A stretch of 46,408 nt of DNA, taken from a virus. The notes below the pieces were generated by a model that saw only the letters and a list, made by a program, of their open reading frames with translations, searched no databases and was not told where the DNA came from. The stretch spans positions 1 to 46,408 of IMG/VR virus record IMGVR_UViG_3300010392_000294. One strand, written 5' to 3'. Shown one piece after another: positions 1-46,408 of this stretch; position 1 is the stretch's first letter, and every line of letters starts with the position of its first letter. Made by a program: the position numbers and the translations under genes.

Positions 1-127
1 TCATGACTGTCTCCTTAATACCCGCGATGGGACTCGAACCCACACTTGACGGATTTTAAATCCATTGCCTCTGCCGATTGGGCTACGCGGGCACCTCATT
101 CAGATGTCTTTCTTCTCGTTGCGAGCA
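1..127. repeat. Terminal direct repeat, left copy
   Basis: These 127 bases are identical to 46282-46408. The right copy runs straight out of the polymerase start codon and the left copy runs straight into the 3' end of the gene at 100-348, so joining the ends gives one uninterrupted operon. A 127-base overlap is the size left by assemblers that use a k-mer of 127 when a contig closes on itself. I read it as a closure overlap, not a biological long terminal repeat. Confidence 0.9.
19..92 (-). tRNA. tRNA with anticodon UAA (tRNA-Leu-like, short variable loop)
   Basis: Read on the minus strand this folds as a full cloverleaf of 74 nt. It has a 7-bp acceptor stem with a G-U first pair, a D arm with only three good pairs, a 5-bp anticodon stem around a TTTAAAA loop (anticodon UAA), a 5-nt variable region, and a T arm with a TTCGAGT loop. 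The discriminator is A and CCA is not encoded. The acceptor start and the D-loop core AATCGG resemble bacterial tRNA-Leu(UAA), but leucine tRNAs normally carry a long variable arm that is absent here. The 3' end lies two bases before the ribosome site of the polymerase gene, so both are probably cut from one transcript. Decoding of UUA is inferred; charging with leucine is not proven. Confidence 0.88.
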
Positions 128-348
128 ATTGACGCATTAGCCCAAAACATCGATTGCTCAAGGTTGGTCATAGCCAAACTTAACTCACGAGATGGGGGAC
201 AATGTTCGTTGAGAAACAGTGCTAAATTGTTAGCTTGTTCCCTGATTTTCATATATCGCTCAGCTTGATCCCCTACAGGAGGGTGATGAGTGAAGTTCCG
301 TTCACGATTTTCTTTTTGCGTATCAGTTTCGGGGTGTATGAGACACAT
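100..348 (-). CDS. Acb2/Tad1-like hairpin-domain protein (candidate anti-CBASS/anti-Thoeris sponge)
   Basis: This 82-residue protein starts at the ATG at 348, seven bases after an AAAGGAG ribosome site; an in-frame ATG upstream overlaps the previous gene and lacks such a site. It has two predicted helices: one from GDQAERYMKIREQANNLA to about LNEHCPP, the second SRELSLAMTNLEQSMFWANA. The signature HPP-x-GDQ, CPPSRE-x-SLA and a terminal WANASIARNE matches, from memory, the small phage family now grouped as the Acb2/Tad1 hairpin domain. Characterised members bind cyclic di- and tri-nucleotides or gcADPR and so block CBASS or Thoeris signalling. Anti-defence function is inferred from family resemblance. 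It is the last leftward gene before the tRNA and polymerase, in line with early expression. Confidence 0.7.
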   Translation of the reverse strand: MCLIHPETDTQKENRERNFTHHPPVGDQAERYMKIREQANNLALFLNEHCPPSRELSLAMTNLEQSMFWANASIARNEKKDI

Positions 349-359
349 GGGTAACTCCT

Positions 360-950
360 TTAGATCATGTTCCACTGACGCATGAGACCAACCCGCAACA
401 CACGAGCCGTGATCTGTGCATCCTCAACCGCTGTATGGGGGACAGTAAGAGGTCGCTCAGGAAAGGCCCTGTTCCAACACTCTTGGAGGTTGGGGATCTT
501 TTCGTCATTTTCCTCGGCAAACAAGATTCCCGGGTCAAGAACTCGATGGCGAGCCCTCAACCTACTAGTCCAGTTTGGCATACACTCAAGGAACGACATG
601 TCAAACCGAGGATTTTTGCCTGCAACATTGAAAGTGATCTTCTCGCCTTGACCAACATCTCGTAGACCTTGTGAGTCAAGAAACTGCCACACAAGATTAG
701 TGATGTTTTGCTCAGGTTGAGCCAAGTCACCGGCATCTTGAATTTTCTTAAACAACTCAGCGTTAATAACTGCTGCCTCGAGTTGGCTAGGGAAAATTTC
801 AGGGGGTTTGATGTAAGTGTGAAATGTAGGGAGTTCTGAGACATCTTCACCCCACCACTTTACATCGTCAATAACAATGCCTAGCTCAAGAACTATAGCA
901 CTGTGCGGGTTGAGGCCTGTGGTCTCGACATCAATGACGGCGTATCTCAT
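360..950 (-). CDS. DnaQ-like 3'-5' exonuclease (DEDD family)
   Basis: The protein has 196 residues starting at the ATG at 950, which overlaps the preceding stop by ATGA and sits behind an AGAAGGA ribosome site; a longer in-frame start would run back into the kinase gene. All three exonuclease motifs are visible: Exo I DVETTGL near residue 7, Exo II NVAGKNPRFDMSFL in the middle, and Exo III HTAVEDA near the C terminus with the His-x4-Asp spacing of the DEDDh subgroup. Such enzymes trim 3' ends of DNA or RNA. The phage polymerase has its own exonuclease domain, so this enzyme probably serves repair, RNA processing or nucleotide recycling. Confidence 0.85.
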   Translation of the reverse strand: MRYAVIDVETTGLNPHSAIVLELGIVIDDVKWWGEDVSELPTFHTYIKPPEIFPSQLEAAVINAELFKKIQDAGDLAQPEQNITNLVWQFLDSQGLRDVGQGEKITFNVAGKNPRFDMSFLECMPNWTSRLRARHRVLDPGILFAEENDEKIPNLQECWNRAFPERPLTVPHTAVEDAQITARVLRVGLMRQWNMI

Positions 951-1372
951 TTTGTGTATCCTTCTGGGAGTTCTTGCCAAGCTTCGAGCATACTACGCAT
1001 ATGCTCAAACGGGACACCGTGAATGGTCTTTGCATGACAAAGACTCAGGTCCTTAGCCCAAGGAGTGTCAGGCTCGAGGATCTCAAATTCGGCCCCAAAG
1101 ACACGAGCCATCTCCTTGTACGGATCAATATATCTGATCCTCGTAAAGGTATTGGCTACGATTGCATTGTAGCCGTTGTACAAAGCCCTTGCAACCTGAC
1201 CTTGACACCAAACGATTGCCTGTTGATTAAGGGCCTTGGTCCATCGGTAGTACTGATCTCCAAAGAACATGTCGTTGTCATAGTGGGCGGTGTGCTGGTT
1301 AGCAGCAACAAGCTTCTCTGCAAGGGTAGACTTACCCGAACCCGGCAACCCTCTTATGACGATGAGTTTCAT
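947..1372 (-). CDS. P-loop kinase, polynucleotide-kinase/zeta-toxin-like
   Basis: This 141-residue protein has a perfect Walker A motif, GLPGSGKST, at residues 8-16 right after the first beta strand, and a DND motif about 25 residues later where the kinase superfamily of T4 polynucleotide kinase, zeta toxins and N4BP2-like proteins places its catalytic Asp. There is no phosphatase domain, so it is a stand-alone kinase. Starts and stops overlap by ATGA with both neighbours, showing translational coupling. Substrate is unknown: 5'-OH nucleic-acid ends are the obvious candidate given the HAD phosphatase and ligase in the same leftward unit, but a small-molecule or nucleotide kinase is possible. 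Confidence 0.75.
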   Translation of the reverse strand: MKLIVIRGLPGSGKSTLAEKLVAANQHTAHYDNDMFFGDQYYRWTKALNQQAIVWCQGQVARALYNGYNAIVANTFTRIRYIDPYKEMARVFGAEFEILEPDTPWAKDLSLCHAKTIHGVPFEHMRSMLEAWQELPEGYTK

Positions 1373-1581
1373 GTGTCTAACATCTCCTGTGCCTCAACCA
1401 TACGCTTGTAGCGGTCGGGCGTCCATGTTGTGTAAATCTCGAACAGATCGCAGGTGTAGCCTGCTTTAGCATGGTCTTTACATACACGCTCGGCTTCTTC
1501 TCTTGATCTGCATGTACGCATACGTTGAGCAGGTTGACCACCGCGTATGAACACTACGCATTTGCGTTTAGTGGCGGCCAT
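1369..1581 (-). CDS. Small basic hypothetical protein
   Basis: 70 residues, starting at the ATG at 1581 inside the last codons of the upstream gene and ending with an ATGA overlap into the kinase gene. It is rich in Arg and Lys with three cysteines (KCVV, RTCRS, RVCKDH) and a further YTCD; these are not spaced as a clear zinc site. I do not recognise a family. Its place in a tightly coupled string supports it being a real gene. Confidence 0.65.
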   Translation of the reverse strand: MAATKRKCVVFIRGGQPAQRMRTCRSREEAERVCKDHAKAGYTCDLFEIYTTWTPDRYKRMVEAQEMLDT

Positions 1582-2332
1582 AATACTTTGCAACCTCCTC
1601 AATAGTGTTTTCACCCCTCACTGGATTCATCACAGAGAGAGTCATGCCTAGTCTCGGAGCAACACCTATTGCCCATTGGGTCTCGTTGATACCCTCATCC
1701 CGGTTCAAATGGCCGGAGATTTGAAGTACCAGTTCAGCCTCGTTGCCTCGACCCACAACCTGTTTTGCAAAACCCTCTGTGTAGGATTGACCTTGGGGGG
1801 CGAGATGGTTCCAGAGCCAACGAGCGATACAAGTTTGTCGAGGAGCAGGATGTTCCTCATCGTAGCCCATAAACTCTGGCAACACACCAGTTGCAATTCG
1901 ATCGTGATTGAGAACCTGACGTAGCTTGCTGTAGTTGTCAAGCCCGGGAGCACCATCAGGAATCAACCAAACATCGGGGCCAAAGAGAATTATCCAAGGA
2001 TAGAGGGCTCTCATGATGTCGTCATCAGTTCGAGTGTGCCAGTTTACATACTTCCCACCCTCGGTTTTTACAGAAATATCCTCTACACCAAACTCCATAA
2101 TAAGTAGATCCCTCAACATGAAAAGAATATCCGGCATTTTCTCAACCACGATATCAAATTGGCTATGAGAATTTGTGGGTGCGATCAAATCTGCAGGGTG
2201 TCCAATTGTCACACGATCAATGTTGTTTTGGTACTCATGCAACTGACTGCCAAAAACTTCAAGGAGTTCTCTTTCAGTTGCTTTGGGGTTTTGCTTACGA
2301 ATCTGGTTGCAGTTAAAGTAGTGGTGGATCAT
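1568..2332 (-). CDS. Hypothetical protein downstream of the SF2 helicase
   Basis: The protein has 254 residues and I do not recognise it. The start at 2332 overlaps the helicase stop by ATGA. The sequence is acidic in the middle, without signal peptide, membrane segment or nucleotide-binding loop. Visible features are a conserved-looking TDDDIMRALYPWIILFGPDVWLIPDG stretch (here split as TDDDIMRALYPW and DVWLIPDG) and a C-terminal VMNPVRGENTIEE. Coupling to the helicase suggests a shared process, possibly as a partner or a DNA-binding factor, but the sequence shows nothing specific. Confidence 0.7.
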   Translation of the reverse strand: MIHHYFNCNQIRKQNPKATERELLEVFGSQLHEYQNNIDRVTIGHPADLIAPTNSHSQFDIVVEKMPDILFMLRDLLIMEFGVEDISVKTEGGKYVNWHTRTDDDIMRALYPWIILFGPDVWLIPDGAPGLDNYSKLRQVLNHDRIATGVLPEFMGYDEEHPAPRQTCIARWLWNHLAPQGQSYTEGFAKQVVGRGNEAELVLQISGHLNRDEGINETQWAIGVAPRLGMTLSVMNPVRGENTIEEVAKYYGRH

Positions 2333-4143
2333 TGCGTCATGGTCTCCATGAGTTCAAGTGCATTAAGCACTTCGTTCTTTGCGAGTTTGCTCAGTGACTT
2401 CTTCTTACGAAGGTTTGCGAGAACCAACCTGTCTGTCGGAAGGTTAATGTAATCAATCACGCGAGGTGAGGCATTCTCGTCCATGCCAATACGGTGGAAT
2501 CGTTCCTCAGCCTGTTGACGCTTACCCCCATTAAAAGTGTTCGAGTAGAAAATCATGGTGTCTGCTGCAGTGAGTGTGATACCCTCACCAGCGGCGTCAG
2601 GGTTGCCTACAAAGGCAATAGGTTGAGGGTACTTTTCTGTATCTTGGAACAATTGCTGAGCATTGTCCACAGTCCCCTCGAGACCCCTAACAGCATCTTT
2701 ATGGTACGAGGTATCACCCTTCCCAGAAGACTCTGTTAAAGGATAGAAACTTCGAGAACGTCCATCAACTTTAAGAACATTCCAATCATTAGCCAAGCAG
2801 ATCTCAACAATTTTATCAATAGTCCCTTGAAAGCCACCCCAAATAATGACTCGGTTACGCTCGTTATCGCGGAGTTCTTGAAGATCACCGATAAGCATAT
2901 CGTCTTTTGGAGTTTGTATCTTATCTGAACCTGTCCGCTTCTTACGGGCAAAACCCTCAGAGTCTTCCACGAACTCGTGTGTATATTGGAAACCATCAGA
3001 GAGCTGACGAACCGCACTGAGGGCTTGTGCCGCAGGCATGGTCTCCGCCAACACACGAGCAGCAGAGAGTAAGGTGGGGTCAAGTTTTGCTGCTCGCTCA
3101 ATATAGATTTTGTCCGGGAGATTCTGCTGGACATCTTTTTTGAGTCGAATGATTCTGATTGGCTCGAGTCGTTTGCCAAAGGCCTTCACCTCGTCAGGAA
3201 TCCAACCAAGGGTTTTCATGTAGGTACCGTGATTGCCCTGAGCTTGAGTTGTACTGGCGAGACGTTTGCGGAGATTAACTGGATTTTTCTCTCGAATAAA
3301 TCCGGGGCAAAGCATCTCAATTTGGGCCCACCAGTCCGTAGGATCCTTAGGGTCTGGTGTACCAGTCATAGGGAGAACGAATTCATTACCCGCCCAAAAA
3401 TCGTTCATGAGGCGACATAGCTCATAAACTAATTGAGTGCGTTGTGCCGCGGGGTTTTTGAAGTTGGCGGACTCGTCGATGCAGAGAACAAAGGGAGGGT
3501 GGTCAGCCTCCAACATGGCTTTGCGAATAGCTTGGGGGCTGTTCATAATGAGTCGTGGTTTGACGCCGAAGGGCCACTTGGGGATCTCGGTACGCCAAGC
3601 ATCCATAGGATTCTTCGGGCTAATAACCCAGAAAAGATCCTCATCTTGGGTGCTAACCGTCGAACCCTCTGTGTGTTGCAGCATCGTCTTTGCCATGTAC
3701 ATCACACTCAAACCCATGAGAGTTTTACCAAGGCCCATATCATAACCGAGAAGAATCTTGCGACGTTGTAAAACTAAAGGCAAGTCTTCTTTTTGAAAGT
3801 CATAGTATTCGACGGGCATTTGAGCAACGAGATCTTTGTACTCTTCTGAGACAGGATCAGTGTACCTGTCGAGCCAGTCTTTTGAGGTGCCGGGCATCTC
3901 ACCGTTAGTGAGATAACCGAGAGCGTTTCGATTACGGAGGCTGTGCTTGGGGTGTGTGGCTGTCCAAGCCTTGGAGTCGGGGTGCCACTTAGCTCCCTCA
4001 AGCCCATTGATCTCATCCTTAATGTAAAGCCACGCCGCTCGGGGCATCCCGCCCCAATTAAAGAGCATCCTATCTCCACGATCTTCGTAGTAGAGAGGAT
4101 ACTTCATTTTCTCAGGCCAGTGGTACGCTTTAGTTGTCGGCAT
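2329..4143 (-). CDS. SNF2/DEAD-like superfamily 2 helicase
   Basis: The protein has 604 residues. I place the start at the ATG at 4143, behind GGAGGT; a longer start at 4182 lacks a ribosome site and overlaps the previous gene further. Motifs in order: I GYDMGLGKT (about residues 133-141), II DESANFKN (about 223), III PMTGTPDP (about 258), then in the C-terminal lobe V AGEGITL and VI QAEERFHRIGM. The DMGLGKT and HRIGM forms are typical of SNF2-type translocases of phages and mobile elements. The first 115 residues form an accessory domain. It probably remodels or unwinds DNA during replication or recombination. Confidence 0.9.
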   Translation of the reverse strand: MPTTKAYHWPEKMKYPLYYEDRGDRMLFNWGGMPRAAWLYIKDEINGLEGAKWHPDSKAWTATHPKHSLRNRNALGYLTNGEMPGTSKDWLDRYTDPVSEEYKDLVAQMPVEYYDFQKEDLPLVLQRRKILLGYDMGLGKTLMGLSVMYMAKTMLQHTEGSTVSTQDEDLFWVISPKNPMDAWRTEIPKWPFGVKPRLIMNSPQAIRKAMLEADHPPFVLCIDESANFKNPAAQRTQLVYELCRLMNDFWAGNEFVLPMTGTPDPKDPTDWWAQIEMLCPGFIREKNPVNLRKRLASTTQAQGNHGTYMKTLGWIPDEVKAFGKRLEPIRIIRLKKDVQQNLPDKIYIERAAKLDPTLLSAARVLAETMPAAQALSAVRQLSDGFQYTHEFVEDSEGFARKKRTGSDKIQTPKDDMLIGDLQELRDNERNRVIIWGGFQGTIDKIVEICLANDWNVLKVDGRSRSFYPLTESSGKGDTSYHKDAVRGLEGTVDNAQQLFQDTEKYPQPIAFVGNPDAAGEGITLTAADTMIFYSNTFNGGKRQQAEERFHRIGMDENASPRVIDYINLPTDRLVLANLRKKKSLSKLAKNEVLNALELMETMTQ

Positions 4144-4357
4144 TACCAACCTCCACAATATCGAGGGTGGCACCATCTTCATTAAGACTCACTGAGGATA
4201 TTCGTAGATGTTTACCCCAAAGTGAACTAACAAAGGTTTGTGGCTCCTTTGAGCTCAATTTTATCTGTAAAATTACAGGGGACTCAGATTCCTTTGGCTG
4301 CTCTACTACAATCACTGAGTCAACGCTGAGCTTAGGATTTGCTTGATGTTGAATCAT
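4130..4357 (-). CDS. Small hypothetical protein
   Basis: 75 residues, starting at the ATG at 4357 after GAGGAGAAC and overlapping the helicase start by 14 bases. The composition alternates polar and hydrophobic residues (VILQIKLSS, LRISSVSLNED, TLDIVEV), suggesting a small all-beta fold. No family recognised. Its clear ribosome site and coupling to the helicase support expression. Confidence 0.65.
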   Translation of the reverse strand: MIQHQANPKLSVDSVIVVEQPKESESPVILQIKLSSKEPQTFVSSLWGKHLRISSVSLNEDGATLDIVEVGNADN

Positions 4358-4499
4358 TTTTTGTTCTCCTCATAGGGTTGGGTGAGATTCTCTCACCCGC
4401 TTTGTGTAGGCGGATGGCGGTGGGTGTGTCAACAGCTACTTTATAGCTCGACGTGACATACCACCAATGAGTTTTAGTGAGGTTGATTTTGAACTTCAT
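4332..4499 (-). CDS. Small basic hypothetical protein (55 residues)
   Basis: The open frame can be extended upstream to 4592, but the ATG at 4499 follows a GGAGGA site six bases upstream and lies inside the end of the zinc-ribbon gene, which fits the operon pattern. The protein starts MKFKINLTKTHWWYV and ends in a Ser/Lys/Arg-rich tail. Its last codons contain the ribosome site of the next gene. Function unknown. Confidence 0.6.
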   Translation of the reverse strand: MKFKINLTKTHWWYVTSSYKVAVDTPTAIRLHKAGERISPNPMRRTKNDSTSSKS

Positions 4500-4617
4500 C
4501 ACTATCCTCCACGAGAACGTACCCGTTACCAAGACAGTCGGGACAGGACTCCCACTCGTCATTAGAGTTAGGATGAAGTCCATCACCTCCACAGTATGGG
4601 CAAGGTACTTGTTTCAT
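4474..4617 (-). CDS. 47-residue zinc-ribbon miniprotein
   Basis: The ATG at 4617 overlaps the upstream stop by ATGA and follows GGGGAG. The product carries CPYCGGDG near residue 6 and CPDCLGNG near residue 25, two CxxCxGxG knuckles like those in the DnaJ cysteine-rich domain, followed by an acidic tail. Two CxxC pairs 15 residues apart can bind one zinc ion. Probably a small protein- or nucleic-acid-binding adaptor; the partner cannot be told from sequence. Confidence 0.75.
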   Translation of the reverse strand: MKQVPCPYCGGDGLHPNSNDEWESCPDCLGNGYVLVEDSDEVQNQPH

Positions 4618-4871
4618 CGGTCTCCCCAATCATCATCGAGCCACCATACACCAAGCTCATCTTCCTCGTCTTGGATAAACTCTCTAAATGTGCCTATGTG
4701 TTGATTGATCCATCGAGACGCACCAGTGAGTGTAAGTCTTTTGGTCTTGGGTGGAGATATACCCGTAGTCTCAGATATTTGACTGATGAAGTCTATCTGA
4801 GCCTTAGACGCGGGGCGTCCTGTGGGTTGAGATGTAAGTCTTTTCCACATAGTGTCTGAGATTGTGGACAT
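4614..4871 (-). CDS. Hypothetical protein with DUF3072-like segment
   Basis: 85 residues, starting at the ATG at 4871 behind GGAAGG. The central part (ASKAQIDFISQISETTG followed by LTLTGASRWINQHI) resembles, from memory, the small DUF3072-type helical motif in which a Gln-rich helix is followed by a Thr-x3-Ala-Ser helix. The C terminus is very acidic and aromatic (DEEDELGVWWLDDDWGD). First gene after a terminator and hairpin (4886-4938) and first of a coupled run into the helicase. Function unknown. Confidence 0.7.
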   Translation of the reverse strand: MSTISDTMWKRLTSQPTGRPASKAQIDFISQISETTGISPPKTKRLTLTGASRWINQHIGTFREFIQDEEDELGVWWLDDDWGDR

Positions 4872-4885
4872 GATGGCACCTTCCT

Positions 4886-4899
4886 GTGAGCAAGCTCAC
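4886..4899 (-). promoter_or_regulatory. 5' hairpin between terminator and ribosome site (copy A)
   Basis: GTGAGC-TT-GCTCAC on the minus strand, a perfect 6-bp stem immediately before AGGAAGGTGCCATC and the ATG at 4871. The same layout with different but paired bases occurs at 6751-6764. It may be a processing site, a stability hairpin or a protein-binding site. Confidence 0.6.
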
Positions 4900-4905
4900 G
4901 TTTGT

Positions 4906-4938
4906 AAAAAGGCTAGGGAGCCGTTAAGCCCCCCAACC
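4906..4938 (-). terminator. Intrinsic terminator after the 4960-5817 gene
   Basis: Minus strand: an 11-bp stem (arms GGTTGGGGGGC and GCTCCCTAGCC, with three G-U pairs), loop TTAACG, then five T. It lies 22 bases after the stop of the upstream gene. Stem length, loop and spacing match the terminator at 6771-6804. Confidence 0.8.
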
Positions 4939-4959
4939 TCGCGTGTGGCAGTCTGAGAG

Positions 4960-5817
4960 TCAGCGACCGATGGGTTCGGCTACTCCATCGGTGGTGCCAT
5001 CCTGCTGACCATCGACACTCTCGCCACTGGCTTCCGGCGGGTTGAGGAAGTCCTGAATGATTGCGGGGGTCGCAGCCGCTCGACCATCAACCATCCAGCC
5101 CTCCTCCTGATTCTCGTGCATTTGGCGGACAGGGACTTCCCACCAAGTGAAGCTCTTGCCCTCTTGCATGTCCGAGCGAATATTGAACGCCGTGCCGGGC
5201 TTAGCTCCACCTCGGGACTCGGGGCCACCGACGGTGTTGCTAGAGTTACGTCGGGCATAAAAGTACTGCCCGATAAACCCGCCGGCAATACGAGCACGAA
5301 CCTGAGCAATAGCCCCTTCATCGAGTCCACGAGTAGAATCGTCGACCATCTCATCGACCATGCACATATGCTCAGGGATGAAGAAGAGACACTCGATCCC
5401 GGTGTTGACAGCGACAGGCTTAGGCCCCTGCCCCTGCTTCACCTCCTGAGTGTTGAGGATTTTGGCAAAGTTGGGGTGGTTGGGGTTGTAGGATTCGAGT
5501 AGCGGCTTGCTGTCCACCATGAGTACAGCCTTAGGTCGCCATGCCAGATAGACAAGATCAAGTGAGCACTGGAGCTTGGACCCATACCTCTGAAACTGTC
5601 CCAGAGGAATGGAACGAGTTTTGTCCTTGTCCGAGAGGAAGAATCGGCCCGGCTTGATGCCGGTCTCCTGACACTCACGGGTTTGCCCCTGTCCAAGGTT
5701 GATGAAGTTACGCATCGCCTGAGGCGTGGTAAGTGCATCAAACACCTCATCCGAGGTGTTGGCAAGAACGCCCTCATTGCCGGGCACACTCAGGGCACTA
5801 CTCTGTTCGTCGTTCAT
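4960..5817 (-). CDS. Hypothetical early protein, single-gene end of a transcription unit
   Basis: The protein has 285 residues from the ATG at 5817 behind GGAG, overlapping the previous gene by 20 bases and followed directly by a terminator. There is no signal peptide or P-loop. The middle contains beta-rich segments (KAVLMVDSKPLLESY, GIECLFFIPEHMCMVDEM) and the C terminus is an acidic, disordered tail (DGQQDGTTDGVAEP). An acidic tail plus placement among replication genes would suit a single-stranded-DNA-binding protein, but no motif supports that. Unknown. Confidence 0.8.
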   Translation of the reverse strand: MNDEQSSALSVPGNEGVLANTSDEVFDALTTPQAMRNFINLGQGQTRECQETGIKPGRFFLSDKDKTRSIPLGQFQRYGSKLQCSLDLVYLAWRPKAVLMVDSKPLLESYNPNHPNFAKILNTQEVKQGQGPKPVAVNTGIECLFFIPEHMCMVDEMVDDSTRGLDEGAIAQVRARIAGGFIGQYFYARRNSSNTVGGPESRGGAKPGTAFNIRSDMQEGKSFTWWEVPVRQMHENQEEGWMVDGRAAATPAIIQDFLNPPEASGESVDGQQDGTTDGVAEPIGR

Positions 5818-6322
5818 CGTTAGGTCTCCACAGTGAAAGTAAAAGTCCTAGCTCGGAACTACCCACGGTGGGTAGTTTCTCTAGGACGCTAGTTAAGTCA
5901 TCATTGTTGATCTCTCGATCAAAGTTTGCATCACCTTGCTCGATGATATCCAAACCTCGATGGAAGTGATCTGAGTCTGCTGAGAAAACAAGTCGCCATT
6001 TCTGACCCTCGGGTGTAGAAATACCCTCAATTCTCGCTTCTCGTATTACGGCCGGGTGTAGGCCGTAGGTAGTATAGCTAGGGAGTCCGTTGAGGTCTAC
6101 ACCGTTGTGGATTGAAATTGTCCCCTGTAACTCACGCAGGTCTGTGAGCCATGCGGGGGCTGGCGGAGCCGTAGATGAGTAATAGCCCACGGGAATGGGT
6201 TGCTCAACAGGTGCAGCAAGATAACCTTGCTCCATGTCCTCTGGACGAGCAAGTCCCCCAACGAGCTGGCTTGTAGCAACACCAGCCACCATCAACCGTG
6301 AGATGAACGCTGTTGTTTTCAC
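5798..6322 (-). CDS. Secreted hypothetical protein with dockerin/EF-hand-like segment
   Basis: 174 residues with a GTG start at 6322 that overlaps the previous stop (GTGA). The N terminus (MKTTAFISRLMVAGVATSQL, then VGGLA) looks like a signal peptide with cleavage after residue 25. Near the C terminus GDANFDREINNDDLTSVL resembles a dockerin or EF-hand calcium loop, with Asp/Asn at alternating positions. A secreted protein in the early unit is unusual and could act at the cell surface, for example in exclusion of other phages; that is speculation. Confidence 0.65.
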   Translation of the reverse strand: MKTTAFISRLMVAGVATSQLVGGLARPEDMEQGYLAAPVEQPIPVGYYSSTAPPAPAWLTDLRELQGTISIHNGVDLNGLPSYTTYGLHPAVIREARIEGISTPEGQKWRLVFSADSDHFHRGLDIIEQGDANFDREINNDDLTSVLEKLPTVGSSELGLLLSLWRPNDERRTE

Positions 6323-6735
6323 CCAAGACCCCTCAAGAGTGAAGAAATTGAGGTTGCTTTTTTGCTGAGTTCTTTACCCCACGCAAGGAGTTCCTCTAGG
6401 GAGTACTTATCCAAGTCGGAGGAGCAAGTAATCTCATCGTCACCGGGTCCGCAGCAAATGGTGGGGCTGATCTCATCACCTGGGGTAGGTGCGGAGACTC
6501 CAAGTTCGGCAAGATAGTCTGCTATGATTGGTGCAATTGCATCTCGCACGTCCTCGTAAAATTTCACTTGCCGCTTACACTCATCAAACATCATGTTGAG
6601 GTCGGGCTCATGTCTTTTTGAGTACATAGTGTAAGCTATAAAACTCGAACAAATATGCAACTCTTTAAAGAGTTGACCGACCACACCTTTACGGTTGTTC
6701 TCAGGAGTTTCAGCTTGCAGGTTTTCCTCGATCAT
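6319..6735 (-). CDS. Hypothetical acidic protein
   Basis: 138 residues from the ATG at 6735 (a GTG nine bases upstream is also possible), behind AGAAAGG. The first half is helical (KGVVGQLFKELHICSSF, FYEDVRDAIAPIIADYL). The second half contains a cysteine-bearing loop (TICCGPGDDEITCSS) and a final helix. No family recognised. Follows a terminator and hairpin cassette and is coupled to the secreted-protein gene. Confidence 0.7.
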   Translation of the reverse strand: MIEENLQAETPENNRKGVVGQLFKELHICSSFIAYTMYSKRHEPDLNMMFDECKRQVKFYEDVRDAIAPIIADYLAELGVSAPTPGDEISPTICCGPGDDEITCSSDLDKYSLEELLAWGKELSKKATSISSLLRGLG

Positions 6736-6750
6736 GGATGGCACCTTTCT

Positions 6751-6764
6751 GCGAGTATACTCGC
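6751..6764 (-). promoter_or_regulatory. 5' hairpin between terminator and ribosome site (copy B)
   Basis: GCGAGTATACTCGC, a perfect 14-bp palindrome, just before AGAAAGGTGCCATCC and the ATG at 6735. Relative to copy A (4886-4899), stem positions 2 and 6 changed on both sides, keeping the pairing. Confidence 0.6.
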
Positions 6765-6770
6765 TTGTTG

Positions 6771-6804
6771 AAAAAAGTAGGGTGAGCCGTTGAGCCCACC
6801 CTAC
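6771..6804 (-). terminator. Intrinsic terminator after the ParB-like gene
   Basis: Minus strand: an 11-bp stem (GTAGGGTGGGC with GCTCACCCTAC, one G-U pair), loop TCAACG, then six T. It begins eight bases after the ParB-like stop. Strong candidate. Confidence 0.88.
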
Positions 6805-6812
6805 CCGCAGAG

Positions 6813-8000
6813 TTAGGCGGACGCTTCTTCCTCAACCTGATCGGGCGTATCCACACCGACCTCAATCCCACCAAACCCGGTGGGCTTGCTCTTGCCCGCA
6901 GGCATAAGGATGTTCACGCCTCGCTGAGCCGCGTCTTCCTGCTCCTTCTGGGAGTCAGCGAGGGCCTTCTTACGGTTCTTCTCCGCAACCTTCGCCGTGT
7001 GCTCAGCCTTCTTCCGCTCAACAGTCTCGCTGTCGATCTGGAGGAAACGCTGGAAGCCATAGTAGGTACCAACAAGGAACGCATTGAGGGAAGCTTCATT
7101 ACCCTCAGTGTTCACCTCTTCGAGCACCTTGTTAATGAACACGTCGCCACCGTGATCCTCAAAGTGCTCCTTGATCCAACCATCCATCATAGACAAGGCC
7201 TCGGCCTTGCTCACCAGCTTGGGAACGACGCCGGGGAACTCATCCCCACGACTGCGACGTTCCGAAGACTCGGCATCCTTGATCTTCTTGATCTCCTGCC
7301 CGATCTGAAGAGCGAACTCTTCGGAGTCGAGGGTCTTAGCTCGATCGTGCCAATGCACCTGCTCTTCAGCAGGAAGCTTGGCGAGATTGAACGCGTTGGA
7401 GGCAGACACACGGTTCTCATCGACGAACGTGGACGACTCGCCGGTAAGGTTTGTGAGCTTGAGGATGTTGGAGACGTAAGTCTGAGACTTGTTGATCTCG
7501 TTGGCAAGGTCGGCCTGCGTCAGCTCGATATCGTCAGCCTTGGCTGCGGCGATGATAGCGAGAAGATGCTCGCGAATCTGGACGGGTCGAGTGTCGATCG
7601 TCTGGAGGTTCGCCGTAAGCTGGAGGCGGTAAACATCCGTTTCGCAAGTCACCTCGATGAGGTTGACGGGCACGAGGTATTCGCTCGGATCAAGCGGTTC
7701 CTCGCCCGCTGAAAGACGTTCGGCGTTGAGTTCTTCCCAAATCTCCATAGCAGCCGACCAACGGTGGAGACCGTCAACGACGATAAAGGGATGCTCAGCG
7801 TTGGGGAGCGTATTGCGTCGTACCGTGATGGCTTGCATAATGCCATCTCGACGGACGGAGGCAACGAGCCCCGCCCATTTCTCATCCTTCTTGTTGACGT
7901 TCTTGCGGAGACCCGCGGCGTCAGGGGTGATCTCGGTGATGGGAACCTTACGAAGGTCGCCGTTAGCGAGAGCGGTGGAGGGATCAAACTGAGTATTCAT
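6813..8000 (-). CDS. ParB/Spo0J-family DNA-binding protein
   Basis: The protein has 395 residues from the ATG at 8000 with GGAG five bases upstream. The N-terminal ParB/sulfiredoxin-like domain shows VPITEITPD, then a Gly-x-His-Arg nucleotide-binding box in VVDGLHRWSAA (about residues 74-84). A helix-turn-helix follows at about 155-182 (LTQADLANEINKSQTYVSNI). The C-terminal third is charged and probably coiled coil. ParB-type CTPases load onto centromere-like sites; in phages without ParA, relatives act as regulators or nucleases. No ParA is encoded here. It ends at a strong terminator, suggesting high, separately controlled expression. The phased repeats at 8887-9022, 0.9 kb upstream in the same direction, are possible binding sites. 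Confidence 0.85.
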   Translation of the reverse strand: MNTQFDPSTALANGDLRKVPITEITPDAAGLRKNVNKKDEKWAGLVASVRRDGIMQAITVRRNTLPNAEHPFIVVDGLHRWSAAMEIWEELNAERLSAGEEPLDPSEYLVPVNLIEVTCETDVYRLQLTANLQTIDTRPVQIREHLLAIIAAAKADDIELTQADLANEINKSQTYVSNILKLTNLTGESSTFVDENRVSASNAFNLAKLPAEEQVHWHDRAKTLDSEEFALQIGQEIKKIKDAESSERRSRGDEFPGVVPKLVSKAEALSMMDGWIKEHFEDHGGDVFINKVLEEVNTEGNEASLNAFLVGTYYGFQRFLQIDSETVERKKAEHTAKVAEKNRKKALADSQKEQEDAAQRGVNILMPAGKSKPTGFGGIEVGVDTPDQVEEEASA

Positions 8001-8003
8001 GAA

Positions 8004-8444
8004 TTACTCCGAGATCTTAAGCCGAGCAGTCTCAGCCCTACGCTGGGCTTCGAGGTACTCAAGCACGTTAAGGTTGCGTTCGGCGTCCTGTCCGAGATTA
8101 AAGCCACACCCTTCTTCAAGGTGAGCAATCGTTCCCGCCAAGACGGTTTCTGAGACTGTGCATCCAAAGTCGATGCCGTAGTGAACTCCCGAGGGCCAGT
8201 CAACTCCCTGGGGAACGTGTAGGATGAACGGAGAGATAACCTGCCCCGTCTGTCGCTCAAGAAGGAGAAACTGACGGGGCGGTAGGTTCTCGTGTGAGGT
8301 GTCGATGTTGAGGTCTGTTCGCTGTTCAGGGTTGAACGGAATCTCAATGATTCGTGCGAGCGTGGTGATGAGCGTAAAATCGTAGACCGTTGAGTCTACG
8401 AAAGCACGCTCCATGTCTGCACTCAAAACTGTGTCACAGAGCAT
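8004..8444 (-). CDS. Hypothetical protein upstream of the ParB-like gene
   Basis: 146 residues from the ATG at 8444 behind AAAGGA, overlapping the previous gene by 11 bases and ending three bases before the ParB-like start. The sequence is mixed alpha/beta (QFLLLERQTGQVISPFILHV) with a central GIDFGCTVSETVLAGTI stretch and a helical, charged C terminus. No family recognised. Probably expressed with the ParB-like protein. Confidence 0.7.
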   Translation of the reverse strand: MLCDTVLSADMERAFVDSTVYDFTLITTLARIIEIPFNPEQRTDLNIDTSHENLPPRQFLLLERQTGQVISPFILHVPQGVDWPSGVHYGIDFGCTVSETVLAGTIAHLEEGCGFNLGQDAERNLNVLEYLEAQRRAETARLKISE

Positions 8445-8766
8445 GGATTTCCTTTCGTTTAGCTTCTCTCAATTTGTCTCGAGCTGCCTCGAGAAGGATG
8501 GGTTTCCAATGGTCGATGAATGCCTTGAGTTGACCGTAATCACCGTCGTCAACCCAGACGAGGATCTGCTTGAGTCGTTTCTGACCGTCTTCGGTAGTTT
8601 CGTCAAACAGGGCCGGATACGAGACATCGAGTGACTGGAGTGTCTTCATCGCTTTCTCAACGATGTTCCTCGATTGCTGGTATCGAGCACGCCATGCAAT
8701 GTACAAACCAGACCACTCAGGGCGGTCTGCGAGCAATGTTCGTTGTTCGTTGTTCTCTGTACTCAC
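8434..8766 (-). CDS. Hypothetical helical protein, first gene of the ParB operon
   Basis: 110 residues with a GTG start at 8766 behind CGGAG. The sequence is strongly helical and charged (RNIVEKAMKTLQSL, KRLKQILVWVDD, EAARDKLREAKRKE), suggesting a coiled coil. It is the first gene after the promoter at 8798-8806 and the non-coding repeat block. Unknown function; a partner or regulator of the ParB-like protein is possible. Confidence 0.65.
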   Translation of the reverse strand: MSTENNEQRTLLADRPEWSGLYIAWRARYQQSRNIVEKAMKTLQSLDVSYPALFDETTEDGQKRLKQILVWVDDGDYGQLKAFIDHWKPILLEAARDKLREAKRKEIHAL

Positions 8767-8780
8767 TGACTCAATCTCCG

Positions 8781-8806
8781 TACTGTCATGTAGGTACAGT
8801 ATAGCA
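8781..8806 (-). promoter_or_regulatory. Extended -10 promoter with overlapping inverted repeat
   Basis: Minus strand TGCTATACT (8798-8806) is an extended -10 element; the -35 match is poor. The inverted repeat TACTGT (8781-8786) and ACAGTA (8796-8801) covers the start site and part of the -10, so it could be an operator or a hairpin at the transcript's 5' end. It would drive the 8434-8766, 8004-8444 and ParB-like genes. Confidence 0.55.
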
Positions 8807-8886
8807 AGTCAAATGCTCTCATGTTGTATAAAATTGTTCTCATAACAGATTTATTTGTTGCTCGCATCTCAAACACGTCAGTAATG

Positions 8887-9022
8887 CGAGTATGCACCGA
8901 GTGTTTACTGAGTATACACTGAGTACAAGAGTACACGCTGAGTGTGCAGAGGATACACCTGGGATCCTTTGAAACTGCTGAGTTTGAGCATTGAGTGTGC
9001 AGAGTGTTCATGAGTATGTAGA
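8887..9022. repeat. Array of 11-bp phased GAGT-type direct repeats
   Basis: The unit YGAGTRTRCAC starts with GAGT at 8888, 8899, 8910 and 8921, spaced exactly 11 bp, then at 8929 and 8940 (again 11 apart), with looser copies at 8980, 8993, 9002 and 9012. The 11-bp step is close to one DNA helical turn, so sites face one side of the helix. Within the array 8901-8919 is a near-perfect 19-bp dyad (arms GTGTTTACT and AGTATACAC around one G). Candidate binding array for a phage protein. Confidence 0.7.
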
Positions 9023-9099
9023 CTTTAGGGTAGGTGCATCTACAGGACTAGCAAAAAAGACATTGTTGAGAATAATAATAATAGAGTAGATGTTTTTAG

Positions 9100-9134
9100 G
9101 TCTACCGTTGGTGGTTAGTAGAATCCCGGTAGAC
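9100..9134. repeat. 8-bp perfect inverted repeat after the 9135-9356 gene
   Basis: GTCTACCG (9100-9107) and CGGTAGAC (9127-9134) are perfect inverted repeats 19 bases apart, placed immediately after the stop at 9135. There is no T run, so it is not a standard terminator; a transcript-end hairpin or a protein site are both possible. Confidence 0.5.
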
Positions 9135-9356
9135 TCATGAATCCTCAGCATACTCAATAGCTCCAAAGATTCCTCGCACCTGTGGCAAATATGAGTAGTC
9201 ATAGAAGACCATCCTATTGGTTGAGGTTACAACGAATGGACGTTTACCCTTTGTCGCATGGCGAGGTGGCTTGGTCTTCGCTCGCGGCAACAAACGCATA
9301 GCGTCAGCCTCAGCCTTGGCTCGTTCATCGTGGTTGTCCCATTTACGCTCAGGCAT
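9135..9356 (-). CDS. Small basic hypothetical protein
   Basis: 73 residues from the ATG at 9356, behind GGAGAGTG and overlapping the previous stop by eight bases; longer in-frame starts have no ribosome site. The N-terminal half is strongly basic (RLLPRAKTKPPRHATKGKR), the C-terminal half aromatic (MVFYDYSYLPQVRGIFGAIEY). No family recognised. Confidence 0.6.
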   Translation of the reverse strand: MPERKWDNHDERAKAEADAMRLLPRAKTKPPRHATKGKRPFVVTSTNRMVFYDYSYLPQVRGIFGAIEYAEDS

Positions 9357-9564
9357 TGTCACTCTCCACGTTGACCATCGTAGCGTTGTAGAGTCCATTT
9401 GCAATAGATCCCTTACGATGCCACTCAGCAGCACTCAAAGGATCTTGCAAACGTATACGCTTACATGAGATAATGTACTGTGCAATTGCAGTCTGTACAA
9501 CGTCGAGTGATTCATCGTCAAGCTTGAGTATGATCGTGTGAACCTTGTTCTCGTGTGTGGGCAT
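9349..9564 (-). CDS. Small hypothetical early protein
   Basis: 71 residues from the ATG at 9564 behind AAAAGGAG. Contains a hydrophobic beta strand (VHTIILKLDDES) and an amphipathic helix (DVVQTAIAQYIISCKRIR). It is the first gene after the promoter at 9607-9635 and the palindrome at 9581-9596. Unknown function; typical of small early phage genes. Confidence 0.65.
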   Translation of the reverse strand: MPTHENKVHTIILKLDDESLDVVQTAIAQYIISCKRIRLQDPLSAAEWHRKGSIANGLYNATMVNVESDNA

Positions 9565-9580
9565 GAAATGCTCCTTTTCT

Positions 9581-9596
9581 CAAGGCTCGAGCCTTG
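9581..9596 (-). promoter_or_regulatory. 16-bp perfect palindrome at the 5' end of a transcript
   Basis: CAAGGCTCGAGCCTTG is a perfect palindrome. The promoter at 9607-9635 would start transcription near 9600, so the palindrome forms a hairpin within the first bases of the RNA and precedes the ribosome site. It could protect the 5' end or be an operator. Confidence 0.55.
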
Positions 9597-9606
9597 GCTA
9601 TCGTGT

Positions 9607-9635
9607 AGTATACCTTATATCGGTCATCGGTACAA
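9607..9635 (-). promoter_or_regulatory. Sigma70-type promoter (leftward)
   Basis: Minus strand -35 TTGTAC (9630-9635), 17-bp spacer, -10 TATACT (9607-9612). Drives 9349-9564 and 9135-9356. Placed after the terminator at 9703-9736, so it restarts transcription. Confidence 0.75.
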
Positions 9636-9702
9636 GGTTCTTTAATATTAATATGGTGCTCGTGGTTACACCACTCTGAAACTCAGAAGTTTCACTTGAG
9701 GG

Positions 9703-9736
9703 AAAAAAGAACGGGCGACCCTTTCGGGCCGCCCGC
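9703..9736 (-). terminator. Intrinsic terminator after the first leftward gene
   Basis: Minus strand: about 10-bp G/C stem (CGGGCGGCCC with GGGTCGCCCG, one G-U pair) capped by a GAAA tetraloop and followed by TTCTTTTTT. It lies a few bases after the stop at 9741. Confidence 0.9.
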
Positions 9737-9740
9737 TTAC

Positions 9741-10427
9741 TCAGCTTTCGTCGGCGTAGACGTTGCTCGTGAGGTTGATCGGGACTCGGTAACTCCATCC
9801 CGGAAGGGCGACGAGGTTCGCCCGAATCACCTCAAGAATGGCGTCTCGCTGCCCGTCCGTCGCTTCGGTGTACTCCACGACGGCGGCGGTGTCGCCCCGT
9901 CGCTTGAGAATTTCCTCGGCGGGTTCGCCGATGTCAACGGCTCGCTCGATGTTGGGAACATCGGGGGCGTGTTGCATCCCGATCTTTTCGTTCCAGAACC
10001 GAACGCGGTAGAACCAGTGAGGCGGCACGTTGCCGCTGTCCACCATTGCAGTGAGCCGTTCGTGTTCCTGTTCAACCATTGCAGCGAAATTGGTGGGCGG
10101 ACCCGAAGTTACGCTCGGGTCTTGCCCGCGGCGTGACTTCAATTCCTCGCCACCAATGGACCGGGACAGCTCGCGAACGCTAAACTGAAACGCTCCGTTT
10201 CGTCCCTGTGACTCGGTGTACCCGTTGGAACGCCAAAACGCTTCGACGGCAACATTGTAAAGCAAGCTAACCGTTCCGCCGTTCATGGCGGGACCGGCGT
10301 TGCTATGCAAGAATCCACCGAGGCACTCGTCGATCGCTCGGGCAGTCCAATAAGCTGCTTGCTTACTGTTCGCTTTGGTGCGTCCGCCGGTCGATCGAGC
10401 TTTCGTGATGCTGGTTGTACCAAACAT
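9741..10427 (-). CDS. First leftward gene: hypothetical early protein
   Basis: The protein has 228 residues from the ATG at 10427 behind AGGAG. It starts with a basic, Ser/Thr-rich segment (KARSTGGRTKANSKQ), continues helical (AAYWTARAIDECLGGFL) and ends beta-rich. Not recognised. It forms a single-gene unit with its own promoter (10521-10548), a 5' hairpin (10452-10478) and a strong terminator (9703-9736), an arrangement suiting high and early expression. The DNA is visibly richer in G and C than the genes downstream of it, which may mean a separate origin. Host takeover, regulation or a small structural role are all open. Confidence 0.8.
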   Translation of the reverse strand: MFGTTSITKARSTGGRTKANSKQAAYWTARAIDECLGGFLHSNAGPAMNGGTVSLLYNVAVEAFWRSNGYTESQGRNGAFQFSVRELSRSIGGEELKSRRGQDPSVTSGPPTNFAAMVEQEHERLTAMVDSGNVPPHWFYRVRFWNEKIGMQHAPDVPNIERAVDIGEPAEEILKRRGDTAAVVEYTEATDGQRDAILEVIRANLVALPGWSYRVPINLTSNVYADES

Positions 10428-10451
10428 GGTAGTCTCCTAGTGGGTTATGAT

Positions 10452-10478
10452 CGCCCGCGAAGAACGTCCTCGCGGGCG
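10452..10478 (-). promoter_or_regulatory. 9-bp G/C hairpin in the leader of the first leftward gene
   Basis: Perfect arms CGCCCGCGA and TCGCGGGCG around a 9-nt loop, 25 bases before the ATG at 10427. No T run follows, so it is not a terminator. Together with 9581-9596, 6751-6764 and 4886-4899 it shows that several leftward genes carry a stem just upstream of the ribosome site. Confidence 0.6.
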
Positions 10479-10520
10479 GATCTGTGAAGGGTCTTCGGTT
10501 GTCAATGAACGGTCGTTTTC

Positions 10521-10548
10521 AGTATAGGCGACATCGGCTCGAAAGCAA
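10521..10548 (-). promoter_or_regulatory. Sigma70-type promoter (leftward, divergent)
   Basis: Minus strand -35 TTGCTT (10543-10548), 16-bp spacer, -10 TATACT (10521-10526), expected start near 10514. It faces away from the rightward promoter at 10643-10671 and opens the leftward unit. Confidence 0.65.
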
Positions 10549-10575
10549 CCGCTTTGACAGCATGAACGTGCATTT

Positions 10576-10609
10576 TCGTGTGGATTGATGTAAATGCTTG
10601 TCTACACGA
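10576..10609. promoter_or_regulatory. Inverted repeat between the divergent promoters (operator candidate)
   Basis: TCGTGTGGA (10576-10584) and TCTACACGA (10601-10609) are 9-bp inverted arms with one mismatch, centres about 25 bp apart. The site sits between the two opposing -35 elements, where one bound protein could control both the early and late units. Confidence 0.55.
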
Positions 10610-10642
10610 ATGTTGGACGTGTCCCCGAGCGTACGTTTGGGC

Positions 10643-10671
10643 TTGACTACTCTAACCATTTGGTATATAAT
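10643..10671 (+). promoter_or_regulatory. Near-consensus sigma70 promoter for the rightward structural unit
   Basis: -35 TTGACT (10643-10648), 17-bp spacer, -10 TATAAT (10666-10671). This is the best promoter match in the window and the only one I find ahead of the 26-kb structural gene run. Confidence 0.85.
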
Positions 10672-10676
10672 CACTT

Positions 10677-10844
10677 ATGATGTCTCGACGAGCCGCGTTC
10701 GCCGCTCATGGGAAAATGTACTGTCTCGCAGTAAACGAGACGGGGTACACCCCACCCCCGTATGGGGGTCTCGGGACTCCAAGCGTCGTTGTGGGCAGAG
10801 ATACCTACGTAAAGCCACTCGCCGAGGTTACACCAGATGGATGA
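10677..10844 (+). CDS. Possible 55-residue leader protein ahead of the terminase genes
   Basis: The frame opens with ATG ATG at 10677-10682, right at the expected transcription start, and its stop overlaps the next gene by eight bases. An internal ATG at 10716 would give a 42-residue product with a 38-base leader. Neither has a good ribosome site, so leaderless translation or no translation is possible. The product has ordinary protein-like composition (HGKMYCLAVNETGYTPPPYG, then VVVGRDTYVKPLAEV). The same DNA forms several hairpins (see findings), so it may be coding, regulatory or both. Confidence 0.45.
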   Translation: MMSRRAAFAAHGKMYCLAVNETGYTPPPYGGLGTPSVVVGRDTYVKPLAEVTPDG

Positions 10845-11343
10845 GAAACCAATTCAAGGAACAACGGTAAACAGATTTACTGTGAGGGACATTCCTCTTG
10901 TAGGACGCTCCTTGTCTCGTTGGGGTTGCATCGACGACAACGTAAAACGTGAGGTGGGAAACCTCATTAAAACCACGCTCGCCGATCAAAAAATCGACAT
11001 TAAGCATCGACTGGCTGCTGGTGCTCTCGCCGAGCGTATTGACCGACTGAACCTCAAGCACGAAGAGTTCTACACGCCGACAATGGACATTGATGTAGGT
11101 ACAATGTCCGATGAAGAACTCAGACTGCAGATTGAAAAGCTTGAGCAAGATCAGCTGTTCCACGACGTGATGAAGACGCTGTTAAACCCTCCGGATAGTA
11201 TTCTGCTGGAGATCGTTCCTCCTATGACGGATTGTGTTCCTCACCCAGCTGTGAGCGTCATTGACAAGTACATGGGTACTGGTAAAGGTACCATCGCCCA
11301 ATACGAGCATAGAGAAAGAATGGGAGCCAGAGAGTCAGCATGA
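10837..11343 (+). CDS. Putative terminase small subunit
   Basis: 168 residues from the ATG at 10837, with GAGG nine bases upstream. It lies directly before, and overlaps by ATGA, the large terminase gene, which is the usual place for the small subunit. The sequence is charged and helical, with VKREVGNLIKTTLADQKIDI and an ELRLQIEKLEQDQLF helix that could mediate oligomer formation. No helix-turn-helix is obvious, so the call rests on position and size. Confidence 0.6.
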   Translation: MDEKPIQGTTVNRFTVRDIPLVGRSLSRWGCIDDNVKREVGNLIKTTLADQKIDIKHRLAAGALAERIDRLNLKHEEFYTPTMDIDVGTMSDEELRLQIEKLEQDQLFHDVMKTLLNPPDSILLEIVPPMTDCVPHPAVSVIDKYMGTGKGTIAQYEHRERMGARESA

Positions 11344-13013
11344 ACTTCCTTGAGCAAAAACTCAAGCTTATGAGAGAACTCGCTCGTCGGCGGGAACTCC
11401 CTATCAACACCTACACACCTGACTCAACACCTCAACGTAACCAGCTCTCATTCCATGAATCAGATGCTCGATACCGACTCGCATTCGGCGGTAATAGAGC
11501 GGGTAAGTCTGTTGTAACCAGTTATGAAGTTGCTGCTTGGGCAAGGGGTATACACCGGTTCCAAAGTGTTCCTCCGGGTCCCAAGAAAATATATGTAGTT
11601 TCCTCTGAATACCGTACGCTATATGAGGGCATCTACAACCACCTAAGCCCTGAGGGTGCGGGTAAGGCAATGAAGTTCATTGACCGAGCATGGATCAAAG
11701 CTAAGGCTGCTAAGGTGCCGGGAGCTATGGTACCAATTCCGGGGTGGATGCAGGTATACACTGCTCACCATGCGGATGGCACACCCGTAGATCCTCGAAC
11801 ACCGGCTGAAGAAAGACCATACTCTTCAATCTCCTTCATTTCAGGCGACGGCGGTGAGCAAGCTCGCCGTAAGATGCAGGGTGCTATGGTTGACCTCGTC
11901 GTGATTGACGAAGAGATCGAGCAAGTCATCTTTGAAGAATTGCAGATGCGTATTCTTGACTCAGATGGTCGTATGTGTATCTCGGCCACCCTAGTCCGCT
12001 CCGAAGAGTGGTTGATGAATCTTGAAGATCGGGCTGAAGAGGGTGATCAGGCCGTGTCCCTTGTACGCTTGGACACCGAGTCATCTACGCATATCAGTGC
12101 CTCTGCTAAGAAGGATATTCTATCTCAACTTACAGAAGAAGAATACGCGGTTCGAGTTAAGGGTAAATCTCGTAGGCAGTTTGGTCTCGTGTATGGTAAT
12201 TTTGATCAAGACCATGTTTTTAAAATGGACTCAAAGTTTCCTAATGGCATCCCAGAAGATTGGCCTATCATCGTTGCCTCAGATCCCGGTTTTAGGGTAC
12301 ATGCCGCTCTTTGGTGTGCTATTGATGTGACTCAAAGTACACTGTACTTCTTTAGGGAACTCTATCAGAAAGAGGCCACTCTTGAAGAAGTTTGCAAGAG
12401 TATGGCAAATGCCGAGGGTTATGAGCTTGTACCCTTGGATGATAACCCCCACTCCATTATATATGTGAGGCGTCCTATTGTAGACAAACCTGAGACGCCT
12501 ATGATTCGCTTGGTTGACCCTGCAGGACTTCGTAAATTGGAAGATGGTAGCCTCTCCATTGCTATGCAGATGGCTGCTTACTTTGACACTCCAGTAGCAC
12601 CAGCGAACAACGATCTTCATTCAGGTATTGAGGCGGCCCGAAAGCTGCTATCAATTAACCCTCTAACAAACAAGCCCCATGCTATGTTTGAGGGATCACT
12701 CCGTAACTTCTTCAATGAACGACGCAAGTATCGCCTCAGAGGTGATACCTCGGGTAGAAATGCCCACTCCACTAGAGCTGAGCCTCTCCGTAAGGATAAT
12801 CACCTTATGGATTGTTTTCGGTACACCTGTACCTATGTGAGCCACATCTTGGGCGGTGAGGTTCATGAACACATTCGTAGAAACAGAAACCATGCCATTC
12901 AAGTACCCGCTGCTCTTAAGATGGCTGATCGTCTAGTCGAACATGCAGAATTCCTTCGAGAAAGGGACAACCGTGCAGTTGCAAGCTCCTCCCCACTTGG
13001 ATCGGAATGGTAA
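11340..13013 (+). CDS. terL: Terminase large subunit (ATPase-nuclease)
   Basis: The protein has 557 residues. Walker A GGNRAGKS is at about 50-57, Walker B LVVIDEE at about 186-192 with the catalytic Glu pair, and a coupling motif SATL near 216. The RNase H-like nuclease domain begins near IIVASDPGF, with Asp315 as first metal ligand, followed by LVDPAG and a final DCFRYTCTY Asp. This motor packages DNA into the prohead. It starts in an ATGA overlap with the small-subunit candidate. All motifs look intact. Confidence 0.93.
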   Translation: MNFLEQKLKLMRELARRRELPINTYTPDSTPQRNQLSFHESDARYRLAFGGNRAGKSVVTSYEVAAWARGIHRFQSVPPGPKKIYVVSSEYRTLYEGIYNHLSPEGAGKAMKFIDRAWIKAKAAKVPGAMVPIPGWMQVYTAHHADGTPVDPRTPAEERPYSSISFISGDGGEQARRKMQGAMVDLVVIDEEIEQVIFEELQMRILDSDGRMCISATLVRSEEWLMNLEDRAEEGDQAVSLVRLDTESSTHISASAKKDILSQLTEEEYAVRVKGKSRRQFGLVYGNFDQDHVFKMDSKFPNGIPEDWPIIVASDPGFRVHAALWCAIDVTQSTLYFFRELYQKEATLEEVCKSMANAEGYELVPLDDNPHSIIYVRRPIVDKPETPMIRLVDPAGLRKLEDGSLSIAMQMAAYFDTPVAPANNDLHSGIEAARKLLSINPLTNKPHAMFEGSLRNFFNERRKYRLRGDTSGRNAHSTRAEPLRKDNHLMDCFRYTCTYVSHILGGEVHEHIRRNRNHAIQVPAALKMADRLVEHAEFLRERDNRAVASSSPLGSEW

Positions 13014-13452
13014 CCGAGTTGACATTTATGTCAACGACTTTCTTGGAGTCTTGGGGTGTATTAAGCCCGAGGTAGTTGTTGAAGTTGGTGTGGGTGTGGG
13101 GCATGTTCTCAAGGCCGCCTCAAGCTTCCGCCATGCCTCGTATTTGGGTGTGGACCTATTCCAACGTGATTCACCCGTGGATCAGTTGGAGGAGTGTCAG
13201 GCCAACCTCAGGAACACCAACGTGCACCTTCTCAAAGCACCGGGAGATTTTCCTGCCCGTGCATACCCTGAGAGGCATGTGGACCTTCTTCATCTTGACA
13301 TTTTCGATGTTGAGCCCACTGAACACACTCTCAGATACATGCTTCAAGCTTGGTCCTCGCGTTACAAGTTTCTTGTAGTCCCCAATGAACCCCTCTTTGA
13401 AGAGGTTGTTGGGGGAGAGGCTAAGGGTGCCGTGAGGGTTGTTACATGCTAG
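12973..13452 (+). CDS. Class I SAM-dependent methyltransferase-like protein
   Basis: 159 residues. I choose the GTG at 12973, seven bases after AAAGGG; an ATG at 12943 has no ribosome site and overlaps the terminase more. The Rossmann-type motif I VVEVGVGVGHVLKAA is clear, followed by an acidic strand end LGVDLFQ and a motif IV-like VDLLHLDIFD. This is the compact size of phage methyltransferase-like proteins. Substrate unknown. Overlaps the end of the terminase gene and the start of the next gene. Confidence 0.7.
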   Translation: MQLQAPPHLDRNGNRVDIYVNDFLGVLGCIKPEVVVEVGVGVGHVLKAASSFRHASYLGVDLFQRDSPVDQLEECQANLRNTNVHLLKAPGDFPARAYPERHVDLLHLDIFDVEPTEHTLRYMLQAWSSRYKFLVVPNEPLFEEVVGGEAKGAVRVVTC

Positions 13453-13874
13453 AGGTTAAACTGACTTTGGCTTTGACTACTGTGTCTTTTCTAGCACAAG
13501 CTGCGAGTCAGGTACCTCTTGAGCAAGTGTTGGCTCAAGCTCCCTTCTTAGGCATCCTTGTCTGGTATCTCTATCAGGATGGTAAGCGTCGCTCAGACGA
13601 TGCTTATAAGCGGGCAAATCATGACGCGTCTCGAGACAAACAGTTCTTCGATTATATGAATATGATGGAAGATCGTCGGGATGCCGTCTTGAGGTCTATT
13701 GGGGTTGAGTGTCACAGCCAGCAAACTCGTCTGCAAAATGAAATGACAACTGTTGTTCGTAAGAACACAGAGATTCTCGAAAAGGCAGTAGAAGCAGCTG
13801 CCGCTGAAACTGTGATCCTCGGGGGTGTTGCTTCCGCCCTCGAACGTTTGGAAGGAAAACTCCATGAAGCCTGA
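13446..13874 (+). CDS. Membrane protein with coiled coil (holin- or i-spanin-like)
   Basis: 142 residues from the ATG at 13446 behind GAGGG. A hydrophobic N terminus (LTLALTTVSFLAQAA) and a second hydrophobic stretch (PFLGILVWYLY) followed by DGKRR suggest one or two membrane segments; the rest is a long charged coiled coil. It is followed, with an 11-base overlap, by a lipoprotein gene, a layout like inner and outer spanins. It could equally be a holin or a terminase-region accessory protein. Confidence 0.6.
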   Translation: MLEVKLTLALTTVSFLAQAASQVPLEQVLAQAPFLGILVWYLYQDGKRRSDDAYKRANHDASRDKQFFDYMNMMEDRRDAVLRSIGVECHSQQTRLQNEMTTVVRKNTEILEKAVEAAAAETVILGGVASALERLEGKLHEA

Positions 13875-14181
13875 AACTATTCGTCGCTCACTTCTCGCCG
13901 CCAGTCTCGCATTCGTCACGGGTATCGCCCTTGTTGGATGTCAGGGAGATCCCGCTGTTCAAGCTGCTGGTGCGGCAATTGTGCAGGGTCTTGATACCAT
14001 GGAGGAGAATTATGAGTTCGCCCTCCGTGTTCGCAGTGCTGACCCTAATATTACAGTGGGAGAGGCTCTTTCTGTACGCGGTGTGAGCAGTATTACAGAA
14101 GCTGAAGCAAATCTCATGCGGCACACTTTCACCGAGACTCGCGAAACCGCGATTGATCTCAGCACTTACGGGAGCAACTAA
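13864..14181 (+). CDS. Lipoprotein (o-spanin or surface-exclusion candidate)
   Basis: 105 residues from the ATG at 13864, which sits behind GGAAGGA; a longer start at 13825 is less likely. The N terminus has two Arg, a hydrophobic core and a lipobox ALVGC with Cys26 as the lipidation site. The mature part is polar and helical, without the Pro-rich stretch of Rz1. Lipidated phage proteins are typically o-spanins or superinfection-exclusion proteins; both are compatible. Confidence 0.75.
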   Translation: MKPETIRRSLLAASLAFVTGIALVGCQGDPAVQAAGAAIVQGLDTMEENYEFALRVRSADPNITVGEALSVRGVSSITEAEANLMRHTFTETRETAIDLSTYGSN

Positions 14182-14606
14182 TGTCTCAGTTTGGAGTAAC
14201 AAATGGTCCGAGCAACACGCCACCTCAAGCAAACCCGGAAGCACCGGCTGAAATTAAGACTTCGTCAAAAACGTCTCCGGAAGCTGCGGTTGCGTCGGCG
14301 ACGTCGACGGAAGTGAATGCCGTTTTGGAGTCCCTCAAGCGTACCATTGAGGACACTGTTCAGATTTCTGGTGACCGTGCTAAGGCACTTGCCGAAAAGC
14401 AGCTTGAGCGGGCTGAACAGTTTCTCGCTGAACATGCAGGCAGCCCCAACTTCTTTGAGTTGTCCAAGCATTTTGCAGCCCAGAGTCTCAACGATGCTTC
14501 GCAGCTAGGGCTCTCGCTCAGTCAGGATGCCCAGCGAACTCTACGCACAATTGCACTGACTATGGTTGGTGCTTTGCGAGTCTTTGTAACCGCTCCGGGA
14601 GTCTAA
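14181..14606 (+). CDS. Hypothetical helical protein
   Basis: 141 residues from the ATG at 14181 (TAATG overlap, GGGAG ribosome site). The first 45 residues are Pro/Ala/Thr/Ser-rich and probably disordered; a long helix follows (RAKALAEKQLERAEQFLAEH) and the C terminus ends in a hydrophobic stretch (RTIALTMVGALRVFVTA) that could insert in a membrane. Unknown; part of the small-gene cassette before the portal. Confidence 0.65.
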   Translation: MSQFGVTNGPSNTPPQANPEAPAEIKTSSKTSPEAAVASATSTEVNAVLESLKRTIEDTVQISGDRAKALAEKQLERAEQFLAEHAGSPNFFELSKHFAAQSLNDASQLGLSLSQDAQRTLRTIALTMVGALRVFVTAPGV

Positions 14607-14609
14607 ATC

Positions 14610-14963
14610 GTGGAGAGTGCACCCCCTGTTAGCTTGGTCATACCCGTAGCAATTGTAACCGCTTTCGTTTTAGGCTTGTTGCTCGGGGCCGTACTTGGCT
14701 ACCTCTCATGGCGACTCTATAATGTAAGTACAAAGACAATGCTTAACAATTTGGGTGAGTTGAACAACCATCTCCGCACCCAACTCCTTGTTAAGCAGGA
14801 CACACCAGTAACAGCACACGCATCGAGAGTACCTGATACGATGGGTTTGAGAAACGACGAAATTGAAGCTCTCATTGAAGATGGAGCAACAATGGATCAA
14901 CTTCTCGAGAGAATGAGCCCTGAGGATCGGATGCAATTCTTAGCCAGGGTGGAGCAGCAATGA
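14610..14963 (+). CDS. Single-pass membrane protein
   Basis: 117 residues with a GTG start at 14610 behind GGGAG. A strong N-terminal membrane segment (VSLVIPVAIVTAFVLGLLLG, then AVLGYLSW) is followed by a polar helical domain with an acidic repeat-like stretch (IEALIEDGATMDQLLERM). It overlaps the portal start by ATGA. A holin, spanin or membrane anchor role is possible; no family recognised. Confidence 0.65.
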   Translation: MESAPPVSLVIPVAIVTAFVLGLLLGAVLGYLSWRLYNVSTKTMLNNLGELNNHLRTQLLVKQDTPVTAHASRVPDTMGLRNDEIEALIEDGATMDQLLERMSPEDRMQFLARVEQQ

Positions 14964-17107
14964 GGCAGAAACGTCACGACGAGTCTGTTCTTAGTACAGA
15001 TTTCACCGATTCCGAGGCTATCGGATCTCTTGTTGAGAACCTTTGGACAAATCGGTCTGCAACTAAGTACTCTCTCGAGCGTCAGTGGTATCAGAACATT
15101 GCATGGTACATGGGGCTCCAAAACCTCGTATGGTACCAATCTGCCAATAAACTGAAAGAACCTGACTCTCCGTCGTGGCGTGTTCGCCTCGTAGTCAACC
15201 ACCTGCAAAGCATGGTGAGAACTGTTGGGGCTAAGATTTATAAATCTGCTCCTGAGTGGGATGTATTGCCTGCAACTACAGATGCAGTCGATCTTCAAAC
15301 GTCGCAGATCTCAAACCAAGTTTTGCAGTCTAATTGGTACAAAATGCTCATGGATGAGAAATCCATGGAGATTTTGCTCTGGATGCTTGTCACAGGCAAC
15401 GGTTTTGCTCAACACACATGGGACCCAGACGCTGGCAGTGAGATTATTCTGCCGGGTGACGAGGGTGTTGAGTTAGAATTCGATGACCTCCATGTAGGAG
15501 AAACAGCATGTGAAGTGGTGCCACCCTTTGAGATGATGTTTGATCCTCGAGCCGTGAAGGTGCGTGATGCTACATGGGCTCTCAGGTCAAGAATCACAAA
15601 CATTGATGAACTTAGAGAGGATTTTCCCCGTGCGGAGAAGATTCCTCTTGAAAAAACCAGTTCTTCGGGACACTTTCTCTCGTTTCAGGACCATTTAAAG
15701 GGCCTAACGGGGCGTGGAACTCGTGATAGATTCGCGAGTTCTACTTTACGGGACGATCGAAATACAACGGTAGTCCATGAGCTTTGGATTCCCCCAAGGA
15801 GAAGGTCCAAATCTGGACTCAAGAGGGGGAAATTTATTGTTATGGCCGGTGGTACCATCCTCAATGGTGCTAAAGGTCAAGATTTTCCTTACATTCATGG
15901 TGAACTTCCGTTTGCTCACTTTGTTGAGATTCCAATTCCGGGTAGACTCTGGGGTACCAGTACCCTTGAGCAACTTATGCCCCTTCAAGCTAACTACAAT
16001 CGTACAAAAAGCCAGCTGATTGAGAATAGAAACCTGATGAGTCGCCCCAAGTGGTTTAATCCTCGTGGGTCGGGTATCACAGGAACATCTCTCACTAGTC
16101 AACCCGGTGAGATTGTACATCACAACCCGGGGCTCAGGCCTGAACCCGTGGAACCGCCGAACATTCCTCCATATGTACAGAACATGCTCGTGCATGATAA
16201 GCAGGATATGGAAGATATTTCCGGCGTACATGAGGTTTCGAGGGCTGAGGCACCGGGACAGATTCGATCTGGTCGAGGTGTGCTTGCTCTTGTCGAACAA
16301 GATGAGAGTAGATTGAACACTGTTGTTCGCATGTTTGAGAAAGCTATTGAGAGGATTGGGAGACAAAATCTCTCAGTATCAGCTCAATATGTAACTGAGA
16401 CTCGTATGTCTCGAATTGTCGGCGAGAATGATGAACTCTTGCTTCTCACATACGACGGTAATAACCTAGTAGGCCCCAATTCATCACTACCCGGTGTCAA
16501 CTATTTTGATGTAAGGGTGAAGACTGTAGCTGGCATGCCCCATTCGAGGGCTGCTGCCACTGAGATGTTGGGTCAATTGGTTGAATTGGGTGCTCTCAAC
16601 CCAAGTCAAAATCCGTCACACCAAAGACTCTTGTTCAAACTTCTTTCTATTGGTCAAACTATTGACCATCTTGATCAAGCACGAGTACATCGCAGTCGAC
16701 AATTACAAGAGATTGAAAGAATTCTTCAAGGGGAAGGTGTTCGGGCTGAAGAGTGGCATGATCATGCAGTTCACTTAGAGGTACTCAATGACTTCAGAAA
16801 CTCTGCCCGCTACGACATTCTACCCCCTCAAGCTAAGCAAGCTCTGCAGCTTCATGCCAAGCAACATGAAGAGTGGATTGCCTACGCTGCTGTTAAGCCT
16901 CAAATCTTGGTGAGAAAGGCCACAATGGCTGCTATGGTGAACGAGGGTATGGGTCAGGCAGCATCTGCAGCCCAAGGTGAGGCATCTAACATGCTTGCAG
17001 GTCCCGGGGGAGGCTCCCCACCCGCAGCAAAAACAAAACAAATTCAACCGGTGAGCGGGGCACAAGTCCCCACACCACAACCACAAGGAGGGCCAATAAA
17101 TGGCTAA
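14960..17107 (+). CDS. Portal protein
   Basis: 715 residues, the size of short-tailed-phage portals. The start overlaps the previous stop by ATGA with GGAG upstream. The N-terminal part has the aromatic, helical pattern of portals (SLERQWYQNIAWYMGLQ, WRVRLVVNHLQSMV), followed by a long mixed domain and a C-terminal region rich in Gln, Ala and Gly. It forms the ring through which DNA enters and leaves the head. The position after the terminase and before scaffold and capsid agrees. Confidence 0.85.
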   Translation: MRQKRHDESVLSTDFTDSEAIGSLVENLWTNRSATKYSLERQWYQNIAWYMGLQNLVWYQSANKLKEPDSPSWRVRLVVNHLQSMVRTVGAKIYKSAPEWDVLPATTDAVDLQTSQISNQVLQSNWYKMLMDEKSMEILLWMLVTGNGFAQHTWDPDAGSEIILPGDEGVELEFDDLHVGETACEVVPPFEMMFDPRAVKVRDATWALRSRITNIDELREDFPRAEKIPLEKTSSSGHFLSFQDHLKGLTGRGTRDRFASSTLRDDRNTTVVHELWIPPRRRSKSGLKRGKFIVMAGGTILNGAKGQDFPYIHGELPFAHFVEIPIPGRLWGTSTLEQLMPLQANYNRTKSQLIENRNLMSRPKWFNPRGSGITGTSLTSQPGEIVHHNPGLRPEPVEPPNIPPYVQNMLVHDKQDMEDISGVHEVSRAEAPGQIRSGRGVLALVEQDESRLNTVVRMFEKAIERIGRQNLSVSAQYVTETRMSRIVGENDELLLLTYDGNNLVGPNSSLPGVNYFDVRVKTVAGMPHSRAAATEMLGQLVELGALNPSQNPSHQRLLFKLLSIGQTIDHLDQARVHRSRQLQEIERILQGEGVRAEEWHDHAVHLEVLNDFRNSARYDILPPQAKQALQLHAKQHEEWIAYAAVKPQILVRKATMAAMVNEGMGQAASAAQGEASNMLAGPGGGSPPAAKTKQIQPVSGAQVPTPQPQGGPING

Positions 17108-17264
17108 GGGCAAAGACGGTTTTGGTCGACATCTTTCAGGAACAACCCCCCAGCACTCTGCAGCTTCCGTGAAGACGCAGGGTGACACCATCGGAGGTAA
17201 CAAGGGCACCCTCAAGGGTATGAGTGAAGGCAAGAAAACCTTTGCTGGAAAGAAGAAGGGCTAA
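17100..17264 (+). CDS. 54-residue Gly/Lys-rich miniprotein
   Basis: The ATG at 17100 lies nine bases after AAGGAGG, one of the best ribosome sites in the late unit, and overlaps the last portal codons out of frame. The product is Gly- and Lys-rich (MAKGKDGFGRH at the start, KKTFAGKKKG at the end). With such a site it is probably abundant: a DNA-binding, scaffold-binding or virion accessory role is possible. No family recognised. Confidence 0.75.
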   Translation: MAKGKDGFGRHLSGTTPQHSAASVKTQGDTIGGNKGTLKGMSEGKKTFAGKKKG

Positions 17265-17267
17265 GCG

Positions 17268-18062
17268 ATGAGAATGTCCCCTGCACGTTTTCGTCGCTTG
17301 GCTGGTCTTCCCATGGATGCTCGATTCAACCAGCCTGAAGAGGGAGATCCCTCCAATGAAGGTGGGTCTGCTGTTGTAGATCCTCCAGAGGGGAAGGCTC
17401 CTAAAGAGGAGTCCCCTGAAGAGCCTGAACGAACCCATCGTCTTGTTGGACCTGACGGCAAGATGTTTGTCTTCTCTGATGATGAGTTTGCTCAGTTGGC
17501 TGGTACAGGTCTTGCCAAGATGTATCAAGACATGGCAGAGCCTCAGGATAAGAAAACTGAGACGGCCCCCACCACAGAAGGTGATGTCAAGGAGGTGACA
17601 GCCGCTGATGTGATGAAGCGTTTTGACGAGTTTGAGAAAAGGGAGGCAAACAAAGAGCAGAGGCGTCAACTTGAAGCCCGAAAGGTTCAGATCTCTGAGC
17701 AAATCGGGGGTTTGTTGGGTGCCCAAGAATTGCTCGCGGACAATCAGGAGTTGTACGATTTCGCCTTAAAGAGCGTTCTTCGCGAGGTAGCCGAAAAACC
17801 CTCAGTACCCCTTAAAAAGCATGTTGAAGGGGTTATGAAGCTCTTGTCTGGTGGTCGATCGAGTGCTCAAACTGAGTACGCTAAAAGCAAAAAGCAAGAC
17901 CGCGAGGCCACTCGTGGTGTGAAAGGCTCTGGCGAGGGGGCCCCTATCGAAGGAGAAGACAAGCAGTACACCGCAAAAGATTTCAAGAACGGCACCATTC
18001 GTAAGAACCTGATCGAGAGACTCAAGAAAAACAAAAGCGAACCCGGAACAAGTTTCGCTTAA
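17268..18062 (+). CDS. Putative scaffolding protein
   Basis: 264 residues located directly before the capsid gene. The first 110 residues are acidic and disordered (Pro, Glu, Asp). A helical middle follows (KRFDEFEKREANKEQRRQLE) and the C terminus is a basic helix (RKNLIERLKKNK). Acidic coil plus basic C-terminal capsid-binding helix is the layout of phage scaffolds. No protease motif seen. Ends nine bases before the capsid start codon. Confidence 0.75.
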   Translation: MRMSPARFRRLAGLPMDARFNQPEEGDPSNEGGSAVVDPPEGKAPKEESPEEPERTHRLVGPDGKMFVFSDDEFAQLAGTGLAKMYQDMAEPQDKKTETAPTTEGDVKEVTAADVMKRFDEFEKREANKEQRRQLEARKVQISEQIGGLLGAQELLADNQELYDFALKSVLREVAEKPSVPLKKHVEGVMKLLSGGRSSAQTEYAKSKKQDREATRGVKGSGEGAPIEGEDKQYTAKDFKNGTIRKNLIERLKKNKSEPGTSFA

Positions 18063-18071
18063 GGAGAAAAA

Positions 18072-19385
18072 ATGTCTTCGTTTACTGGACAAGATATTTC
18101 GACCATCAATAGCATCCTCAAGGATGACTATCGAGGCCCTATTGTGGAGATGCTTAACAGCAAAACGCTTCTCCTTCACCGCATTGAAGCCACGGCTGAG
18201 TTCACTGAAGGTCGTCGAGCACTGTTTCCCCTTCACACGGGACGCAACGAAGGTCTGGGTGCTCGTCCTGAAGCAGATAACACAACTGCATCAGACCTGC
18301 CTCAGGCTGGTAAGCAAGAGTACGAAGATGCAACTTACAAGATGACTCATCTGTACGGGGCTATTCAGTTCTCAGGGCCGGCTGTTGCTGCTGCCCGAAA
18401 CAACGAGGGTGCCTTTGCTCGCCTTGTGGAGTCTGAGATTGACGGCCTTGTTAGGGATGCTAGTAGGGACATCAACCGACAGCTCTTTGGTCCAAAGAGT
18501 GGCGAGCTTGGCTTGGTCATTACTGGACCGGGGGGTACCGACGAGGATGGTGTCACTCTCAGCACTTCACAGGTTGTGCTTTCCACCCGACAGTTCATCC
18601 GTAAGAACATGAGGATTGCCTTCTACTCTCCCGGCACCTCAGGGGCCATCAAAAACGGTGGTACCATCCGCACGGTTTCATCGGTAACCCGTCTCTCGAG
18701 TCGACCCAACTACGCCCGTGTCACCTTTGATGGTGCCCTCAACGCGTCCACCGCCGTTGCTGCAGCCGACCTCGCTACACGCGAAAAGAGCTACGGTAAC
18801 GAGATCTTTGGTCTTGTGGACATTATCAGCGATGGAAACCCCCAGAACATCCTTTCAGGGGCAGCTTCCGAACGCCGTTACGTAGGCAACCTCGATCGAG
18901 GGTCGGCTGGTTTTGAGTTCTGGCAGTCGAACATCATCGACCAAGGCAACGCTGCATTCTCGGACACCCTTTTCCAAGATGCGATTGATTTGTCTGAGGT
19001 CGAAGGTGATGGGGATCTCTCCATCTTTATCACAGATCACCGAACCTTCAACACCTACGGCAACAGTCTTCTGTCTGATCGTCGGTACCCCACTGAAGGT
19101 TCACGATTCAACAAGCTTGATGGCGGCTTCCGTGCTCTTGAGTACGATGAAGTTCCTGTTGTCAAGGATCGAGATTGCCAGTTCAACACCATCTGGGGTC
19201 TTGCTGAGGATCGCATTAAGTTCCTCCACATGGCCGATTGGGACTGGATGGACAAAGATGGCTCGGTGCTTAGTCGTGTTCAGGGTAAGGATGCTTACGA
19301 GGCAACCCTGTTTAAGTACTGTGAACTCGCTATCAATGACGCCAAGGATCATGTAAAGATCGCCAACGTTGACACCGTCATCTAA
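18072..19385 (+). CDS. Major capsid protein
   Basis: The protein has 437 residues from the ATG at 18072 after AAGGAGAAAAA, a strong ribosome site. It follows the scaffold candidate and precedes small head genes, the standard order. The N-terminal third includes FPLHTGRNEGLGARPEA and GAIQFSGPAVAAARNN, a long helix (LVESEIDGLVRDASRDINRQ) and a Gly-rich loop, as in HK97-fold coat proteins. The identity rests on size, order and this helix-loop pattern. Confidence 0.85.
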   Translation: MSSFTGQDISTINSILKDDYRGPIVEMLNSKTLLLHRIEATAEFTEGRRALFPLHTGRNEGLGARPEADNTTASDLPQAGKQEYEDATYKMTHLYGAIQFSGPAVAAARNNEGAFARLVESEIDGLVRDASRDINRQLFGPKSGELGLVITGPGGTDEDGVTLSTSQVVLSTRQFIRKNMRIAFYSPGTSGAIKNGGTIRTVSSVTRLSSRPNYARVTFDGALNASTAVAAADLATREKSYGNEIFGLVDIISDGNPQNILSGAASERRYVGNLDRGSAGFEFWQSNIIDQGNAAFSDTLFQDAIDLSEVEGDGDLSIFITDHRTFNTYGNSLLSDRRYPTEGSRFNKLDGGFRALEYDEVPVVKDRDCQFNTIWGLAEDRIKFLHMADWDWMDKDGSVLSRVQGKDAYEATLFKYCELAINDAKDHVKIANVDTVI

Positions 19386-19394
19386 GGAGTAACC

Positions 19395-19847
19395 ATGTCT
19401 GTCAAATCAGGACATTGCACTCCCGGAGTTAAACGACGTGTTTGGGTTGATAAGATCAGCTATGATGGTAGTGCAACTCCCATCAACGACACGGAGATTT
19501 TTCCGGGACTTCAGCAAAACGTAACTTTTGATCACTCTCAGGTGAATCCCACGGCACTCATTGTTGCTGTCACAGAAACCCTTGTGGCCGCGATTGGTGT
19601 TGAGTTTGGTTACAAAGTCATTGGGGGCTCTTTCACGGCACTCAAAACGTTTTCAAGCATTACAGGGGGTACCACCACAGCTGCAGAAACTGTGTTGCGT
19701 CAAACCCTTGCAGATGTTGACTTCTCTCAGATTCCGGCAAATGCTTCTTTTGCTTGCCGCAAACCTGCTCAGTCAGGTGCGGACGGTGAAGTTGATATTT
19801 ATCTGGAATACGAGTTGGTTGAGAACAACCCCAAGGATACGAATTGA
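19395..19847 (+). CDS. Putative head decoration or minor capsid protein
   Basis: 150 residues from the ATG at 19395 behind AAGGAG. Beta-rich with many Thr and Ser, and no membrane segment. It directly follows the capsid gene, where decoration or head-completion proteins are often found. No family recognised, so the role is positional inference. Confidence 0.6.
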   Translation: MSVKSGHCTPGVKRRVWVDKISYDGSATPINDTEIFPGLQQNVTFDHSQVNPTALIVAVTETLVAAIGVEFGYKVIGGSFTALKTFSSITGGTTTAAETVLRQTLADVDFSQIPANASFACRKPAQSGADGEVDIYLEYELVENNPKDTN

Positions 19848-19856
19848 GGTAACCTG

Positions 19857-20321
19857 ATGTCCCCTGTAATCAGAGCTTCGACACGTATTCATCGGGGGCA
19901 AATGCCCCATGGAGGTATTGCTTTTTCAGGCAGGGCTTCCATTAGTAAGAATCTTGCCCATAGGCTGAACTCTATGGATTCCTGTTTTGAGTTACATCAT
20001 CTCGGGGACCATAGAGTTCATGCCTATCGGGTTAAGTCATATGGCGTAACTCCAAGTGGCGATTTTCTCACGCATCAATTTGTACTCAAGTACCCGCCGG
20101 GCGAGTGGTTAATTGAGTGTTTACAAGAGTGTGATGCTTGGAAAAAGTATGGCGACCCTAGAAAGGCCGCTAAAGGGTTGCTCGAGAGTTGCGAAGACGC
20201 CGGGGAGGTTCACGAAAGAAATACACGTCTTAGGGTTTCGGAAATTACTGAGTCCTTGGCTCCCGAACTAATCTCAAGGATTGTTCGTGGCAGGAGGGTT
20301 GTACATCTTGGGACGCCTTGA
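19857..20321 (+). CDS. Hypothetical head-tail region protein
   Basis: 154 residues from the ATG at 19857. Contains a compact aromatic/His-rich domain (SMDSCFELHHLGDHRVHAY) and a Glu/Arg-rich C terminus. The first ribosome site upstream is GAGGTAACCTG. Probably a head or neck component given its neighbours; function not recognisable. Confidence 0.6.
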   Translation: MSPVIRASTRIHRGQMPHGGIAFSGRASISKNLAHRLNSMDSCFELHHLGDHRVHAYRVKSYGVTPSGDFLTHQFVLKYPPGEWLIECLQECDAWKKYGDPRKAAKGLLESCEDAGEVHERNTRLRVSEITESLAPELISRIVRGRRVVHLGTP

Positions 20322-20799
20322 CCACCTAACTGCTATAGGTAACGCGTTGGCTGTTATCTTGCAATCCTCTGGCACATATGAGTCAGAGGCTGTAGGTGGA
20401 ATTCGTCGAGAGTTAGTCAACGTGGTGGAAATCTCGGTTGTTGTAGAATCTCGCACCTTAAGTGGCGTCTTGTCTGATCTTGAGGGTACTGAGTACAATG
20501 TCAGTTCTATTGTTGACACAGATGATGACCATGATTGGATCATTAGAGGCGAAGTTGCTACTGCTGATGCAGAAGCTCCCTTTGTCGTTTACTGTGCTAA
20601 TAGTGGAGAATATGACTCTTTTGTATGGTTCTACACGGGATCACCAGCAGAGATTCTTCGTCTTCAGGAAGAGGCTATTGCTCAAGGGTTTGTTTCGCTT
20701 GATATGCATGGACTCGATGATGGCGTAAGTCCTGTTGTTGCTGAAGAAGATATCTACAGCGACCTTGGTGAGGTCTATGTAGAGCCGGAGGACAGATAA
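20308..20799 (+). CDS. Hypothetical head-tail region protein (TTG start)
   Basis: 163 residues. I choose the TTG at 20308 because AGGAGGG lies nine bases upstream, within the end of the previous gene; earlier in-frame TTG and GTG codons have no ribosome site. The N terminus LDHLTAIGNALAVIL is a helix, followed by beta segments (NVVEISVVVESRTL) and an acidic C-terminal half. Possibly a neck or tail-completion protein by position and size. Confidence 0.55.
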   Translation: MGRLDHLTAIGNALAVILQSSGTYESEAVGGIRRELVNVVEISVVVESRTLSGVLSDLEGTEYNVSSIVDTDDDHDWIIRGEVATADAEAPFVVYCANSGEYDSFVWFYTGSPAEILRLQEEAIAQGFVSLDMHGLDDGVSPVVAEEDIYSDLGEVYVEPEDR

Positions 20800-23201
20800 T
20801 GTCAGCACCCCTTCGAGGTGAAGTTGCGTTTCATAGGGATCTTTTTCGGTACTATCCCGACGTATATAACACCGGGGGAGGGCTGCTTCCGGCTCTTGTA
20901 GATGCAGGATCTGGTCGTAAGATGATGCGATGCGAGATTCCCTCTCCCTGTGCTGTCAATGATGCGAGCGGTGTTGCTTACCGCTACATCAATTTAAGGC
21001 ACGGGGATGTGAAGAGCAACTTGACAAGTGGTGTTAAGGCTCACACAAAGGGTCGCTGGAAACTCAGGTTTAAAATTTCTGATGCTGGCACAGGAACCAC
21101 TGGAGGATCTAACGGAGATCATATACAGTTCTTTCTTGTGCAAGATGACAGTGCTCAAACCAAATTGGATCTTAGGCTGGCGGGTGTTTCTGGTGGGGAT
21201 ACGACACTTGAACTCAACTATCGTAACTCTGGAGGTTTTCAGGGAAACACGAACCTTGTAGTTTCTGGTGTGGACCTTGAGGACGGAGGATTGCACACCC
21301 TTGAAGTGGTCTGGAATACTACTGGAGCTACAGCCGGGGATAAATTATCTGTAAAGGTTGATGGTGTTGAGGTTGCGGGGTCCGTGGATGTTGGTGATAT
21401 TTCAGCACAAACATTTTACACCCTTCTGTTACGCCCTCGTGTAATCGACAACGGTATGGGGAGTTACACAATGGATTTTGATGTACTCTCCCATCAACTT
21501 GAGGGCTATTACACAGGATCTATAACTTTTACTGAGGATGATAACAAACCCGCGGGCTTGTTCAACCTTGGCGAACTGTTTGATCTCTCCACCGTTGCTT
21601 CTCAAGCCATTAGAGTAAGGGATCTCCCCCAACGCACGGGTATGAGCTCCGTATACGCTCAAATCAGATCGGTCATCAATCAAGATTTTCCGGTAGACAA
21701 TGTCACAGGTGTTGCAGAAACTGCATTCATCGAGTTAACTAAAGAAAGAGCTTACATGGCTGCTTTCTTTTTAACGGTTGCTGCGGGAGATACGGTCAAG
21801 TGTAAAGTAAAAATTCAAGACGATCCGGAGTCGCCTACGAGCGAGTGGGAGTCTGCTGAATATGAGGTTGCTATACCTCAGTATATCAACCAAGATATAC
21901 TCCCCCGAAACCTTACAATGCTTGCCACTCAATGCACTAAACCCTTTGGACGGGCTCAAGGTGGTTGGACCGATTGGTTTGAGGGACTCTCTGCCGAGGG
22001 TGGGGCTGATTTTGTACACCTCAACCTCGACGATTTTGTTTATGTTGATGATCTTGAGCAAGATGGTAGTGCAGACATTGATGGTGGGGGTACTAACTCT
22101 GCTGTGGAAAACAAGCAAGAGTATCTCCCTCCCGAATGGACCGAGGCTGTTGGTGATAATACCACGGATGCTCGTTGGCACGGTATGATTTGCTATTCTC
22201 AACTTGAGGATGTAGCTTTAGACAAGCTTATGCAAAGGGTGCCGAGTATTTTATCTATAGCTTATGACCATCTGGCTGGAGATAACAATTATGATGCGAG
22301 TTGGGCTACGAATACGGGTCCTTTAATCTCACAGTCTAACCTGTATAGTGCTGTGAGTCGACTAGAGTTGCACCAAAGAGGGGTGGCACTTTCTAGTCTT
22401 TTCAGAGAATCTATGCCCAATGCACCTCTTATAGGAGATAATGACGAGGGTGGCAACCTTATGCCACCGGTGTATAGGGCTGTGAGATTTGGGCCTATTC
22501 TGTTTGTTATCACCGATCCTATCAGGTATCAGTCTAGCTCCCAATTTTTAGGCCCAACTCAACTTGCATGGATCAAAAATGTTTTTTCGAGCACTGATGC
22601 ACAGCATGTAATTTGGGCTCCCACATACCCGACAGGTAGTGCATTTTATAAGGCGGGTCAAGATTGGCAGGGGGACTCGGATTGGCGTGGTGAGCTCACG
22701 GAAATTCTCGATGAACTGCAAAACAACAGTACCGTTGAGAGCTTTCAAACTTGGTGTGGGGACATGCATCTCTGTGGTTATGATCCTGATGCACACCCAG
22801 ATCACTCTAAGTCCATTGGTGAGTTTGTGATTGGTGTAGGCTCGAGTACTATGGTGGCTGCTGGCGGGCTTGATACAGATTGGAACACCTTAGCTAAGAT
22901 TGAATCTCGCTTGGGTGTTGGTGGTTGGGTGTATCCTGCAGACGGTGGAAGTCAAGAGGTTGGAGATGGTTCGCAAGTTAGAGCCGTCTCTGTAATAACC
23001 TTCACCCCTAGCGGTGGTATGGTCTACAAATTGGGTAGAGCAGATCAAAACACCGGACCTTACACCGCAGCTAATTTTGAAAATTATGTCATTGAGGAAG
23101 AAACCTTTAGCCTGTACAATGTTAAACAGGTGGGTATGGGTGGTGGTCTCTCAGAGGGTTCTAAGTATTTTTTAGCGGAGGGTGATTTTGGCCACGCCTA
23201 A
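20799..23201 (+). CDS. Virion protein with LamG-like and PhoD-like phosphatase domains
   Basis: 800 residues. Residues about 45-240 look like a concanavalin/LamG jelly roll (HTKGRWKLRFKISD, VDLEDGGLHTLEVVW, DKLSVKVDGVEV). The second half carries marks of PhoD-type metallophosphatases: AYDHLAGDNN near 488-497, the SQFLGPTQLAWIKNVF segment, and a GDMH metal site at 654-657. PhoD enzymes cut phosphodiester or phosphomonoester bonds, including wall teichoic acids. In the tail cluster it is probably a receptor-binding or surface-degrading component. Catalytic competence is not certain because the N-terminal metal ligands are not clear to me. Confidence 0.7.
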   Translation: MSAPLRGEVAFHRDLFRYYPDVYNTGGGLLPALVDAGSGRKMMRCEIPSPCAVNDASGVAYRYINLRHGDVKSNLTSGVKAHTKGRWKLRFKISDAGTGTTGGSNGDHIQFFLVQDDSAQTKLDLRLAGVSGGDTTLELNYRNSGGFQGNTNLVVSGVDLEDGGLHTLEVVWNTTGATAGDKLSVKVDGVEVAGSVDVGDISAQTFYTLLLRPRVIDNGMGSYTMDFDVLSHQLEGYYTGSITFTEDDNKPAGLFNLGELFDLSTVASQAIRVRDLPQRTGMSSVYAQIRSVINQDFPVDNVTGVAETAFIELTKERAYMAAFFLTVAAGDTVKCKVKIQDDPESPTSEWESAEYEVAIPQYINQDILPRNLTMLATQCTKPFGRAQGGWTDWFEGLSAEGGADFVHLNLDDFVYVDDLEQDGSADIDGGGTNSAVENKQEYLPPEWTEAVGDNTTDARWHGMICYSQLEDVALDKLMQRVPSILSIAYDHLAGDNNYDASWATNTGPLISQSNLYSAVSRLELHQRGVALSSLFRESMPNAPLIGDNDEGGNLMPPVYRAVRFGPILFVITDPIRYQSSSQFLGPTQLAWIKNVFSSTDAQHVIWAPTYPTGSAFYKAGQDWQGDSDWRGELTEILDELQNNSTVESFQTWCGDMHLCGYDPDAHPDHSKSIGEFVIGVGSSTMVAAGGLDTDWNTLAKIESRLGVGGWVYPADGGSQEVGDGSQVRAVSVITFTPSGGMVYKLGRADQNTGPYTAANFENYVIEEETFSLYNVKQVGMGGGLSEGSKYFLAEGDFGHA

Positions 23202-23583
23202 TATCCAATCTGCTGTTGTTGCTGCCTCTGGGGAGTACATCACACTTACCTATGATAGAGCCGTTACCTTGGGCGGAAATCACAGCCACGACGATTTTTC
23301 TGTGCATATGAGTATTAGAGGTAATGTTATAATTAAAGATGTTCTCATTGTAATTCTCGAACCGGAGCTTCGTTTGAGACTTGTTGATCTTATTGAAGGT
23401 GGTGAGATAATTTCTTTAGATTACACCCAACCGGGGGACGGTGTTGAGGATGATGTCGTTGGAGACGATGCTTCATCTTTTGAAGGACTCTCAGTGGTAA
23501 ACAACTCTCAGGTTGCACAGGGAGGGCACACAGGTCTTGGTTCATACATGAAACACAAACTCGCAGGAGGTGATTTATGCTAG
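23188..23583 (+). CDS. Small Ig-like/SwmB-like domain protein
   Basis: 131 residues. The TTG at 23188 is well spaced after GGAGG, while the GTG at 23182 is too close. The N terminus IQSAVVAASGEYITLTYDRA (then VTLGG) matches the repeated unit of the 1015-residue protein downstream, so this is a single-domain relative. The C terminus is acidic and Ser/Gly-rich. Probably a fibre accessory protein. Confidence 0.6.
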   Translation: MATPNIQSAVVAASGEYITLTYDRAVTLGGNHSHDDFSVHMSIRGNVIIKDVLIVILEPELRLRLVDLIEGGEIISLDYTQPGDGVEDDVVGDDASSFEGLSVVNNSQVAQGGHTGLGSYMKHKLAGGDLC

Positions 23584-23900
23584 CTATGCGACAAGGCTGG
23601 ACAGAGGTAAATGTTCCAGCAGATGTAGATCCTGCAGTTACTCTTGTAGCTGCTCCTGATCTGAACACACGCATCATCGTTCGAAGAATTCGTGGGACTG
23701 TCTCCAATGCTTTTTCTCTCAGAAGTAGCACAACGGTTATTCAGTCTCTATCTGCAGGTAATGTAGATATCCCCGGGTTGCAATTAGCTACTCGCTTTGG
23801 TGAGGATTTGACCGCTTTTGGGTCAGGTGTCTCAGATACGGGGGATGTGGCTATTCAGTACGCTTTTGACCGTAACCCTCAACCACAAGCTTACACCTAA
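23577..23900 (+). CDS. Small hypothetical tail/fibre protein
   Basis: 107 residues from the ATG at 23577 behind GGAGG. Beta-rich, with LNTRIIVRRIRGTVSNAFSL and a Gly/Ser/Asp C terminus. No family recognised. Position between two Ig-like fibre genes suggests a virion role; the stop overlaps the next start by TAATG. Confidence 0.6.
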   Translation: MLAMRQGWTEVNVPADVDPAVTLVAAPDLNTRIIVRRIRGTVSNAFSLRSSTTVIQSLSAGNVDIPGLQLATRFGEDLTAFGSGVSDTGDVAIQYAFDRNPQPQAYT

Positions 23901-26900
23901 TGGCTTTTATCAACCCATCTTCGATCTCCATGTTGCCCTCAGGCAAGTGCTTGATTGTGTGGGGGTCGGGTACAGTCACAGGAGTTCCTAACTCGCTGTT
24001 TAATGACTTACTCAACTTTCAGATGGGTGGTCCCGGTGCCTCTGCAACATTTATCCCTCAGTCTTCTTTTCACAACAGGGGTAAATTTGTAGGGGCCGAC
24101 AGACACACTACTCAAATTTCAGGAGCGTCTACTTCGCTCCATGAATTTGCTGTGGCTGTCAACAATGCACTTACAGGAGAGTCAGGTTTCAATTGGTCTT
24201 GGGTCACACCTCCCCGGTCTTCTGGATCCCCGGGAACGGCTACGGCTCCCTTTGTACAGTTTCAAGGGGGTGACTTTAACGGTGAGAGTCTTAGTAGCGT
24301 TGCTGTAACAGGCACAAACCAATATACAGGGCCTACTACCGACATTAGACTCACAGACACAGATAGTCTCAGTGAGACTACTGTACCTGCCATCAGTACA
24401 GACTCCAACCTGTTTTCAGTTACCACAATTAAGTGGAGTTGGTCTGGTCTACGATACTCAAGGGTTAGGGCGGGTAGAAACTTCACAGATATTGTTGTGA
24501 AGGTGAATGGCAACCCTGTTACAGTGAATGGCGGGCAACTTCTTGCGAGTGGTTCTGAGGTTGCTGTAACGATAGCGTACAATGTCGCCCCTACAGATGT
24601 TGTTACTATCACAATCCCAGATGACACTTTTGAGATATCTAACCGAACTGGTGAAAGAGCTGGTCTCCCGAACTATTCAGATCCATTCAGCCACGACTCG
24701 AATGTTGAGTCCACAGACATACCTGTTATTAACAATCGGCCGTGGCCTCAACCAGCATTTTCCAGTCAAACTGCTCGAGACTCTGGATCAACACTCAGGT
24801 TCAGTTTTGATGCTAATGTTGAGGATGCTGGATTTCTGGGATCCAACCCAATTTTCGTTACAGGCTCTATTATAGCCAGTCGTCAATGCGTACCCAACTC
24901 AGTAGGATCAAACTACATTGATTACACTGTGCAGGGAACCCCTCTCTATAATAATGAGGTTGTCAATGCGTCCTCTGTTCAAGCGGGTGTTGTGCGATCT
25001 TTGGGTGCCCCTAGTGGACAAGGAGAAAACGCGTCGTTCAACCCACCTTCGTTCAACGTGGGTTCAAACGGTACAGATCCTCCAGCACCCACGGTCACCA
25101 GTGCTACAATATCAACCTCAGGCACCCAGCTTGTAGTTGTTTGGGATAGAGCGGCAACTTTTGAGGGTGGTAGCGGTACACTAACTCCTGAAAATTCTCC
25201 GGTTGGACCACAAACCCTCAAGAGTCCCACTGCTGGTAATAGCACAGATACTTGGACATTCAACCTCGACACAGATCCTATTAGGATTGGTGATAGTGTA
25301 GCTCTCACATTCTCTGCAGGATACGCTCTCGATTTCCAGACTAATGAACCTACTGCAGCCATCAGTATTGACCCTATCGTCAATAACTCTACCATTCTTT
25401 ACACTAAGCCCGCTCTGCTTGATGTAGATATTCTTGCTGATGGGGCTACTGTTAAACTGGTTTTTGATAGAGCTGTTACTATTAGAACAGCCACACTAGA
25501 ATCCTCTGTACGCGTTCTAGCCCAAGATGTGTCAGACTCCGCTCTGCGAAGCTTCACGGTTCTCGCAGGGACTGGCACAGTAATAACTACCACTGAAACG
25601 GACGATAGTGTTCAGTTCGAGATCACAGGTGGGGGCACCGTGTTTGGCAACGGTGTCGGGGGTGCTGGAGACCCTAATGACGGTGATGATGTTGCCATAC
25701 ACACAAATGGTTTTGCGGGTATTGTCTCCAGCACTTTGTCTGAAACAGCTGGGCAACCTGCTTTAGTTGACCCTATAGGAACTCCGGTTTCAGAAACAGA
25801 TTTTGCTAACTCTTTTGGGGTGGATAACTTATCTACCCAAGCTGAACCAGCCTCTCCAATTACACCGACTTATGTTGAGGCTGAGGTGTTTGATCAGGGT
25901 GACAACCCACTCGAACAATTCCTCCGTATTCGTTTTGATGATGGTTCTGCAACACCCATCGAGCTCCAAAACAACAGCATCTTGCCCACACTTAGTGGAT
26001 CTTTAACAGGTACCACTACACTCCAATTTGAGCAACTTCAAACGGGAGCAGGGGACAACGATGAGATTGTTTACAAAGTCACGGGTGAAAAACTCAAACG
26101 TTCAGTAGATGGTGAAGTTGTTACCCTCACTGTACTTGAAGGTCTTGTTATTTCTGTGGATACTGCTACAGTAAACGCAGCTTCTGGACCTTATGTAGAC
26201 AATGTTGCAGCCTCTTTCACCAACAGTTCAACAGTACCCCAACCTCAAGCAGCAGACACACCTCCAGTTATACAACAAATTTTCATTGGGGCAGATGGTT
26301 TACTGGTTGGTGTCTATTATGATGTCAACATAAACGCCCTTTCTGGGCAAGTGACTGCTGATGGCACACTCACAGGAAGTCGCACTGGCGACTTTGATGT
26401 AAGTCCACCCCCTGCTCAACTCACACTAGCTACTTTTGAGCTAAATGGAAGTCTTCCTATTTTCAGAGGAGAAACTGTATTTGTTGACCTCCCAGAAAGT
26501 CTCGTAAGCAATGCTTCAAACGGTCAAGAATCCTTGAGTGTCACAGGTTTCTTGGCCGACAACAACAGTTTGCTGCCCGTACCTTTAGCACCCATTTTAG
26601 ACACAGCGACCCTCAACGACCCCGGCACAATTATCACAGCTACATTTAATGTACCTGTTGTTGCTGGTTTGGGAACAGGGTACTGCATAGCCTCTAAGAC
26701 GGGAAGGCATGATTTAACGATCGCCTCTATTAGTGCTAACGTGGTGAATATCCAAGTGGCAGGTGTTGTTTTTGAGGGTGAAACGTTAGAGCTATTCTTT
26801 GCCAAGGACTTTGTCAAAGAGGGCCAGCATGAGTTTACCCCTAACGTTCAACTTTCTAACTTTGAAGTTGATGTTTCAAGTCGTACAAGTGCGGCTCCGG

Positions 26901-26947
26901 ATCTTCCAAGCAACTCTACGGGCCTTGTGCCGGATGGTGTCTCATGA
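23900..26947 (+). CDS. Large Ig-like repeat protein (tail fibre candidate)
   Basis: 1015 residues. At least six repeats begin near residues 281, 395, 502, 652, 788 and 897, each with the pattern ATxxxxGxxLxVxFDRAV (for example TSATISTSGTQLVVVWDRA and LLDVDILADGATVKLVFDRA), spaced about 110-150 residues. This is the SwmB/Ig-like beta-sandwich pattern of surface and fibre proteins. The N-terminal 250 residues differ and could attach to the virion. Asp-rich loops suggest calcium binding. Likely an adhesion fibre; repeat number may vary by recombination. Confidence 0.75.
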   Translation: MAFINPSSISMLPSGKCLIVWGSGTVTGVPNSLFNDLLNFQMGGPGASATFIPQSSFHNRGKFVGADRHTTQISGASTSLHEFAVAVNNALTGESGFNWSWVTPPRSSGSPGTATAPFVQFQGGDFNGESLSSVAVTGTNQYTGPTTDIRLTDTDSLSETTVPAISTDSNLFSVTTIKWSWSGLRYSRVRAGRNFTDIVVKVNGNPVTVNGGQLLASGSEVAVTIAYNVAPTDVVTITIPDDTFEISNRTGERAGLPNYSDPFSHDSNVESTDIPVINNRPWPQPAFSSQTARDSGSTLRFSFDANVEDAGFLGSNPIFVTGSIIASRQCVPNSVGSNYIDYTVQGTPLYNNEVVNASSVQAGVVRSLGAPSGQGENASFNPPSFNVGSNGTDPPAPTVTSATISTSGTQLVVVWDRAATFEGGSGTLTPENSPVGPQTLKSPTAGNSTDTWTFNLDTDPIRIGDSVALTFSAGYALDFQTNEPTAAISIDPIVNNSTILYTKPALLDVDILADGATVKLVFDRAVTIRTATLESSVRVLAQDVSDSALRSFTVLAGTGTVITTTETDDSVQFEITGGGTVFGNGVGGAGDPNDGDDVAIHTNGFAGIVSSTLSETAGQPALVDPIGTPVSETDFANSFGVDNLSTQAEPASPITPTYVEAEVFDQGDNPLEQFLRIRFDDGSATPIELQNNSILPTLSGSLTGTTTLQFEQLQTGAGDNDEIVYKVTGEKLKRSVDGEVVTLTVLEGLVISVDTATVNAASGPYVDNVAASFTNSSTVPQPQAADTPPVIQQIFIGADGLLVGVYYDVNINALSGQVTADGTLTGSRTGDFDVSPPPAQLTLATFELNGSLPIFRGETVFVDLPESLVSNASNGQESLSVTGFLADNNSLLPVPLAPILDTATLNDPGTIITATFNVPVVAGLGTGYCIASKTGRHDLTIASISANVVNIQVAGVVFEGETLELFFAKDFVKEGQHEFTPNVQLSNFEVDVSSRTSAAPDLPSNSTGLVPDGVS

Positions 26948-27582
26948 ACAGAACTGAAATGAGAAGCTTGTTCAGGTCGTTGATTGATGACAACGGATCT
27001 AACAACATCTTTACAGACAGCCGTATTAATGAATTTCTCTATGAAGGAGCTCAAGAGGTTCAAGATTTGTTGGAATCCCTTGATGAAAAACTTTTTCTTC
27101 AAGTGGATGTTATCAGCATTCCGGCTGATCAAGTGATTATTGCATTACCTGAAAATACGAGACAAGTTATTGAATTGAGGAGAACAGACTCCGAGCCCTC
27201 TGTTGTTTTTAAAACTCTCGATCTTCGTCAGCTGTCAACCCATGAGAGGGATTATGGTGAAGACAACAGCAACAATCCCTCCTACGCTGTGCGTAATATG
27301 GAGATTGTTTACCCGTCTCCTGTTGGTGTGAATCACACGGTGGAACTCACAACTACACAACATGTTCAAAACTTGGAGGACGATGACTCTAGCTGGTCTG
27401 AGATTCCCCCACAAGCTCGTCGTCTTGTTGTGTATGAAGCGGCCTACATTGGTCTGGTGTCTGAAGATAGCGACGGTCGCCAAATGATGGGGTTGCTTGA
27501 ACGTATGCGTCTCAGGGTGATCCAAAACCTTGATGGTAGAGTTAACACAGGTCAAAGTAGTGTGAACTACATCCCGGAGTAA
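26944..27582 (+). CDS. Head-tail adaptor protein
   Basis: 212 residues, starting in an ATGA overlap. The N terminus MNRTEMRSLFRSLIDD with SRINEFLYEGAQEV and a later helical C terminus (ARRLVVYEAAYIGL) are the pattern of the short-tailed-phage adaptor family that docks under the portal. Followed directly by the tail-stabiliser genes, as expected for the neck order portal-adaptor-stabiliser. Confidence 0.7.
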   Translation: MNRTEMRSLFRSLIDDNGSNNIFTDSRINEFLYEGAQEVQDLLESLDEKLFLQVDVISIPADQVIIALPENTRQVIELRRTDSEPSVVFKTLDLRQLSTHERDYGEDNSNNPSYAVRNMEIVYPSPVGVNHTVELTTTQHVQNLEDDDSSWSEIPPQARRLVVYEAAYIGLVSEDSDGRQMMGLLERMRLRVIQNLDGRVNTGQSSVNYIPE

Positions 27583-27584
27583 TC

Positions 27585-27860
27585 ATGCCTCTTCGCAGAC
27601 AACCCGCCTTCATTGGTGATTTCATCGGGCTCAATGTCAACGACAGTGAGTACAGTGTTCTTCCAAATCAGGCTATTCAGGCCGATAATGTGATTATTGA
27701 GGCAGGTCGCGTTGAACCCCGCCCCGGAAGGTTGGAGCTTTCTGAGGATCAGTTAGCTGGCAAAGCTAGCTCAGGCTTGTTCAACTACACGCCACCAACG
27801 GGTTCCTTGAGATCCCTGATTATTGTACGACCTGATGGTATTTTTATGAGGGTGGGCTAA
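27585..27860 (+). CDS. N-terminal part of a gp10-like tail stabilisation protein
   Basis: 91 residues from the ATG at 27585 behind GGAG. The segment FIGLNVNDSEYSVLPNQAIQ with ADNVIIEAGRVEPRPG is the typical opening of P22 gp10-like tail propeller proteins (Gly-Leu-Asn ... Ala-x-Asn-Val-Ile-Ile-Glu-x-Gly-Arg-Val-x-Pro-Arg-Pro-Gly). It continues into one strand pair (LRSLIIVRPDGIFMRVG) and stops. The rest of the propeller appears in the next gene, joined by a TAATG stop-start overlap, so the two may form one structure. Confidence 0.7.
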   Translation: MPLRRQPAFIGDFIGLNVNDSEYSVLPNQAIQADNVIIEAGRVEPRPGRLELSEDQLAGKASSGLFNYTPPTGSLRSLIIVRPDGIFMRVG

Positions 27861-30094
27861 TGGCTGAGTTTGTAAACATTACATTCAACCAAGATGTTGA
27901 CGAACGGTTTAACAACACTGTAAGCTCTGGACCAGCAGCCACAAATAATCTCGATGGTGTTGTTATTGATGCCTCCGAGATGTTTGACGGTGATGGTTCT
28001 GGTCGGTGGAATAATCTGGCTAGTACCTTTATTCAACTCGCGTCGGACACAGATTTCAATTTTGGGGGGAGTCTCACCCTCTACATGAAGTTGAAATTTT
28101 TCCTGTTGTCAGACGGTAGATTTGGTCTCGTTGGGCGTAGAGGAGATCAAAACAACCGTTGGCATATCATAATTGACACAACAGACTCTACAACTCCCAA
28201 GCTCGTATTCTTTGCTAATGATGCATCGACAGGGGCCCATAACGTCGATTTCGACTTTAGCGGTGTGATTTCACAGTTGACCCTTGGGCGTTGGCATACT
28301 CTTGAGATGGCTTGTGACAGTGCCAATGTTCGATTTTGGATTGATGGTAAGTTCATCACTCTCAGTACTGATGGTGGAGGTCTTACTATTGATGCAAGTA
28401 ATTCAACTGTGGAGGTAGGGCGTGTTAATCAATCTGCAACAGGTACAGCCGATTTTGTTACCTTCGACAGATACATAGACAGCATTGTTTTTGACACAAC
28501 ACTCCCGGCTGGATACACTTCTAACACAGACCACTCCGTAAGGACGTGGACAGGCAACACCGAACTGCTTGAGGTTTTCTCGCCGGTAAAAGAACCCCAA
28601 CCCAATATCTTGGATCAAACTGCATTCCCTAACAATATACCAGATTTTGAGTTAGCCTCCAACCAATGCTTTATTGCAGGGTTGGAGGTAGATATTGGTG
28701 GAGGGGAGTATCGTATGCGGAAGGTTGATGGTACTTCCGTTCTCGATATTGGCATGGCTAAACCGGGGACAGTGAGTTTCTCTGGGGGTTCTTCAGGCTC
28801 GAACTACGATTATGTTGTCACATGGATTGATGCTCGAGGCAATGAGTCGGGGCCCTCACCTGTGTCCTCCCAAAGATCAACAACCTCTAACACTATAGAT
28901 AGACCCGCTAGTCCACCTACACAAGCAACCCATTGGCGAGTCTATAGGCGTCATGCAAGTGCTGGTCAAGCTTTGCATTATCGTGTAAGCCCTGAGATTG
29001 CTGTAGGTACATCCACTTGGGCTGAGTCTGGTGTTGTTGAGAGTTTGACGTTTATTGCACCCACACAGGATGTCGATCTTCCTCCAATCAGCAACCATAT
29101 TGCATATAACCTCGGTCGTATGTATTATGGCAACGTCCGGGTGGGCACTGATAGATACTCCACAAGGGTGTATTACAGTGCTTTGAATGAACTCGAGCAG
29201 GTTGGTGCCAACAGTTGGTTCTATGTTGGTGATGATGACTCTGAAGTTATCACAGGTCTGGTGAAATTTAGAGGCAATCTAGTCATCTTCAAAGAACGCT
29301 CAGTGTATGTTGCTGTAGGGGATCCCCAAGACTCGGGCTTCCAAGTCATAGACATTTCTCGCTCCATTGGGTGTGTAGCCCATCAAACAATCAAGGAGGC
29401 GGGTAACCGTCTTATGTGGTTGGATGATGAAGGTGTTTATGCTTGGGCGGGCGACACAGACCCTATTCTGGTTTCAGAATTTGTCGAGCCCTACATTGAA
29501 AACATGCCTGATGCTCGTAAACCTTATGCATCTGCAGCGGTAGATGCAGAGCTCGGTTTATATTTGATCAGCCTCTCCTTGGAGCAAACAGATGAAAATG
29601 ATTTTGTTCTGTGCTATAATTATCGAGATTCTTTCAGGGATCTTGTGCATAGGTGGTCGAGATGGCCACTCCCCCTATCATCGCTAGGCGATGGATTCGT
29701 TGGGTTGGGTCGGGATGCTCGAGCTTTCTTTGCTGATAAAAGTGGTAAGGTGGGGCTCTTTGAGCGAGGTCTAGATCTAAATGCAGGAATTGATTTTGTG
29801 TGGAAGAGTGGTCGCTTTAACCCGTGGAACCCCGGTTCACCCATGAACATTCATTACCTCACAGTTATGTCAGATCTTGTAACTGTGGGGGATCGTCGTA
29901 TTCATGTCGGATATGAGTTGGATGAGCAAGGTGAGCAGCTATCTCTGTTTGACAATCCAACAGTAAATAACATGAAAATTAGAGTGGCTGGGAGATCTGA
30001 TTACATCTCAGTCGTTCTTAAAGGTACAGACATTCGCGAGAGAATGCGAATGTATGGTTTCAGATTCGACGGCAACCCCATAGGGAAAAGATAA
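27860..30094 (+). CDS. Tail stabilisation protein, LamG domain plus gp10-like propeller
   Basis: 744 residues. Residues about 30-230 look like a LamG/concanavalin domain (LTLYMKLKFFLL, LGRWHTLEMACD, VRFWIDGKF). From about 300 the protein turns into the propeller of gp10-like tail proteins, with YDYVVTWIDARGNESGPSP, an arginine-aromatic WRVYRRH, VRVGTDRYSTRVYYSALNE and FKERSVYVAVG. It probably seals the portal-adaptor channel. The LamG domain at the N terminus, absent from ordinary members, may add glycan binding. The start overlaps the previous stop. Confidence 0.75.
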   Translation: MAEFVNITFNQDVDERFNNTVSSGPAATNNLDGVVIDASEMFDGDGSGRWNNLASTFIQLASDTDFNFGGSLTLYMKLKFFLLSDGRFGLVGRRGDQNNRWHIIIDTTDSTTPKLVFFANDASTGAHNVDFDFSGVISQLTLGRWHTLEMACDSANVRFWIDGKFITLSTDGGGLTIDASNSTVEVGRVNQSATGTADFVTFDRYIDSIVFDTTLPAGYTSNTDHSVRTWTGNTELLEVFSPVKEPQPNILDQTAFPNNIPDFELASNQCFIAGLEVDIGGGEYRMRKVDGTSVLDIGMAKPGTVSFSGGSSGSNYDYVVTWIDARGNESGPSPVSSQRSTTSNTIDRPASPPTQATHWRVYRRHASAGQALHYRVSPEIAVGTSTWAESGVVESLTFIAPTQDVDLPPISNHIAYNLGRMYYGNVRVGTDRYSTRVYYSALNELEQVGANSWFYVGDDDSEVITGLVKFRGNLVIFKERSVYVAVGDPQDSGFQVIDISRSIGCVAHQTIKEAGNRLMWLDDEGVYAWAGDTDPILVSEFVEPYIENMPDARKPYASAAVDAELGLYLISLSLEQTDENDFVLCYNYRDSFRDLVHRWSRWPLPLSSLGDGFVGLGRDARAFFADKSGKVGLFERGLDLNAGIDFVWKSGRFNPWNPGSPMNIHYLTVMSDLVTVGDRRIHVGYELDEQGEQLSLFDNPTVNNMKIRVAGRSDYISVVLKGTDIRERMRMYGFRFDGNPIGKR

Positions 30095-30399
30095 TGGCAC
30101 GCCTATTCACTCAAAGAGATCAGCAGATTGATCGTGAATTCAGCGATGTTGATAGGCGTCTCACAAACCTTGAAAGCTCGGATAATATACCCATCGGAGG
30201 GTGTATTATTTGGACAGGGATATCTCCACCTGCGGGCTATCTCTGGTGTGATGGGCAATCTTACAGCGTCCTCACATACCCCAAGCTATACCAAATTTTG
30301 GAGCGTAGGGGTGGTACACCTACACCCAACAACGAGGATAGCTTTGCTGTTCCAAGCCTCACTAACGGATCATTCACCTTCATCATAAGGGCTGAGTAA
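30094..30399 (+). CDS. Tail collar domain protein
   Basis: 101 residues, near the minimum size for this domain. A short N-terminal helix (DQQIDREFSDVDRRLTNLE) precedes the collar pattern IPIGGCIIWTG, PPAGYLWCDGQ, YPKLYQIL and FAVPSL, ending FIIRAE. Tail collar domains occur in distal tail and fibre proteins. TAATG overlap with the previous gene. Confidence 0.85.
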   Translation: MARLFTQRDQQIDREFSDVDRRLTNLESSDNIPIGGCIIWTGISPPAGYLWCDGQSYSVLTYPKLYQILERRGGTPTPNNEDSFAVPSLTNGSFTFIIRAE

Positions 30400-31400
30400 T
30401 GTCATCATTCAACGGACTAAACCCGGGCCTCTCTGGAGCTTCTCGGTACAGGGACTATTTGGCAAGAAACAGCGGTAATGGTCCCTCAACAACTGGAACC
30501 CAAAGGGCCAGCAGTAGAGACTTTTCTTCGCCAGCAAACGCAAACATTTTGAGTTTGCTGGATCGTCAGCAATCTGAGGCTGACGCTAACGAGCAAGCAA
30601 CCTTGCAAGACAGAGACGCTGCTTTGGGTTTGCTTGGAGGTCAATTAGGTGAACGGTCGCCTGAGTTTGATTCTGTTTTTGAATCACTCAGTGCTGACCC
30701 CGGGGACACGCCCTTCGCTCAAATGCTTCGAAGCAGCATTTCAGACACTCTAGCCAACCCCGATGTGTTCAGTCAAACGAGTATTGATCAATTTGTTTCT
30801 CGATCTAACGAAGCAGCCGCTCGTGCTGTGGAAGATTCTCTTTTAGGAACACGCATTGACACTGCTCAACGTGGGGTTCAAGGTGGAATCCCTCAAGGTT
30901 TGGAGCAGCAGCTGAGGTTACAAGGATCGGCTGACGCTATTGCAGCAGAGGGAGAGATTCGTTTTGCTGCTGAAGAAGCCCGTGCAAGCAATCTCGCATT
31001 CGCCCAGCAGCTGGGGGTTAATTTTGAAACAGCCACTCAACAGGCACGAAACCAACGACTCCAAGCTCTGTCCCAATTTGTTAGCGAGGCTGAGTCACGC
31101 GACTTGGAGCTTGTTACAGGTATGGCTGAAATTCTCGCTAACACTGTGCGTGAGAATCCTGATTATTCTGGTTATGCTGCTATCTTGTCTGATGTAGACA
31201 GGCAGGCAAATGACATGCTCATCCAGCGTGAAAATCTTGCTCTGCTTAGGGAACAAATTCGTGTTCAAGAGTCGTTGGGTCTCGCTGATGCTGGTGCTCG
31301 TACGCAGCTAGCTCAAGCTCAGCTTGACTTCAACCGCACCTTAGGGGATCTTGAGTCACAAATTGCAGACTTTGAACGCCAGCTGGGAGACAACTCATGA
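30399..31400 (+). CDS. Coiled-coil virion protein (ejection-protein candidate)
   Basis: 333 residues, almost entirely helical with high Ala, Gln, Glu and Arg (RNQRLQALSQFVSEAESRD). There is a disordered Ser/Asn/Gly-rich start and no membrane segment. Placed just before another coiled-coil protein and the 1305-residue protein, the same trio layout as internal virion proteins of T7-like and P22-like phages that leave the head with the DNA. Function inferred from layout. Confidence 0.65.
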   Translation: MSSFNGLNPGLSGASRYRDYLARNSGNGPSTTGTQRASSRDFSSPANANILSLLDRQQSEADANEQATLQDRDAALGLLGGQLGERSPEFDSVFESLSADPGDTPFAQMLRSSISDTLANPDVFSQTSIDQFVSRSNEAAARAVEDSLLGTRIDTAQRGVQGGIPQGLEQQLRLQGSADAIAAEGEIRFAAEEARASNLAFAQQLGVNFETATQQARNQRLQALSQFVSEAESRDLELVTGMAEILANTVRENPDYSGYAAILSDVDRQANDMLIQRENLALLREQIRVQESLGLADAGARTQLAQAQLDFNRTLGDLESQIADFERQLGDNS

Positions 31401-32557
31401 GCCGGGCAAACTTCCGCCCCGTCATTGGGGCAAATGATACGAGCAGTTTTATCAATGTTGCGGCATTGCAGCAAGAGGGTAGAAATGCTACAGCCGATCG
31501 TCAGCTAGAGTCTGAACGCCTCAGATCTGAAATTGTATCCCGAACTAATGATCAGAGACTTGCTTCAAACCAGCAAGACATTGAGCTTATTGCTCTTGAG
31601 TTGCAAAACGAACAAGCTTTGAGAGCCCTTGCAGAGCGTATGCAAGGCACCCGTGCCAGCATGTTAACTGCACGTCGATCTGATGATACTGCTCGGCGTG
31701 GTCAGGATATCAATAAAACTATTGCCTCTGATGAGCTTGGCTTTAGGCGTGAAGCACTTACCTCAGGCAATGAACAGTCGGCTCTTGACAGGGCTGCACG
31801 AGCCGATCTTGCAGAGGCAGATATTGCTTCTCGTGCACGCGAGGGTGATCTTACAAGAGCTAACCAGCTTGACGTCGTGGACCGTTCTCAAGACGGACAA
31901 CTCGATCGTCAACAGCTTGAACTCAGTGCCGCTTCAGAGAGGCAGGATAAGGAGCTTGTTGCAAGAGCTTCTCTTGCACGTCAAGGTCATGAGGCAGCAA
32001 GGGATAGCGTTCTTCTCGAAATTGAATCCAGAAAAGATGCGGATCTCTTTGGATTCTTTGCCAATAAGAACCTTATCGAGTTGCAGCACGAGCTTGAGTT
32101 GGAACGACTAAACACTCTTCGTGAGACCGAACCGCTCGCTGAGCAAGATGTCGCAGTATTAGGCAATATTACGCAAAATCTAGACAAAATGACTGCGGAG
32201 ACTTTCATCACTACTGGTGACACTCTAACCCCGGAGGGTCGTCAGAAGATGCAGAGACTTGCGGACCTTGCATTCATTCATCAATTGGAGCGTCAAGGTG
32301 GTCGCATCTCTGCGGATGAAAGTGAAGAGCTTTCTGATTGGCTGTTGGTCGTCAGCCCTGAAATTGCTCAGGAATTTGAGAACCTTTCCCTGTCTTCTGA
32401 GAATCCAGTGAATCTTGGTCGCACCCTTGTTTCCAATATTCTTGCGATTCCCTCGGGAGGTGAAATTCCATTTGGTCTGGAGCGGGACAGAATTCTCCTT
32501 AACGAGAAGGAGCTCAAGACATTCCTTAGCAATACCCGTCAGCGAGTTCTTCAATGA
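31397..32557 (+). CDS. Coiled-coil virion protein (ejection-protein candidate)
   Basis: 386 residues with ATGA overlaps on both sides. The middle is highly charged and repetitive in Arg, Asp, Glu, Gln and Ala (RAREGDLTRANQLDVVDRSQ), predicted as long coiled coil. Second member of the ejection-type trio. No enzymatic motif seen. Confidence 0.65.
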   Translation: MSRANFRPVIGANDTSSFINVAALQQEGRNATADRQLESERLRSEIVSRTNDQRLASNQQDIELIALELQNEQALRALAERMQGTRASMLTARRSDDTARRGQDINKTIASDELGFRREALTSGNEQSALDRAARADLAEADIASRAREGDLTRANQLDVVDRSQDGQLDRQQLELSAASERQDKELVARASLARQGHEAARDSVLLEIESRKDADLFGFFANKNLIELQHELELERLNTLRETEPLAEQDVAVLGNITQNLDKMTAETFITTGDTLTPEGRQKMQRLADLAFIHQLERQGGRISADESEELSDWLLVVSPEIAQEFENLSLSSENPVNLGRTLVSNILAIPSGGEIPFGLERDRILLNEKELKTFLSNTRQRVLQ

Positions 32558-35500
32558 GCACTTTTAGCCCCCTAGCCGGAATTGGTCAAGAAGTGGCAGC
32601 CCGCCCCGGTCTTGTCACCCGAGGGGTGAACACACTCTTTGGCGGTCTTGGAACACTCGCAAATGTTCTTGACACACCGGGCTCAATTGTTCGGGGTATT
32701 ATCAATACCCTTAATGAGGGTGGTGATGAGTGGGAGCGTATTTTTACAGGGGTCTTTGATCCCTCCCAGCGTGTGACAGGAACAGAACTTCTCGGGGGTC
32801 CTAATGATAAGTTTACACTTGCTGGTTTAGCTGCAGAGATTCTTACGGACCCTCTTACATTTGCTACTTTTGGGGCTAAGACTGCAGTTGGTGAGCTTGC
32901 GAAAAGAGCCGGAAAGTTATCGGCTCAGGAGACGGTACAGTCATCCCTTGTGCGACAGGGGGCCGATGTTGGTGAGCGTCTACTTCAGACAAAGAGTAAG
33001 CTTGCTGGCACCCAAGCGGAGCTTCTTTCTCGGGGTAGGGATGCTGGTGAACTTTTAGAGAAATCTATCAGAGAACAGTTTGCCAGCGGTCAGCGAGCTT
33101 TAGTTCAGCTTGATATACCTTTCACAAATATCCGAGATACCCTGTTCAACAATAGCACTGTTGGTAAGGTTGTCGGGTCCTTTGCTGATACTGCGGCAGC
33201 TACTATCACAGGTAACCCGATTTCTAGGGAAATTCGAGACAAGTTTGTTACGACTCGAAAGAACCCTATTGAGGAGGAACTCCGTAAAGAGATCAATCGA
33301 GAAGTCAGCCACCTAACTCAAAAAGCTCGTGTGACTGGTAAAGATCTCACAAGACAACGTATGTTGTTGCTCGCCAAAGATCCTGACGTGGATCTCAAGA
33401 TTGCTCGTATTATCGAAGAAAATGCTGACCTGTTGGACATCCCCACAGATACCCCAACACCGGCAAGTTCTGCGTACATGGGTAAACTCTTAAATACACG
33501 CCTTAGGGTTGAAGAACTCTATGGTGAGATTGATAACTTTGAAGATACGTGGGCCTTTGCACAACAAGTTCGCAGGCTCAATAAAGAGACTTTGGCCCTT
33601 GAGCAAGCGGCTGGTGTGCCTGTATCTGAATTTTCAGATATGGGATACTTTGCACGTATTCTAACATCCGAGGGTTCACAGCTTCTTAGAACATCGAAGA
33701 AGGGTCGAGATACAATCGTCCGACACTTCAACAAACTCGACGCTGGTACACCGGGAACTTTTCAACATGCTCGTAAGTTTAAATCACTTGGAGTTGATGA
33801 CTTAAACAAACAATTAGCCACCATCTATGGCAAGGATCCCAACAGTTTCAAGTTTTTTGATACTGATGTAGTCTCAGTTCAAGTCAATCGAATGATTGAT
33901 TCTGCCCGTCAAGTTGGTCGAGCTAGGTTTAGTCGAGCTGTGGTAGATTTGTTTGGTGTAGAACGTGCAAATAAGCTTATTAAAGTTGGTGCCCAAATTG
34001 GTGTAGAGAAATTGATTAGTCCTCGAGGACCTTTTGTCACCTCTATGCGGTTGAACGTGCAGCAGTCAGCCAAACAAATGGCTGATCACTTTGTACGTAG
34101 GGGTCTACCTATTGACAAACTTGGTAAGACCGGTGTGCGTGTTGCGGGTTACGAGTTTGATGATGTAACAGAAGAGGTAGCTGAGCAAGCCGTTAATTTC
34201 AGGCTAAGGAAACCTTTCAGGAACATCAGCAAACAGCATGAGGCGGTGGACGATCAACTTCAAATTCTCGTGAACGAGGGAACTTTACGCCCGGAGCAAC
34301 ACAGATTCCTCCGCACTTGGATGGCTCAAGTTAAGCCGGAGCATCTTGATAATCTCAAGACAACAACGCTTACTGACTCAGAGCGTGAAGCTTTGGCTCA
34401 AATTTATGAGGACGATGTATTTTCCTCTGCTGCAGGACTCTTTGGTAGTACACCTCAAGATGTAAGAGAACGCCCCTTTGTTCAAGGTGCGGGCTTAGGT
34501 GATGCACAACCTACAATTGGTGTAATTCCACCGGGTCTCGGAAAGGGCACTGTTGGAGGTGTTCCCACCTCTAGCGATCCCGGAAAGATATTCACTTTCC
34601 TTCATGAGCTTGGGCATTCCCACCACCTCGCTTACATGGATGCAGCCGATGTTAACTTAGTGGATGATATTTTTACTGATTATCTCGATGATGTCACACG
34701 GGATAAATTTGTGACAGGTGCCTCAGCCAGTAGAAACTTTAATGCAGCCGAGATGTATGCTAATGCATATGCAGCTTGGGTGCTCGGACATAGAACAACC
34801 AGTGCAACCCTTGAAAAAATCTTCAAAAAGACTCACACTGAATTTAAGCGTCTGAGGGATACTATCTACAACCCTGAAGCTCTATCAAAAGCTCGGGCCC
34901 AAATAGACAATCTCCCTAGACGCCACCAAGAAGAAGTTCTGGAGGATCTTGGTGATAATCAAGCGGTTGCAGATGATCTAACTTCACTGTTCGTTGGTAC
35001 AACAGAGGACCATGCAACGGTTCTCAATAACCTACCCAACCAACCTCGTAAAGCTTTTCTCGCAGATCTTCTAGAGCCTGTTCACACTAGAATGGACTAT
35101 GTTGAGTTTAGTCCTAGAGCTTCTGAGAAAGAAGTTCGAGAAGCCTTGCTAAGTGCAGGTGTTGAACGCACGGCCTTAGAGCCAGAAGTTATGGACTTCG
35201 CAGAAAAGTTTCTCTCCCATAGCAGATATCATCTCGACTCTGATAAGTGGTGGGCTAAGACTATTCGTGTCATGGACGAGCTTCATGGCATGTTCCGAAC
35301 AGCGTTCACTCAATACTTCCCCGCGTTCCACTCTCGAAACTTCCTGTCCAATGTGTTTATGAACTCCATGGCTGGTGGTGTTGGTCTCAAGCATTACGTT
35401 CGTGCTATGAACCAACTTAGGACTATGGATGCAGAAGAGGCCTTATACCTCGCAAGCCTTAACGTGGTTGATTCGGGGAAAATACGAGAAGTCTTTGAGT

Positions 35501-36471
35501 TCATGCAGAACTCACGTGGCGGTGTGAGTCGCTCGGTGTCCCAACTGATGGGTAAACTCCCGGGTGGGGATACACTCAAACGAGCAGGCGGTGCCATCAA
35601 TGAAGGTGCAAGAGCTACAGGTCACGGTGTTGAAAATATCGGACGACTTGCCCACTATCTTGCCAAGCGGGACGCTGGTCTCACTGACACAGAAGCAGCA
35701 GACTCTGTAGTCAAATACCTGTTTGATTATAACGATCTGACAGACTTTGAGAGAGCAGTTCCCCGGCGAACAATGTTGTTTTACACCTTCTTCCGCAAGA
35801 ATCTTCCTTTGATGTTGGAGCAAACATTCAAGAACCCCCGATTTATGTCTCTATATGCTAGAGCTACGGGGCAAAACAATCCTCATATTGTGCAGCCTGA
35901 TTGGATGCCCGATGGTTTCTTCTTCGGAGAAGACGAACAGGGGCGTACTATCCGATTGAACTTCGGGCTTCCACCAGAGGACATGGCGAGATTTGATCCC
36001 GAGGGCAAGGGCCTCTCACGCGTCTTCGAGATCATGATATCGAACCTTGTTCCTGTTATCCGCGAACCGTTCCAGTTTGTTTCGGGTAAGGATCTCTTCA
36101 CAGGACGCCCACGTGAGGGTGGTGCGTTAGAGGTTCTGGCGGGTAATTTACCCACCGCCCGAGCAACTGGAACGGTTGAGCGGATAGCAAAGGCTGCAGA
36201 GGGCACAGACCCCAACCTTAGTCTCGGTCCTGAAGTGGGACGAGCCTTGTTTGGCGTTGCTCGTCGACCGATTGATGAAAACATTCAACGGAAAATGAAC
36301 GAGCTTGATTCGGTGAGGGACAGACTCAAAGAACTTGTCAGACAGGGTGATGCGAAGACCATCGAGATCGTTGGTCAACGAGATAAGAATAACCCCAACT
36401 TGGAGGTCCAACAGTTGAACTCAATGCAGTCTCGTATTCTAAGGGAATTGTCAAGGCTTCGCAACCAATGA
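32554..36471 (+). CDS. Giant ejection-type virion protein with zincin protease motif
   Basis: 1305 residues, the largest gene. Residues 684-688 are HELGH within FLHELGHSHH, the HExxH zinc site, and the motif AAEMYANAYAAW puts Glu733 45 residues later, as in gluzincins of the lethal-factor type. The first 600 residues and the last 450 are helical, with a hydrophobic pair (MFRTAFTQYFPAFHS) near 910. T7 gp16-like internal proteins carry a cell-wall-cutting domain; here a protease-like domain takes that place. It may digest a host or virion protein during DNA entry, or cleave itself. Confidence 0.75.
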   Translation: MSTFSPLAGIGQEVAARPGLVTRGVNTLFGGLGTLANVLDTPGSIVRGIINTLNEGGDEWERIFTGVFDPSQRVTGTELLGGPNDKFTLAGLAAEILTDPLTFATFGAKTAVGELAKRAGKLSAQETVQSSLVRQGADVGERLLQTKSKLAGTQAELLSRGRDAGELLEKSIREQFASGQRALVQLDIPFTNIRDTLFNNSTVGKVVGSFADTAAATITGNPISREIRDKFVTTRKNPIEEELRKEINREVSHLTQKARVTGKDLTRQRMLLLAKDPDVDLKIARIIEENADLLDIPTDTPTPASSAYMGKLLNTRLRVEELYGEIDNFEDTWAFAQQVRRLNKETLALEQAAGVPVSEFSDMGYFARILTSEGSQLLRTSKKGRDTIVRHFNKLDAGTPGTFQHARKFKSLGVDDLNKQLATIYGKDPNSFKFFDTDVVSVQVNRMIDSARQVGRARFSRAVVDLFGVERANKLIKVGAQIGVEKLISPRGPFVTSMRLNVQQSAKQMADHFVRRGLPIDKLGKTGVRVAGYEFDDVTEEVAEQAVNFRLRKPFRNISKQHEAVDDQLQILVNEGTLRPEQHRFLRTWMAQVKPEHLDNLKTTTLTDSEREALAQIYEDDVFSSAAGLFGSTPQDVRERPFVQGAGLGDAQPTIGVIPPGLGKGTVGGVPTSSDPGKIFTFLHELGHSHHLAYMDAADVNLVDDIFTDYLDDVTRDKFVTGASASRNFNAAEMYANAYAAWVLGHRTTSATLEKIFKKTHTEFKRLRDTIYNPEALSKARAQIDNLPRRHQEEVLEDLGDNQAVADDLTSLFVGTTEDHATVLNNLPNQPRKAFLADLLEPVHTRMDYVEFSPRASEKEVREALLSAGVERTALEPEVMDFAEKFLSHSRYHLDSDKWWAKTIRVMDELHGMFRTAFTQYFPAFHSRNFLSNVFMNSMAGGVGLKHYVRAMNQLRTMDAEEALYLASLNVVDSGKIREVFEFMQNSRGGVSRSVSQLMGKLPGGDTLKRAGGAINEGARATGHGVENIGRLAHYLAKRDAGLTDTEAADSVVKYLFDYNDLTDFERAVPRRTMLFYTFFRKNLPLMLEQTFKNPRFMSLYARATGQNNPHIVQPDWMPDGFFFGEDEQGRTIRLNFGLPPEDMARFDPEGKGLSRVFEIMISNLVPVIREPFQFVSGKDLFTGRPREGGALEVLAGNLPTARATGTVERIAKAAEGTDPNLSLGPEVGRALFGVARRPIDENIQRKMNELDSVRDRLKELVRQGDAKTIEIVGQRDKNNPNLEVQQLNSMQSRILRELSRLRNQ

Positions 36472-36584
36472 AGAAGAGAATAACAAAGAGTACAATCAAG
36501 AAGTTGATTCAGGGAGATAAAAAAGACCGCCGACCCTACTGGAGAACCGGACGGTCCAGACGAAAGAACCCGAAGAAACGTTAG
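36468..36584 (+). CDS. 38-residue very basic miniprotein
   Basis: ATGA overlap with the stop of the 1305-residue gene, so it is coupled to it. About half of its residues are Lys or Arg (MKKRITKSTIKKLI, then RRPYWRTGRSRRK). No own ribosome site beyond weak AAGG. Possible DNA-condensing or RNA-binding peptide; may also be a C-terminal-tail remnant. It ends five bases before the converging gene's stop. Confidence 0.6.
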   Translation: MKKRITKSTIKKLIQGDKKDRRPYWRTGRSRRKNPKKR

Positions 36585-36588
36585 ACTC

Positions 36589-37056
36589 TCATGATTGTAC
36601 CCTTTCGATCAAAGTGCTGATGTCTCGAACAAGCCAGAGAGGTAAGTTTTCTGCCTCTGCAATAAACCTTCTCTCAATAGCTTCTGTGGTCATGTTTGTG
36701 ATGCGTGGGACATCTTCTGGGTCGAAGATTGAGCCTAAGATTCTCTGCCCTGTAACATCTGCGGGGTTGACATCTACACTCAGGCTAGGTGTGACATCAA
36801 ACCCTTTCGTAGGGGTTCGGGGGTGAACAAAGGCGTCTGGAGGGCAAGTATGTGTTGAGTCATCAATCAATTTAATACGACAGAGATTTTGCTCAATCAT
36901 ATCAACGTAAGCGACCCCTTTGCGATTGGCTTCAGGTGCAAACGTGTACCAATAACCGGCCCGAACCTCAGATAAGTTTACGGCCCTCTTTGCGGACTGC
37001 GGTGTCGACCCTGAGTTGCTTGGGGTTTGATCCTTCAATGGTGAGGTTGCCGACAT
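36589..37056 (-). CDS. Hypothetical last gene of the leftward unit
   Basis: 155 residues from the ATG at 37056 behind AGGAG. It overlaps the primase-helicase C terminus by 89 bases in another frame. The first 25 residues are polar and disordered; then a small beta-rich part (GYWYTFAPEANRKGVAYVDM) and a helical C terminus (EAIERRFIAEAENLPLWL). No family recognised. Confidence 0.65.
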   Translation of the reverse strand: MSATSPLKDQTPSNSGSTPQSAKRAVNLSEVRAGYWYTFAPEANRKGVAYVDMIEQNLCRIKLIDDSTHTCPPDAFVHPRTPTKGFDVTPSLSVDVNPADVTGQRILGSIFDPEDVPRITNMTTEAIERRFIAEAENLPLWLVRDISTLIERVQS

Positions 37057-39610
37057 GGAGTTCTCCTGCGTGTGTGCCTCTCGGATATTTTCCGATAGGC
37101 ATGTCTTTCATGATCTTATCGCGAGTCCAACGTGGTTGCTCGTCTGGGGGAAGAGACTGAATAAACCTTGACACAAATAGGTCAAAGTGTGTTACAGTTC
37201 CGGGGGTATATTTACAATGATCCTCAATAAATTCCTTGACTGAGGATCGGTGTAAATCTTCTAACTCTTGTTTGATATCTGAATCCAACACGGGAATACG
37301 AAGCCGAGAGTTGCTAGGCGGTATGTCCAATCGCAAGAGGGTGTACAAGAAATAAGGTGCCTCAGATTTAAGCCGTCCCATAAGTTCGGGTTTAGGAATC
37401 TCCACACCTTTGAACTCAGGCACGTACCCGACAGTAATACGAGTGTCTCCGGGGAACACCGGGCAATAATTTTTATCGTTTGAGCACTGAACCCAATGGG
37501 TGGTGTTCGGAGTGAGAAACCCGTCTTTGTGTTTAGCCTGTATAAAAATTCTCGGCGATGTGACCCAATCCTTGACTCGATCATAAGCAAGTTTCGTCGA
37601 GACATCGACCTCCTCAATGACAGCCAAAACAGAGCCATAGAGTTCACCGTTGAATCCGCTGGTGTTTGTGAGTGCTTGGTCGGCTTTGGCGTAACCCACT
37701 TCATCTTTGAGAAGAAGTTGGATTGCTTCATGAAACGTGCTCTTACCGGTGTTTTGTTCTTCGGACCAAAAGAATAGATAGGGCAAAGGCTCGAAGGGGT
37801 GTCGGAAGAGAGAAGCCACCCATAATCTAAGGTAGTCCGAACCAGATTCGATATGGTGTACTCTACACCACTCACTATTTTCAACATTGAGAGAATCTCC
37901 TAGATGCTCAAGGATGAGATCCCAGGTGGGGTGGGGGCCATGTTGAGGTTCGTAAGCAAGTTGAGGAGCACCTCTATTCCATTTACGATCCCCCGGGTAC
38001 TCAGGTGCAAAAGGAATAACAACCTCCTGCCAATCCTCAAGAACGGCCATACCTAACATGCCTTCACGCTCGGATGAACTGTAATCGAGTGCAGTTAAGG
38101 CTGACTTAATGTCATCTTTACCTTTCTCAACCCAGCGTCCGCGTGAAAGAACAAACCATGAGGGTTTACCTCCTGATTGACTAACATGACGTACGACCTC
38201 ATCAGGTGCTTCAATGATCTTTGTTTCTACTGCAGAGTTAACAATACGCTCCCACCTCTTGTTGTTCTTTTGTTTGCCCTCAGTGTACCAATCAGTAAGT
38301 GGTTTATCCCCTTCTTGGTAAGGGACAGTAACAACAATCTCTGACTCAGCCTTGCCCGGAGCTAAGATACACGATCGGGTGTTAAAAGACTCAGGGCAAG
38401 TGAAATAAGCTCCTAGAAGCCCTAGGACTTTTTTAGCTCGGGCAACGGTTTCAAACCGGAACTCACCAGATTTTGTTTTAACTCCACCCACCATACGGGA
38501 CGCGGAAGCAAGATTTGGCAGTTTGTTAAATGAGCAGTAAGTCCAACCTGTTGGAGCCTTTGACCAATATTCGTGCTCTTCGACTCCAAGCCCATATCGG
38601 TACACTGTCCAAGCACCTCCCCGTACTGGAAAGCAAAAGCAGTTATGATCGTATGGTGCATCTCTTCCGGTAGCCGCCGTTTTGAACACACCACGAAGTG
38701 AAAGTTCCTCGTGGATTTTTGCGAGTGTAGAGGTATGACAAACCAACATACCCCTCTCTGAGTCCCACCACGCCGTTTGATCGTTGTTGCTAAACCAGAC
38801 AAGTAACTGCTGATGCTCTGTATCAAGGTCCGTTCTCCTTGTTTTGCTGAGTAGATCATTGAAAGACGCTTCATTGTCCGTCAAACGCTTGGGTACTCTA
38901 CGTCTAGCTCGCTGGACCTGCAAATAGTCTTGCCAGTCGGGAGGCACTTGAGATAAATCTTCTGTTGCTTCCTTGATAACCTCAAAGGATTTTTTTGATG
39001 GAGATGCTTCTCTATGCCAGATCCAAAGCACACCCCCAGAGGTATCTACCTTCTCATCAAAATCAAAGTTCAGTAAACCTGACAGATGAGATAAAATAGC
39101 TTTAGCTAGTGCAGCATGCTCAGCATGGTTTCTAGTTTCTTCTGGGGTTTGAAGTTTAACGTAGAGATGAAACCCTTTGCCGCTCTTAGATCGTCTTAGT
39201 GTGATCCAAGGAATCATTTTCACTCGATGCCTAAGATCATCCAACTCAACGTCGGTCAACCCCTTGGCGTGATTGGTGACTGAGTCAAAATCAAAACCTA
39301 CCCAGCGACTGAGTCGATTTTGCCAATCCCACCCTGTAAGACCGATGGCTTCAACATATTTGTCAAAGGACCAGTCCATCATTTTATCTCTGTAGTGGGG
39401 CTCTGCATCAATACCTGACCCTCCAAAAGGGATACGGAATGCAGACCAAACCTCATCACCATCTGTGTACTGTGGTGTGCGACGCTCCTTGGACTTCACC
39501 CTATCGGGCCCGGGTAAGACGTTTACCTGCACCTCCATAGAAGGATGATAAACATCTACTTTGCAAGATTGAGTTTCCAGAAACTCACTAATGGCCTGTG
39601 TTTGATACAT
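36968..39610 (-). CDS. Primase-helicase (AEP-type primase and SF3 helicase)
   Basis: 880 residues. I use the ATG at 39610; the longer frame would need a TTG within the miniprotein gene. The primase part shows VGFDFD (catalytic Asp107 and Asp109) and RSKSGKGFHLYV (Ser/His motif, about 140-151). The helicase part has a P-loop EEQNTGKST near 613-621, Walker B VLAVIEEVD and a motif C-like VQCSNDKNY. This is the primase plus SF3 helicase arrangement seen in phage and plasmid replication proteins. It would open the origin and make primers for the phage polymerase. Confidence 0.85.
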   Translation of the reverse strand: MYQTQAISEFLETQSCKVDVYHPSMEVQVNVLPGPDRVKSKERRTPQYTDGDEVWSAFRIPFGGSGIDAEPHYRDKMMDWSFDKYVEAIGLTGWDWQNRLSRWVGFDFDSVTNHAKGLTDVELDDLRHRVKMIPWITLRRSKSGKGFHLYVKLQTPEETRNHAEHAALAKAILSHLSGLLNFDFDEKVDTSGGVLWIWHREASPSKKSFEVIKEATEDLSQVPPDWQDYLQVQRARRRVPKRLTDNEASFNDLLSKTRRTDLDTEHQQLLVWFSNNDQTAWWDSERGMLVCHTSTLAKIHEELSLRGVFKTAATGRDAPYDHNCFCFPVRGGAWTVYRYGLGVEEHEYWSKAPTGWTYCSFNKLPNLASASRMVGGVKTKSGEFRFETVARAKKVLGLLGAYFTCPESFNTRSCILAPGKAESEIVVTVPYQEGDKPLTDWYTEGKQKNNKRWERIVNSAVETKIIEAPDEVVRHVSQSGGKPSWFVLSRGRWVEKGKDDIKSALTALDYSSSEREGMLGMAVLEDWQEVVIPFAPEYPGDRKWNRGAPQLAYEPQHGPHPTWDLILEHLGDSLNVENSEWCRVHHIESGSDYLRLWVASLFRHPFEPLPYLFFWSEEQNTGKSTFHEAIQLLLKDEVGYAKADQALTNTSGFNGELYGSVLAVIEEVDVSTKLAYDRVKDWVTSPRIFIQAKHKDGFLTPNTTHWVQCSNDKNYCPVFPGDTRITVGYVPEFKGVEIPKPELMGRLKSEAPYFLYTLLRLDIPPSNSRLRIPVLDSDIKQELEDLHRSSVKEFIEDHCKYTPGTVTHFDLFVSRFIQSLPPDEQPRWTRDKIMKDMPIGKYPRGTHAGELHVGNLTIEGSNPKQLRVDTAVRKEGRKLI

Positions 39611-39612
39611 CT

Positions 39613-39783
39613 TTAAAGACCCCAATCTCGAGGGGACCAAAGATCATAACAAGTTTTGCAGAGTACATCGCCTTTGGGGTGGTTGTGACAAATTATCATA
39701 GCCTGAGAGGGTTTGCGTTTATTGCAGACATCACACCGAGAATGTGTGAACAACTTTTTGAACCATGTGAGAAAGAGATCCAT
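39613..39783 (-). CDS. 56-residue zinc-finger miniprotein
   Basis: The ATG at 39783 follows GGAAGG at four bases, two bases after the upstream stop. The product has RCDVCNKRKPSQAMIICHNH and then LCKTCYDLW: CxxC plus CxxC with a Cys-x-Asn-His between, a four-ligand zinc site. It ends three bases before the primase-helicase start. Probably a nucleic-acid- or protein-binding helper of replication. Confidence 0.8.
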   Translation of the reverse strand: MDLFLTWFKKLFTHSRCDVCNKRKPSQAMIICHNHPKGDVLCKTCYDLWSPRDWGL

Positions 39784-39784
39784 C

Positions 39785-40711
39785 TTACCTTCCCATCAAT
39801 CTGTCGATGACGTCGGTGCCCTCAGACTGACCAGCTTCCCATTGCTTAAAGGCGTCACAACGGTCAGAAACTTCACACCTTTGATTGTAGGCATAGCACT
39901 TACGTTGAGTGGGAACTGCATTATCCATTTCACCCTCTTGCACCTTGTACCAATTGTAGACAAGATCACTCCAAAGTTTTTCTTGGAATTCAGCTGTGAC
40001 AATTGTTCGGATGGAGGTGAATGCATATTTGCCGCTACGAACAGTGACGTTCTCAATAGCTACTGGAACATCACGGAAGGGGGTCATACCTGAGTAAAGC
40101 CAACTGTAAATGGCAAGCTGACGAGCCCACTTATCATTTAACTCCTCAAGAGGGGCACCAGCTTTCTTGTGTGGGGGTAAAGTTTGAAAACCTCTCTTAC
40201 CATATACATAGCCTTGTGTAGGAGATGCACCTGACTTAGAGGCTGAACCTTGAACCTTCCAGTCAACAATAGTACCGTCGGATAATGCAGCATCTGGTTT
40301 ACCCAAAACGGGGACCATATCATCACCGCATACGAGATCGAGTTTCTGTGACATCTCAACAGAGGTGAGACCCTCATCGAGAAGACGCTTGAGCATTCCG
40401 GACCTTTTGTATTCCATAAAAAGAATACGGCCCATAGGAACAGCTGCATCATGATTAACCTCATCGACAGAAGACTTTAACAGTGCCTCAATTTGATGTT
40501 GGGGATCCCCACCTAAACCCAAATGCTCGGCAATCTCGGCTTTCACAAAAGAGTCAAAGGCCGAACCAATAGCTGCTGCTGTTCCTTGAACTGAGTTAGG
40601 CCAAGGGAGACCAGTCATACGCTTGAGATAAAACCTCATGTTACATGACATCATTTCCTCGAGGCTGCTGGGGCTGAGATAGTTGGGCTGAGCTAGTACA
40701 GGAAGTTTCAT
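39785..40711 (-). CDS. Cas4/RecB-like PD-(D/E)XK nuclease
   Basis: 308 residues, ATGA overlap with the methylase gene. Core motif GKPDAALSDGTIVDWKV gives Asp140, Asp150 and Lys152, followed by QLAIYSWL (the conserved Gln/Tyr helix). An N-terminal Cys23 (MMSCNMRFYL) plus three C-terminal Cys (KCYAYNQRCEVSDRC) match the four-Cys Fe-S pattern of Cas4 and AddB. A 5'-3' or 3'-5' exonuclease for recombination and end processing is likely. Confidence 0.85.
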   Translation of the reverse strand: MKLPVLAQPNYLSPSSLEEMMSCNMRFYLKRMTGLPWPNSVQGTAAAIGSAFDSFVKAEIAEHLGLGGDPQHQIEALLKSSVDEVNHDAAVPMGRILFMEYKRSGMLKRLLDEGLTSVEMSQKLDLVCGDDMVPVLGKPDAALSDGTIVDWKVQGSASKSGASPTQGYVYGKRGFQTLPPHKKAGAPLEELNDKWARQLAIYSWLYSGMTPFRDVPVAIENVTVRSGKYAFTSIRTIVTAEFQEKLWSDLVYNWYKVQEGEMDNAVPTQRKCYAYNQRCEVSDRCDAFKQWEAGQSEGTDVIDRLMGR

Positions 40712-41436
40712 GCTTTTCTCCTCTTGATGTGTAAGCGTTCACTGTTGTCTTTTGCGGAGTTTTGTCGACCCTTTTGAGTGATGATTCGAACTTCATCCCA
40801 CTCTACATCGGGTATTTCTGTGTGGTGTGAGACAATTAAGTTACAGTGAGTGTGTCTTCTCACAAAACTTTTGATGTCGAGTGTCCGATCATTGTACCCT
40901 GTTGTATTTTCATAGTCAGGATCAATATAAATATTAGATATGTTAAGAGTTTTATGGTTAAGATTATCCCTTGAGGCCTCAACAATTTTAACTCTCCGTG
41001 TTTCAAGCAGACCTGCACGCCACTTCTTTTCAGAGAAGGAATCTCTAAACCCCGGATGCACCCATTGATTTCCCATTATGCCAACAGGCTTGCCTCTAAA
41101 CGCCTCTCGTTGAAGGGCGAGGAAGGTATAGGCAAACTCAATTGGACTAACAGGCACGGGAACTTCAACAGCATACCTCACCCAACCCTCATAATCCAAG
41201 AGTCGATTAACTGGACCCCCCGCAATGTCCAATGAAAACTCTTTAACAGCTTCCCAGAACCTACCCCAAGGTCCCATGTCAATGAGAGTTACAGGTTTAC
41301 CAATATAAGCAGAGACTGCAGCAGAACCGCAGCAACCCTCCACAAAAGGTAGATTCCAATAATCTGTGCCGAAGCTTTGAAGAGCTCTCTGAATGTCAGC
41401 AGCATATCTCTGCTTGCTTCCTTGGTATGTAATCAT
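40708..41436 (-). CDS. D12-class adenine DNA methyltransferase (Dam-like)
   Basis: 242 residues; I use the ATG at 41436, just after the upstream stop and with AAGG upstream. TYQGSKQRY resembles the Dam N-terminal Gly-Ser-Lys box, FVEGCCGSAA the SAM-binding motif, and YIDPDYENTTGY (172-175 DPDY) the catalytic DPPY-x3-TT-x-Y. The second Pro of DPPY is Asp here, which is uncommon and may affect activity. Possibly protects phage DNA from host nucleases; target site unknown. Confidence 0.75.
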   Translation of the reverse strand: MITYQGSKQRYAADIQRALQSFGTDYWNLPFVEGCCGSAAVSAYIGKPVTLIDMGPWGRFWEAVKEFSLDIAGGPVNRLLDYEGWVRYAVEVPVPVSPIEFAYTFLALQREAFRGKPVGIMGNQWVHPGFRDSFSEKKWRAGLLETRRVKIVEASRDNLNHKTLNISNIYIDPDYENTTGYNDRTLDIKSFVRRHTHCNLIVSHHTEIPDVEWDEVRIITQKGRQNSAKDNSERLHIKRRKA

Positions 41437-41437
41437 C

Positions 41438-41818
41438 TCAGAATCCCTTCGGTTTGATGATCTTACTCCCACCGGTGGCATAAGCTTTCCAGTTGGGTGC
41501 TCCGTACAGGAGAGTAAATTGATCTACAGCCGTTAAGACGTAGATCAAGCAGCCTGCTCTATCCATATTCATAAACTTTTCCATTTGACGGGGGCTGAGT
41601 CCGCCATTCTTTTCTCTAGCACGGGCAGGTGTCTTCAACTCCACCCATCTCTGGGGGTGTGAGAGTCGGGAGATAAACATGTCAGGAAGCCCAGATTGAA
41701 ACTTGTTGCCGTGAATGTTTTGAACGAACCACCCTTTGTACTCAAGGTGCTCCTTGATCTTCTCATAGAGAGCGGTCTCAGGGTTTTTTGAACGACCTCT
41801 GGGCTCCCTAAAATGCAT
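41438..41818 (-). CDS. VRR-NUC nuclease
   Basis: 126 residues. Pattern: ETALYEKIKEHLEYKGW, then HGNKFQSGLPDMFI (catalytic Asp), WVELKT (Glu-x-Lys) and LSPRQ (Gln), the compact VRR-NUC fold found alone in phages. These enzymes cut branched or 5'-flap DNA. TGATG one-base overlap with the previous stop. Neighbours the Dam-like and Cas4-like genes, so part of DNA repair/recombination. Confidence 0.85.
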   Translation of the reverse strand: MHFREPRGRSKNPETALYEKIKEHLEYKGWFVQNIHGNKFQSGLPDMFISRLSHPQRWVELKTPARAREKNGGLSPRQMEKFMNMDRAGCLIYVLTAVDQFTLLYGAPNWKAYATGGSKIIKPKGF

Positions 41819-42294
41819 CAGTAACCCTCTTCCATAACACGACCGCGTTCTGATTTAAACCTTGGACGCTTGTACCACATCTCTCTAACATCACGTTGAC
41901 GAACTCTAATTACTTTAAAATCAGAGTGGTATGGTGAAGTGGCTTGGAGAGCCTTCCAAGATTTTCCCGTTCGTTGATTGAGAATCATCATCAACTGACG
42001 TATGACGGGGAGCATCTCTTCATCCCACCAAGTAAGAGCCTCCTTGATCGACTTGGGGTACCATGGCTCAAAAAGCCAAGACTCAATATATTTTGGGTCA
42101 ATCCCACAATTTACTAGATACCTTGATCCGTCTGTCACTTTCTGATGTAACTCCATAACTAGCTTTTCTTTTCGAGGCTTGTTGTGGAGTCTCTCCTGCT
42201 TCTTCCTTGGAATTACTTGCTCGTAACCGATCCGCCCGTTCGGTGAGAACCCGCTCGATACGTCGTAGGCTTTCCTGCTGTTGACCTTTGCCAC
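41818..42294 (-). CDS. Hypothetical protein overlapping the upstream gene
   Basis: 158 residues with a GTG start at 42294 behind AAGGAG. The first 66 codons lie inside the upstream gene in another frame (197-base overlap). Basic and aromatic, with YIESWLFEPWYPKSIKEALT and a basic C terminus (KRPRFKSERGR). A shorter start at 42156 lacks a ribosome site. Could be a DNA-binding replication partner. No family recognised. Confidence 0.6.
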   Translation of the reverse strand: MAKVNSRKAYDVSSGFSPNGRIGYEQVIPRKKQERLHNKPRKEKLVMELHQKVTDGSRYLVNCGIDPKYIESWLFEPWYPKSIKEALTWWDEEMLPVIRQLMMILNQRTGKSWKALQATSPYHSDFKVIRVRQRDVREMWYKRPRFKSERGRVMEEGY

Positions 42295-42493
42295 GTTTTA
42301 GCTCCTTGATATGCTGTTCGTAAGCGTAAATGGACTCTGCGAAGAACTCTAGTATAGCCTCCCTAGGATTTGCTGAGGGATGTTTTCTTGCAATCCTACC
42401 GAGTGCAAATGCGAAGGCCTTTGCTTGGTCTGATGTTGAGTTAGCAAGAAACCAGAGATAGTATCCCTCAAAATCAACTTCATGGTTTGACAT
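42098..42493 (-). CDS. Hypothetical protein with charged coiled-coil tail
   Basis: 131 residues from the ATG at 42493 behind GGAGG, overlapping the ligase stop by 14 bases. The first 60 residues are a compact helical domain (GYYLWFLANSTSDQAKAFAF); the remainder is very charged and probably disordered or coiled coil. Its C-terminal part overlaps the next gene. Confidence 0.6.
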   Translation of the reverse strand: MSNHEVDFEGYYLWFLANSTSDQAKAFAFALGRIARKHPSANPREAILEFFAESIYAYEQHIKELKRGKGQQQESLRRIERVLTERADRLRASNSKEEAGETPQQASKRKASYGVTSESDRRIKVSSKLWD

Positions 42494-43427
42494 CCTTGTC
42501 CTCCCGAAACCTGACGAGTTTGGGTTGCCTAGGCAAATCTTTCATGCCATCGGGTTTGTACTCTACTTCCACACAACAACCTTGAAGTTTATGTCTCTGT
42601 TCCCACACTTCCCTCTTACGAGCATCCGTCCATCCGACCCCAAAACCAACTCCATACTCTCTACCCTGTTCATCCCTAACCCGTAGTGATCCAGCAGTTC
42701 CAGCAAGAGAATAATCATCTTTCTTGAAGGAACGGTGGGCCCTGCCATCCAATAGTTTTGGAGGCTCAACACCATCCCTTCGTTTTTTCGCCTCAACAAC
42801 TTCAAGGAGAATAGCATCACACCGCTCGAATCTTGTATGCCGGAAACAATCGTTCTCCCTAGCAGTGAGGCGTCCATACTTGTAGTAAGCATTTGGATCA
42901 CGAGTGACGATGCCCTCATGTCCGGCAGAAATTGATCGGTCGAAAAGGATTTGAGCTTGTCCGACATCTACTAACATCTCCTGATAGACAGGTTGAATGA
43001 ACTCATGGGACAGGGATTCCATCATCCTCTTATAAGTGTTATAGCGGTAGAAGTACCTCAAACCGTTGCCACCTGTTGTAAACACTTTTAGAGGTAGACA
43101 ATCAAACACAAACATAGTCATGCAACCAATGTCGGCTGCGTGGGATCGAGTGATTGATTGACTGTCAGTAAACTCTCCCGAGGGATCAAACAGCTCTCCC
43201 ATAAACACCATGTCCTTGAGATCAAGAAGAGGTGCTAGACGCTTGCGTAGAAATCTATTCGGGTGTAATATGAGATTACGAGAATAGAGTTCACCGTTGA
43301 ATGTGAAACAGTATGAGCCGTCTATCTTAAACGACCCAAAACGAGGGTAGTTAAGAGTCTCCAGCCCGGGCGAGCCAGCTTTACCTGACGGAAACTTCAT
43401 CACCTCTCTGCGTGGGTAGTTAGTCAT
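42480..43427 (-). CDS. ATP-dependent DNA ligase
   Basis: 315 residues. Nucleotidyltransferase motif I FKIDGSY places the nucleophile Lys34. Further on come MGELFD (motif IIIa-like), FVFDCL (motif III), GHEGIVTRDP (motif IV, about 169-178) and a C-terminal OB-like part ending near VEVEYKPDGM. It is a compact phage-type ligase without an N-terminal DNA-binding domain. It seals nicks at replication and repair. Confidence 0.85.
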   Translation of the reverse strand: MTNYPRREVMKFPSGKAGSPGLETLNYPRFGSFKIDGSYCFTFNGELYSRNLILHPNRFLRKRLAPLLDLKDMVFMGELFDPSGEFTDSQSITRSHAADIGCMTMFVFDCLPLKVFTTGGNGLRYFYRYNTYKRMMESLSHEFIQPVYQEMLVDVGQAQILFDRSISAGHEGIVTRDPNAYYKYGRLTARENDCFRHTRFERCDAILLEVVEAKKRRDGVEPPKLLDGRAHRSFKKDDYSLAGTAGSLRVRDEQGREYGVGFGVGWTDARKREVWEQRHKLQGCCVEVEYKPDGMKDLPRQPKLVRFREDKDVKP

Positions 43428-43668
43428 CTTCCCGACTCATCCTTTCTCGGTAAGCTTTCATCAAGCTTCGCCCTCTTGGATGTCGCATAAACTTGAGCAC
43501 GAGTTCATTGAGTTGGATATCACACTCCTTGCAAACAGCTCTGAAGTTTCCTCCATCCGAGCAAACTTGCCACTGTTGACTTGCAGGTTTACCGCATCTT
43601 ACACATGGGCGAGAAATGATACCCCTGAGGGTATACGGTTTTCTTCGTCTTTTTGGCCACATAATCAT
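43420..43668 (-). CDS. Zinc-binding miniprotein
   Basis: 82 residues, ATGA overlap with the HAD gene. PCVRCGKP and VCKECD form two CxxC pairs about 24 residues apart, with QVCSDGG between. Basic ends on both sides (WPKRRRKPYTLR, RHPRGRSLMKAYRER). Resembles single zinc-ribbon domains that bind DNA or help a nuclease. Lies between the phosphatase and the ligase. Confidence 0.75.
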   Translation of the reverse strand: MIMWPKRRRKPYTLRGIISRPCVRCGKPASQQWQVCSDGGNFRAVCKECDIQLNELVLKFMRHPRGRSLMKAYRERMSREDD

Positions 43669-44078
43669 TGTTCTGTGTCCGTGATGGGCTTGATACTATG
43701 AAGACGATTGCGAAGATCGCACATCACTCCTGTCCACCTTACAACAGCATGACCCTTGTGCCACATAAGAGGAACACCGATTGAGCGATCATCAATCACA
43801 AAGTCTGCATGAACCTTAGGACTGTCGGTCCACTCATGCTGTGAAGGATTTTCGTTCACAAAGTCAGGAGTAAATCCTCGTTCCTTGAGCCACGCTGTAG
43901 CCTCATCAAGATATTTGCGTTGCAACTTATTGCCCCGCATTGTATAGAGGATAATGGTGTGTCCGTCAGCTTGAAGTTGTTTGAGATATCGTAAAGCATC
44001 TGGCACTTCGTCGCCAATCTCAGGAAAGGCATGAGTTACAATAGTGCCATCGAAGTCTACTGCGATTGTTACCTTCAC
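43665..44078 (-). CDS. HAD-family hydrolase (nucleotidase/phosphatase)
   Basis: 137 residues with a GTG start at 44078 (GTGA overlap with the polymerase stop). Motif I AVDFDGTI has the Asp-x-Asp pair at residues 8 and 10, motif II is in IILYTMRG, and motif IV in FVIDDRSIG. Size and motifs fit small phage HAD phosphatases, including 3'-phosphatase-type enzymes and nucleotidases. Next to polymerase and ligase it may clean DNA or RNA ends. Confidence 0.8.
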   Translation of the reverse strand: MKVTIAVDFDGTIVTHAFPEIGDEVPDALRYLKQLQADGHTIILYTMRGNKLQRKYLDEATAWLKERGFTPDFVNENPSQHEWTDSPKVHADFVIDDRSIGVPLMWHKGHAVVRWTGVMCDLRNRLHSIKPITDTEQ

Positions 44079-46285
44079 TTGTCACCCCACGTCTTCATCT
44101 TGTCCCACTCCCAAACGAGAAGGGGGATTACTTTCTTGAAACGTTCCACTACACGCTCCTTGATGTTGCGAGTATCCACCGTGCCATCAGTCACTGTGAG
44201 AAGCTCATCATGCATGTTATACACCCGAACCCTCCAAGAATGCACACCAACAGGTTGTTCTTTCCAGAGAGCTAGTTGAAACTCTTTTGTGATTTCACCT
44301 CCCGGGGATTGAATGACATGGTTGCAAGCAGCTCGCATGTTTGTGGCTTGGAGTCCGAAAGCAGCTGCATAGAGGGCGGACTGAATTGCCCCAAGGGCTG
44401 ATTGAGTTCCTCGCTCAACTCGTCTAACAACTCTTGCATTCTTGATTTTAGTATCTGCTCGAATCTCTTCTGGTGGGTTGTTGGCAAGCCTAAACAACAC
44501 CCTACAAATTTCATTCTCAAGGTTAAAGTACCTTCTGAAACCGAGGACAGACTCGATATACTCAGCTGGTTCATGCCACTGCACCTCCGTACCTAAGCCA
44601 CCGGGCTGCCTCATAGAGCAGAAACTCATGGCCAGTTCTTCTCGTTGACGGAACAGATCCGGGTATTTAGCATACCCACGTTGTTGAGCTTCTGCGGTCT
44701 CATCTTCTTCAAGACCGAGTACATCACCCAACTTCTTAGTTTCAGCACCAAACAGGAGAGCGAAGTCGCCTCCTTTAACCTTATTGTATTTATTATCAGG
44801 ATCATCTTTTTTGCTCTTCTCGAGCATCATCCCCTCATAGTCAATATTGTACCAAATTTCTCCCATTAAAGCGTGAAAGCTTTTGCCTGTGAGTAAGTCT
44901 GCATTAAGTGCCTCATCAGGAAACACTGCAGCCATGATACTAACCTCATAAGAATCAGCATCCCCACCCCATAGTTCCTCATATTCACGAGCAAACACAA
45001 AACATGATCGAATCTCTTTGTCTCGGGGAATACCTTGAGGGTTGATTGACCCTGACTTACCACTATCTTCTTCACCCCCTCCAGACTGTCGATTAGATTT
45101 TGTACCAATAACTTTGAATTCGGGGTGAAAACGAGGAGCTTCGAGCAATCGACTGAGTAGTGTGAATCTATACCTACCCTTCCGAGCTTCAAGAACTAAC
45201 TCACACCTACGCCGAAGTTCCTCGTTAGGTGTGTGTTTAATTAAAGCCTCGAGTGTGACTTTTTCTGTGTTCTTGAAGACTAGCTTTTCAGCTTTACTCA
45301 AATGAGGCTCAAGCCACCGCTGCACAGCCTCCGGTGCTCTAGGTGCAGCTTTAGCCATCTGTAAGTATTTAGGTAACAACTCTCTAACCCGATCATGGTC
45401 GATCTCAAACCCACGCCATCGGGTTGCACCCAAAGCACAGGCTAGCTCACTATCTGTGTCGCCACCTTTCTCCTCTGGAAAACCTACCTTATGGAGTTTA
45501 CGGGTGAGATCAACATCTTTCCACGCATAGTAACGAGCTTGCTCATTGGCGTGCCATTGACCGATATGATCTGAGATCACAAACCGCCAAGGAGTTTCTC
45601 CATGTTGACCGTAAGGCAACCATGCTCGCTCAGTTGGTTTCATATATTTGGGAATGGGCCAATCGGCTTTATCCTCACCCAAAATATCTGAGCCAAGAGC
45701 ACGAAGACTTGTACTCCCACTAAAATCTAAGTAAACATCCTTAAGCCCCGGCAACTCTTTTTCAGTCTCATAATCTTTTGAAGGTCGAGTTTTCCAACGG
45801 TACCCCTCAGAAGATTTACTGAAACAAATTTCGGGCAGATTAATCTCTTGTCTAAGTACCTCAGCTAATTTCTCTGCAGCGATCTCAGGTACGCGTCGAA
45901 TACTGATAGACTTGCGATTCATAACATACTGATACTTACCGCGACGGGCGGCCAGCATGAGATCTAATGCCGACTTGGGCCGCAAACAAAACTCGCTAGG
46001 GTTCATTGCCTCGATGTCAGCCACCACTTGCTCAGAGGGTAAACCTCGATACCCACCCGCATGTAAAACCTTTAAAATATTATAGATTTTTGTGAGGTGA
46101 AACCAGTCAAACACGAGGTTAAATCCACACACATCTTGTGTGCAGATATACTCGATCAGCTCGATAGTCTTTTCGATCGGTTCGTGGAAGATTTCATGGA
46201 GAATAATCTCACCGTCGTCCTCTGCATACTGCAAGAGCACCATTGGTCCTGTGAAACCTACAGTTTCAGAGTCGAGATAGATCAT
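44075..46285 (-). CDS. Family A DNA polymerase with 3'-5' exonuclease
   Basis: 736 residues from the ATG at 46285 behind GGAGAC; a longer frame would run back through the tRNA and is not real. The exonuclease has LDSETVG (Asp5, Glu7), GFNLVFDWFHL and YYAWKDVDLT, so proofreading looks intact. The polymerase part has motif A GDADSYEVSI (about 441-450), motif B KVKGGDFALLFGA (about 502-514) and motif C MHDELL (about 691-696). The O-helix positions usually held by Phe/Tyr and Tyr are Phe508 and Phe512. No 5' nuclease domain. Replicative polymerase. Confidence 0.9.
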   Translation of the reverse strand: MIYLDSETVGFTGPMVLLQYAEDDGEIILHEIFHEPIEKTIELIEYICTQDVCGFNLVFDWFHLTKIYNILKVLHAGGYRGLPSEQVVADIEAMNPSEFCLRPKSALDLMLAARRGKYQYVMNRKSISIRRVPEIAAEKLAEVLRQEINLPEICFSKSSEGYRWKTRPSKDYETEKELPGLKDVYLDFSGSTSLRALGSDILGEDKADWPIPKYMKPTERAWLPYGQHGETPWRFVISDHIGQWHANEQARYYAWKDVDLTRKLHKVGFPEEKGGDTDSELACALGATRWRGFEIDHDRVRELLPKYLQMAKAAPRAPEAVQRWLEPHLSKAEKLVFKNTEKVTLEALIKHTPNEELRRRCELVLEARKGRYRFTLLSRLLEAPRFHPEFKVIGTKSNRQSGGGEEDSGKSGSINPQGIPRDKEIRSCFVFAREYEELWGGDADSYEVSIMAAVFPDEALNADLLTGKSFHALMGEIWYNIDYEGMMLEKSKKDDPDNKYNKVKGGDFALLFGAETKKLGDVLGLEEDETAEAQQRGYAKYPDLFRQREELAMSFCSMRQPGGLGTEVQWHEPAEYIESVLGFRRYFNLENEICRVLFRLANNPPEEIRADTKIKNARVVRRVERGTQSALGAIQSALYAAAFGLQATNMRAACNHVIQSPGGEITKEFQLALWKEQPVGVHSWRVRVYNMHDELLTVTDGTVDTRNIKERVVERFKKVIPLLVWEWDKMKTWGDK

Positions 46286-46408
46286 GACTGTCTCCTTAAT
46301 ACCCGCGATGGGACTCGAACCCACACTTGACGGATTTTAAATCCATTGCCTCTGCCGATTGGGCTACGCGGGCACCTCATTCAGATGTCTTTCTTCTCGT
46401 TGCGAGCA
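46282..46408. repeat. Terminal direct repeat, right copy
   Basis: Exact second copy of bases 1-127. It contains a duplicate of the tRNA (46300-46373) and the upstream part of the polymerase gene. It should be trimmed once, giving a 46,281-bp circle. Confidence 0.9.
46300..46373 (-). tRNA. Duplicate of the UAA tRNA in the closure overlap
   Basis: Identical to the tRNA at 19-92. It appears twice only because the sequence ends overlap by 127 bases; the molecule carries one copy. Confidence 0.85.

Follow-up and report, generated by a model that had tools for sequence, protein, structure and literature searches.

A helically phased array of GAGT units beside A/T-rich DNA in an uncultured phage genome: a candidate iteron-type site, possibly a replication origin

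The origins of phage-inducible islands are built from two sets of iterons that flank an A/T-rich stretch (PMC6092414). In satellite phage P4 the alpha protein, which combines primase, helicase and winged-helix domains, binds the repeats of its origin through the winged-helix domain (PMC4234260). At the origins of pRN1 and BIP-1 the replication protein joins a primase to an SF3 helicase, and a large stem-loop is found 3' of the replication gene (PMC4234260). Two further systems belong to partition and to transcriptional control. Going by the titles cited in PMC9426499, parC of plasmid R1 comprises 10 repeats flanking a promoter. The ParB-family protein KorB silences promoters from sites located 4 to more than 1,000 bp upstream (PMC11790492). 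The locus described here resembles iteron origins and that of P4 in layout, and R1 parC in repeat length and in having two clusters; it is a genuine cis element of a familiar type, from a phage that had not been described.

The whole stretch of DNA that was analysed, referred to below as the window, is 46,408 bases long, and its start is repeated exactly as its last 127 bases (1-127 and 46282-46408). It is catalogued as a virus and represents a phage genome of 46,281 bases in circularised form. Assembly with k=127 also produces a 127-base repeat at the join, and the length of the terminal repeat points to the overlap left when a circular molecule is assembled more than to a true end repeat of the phage; a tRNA-Leu (anticodon TAA) lies inside it. 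Replication and other early genes are read leftward. These include a family A polymerase (polymerase A, 44075-46324), a DUF5906-type primase-helicase assigned by PHROG to DNA primase (36968-39640), an SNF2-type helicase (2329-4182), a ligase and an exonuclease. Because the phage codes for polymerase A, the primase-helicase, the ligase and the exonuclease, it needs an origin of its own. Packaging and structural genes are read rightward from 10837. The divergent gap before the terminase operon carries a near-perfect sigma-70 promoter, TTGACT-17-TATAAT, at 10643 on the plus strand, and the midpoint of this gap is no more than 77 bp from the turn of the purine skew. The GenBank phage collection contained no match to the window by DNA and none to its ParB-like protein.

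The array is situated in a gap of 368 bp (8767-9134) between two genes of the minus strand. On one side, 8434-8766 encodes 110 amino acids and is the first gene of the leftward operon beyond the gap, the third being the gene of the ParB-like protein (6813-8000). On the other side is 9135-9356, for which the start MPERKW was chosen by comparison with gene 2266-2493 of a collinear relative, record IMGVR_UViG_3300038701_001348 (L003, L030-L032). An open reading frame of 82 amino acids crosses the array on the minus strand (8763-9011), with a codon score of -0.117; the mean out-of-frame score is -0.142, and genes have a mean of 0.141 and a minimum of 0.085. The score, like that of out-of-frame sequence, and a repeat period not divisible by three together rule out a coding array, and the preliminary description was right to place it in a non-coding block of 368 bp. 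No RNA family or tRNA was found in the gap.

The tetramer GAGT starts ten times within a span of 128 bp (8888-9015), at positions 8888, 8899, 8910, 8921, 8929, 8940, 8980, 8993, 9002 and 9012. The first six positions and their 11-bp steps (8888 to 8921, and 8929 to 8940) are exactly those given in the preliminary description. Over the whole array the steps from start to start are 11, 11, 11, 8, 11, 40, 13, 9 and 10 bp, four of the nine being exactly 11 bp. The left cluster (8887-8957, plus strand) holds six GAGT units at 8888-8940 followed by a degenerate unit, AGAGGATACA, at 8948, and the right cluster (8979-9022, plus strand) holds the remaining four; the consensus of the unit is about TGAGTRTRCA. 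The peak density of GAGT, 10 per 135 bp, may be compared with a maximum of 7 or fewer for every other 4-mer in this genome and with a GAGT maximum of 6 per 135 bp in 60 simulated genomes. The 150 bp at 8871 are the most self-repetitive of the genome, with 66 repeated 5-mer pairs as against 33 in the next best stretch, a difference of about twofold. Tandem Repeats Finder detects just the first 3.5 copies.

All ten copies share a helical phase: when periods from 9.5 to 11.5 bp are scanned, the Rayleigh R is 0.87 at 10.3 bp (P=0.00025), this probability being conditional on the ten copies as given and on a motif picked by an earlier reader. The right cluster has the same phase as the left, and a single phase at about 10.3 bp holds across the 40-bp break, including the pair of units that flank it. 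At exactly 11.0 bp, R over the ten copies is 0.13, because the 8-bp step and the 40-bp break depart from the 11-bp register and keep that of 10.3 bp. A shared phase of 10.3 bp is characteristic of sites that occupy the same face of the helix. The imperfect dyad of 19 bp reported at 8901-8919, GTGTTTACTGAGTATACAC, is indeed present with 8 of its 9 pairs matched and is, by a rough estimate, unremarkable.

The A/T-rich DNA that was said to adjoin the array is real, with a 60-bp G+C of 0.27 at 9039 and again at 8800. The first of these stretches, 9039-9098, is a candidate unwinding element, and the gap's A/T-rich stretch ranks third to fourth in the genome at 60 bp. The most A/T-rich stretch of the genome is 40849-40968 (60-bp G+C 0.217 at 40908), in or near the early gene 40708-41481. 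An inverted copy of the array unit is found at 9133-9158 on the minus strand, where it overlaps the 3' end of gene 9135-9356; that it doubles as the last codons of this gene may be a coincidence. With 8990-9015 it makes up the best 24-nt inverted repeat in the genome among arms 60-220 nt apart, with 20 matches of 24 and 18 in the next best, and this pair encloses the A/T-rich 9039-9098. Two more of the top twelve inverted-repeat pairs link the array to the same stretch, 9133-9158. An inner hairpin, GTCTACCG/CGGTAGAC (9100-9134), comes directly after the stop codon of gene 9135-9356, and GTAGA/TCTAC occurs five times in 9017-9134, some of the copies being paired in inverted orientation as small hairpins within the A/T-rich core.

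The fold predicted for single-stranded 8986-9163 is unusually good (DNA z -3.9; RNA z -4.8 and -5.0), and the stem is second of 386 in a genome scan, in a frame that was placed by hand; axis scans were unremarkable. This large imperfect stem recalls the stem-loops of pRN1 and BIP-1, but in the window it is far from the replication gene. The counterpart in the relative is only modest (z -1.4 and -3.3), and for this reason we do not claim that the stem is conserved.

Comparison with the relative sheds some light on which properties of the gap are maintained. Gene order in L003 is the same as in the window almost throughout, with identities of 58% for the polymerase, 54% for the terminase, 53% for the primase-helicase and 39% for the ParB-like protein; several small genes and the stretch equivalent to window 100-2332 are without a match there. 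The positional counterpart of gene 8434-8766 is L003 1565-1870, which is 24% identical. Between the same two genes the relative has a gap of 394 bp, compared with 368 bp in the window, and this gap has its own repeats, of the GGGTGCA and GTGTACTG types. It also ranks first in A/T content in its genome, with the lowest 60-bp G+C at 0.20 and the next at 0.28, and the minimum is on the same side of the repeats as 9039-9098 is in the window. In both genomes the array and the A/T-rich gap have stayed together with the ParB-like gene. Common 6- to 9-mers between the two gaps are no more numerous than in shuffles. In both genomes the densest 150 bp of GTRYRC/GTRYAC falls in the gap, for a motif that was chosen after the fact, and the shared degenerate purine-pyrimidine motif is borderline, since dinucleotide-shuffled gaps score as high in 4.5% of cases (P 0.045, full search). 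Place and layout are conserved between the window and L003, whereas letters and exact spacing are not, so that conservation in relatives, proposed earlier as a check and made here with one relative, holds for position and layout and fails in part, for sequence and spacing. At such a divergence of the proteins, survival of intergenic letters is not expected. The sole other copy of the window is a fragment that is 100% identical (L001/L002) and is uninformative.

A search of 2.9 million viral contigs for the exact pattern of four GAGTRY at 11-bp steps returned 38 matches, and the reversed motif, used as a control in the same contigs, returned 41. A special 11-bp GAGTRY family shared by phages is therefore rejected, and because the reversed pattern is about equally frequent, 11-bp arrays of arbitrary sequence are common in viral DNA. 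The genes that flank intergenic 11-bp arrays are mixed and include homing endonucleases, terminases and replication initiation proteins; among 48 viral records with such arrays ParB was present in 3 and DUF5906 in 4, nothing decisive. Long perfect 11-bp arrays (GAGTACTGTTT, GAGTACACTAT) were seen in unrelated phage contigs, for instance L045, L047 and L048. The similar frequency of the two motifs is what one would expect if the array had arisen by chance or by neutral tandem duplication and had no function. We nevertheless consider such an explanation improbable. A fresh slippage array would look unlike the present units, which have diverged outside the GAGT core and yet keep one phase over 128 bp and a 40-bp break; moreover, a distant relative retains, at the corresponding position, a gap that is A/T-rich and bears repeats.

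The interpretation of the array as a cis-acting, protein-binding site of iteron or cooperative-operator form, predicted from its letters, is well supported, because it is non-coding, helically phased, extreme in its genome and contained in a gap that remains repeat-bearing in a collinear relative. The array is almost certainly a docking site for protein, an element of an ordinary kind, and what is gained is a concrete cis site, with a layout conserved without its letters between two distant relatives. With somewhat less than an even chance of being right, we favour the view that the array is an iteron-type site and most likely the replication origin of the phage, an array controlling the early promoter being the main rival. 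Multiple direct repeats in helical phase, in non-coding DNA and next to an A/T-rich region, are what iteron origins contain. The array is far above chance, and an inverted unit lies across the A/T-rich stretch. That the collinear relative keeps a repeat-bearing gap with the most A/T-rich 60 bp of its genome is also consistent with an origin, and the window may be read, by analogy, as the published island layout of two iteron sets flanking an A/T-rich stretch (PMC6092414).

We infer from these features that protein binds here, which protein it is and that replication starts at the gap. An initiator would occupy the TGAGTRTRCA units in several adjacent copies along one helix face and would also bind the inverted unit beyond the A/T-rich DNA. 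The stretch 9039-9098 would then melt, a helicase and a primase would be loaded, and the phage's family A polymerase would take over. The best candidate for the initiator is the primase-helicase; otherwise it might be the ParB-like protein or an early protein of unknown function. An origin at this site would give a specific start point to an uncultured phage group that has its own polymerase and primase-helicase.

The window shares with theta replicons and phage-inducible islands direct repeats about one helical turn apart and adjoining A/T-rich DNA (PMC6092414), and adds to these an inverted unit past the A/T-rich DNA. It differs in that an initiator gene is not adjacent, in that the units are short (about 11 bp) and degenerate, and in that the origin is only predicted. 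By Pfam, PHROG or NCBIfam, no initiator was found among the genes neighbouring the array, and around the circle about 16 kb separate the array from the primase-helicase gene, which argues against an origin. Short repeats and a primase-helicase are likewise shared with satellite phage P4 (PMC4234260), but in the window gene and array are far apart, and a repeat-binding domain would be predicted by analogy only. Against the P4 primase family model the primase-helicase scores 15.1 bits, far below the cut-off of 108.7. The structures predicted for two proteins were of too low a quality to be of help, with pLDDT values of 42 and 36, the latter for the C-terminal domain of the primase-helicase. Further points against an origin are that neither the letters nor the spacing of the repeats are conserved, and that the adjacent promoter fits the regulatory rival as well.

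There was no enrichment of DnaA boxes, and no extreme of GC, keto or purine skew was located at the gap. The expectation that cumulative GC skew would mark the array was not borne out: skew extremes are at the transcription divide or elsewhere. The purine skew turns at this divide (10707 in the window and 27452 in the relative), and the GC-skew minima are at 7371 and 30581, respectively. As a proxy for an origin skew is weak, being confounded by gene direction.

The main rival places the array in the control of transcription. A regulator of the phage or of its host would bind cooperatively upstream of a promoter near 8800 and switch the leftward early operon. This operon (the genes starting at 8766, 8444 and, for the ParB-like protein, 8000, and onwards) is perhaps autoregulated through its ParB-like product. 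The operon has the gap as its 5' region, and the helical phase fits cooperative binding. The case for the promoter reported beside the array is weak, since 8600-9600 has 2 sigma-70-like matches where 1.7 are expected by chance. A candidate extended -10 of a leftward promoter, TGCTATACT (8798-8806, minus strand), lies between the array and gene 8434-8766. At the matching place the relative has a leftward sigma-70 promoter with 12 of 12 matches (L003 1947-1919), one of only two perfect ones in that genome. Roughly 90 bp separate the transcription start implied by the extended -10 from the array upstream of it, and at about 90-230 bp from this presumed start the array is too far for simple occlusion. 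Silencing by KorB from upstream sites provides a precedent for a ParB-family protein acting in this manner (PMC11790492), and the RK2 operators share with the window such a protein and a site upstream of a promoter. KorB, however, works from single sites of 16 bp and not from a phased array of ten units. An operator, moreover, needs neither an A/T-rich core nor an inverted copy on its far side. An operator array, which would mark the control point of the early operon, is in our view less likely than an origin.

The ParB-like protein raises the question of partition. As the preliminary description stated, its gene is 0.9 kb from the array; the protein of 395 amino acids has ParB_N and HTH_ParB matches, its nearest solved relatives are Noc and ParB, and it is also kept in L003. 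It may bind the array. If the array were a centromere-like site at which this protein is loaded, the ten 11-bp repeats in two clusters would have the form of R1 parC. As far as the titles cited in PMC9426499 go, the two share repeat length, a number of about ten copies and an arrangement in two clusters. There are also differences between them: the window has its promoter outside the array rather than between the clusters, and it has a ParB-like protein, neither ParR nor the actin-like ParM having been recognised in the early proteins that were scanned. The R1 clusters are about 40 bp apart, as in the window. R1 parC is, however, bound by the ribbon-helix-helix protein ParR and not by a ParB of the HTH type, and in other viral records 11-bp arrays show no association with ParB genes. 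The genome contains no match to the ParA family (PF13614) and no tyrosine integrase was found in it, so there is no sign of a maintained plasmid or prophage state. A canonical parS is also absent from the genome, with 0 matches to the 16-mer within 3 mismatches, a search that would miss divergent phage sites. The ParA-binding motif of ParB proteins has been defined as (L/F/I)G(K/R)G(L/F/I) (PMC12704722), and it is absent on reading the 395-residue sequence. A partition site is consequently unlikely, and of the three forms offered earlier for the array the iteron origin and the cooperative operator stand, while the partition site, with no ParA found and no canonical parS, is disfavoured. If the array is an origin, one may ask what role a ParA-less ParB-like protein plays beside it. 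Conceivably such a protein binds or organises the origin of a lytic-type phage on a phased iteron array next to its own operon and couples early transcription to the start of replication, although we give this idea only a slim chance.

Terminase genes start 1.8 kb from the array, and some small terminase subunits use repeat-rich sites, so that the array could in principle be a pac or cos site read by terminase in packaging. We regard this as very improbable, given that the array is outside the terminase operon and upstream of the early operon, and that nothing in the 127-base end repeat points to it.

In a distant phage, L025, the ParB-like gene, a homologue of gene 4960-5817, the SNF2-type helicase and polymerase A (40%) occur in the same order, and no gap with an equivalent array was found upstream of its early module. 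A Gly-rich repeat protein (GYGSGDGSG...) is encoded two genes downstream of the ParB-like gene in L003 (reverse complement 22157-22456), and a similar Gly-rich repeat coding stretch ends at position 136 of L025, upstream of the distant ParB-like gene. L003 also has two neighbouring genes whose starts carry the same leader of about 38 bp, CCTCTTGCATTTTGCTCCTTTCGAGCGTGGGTGGAAC (reverse complement 22115-22152 and 22693-22730).
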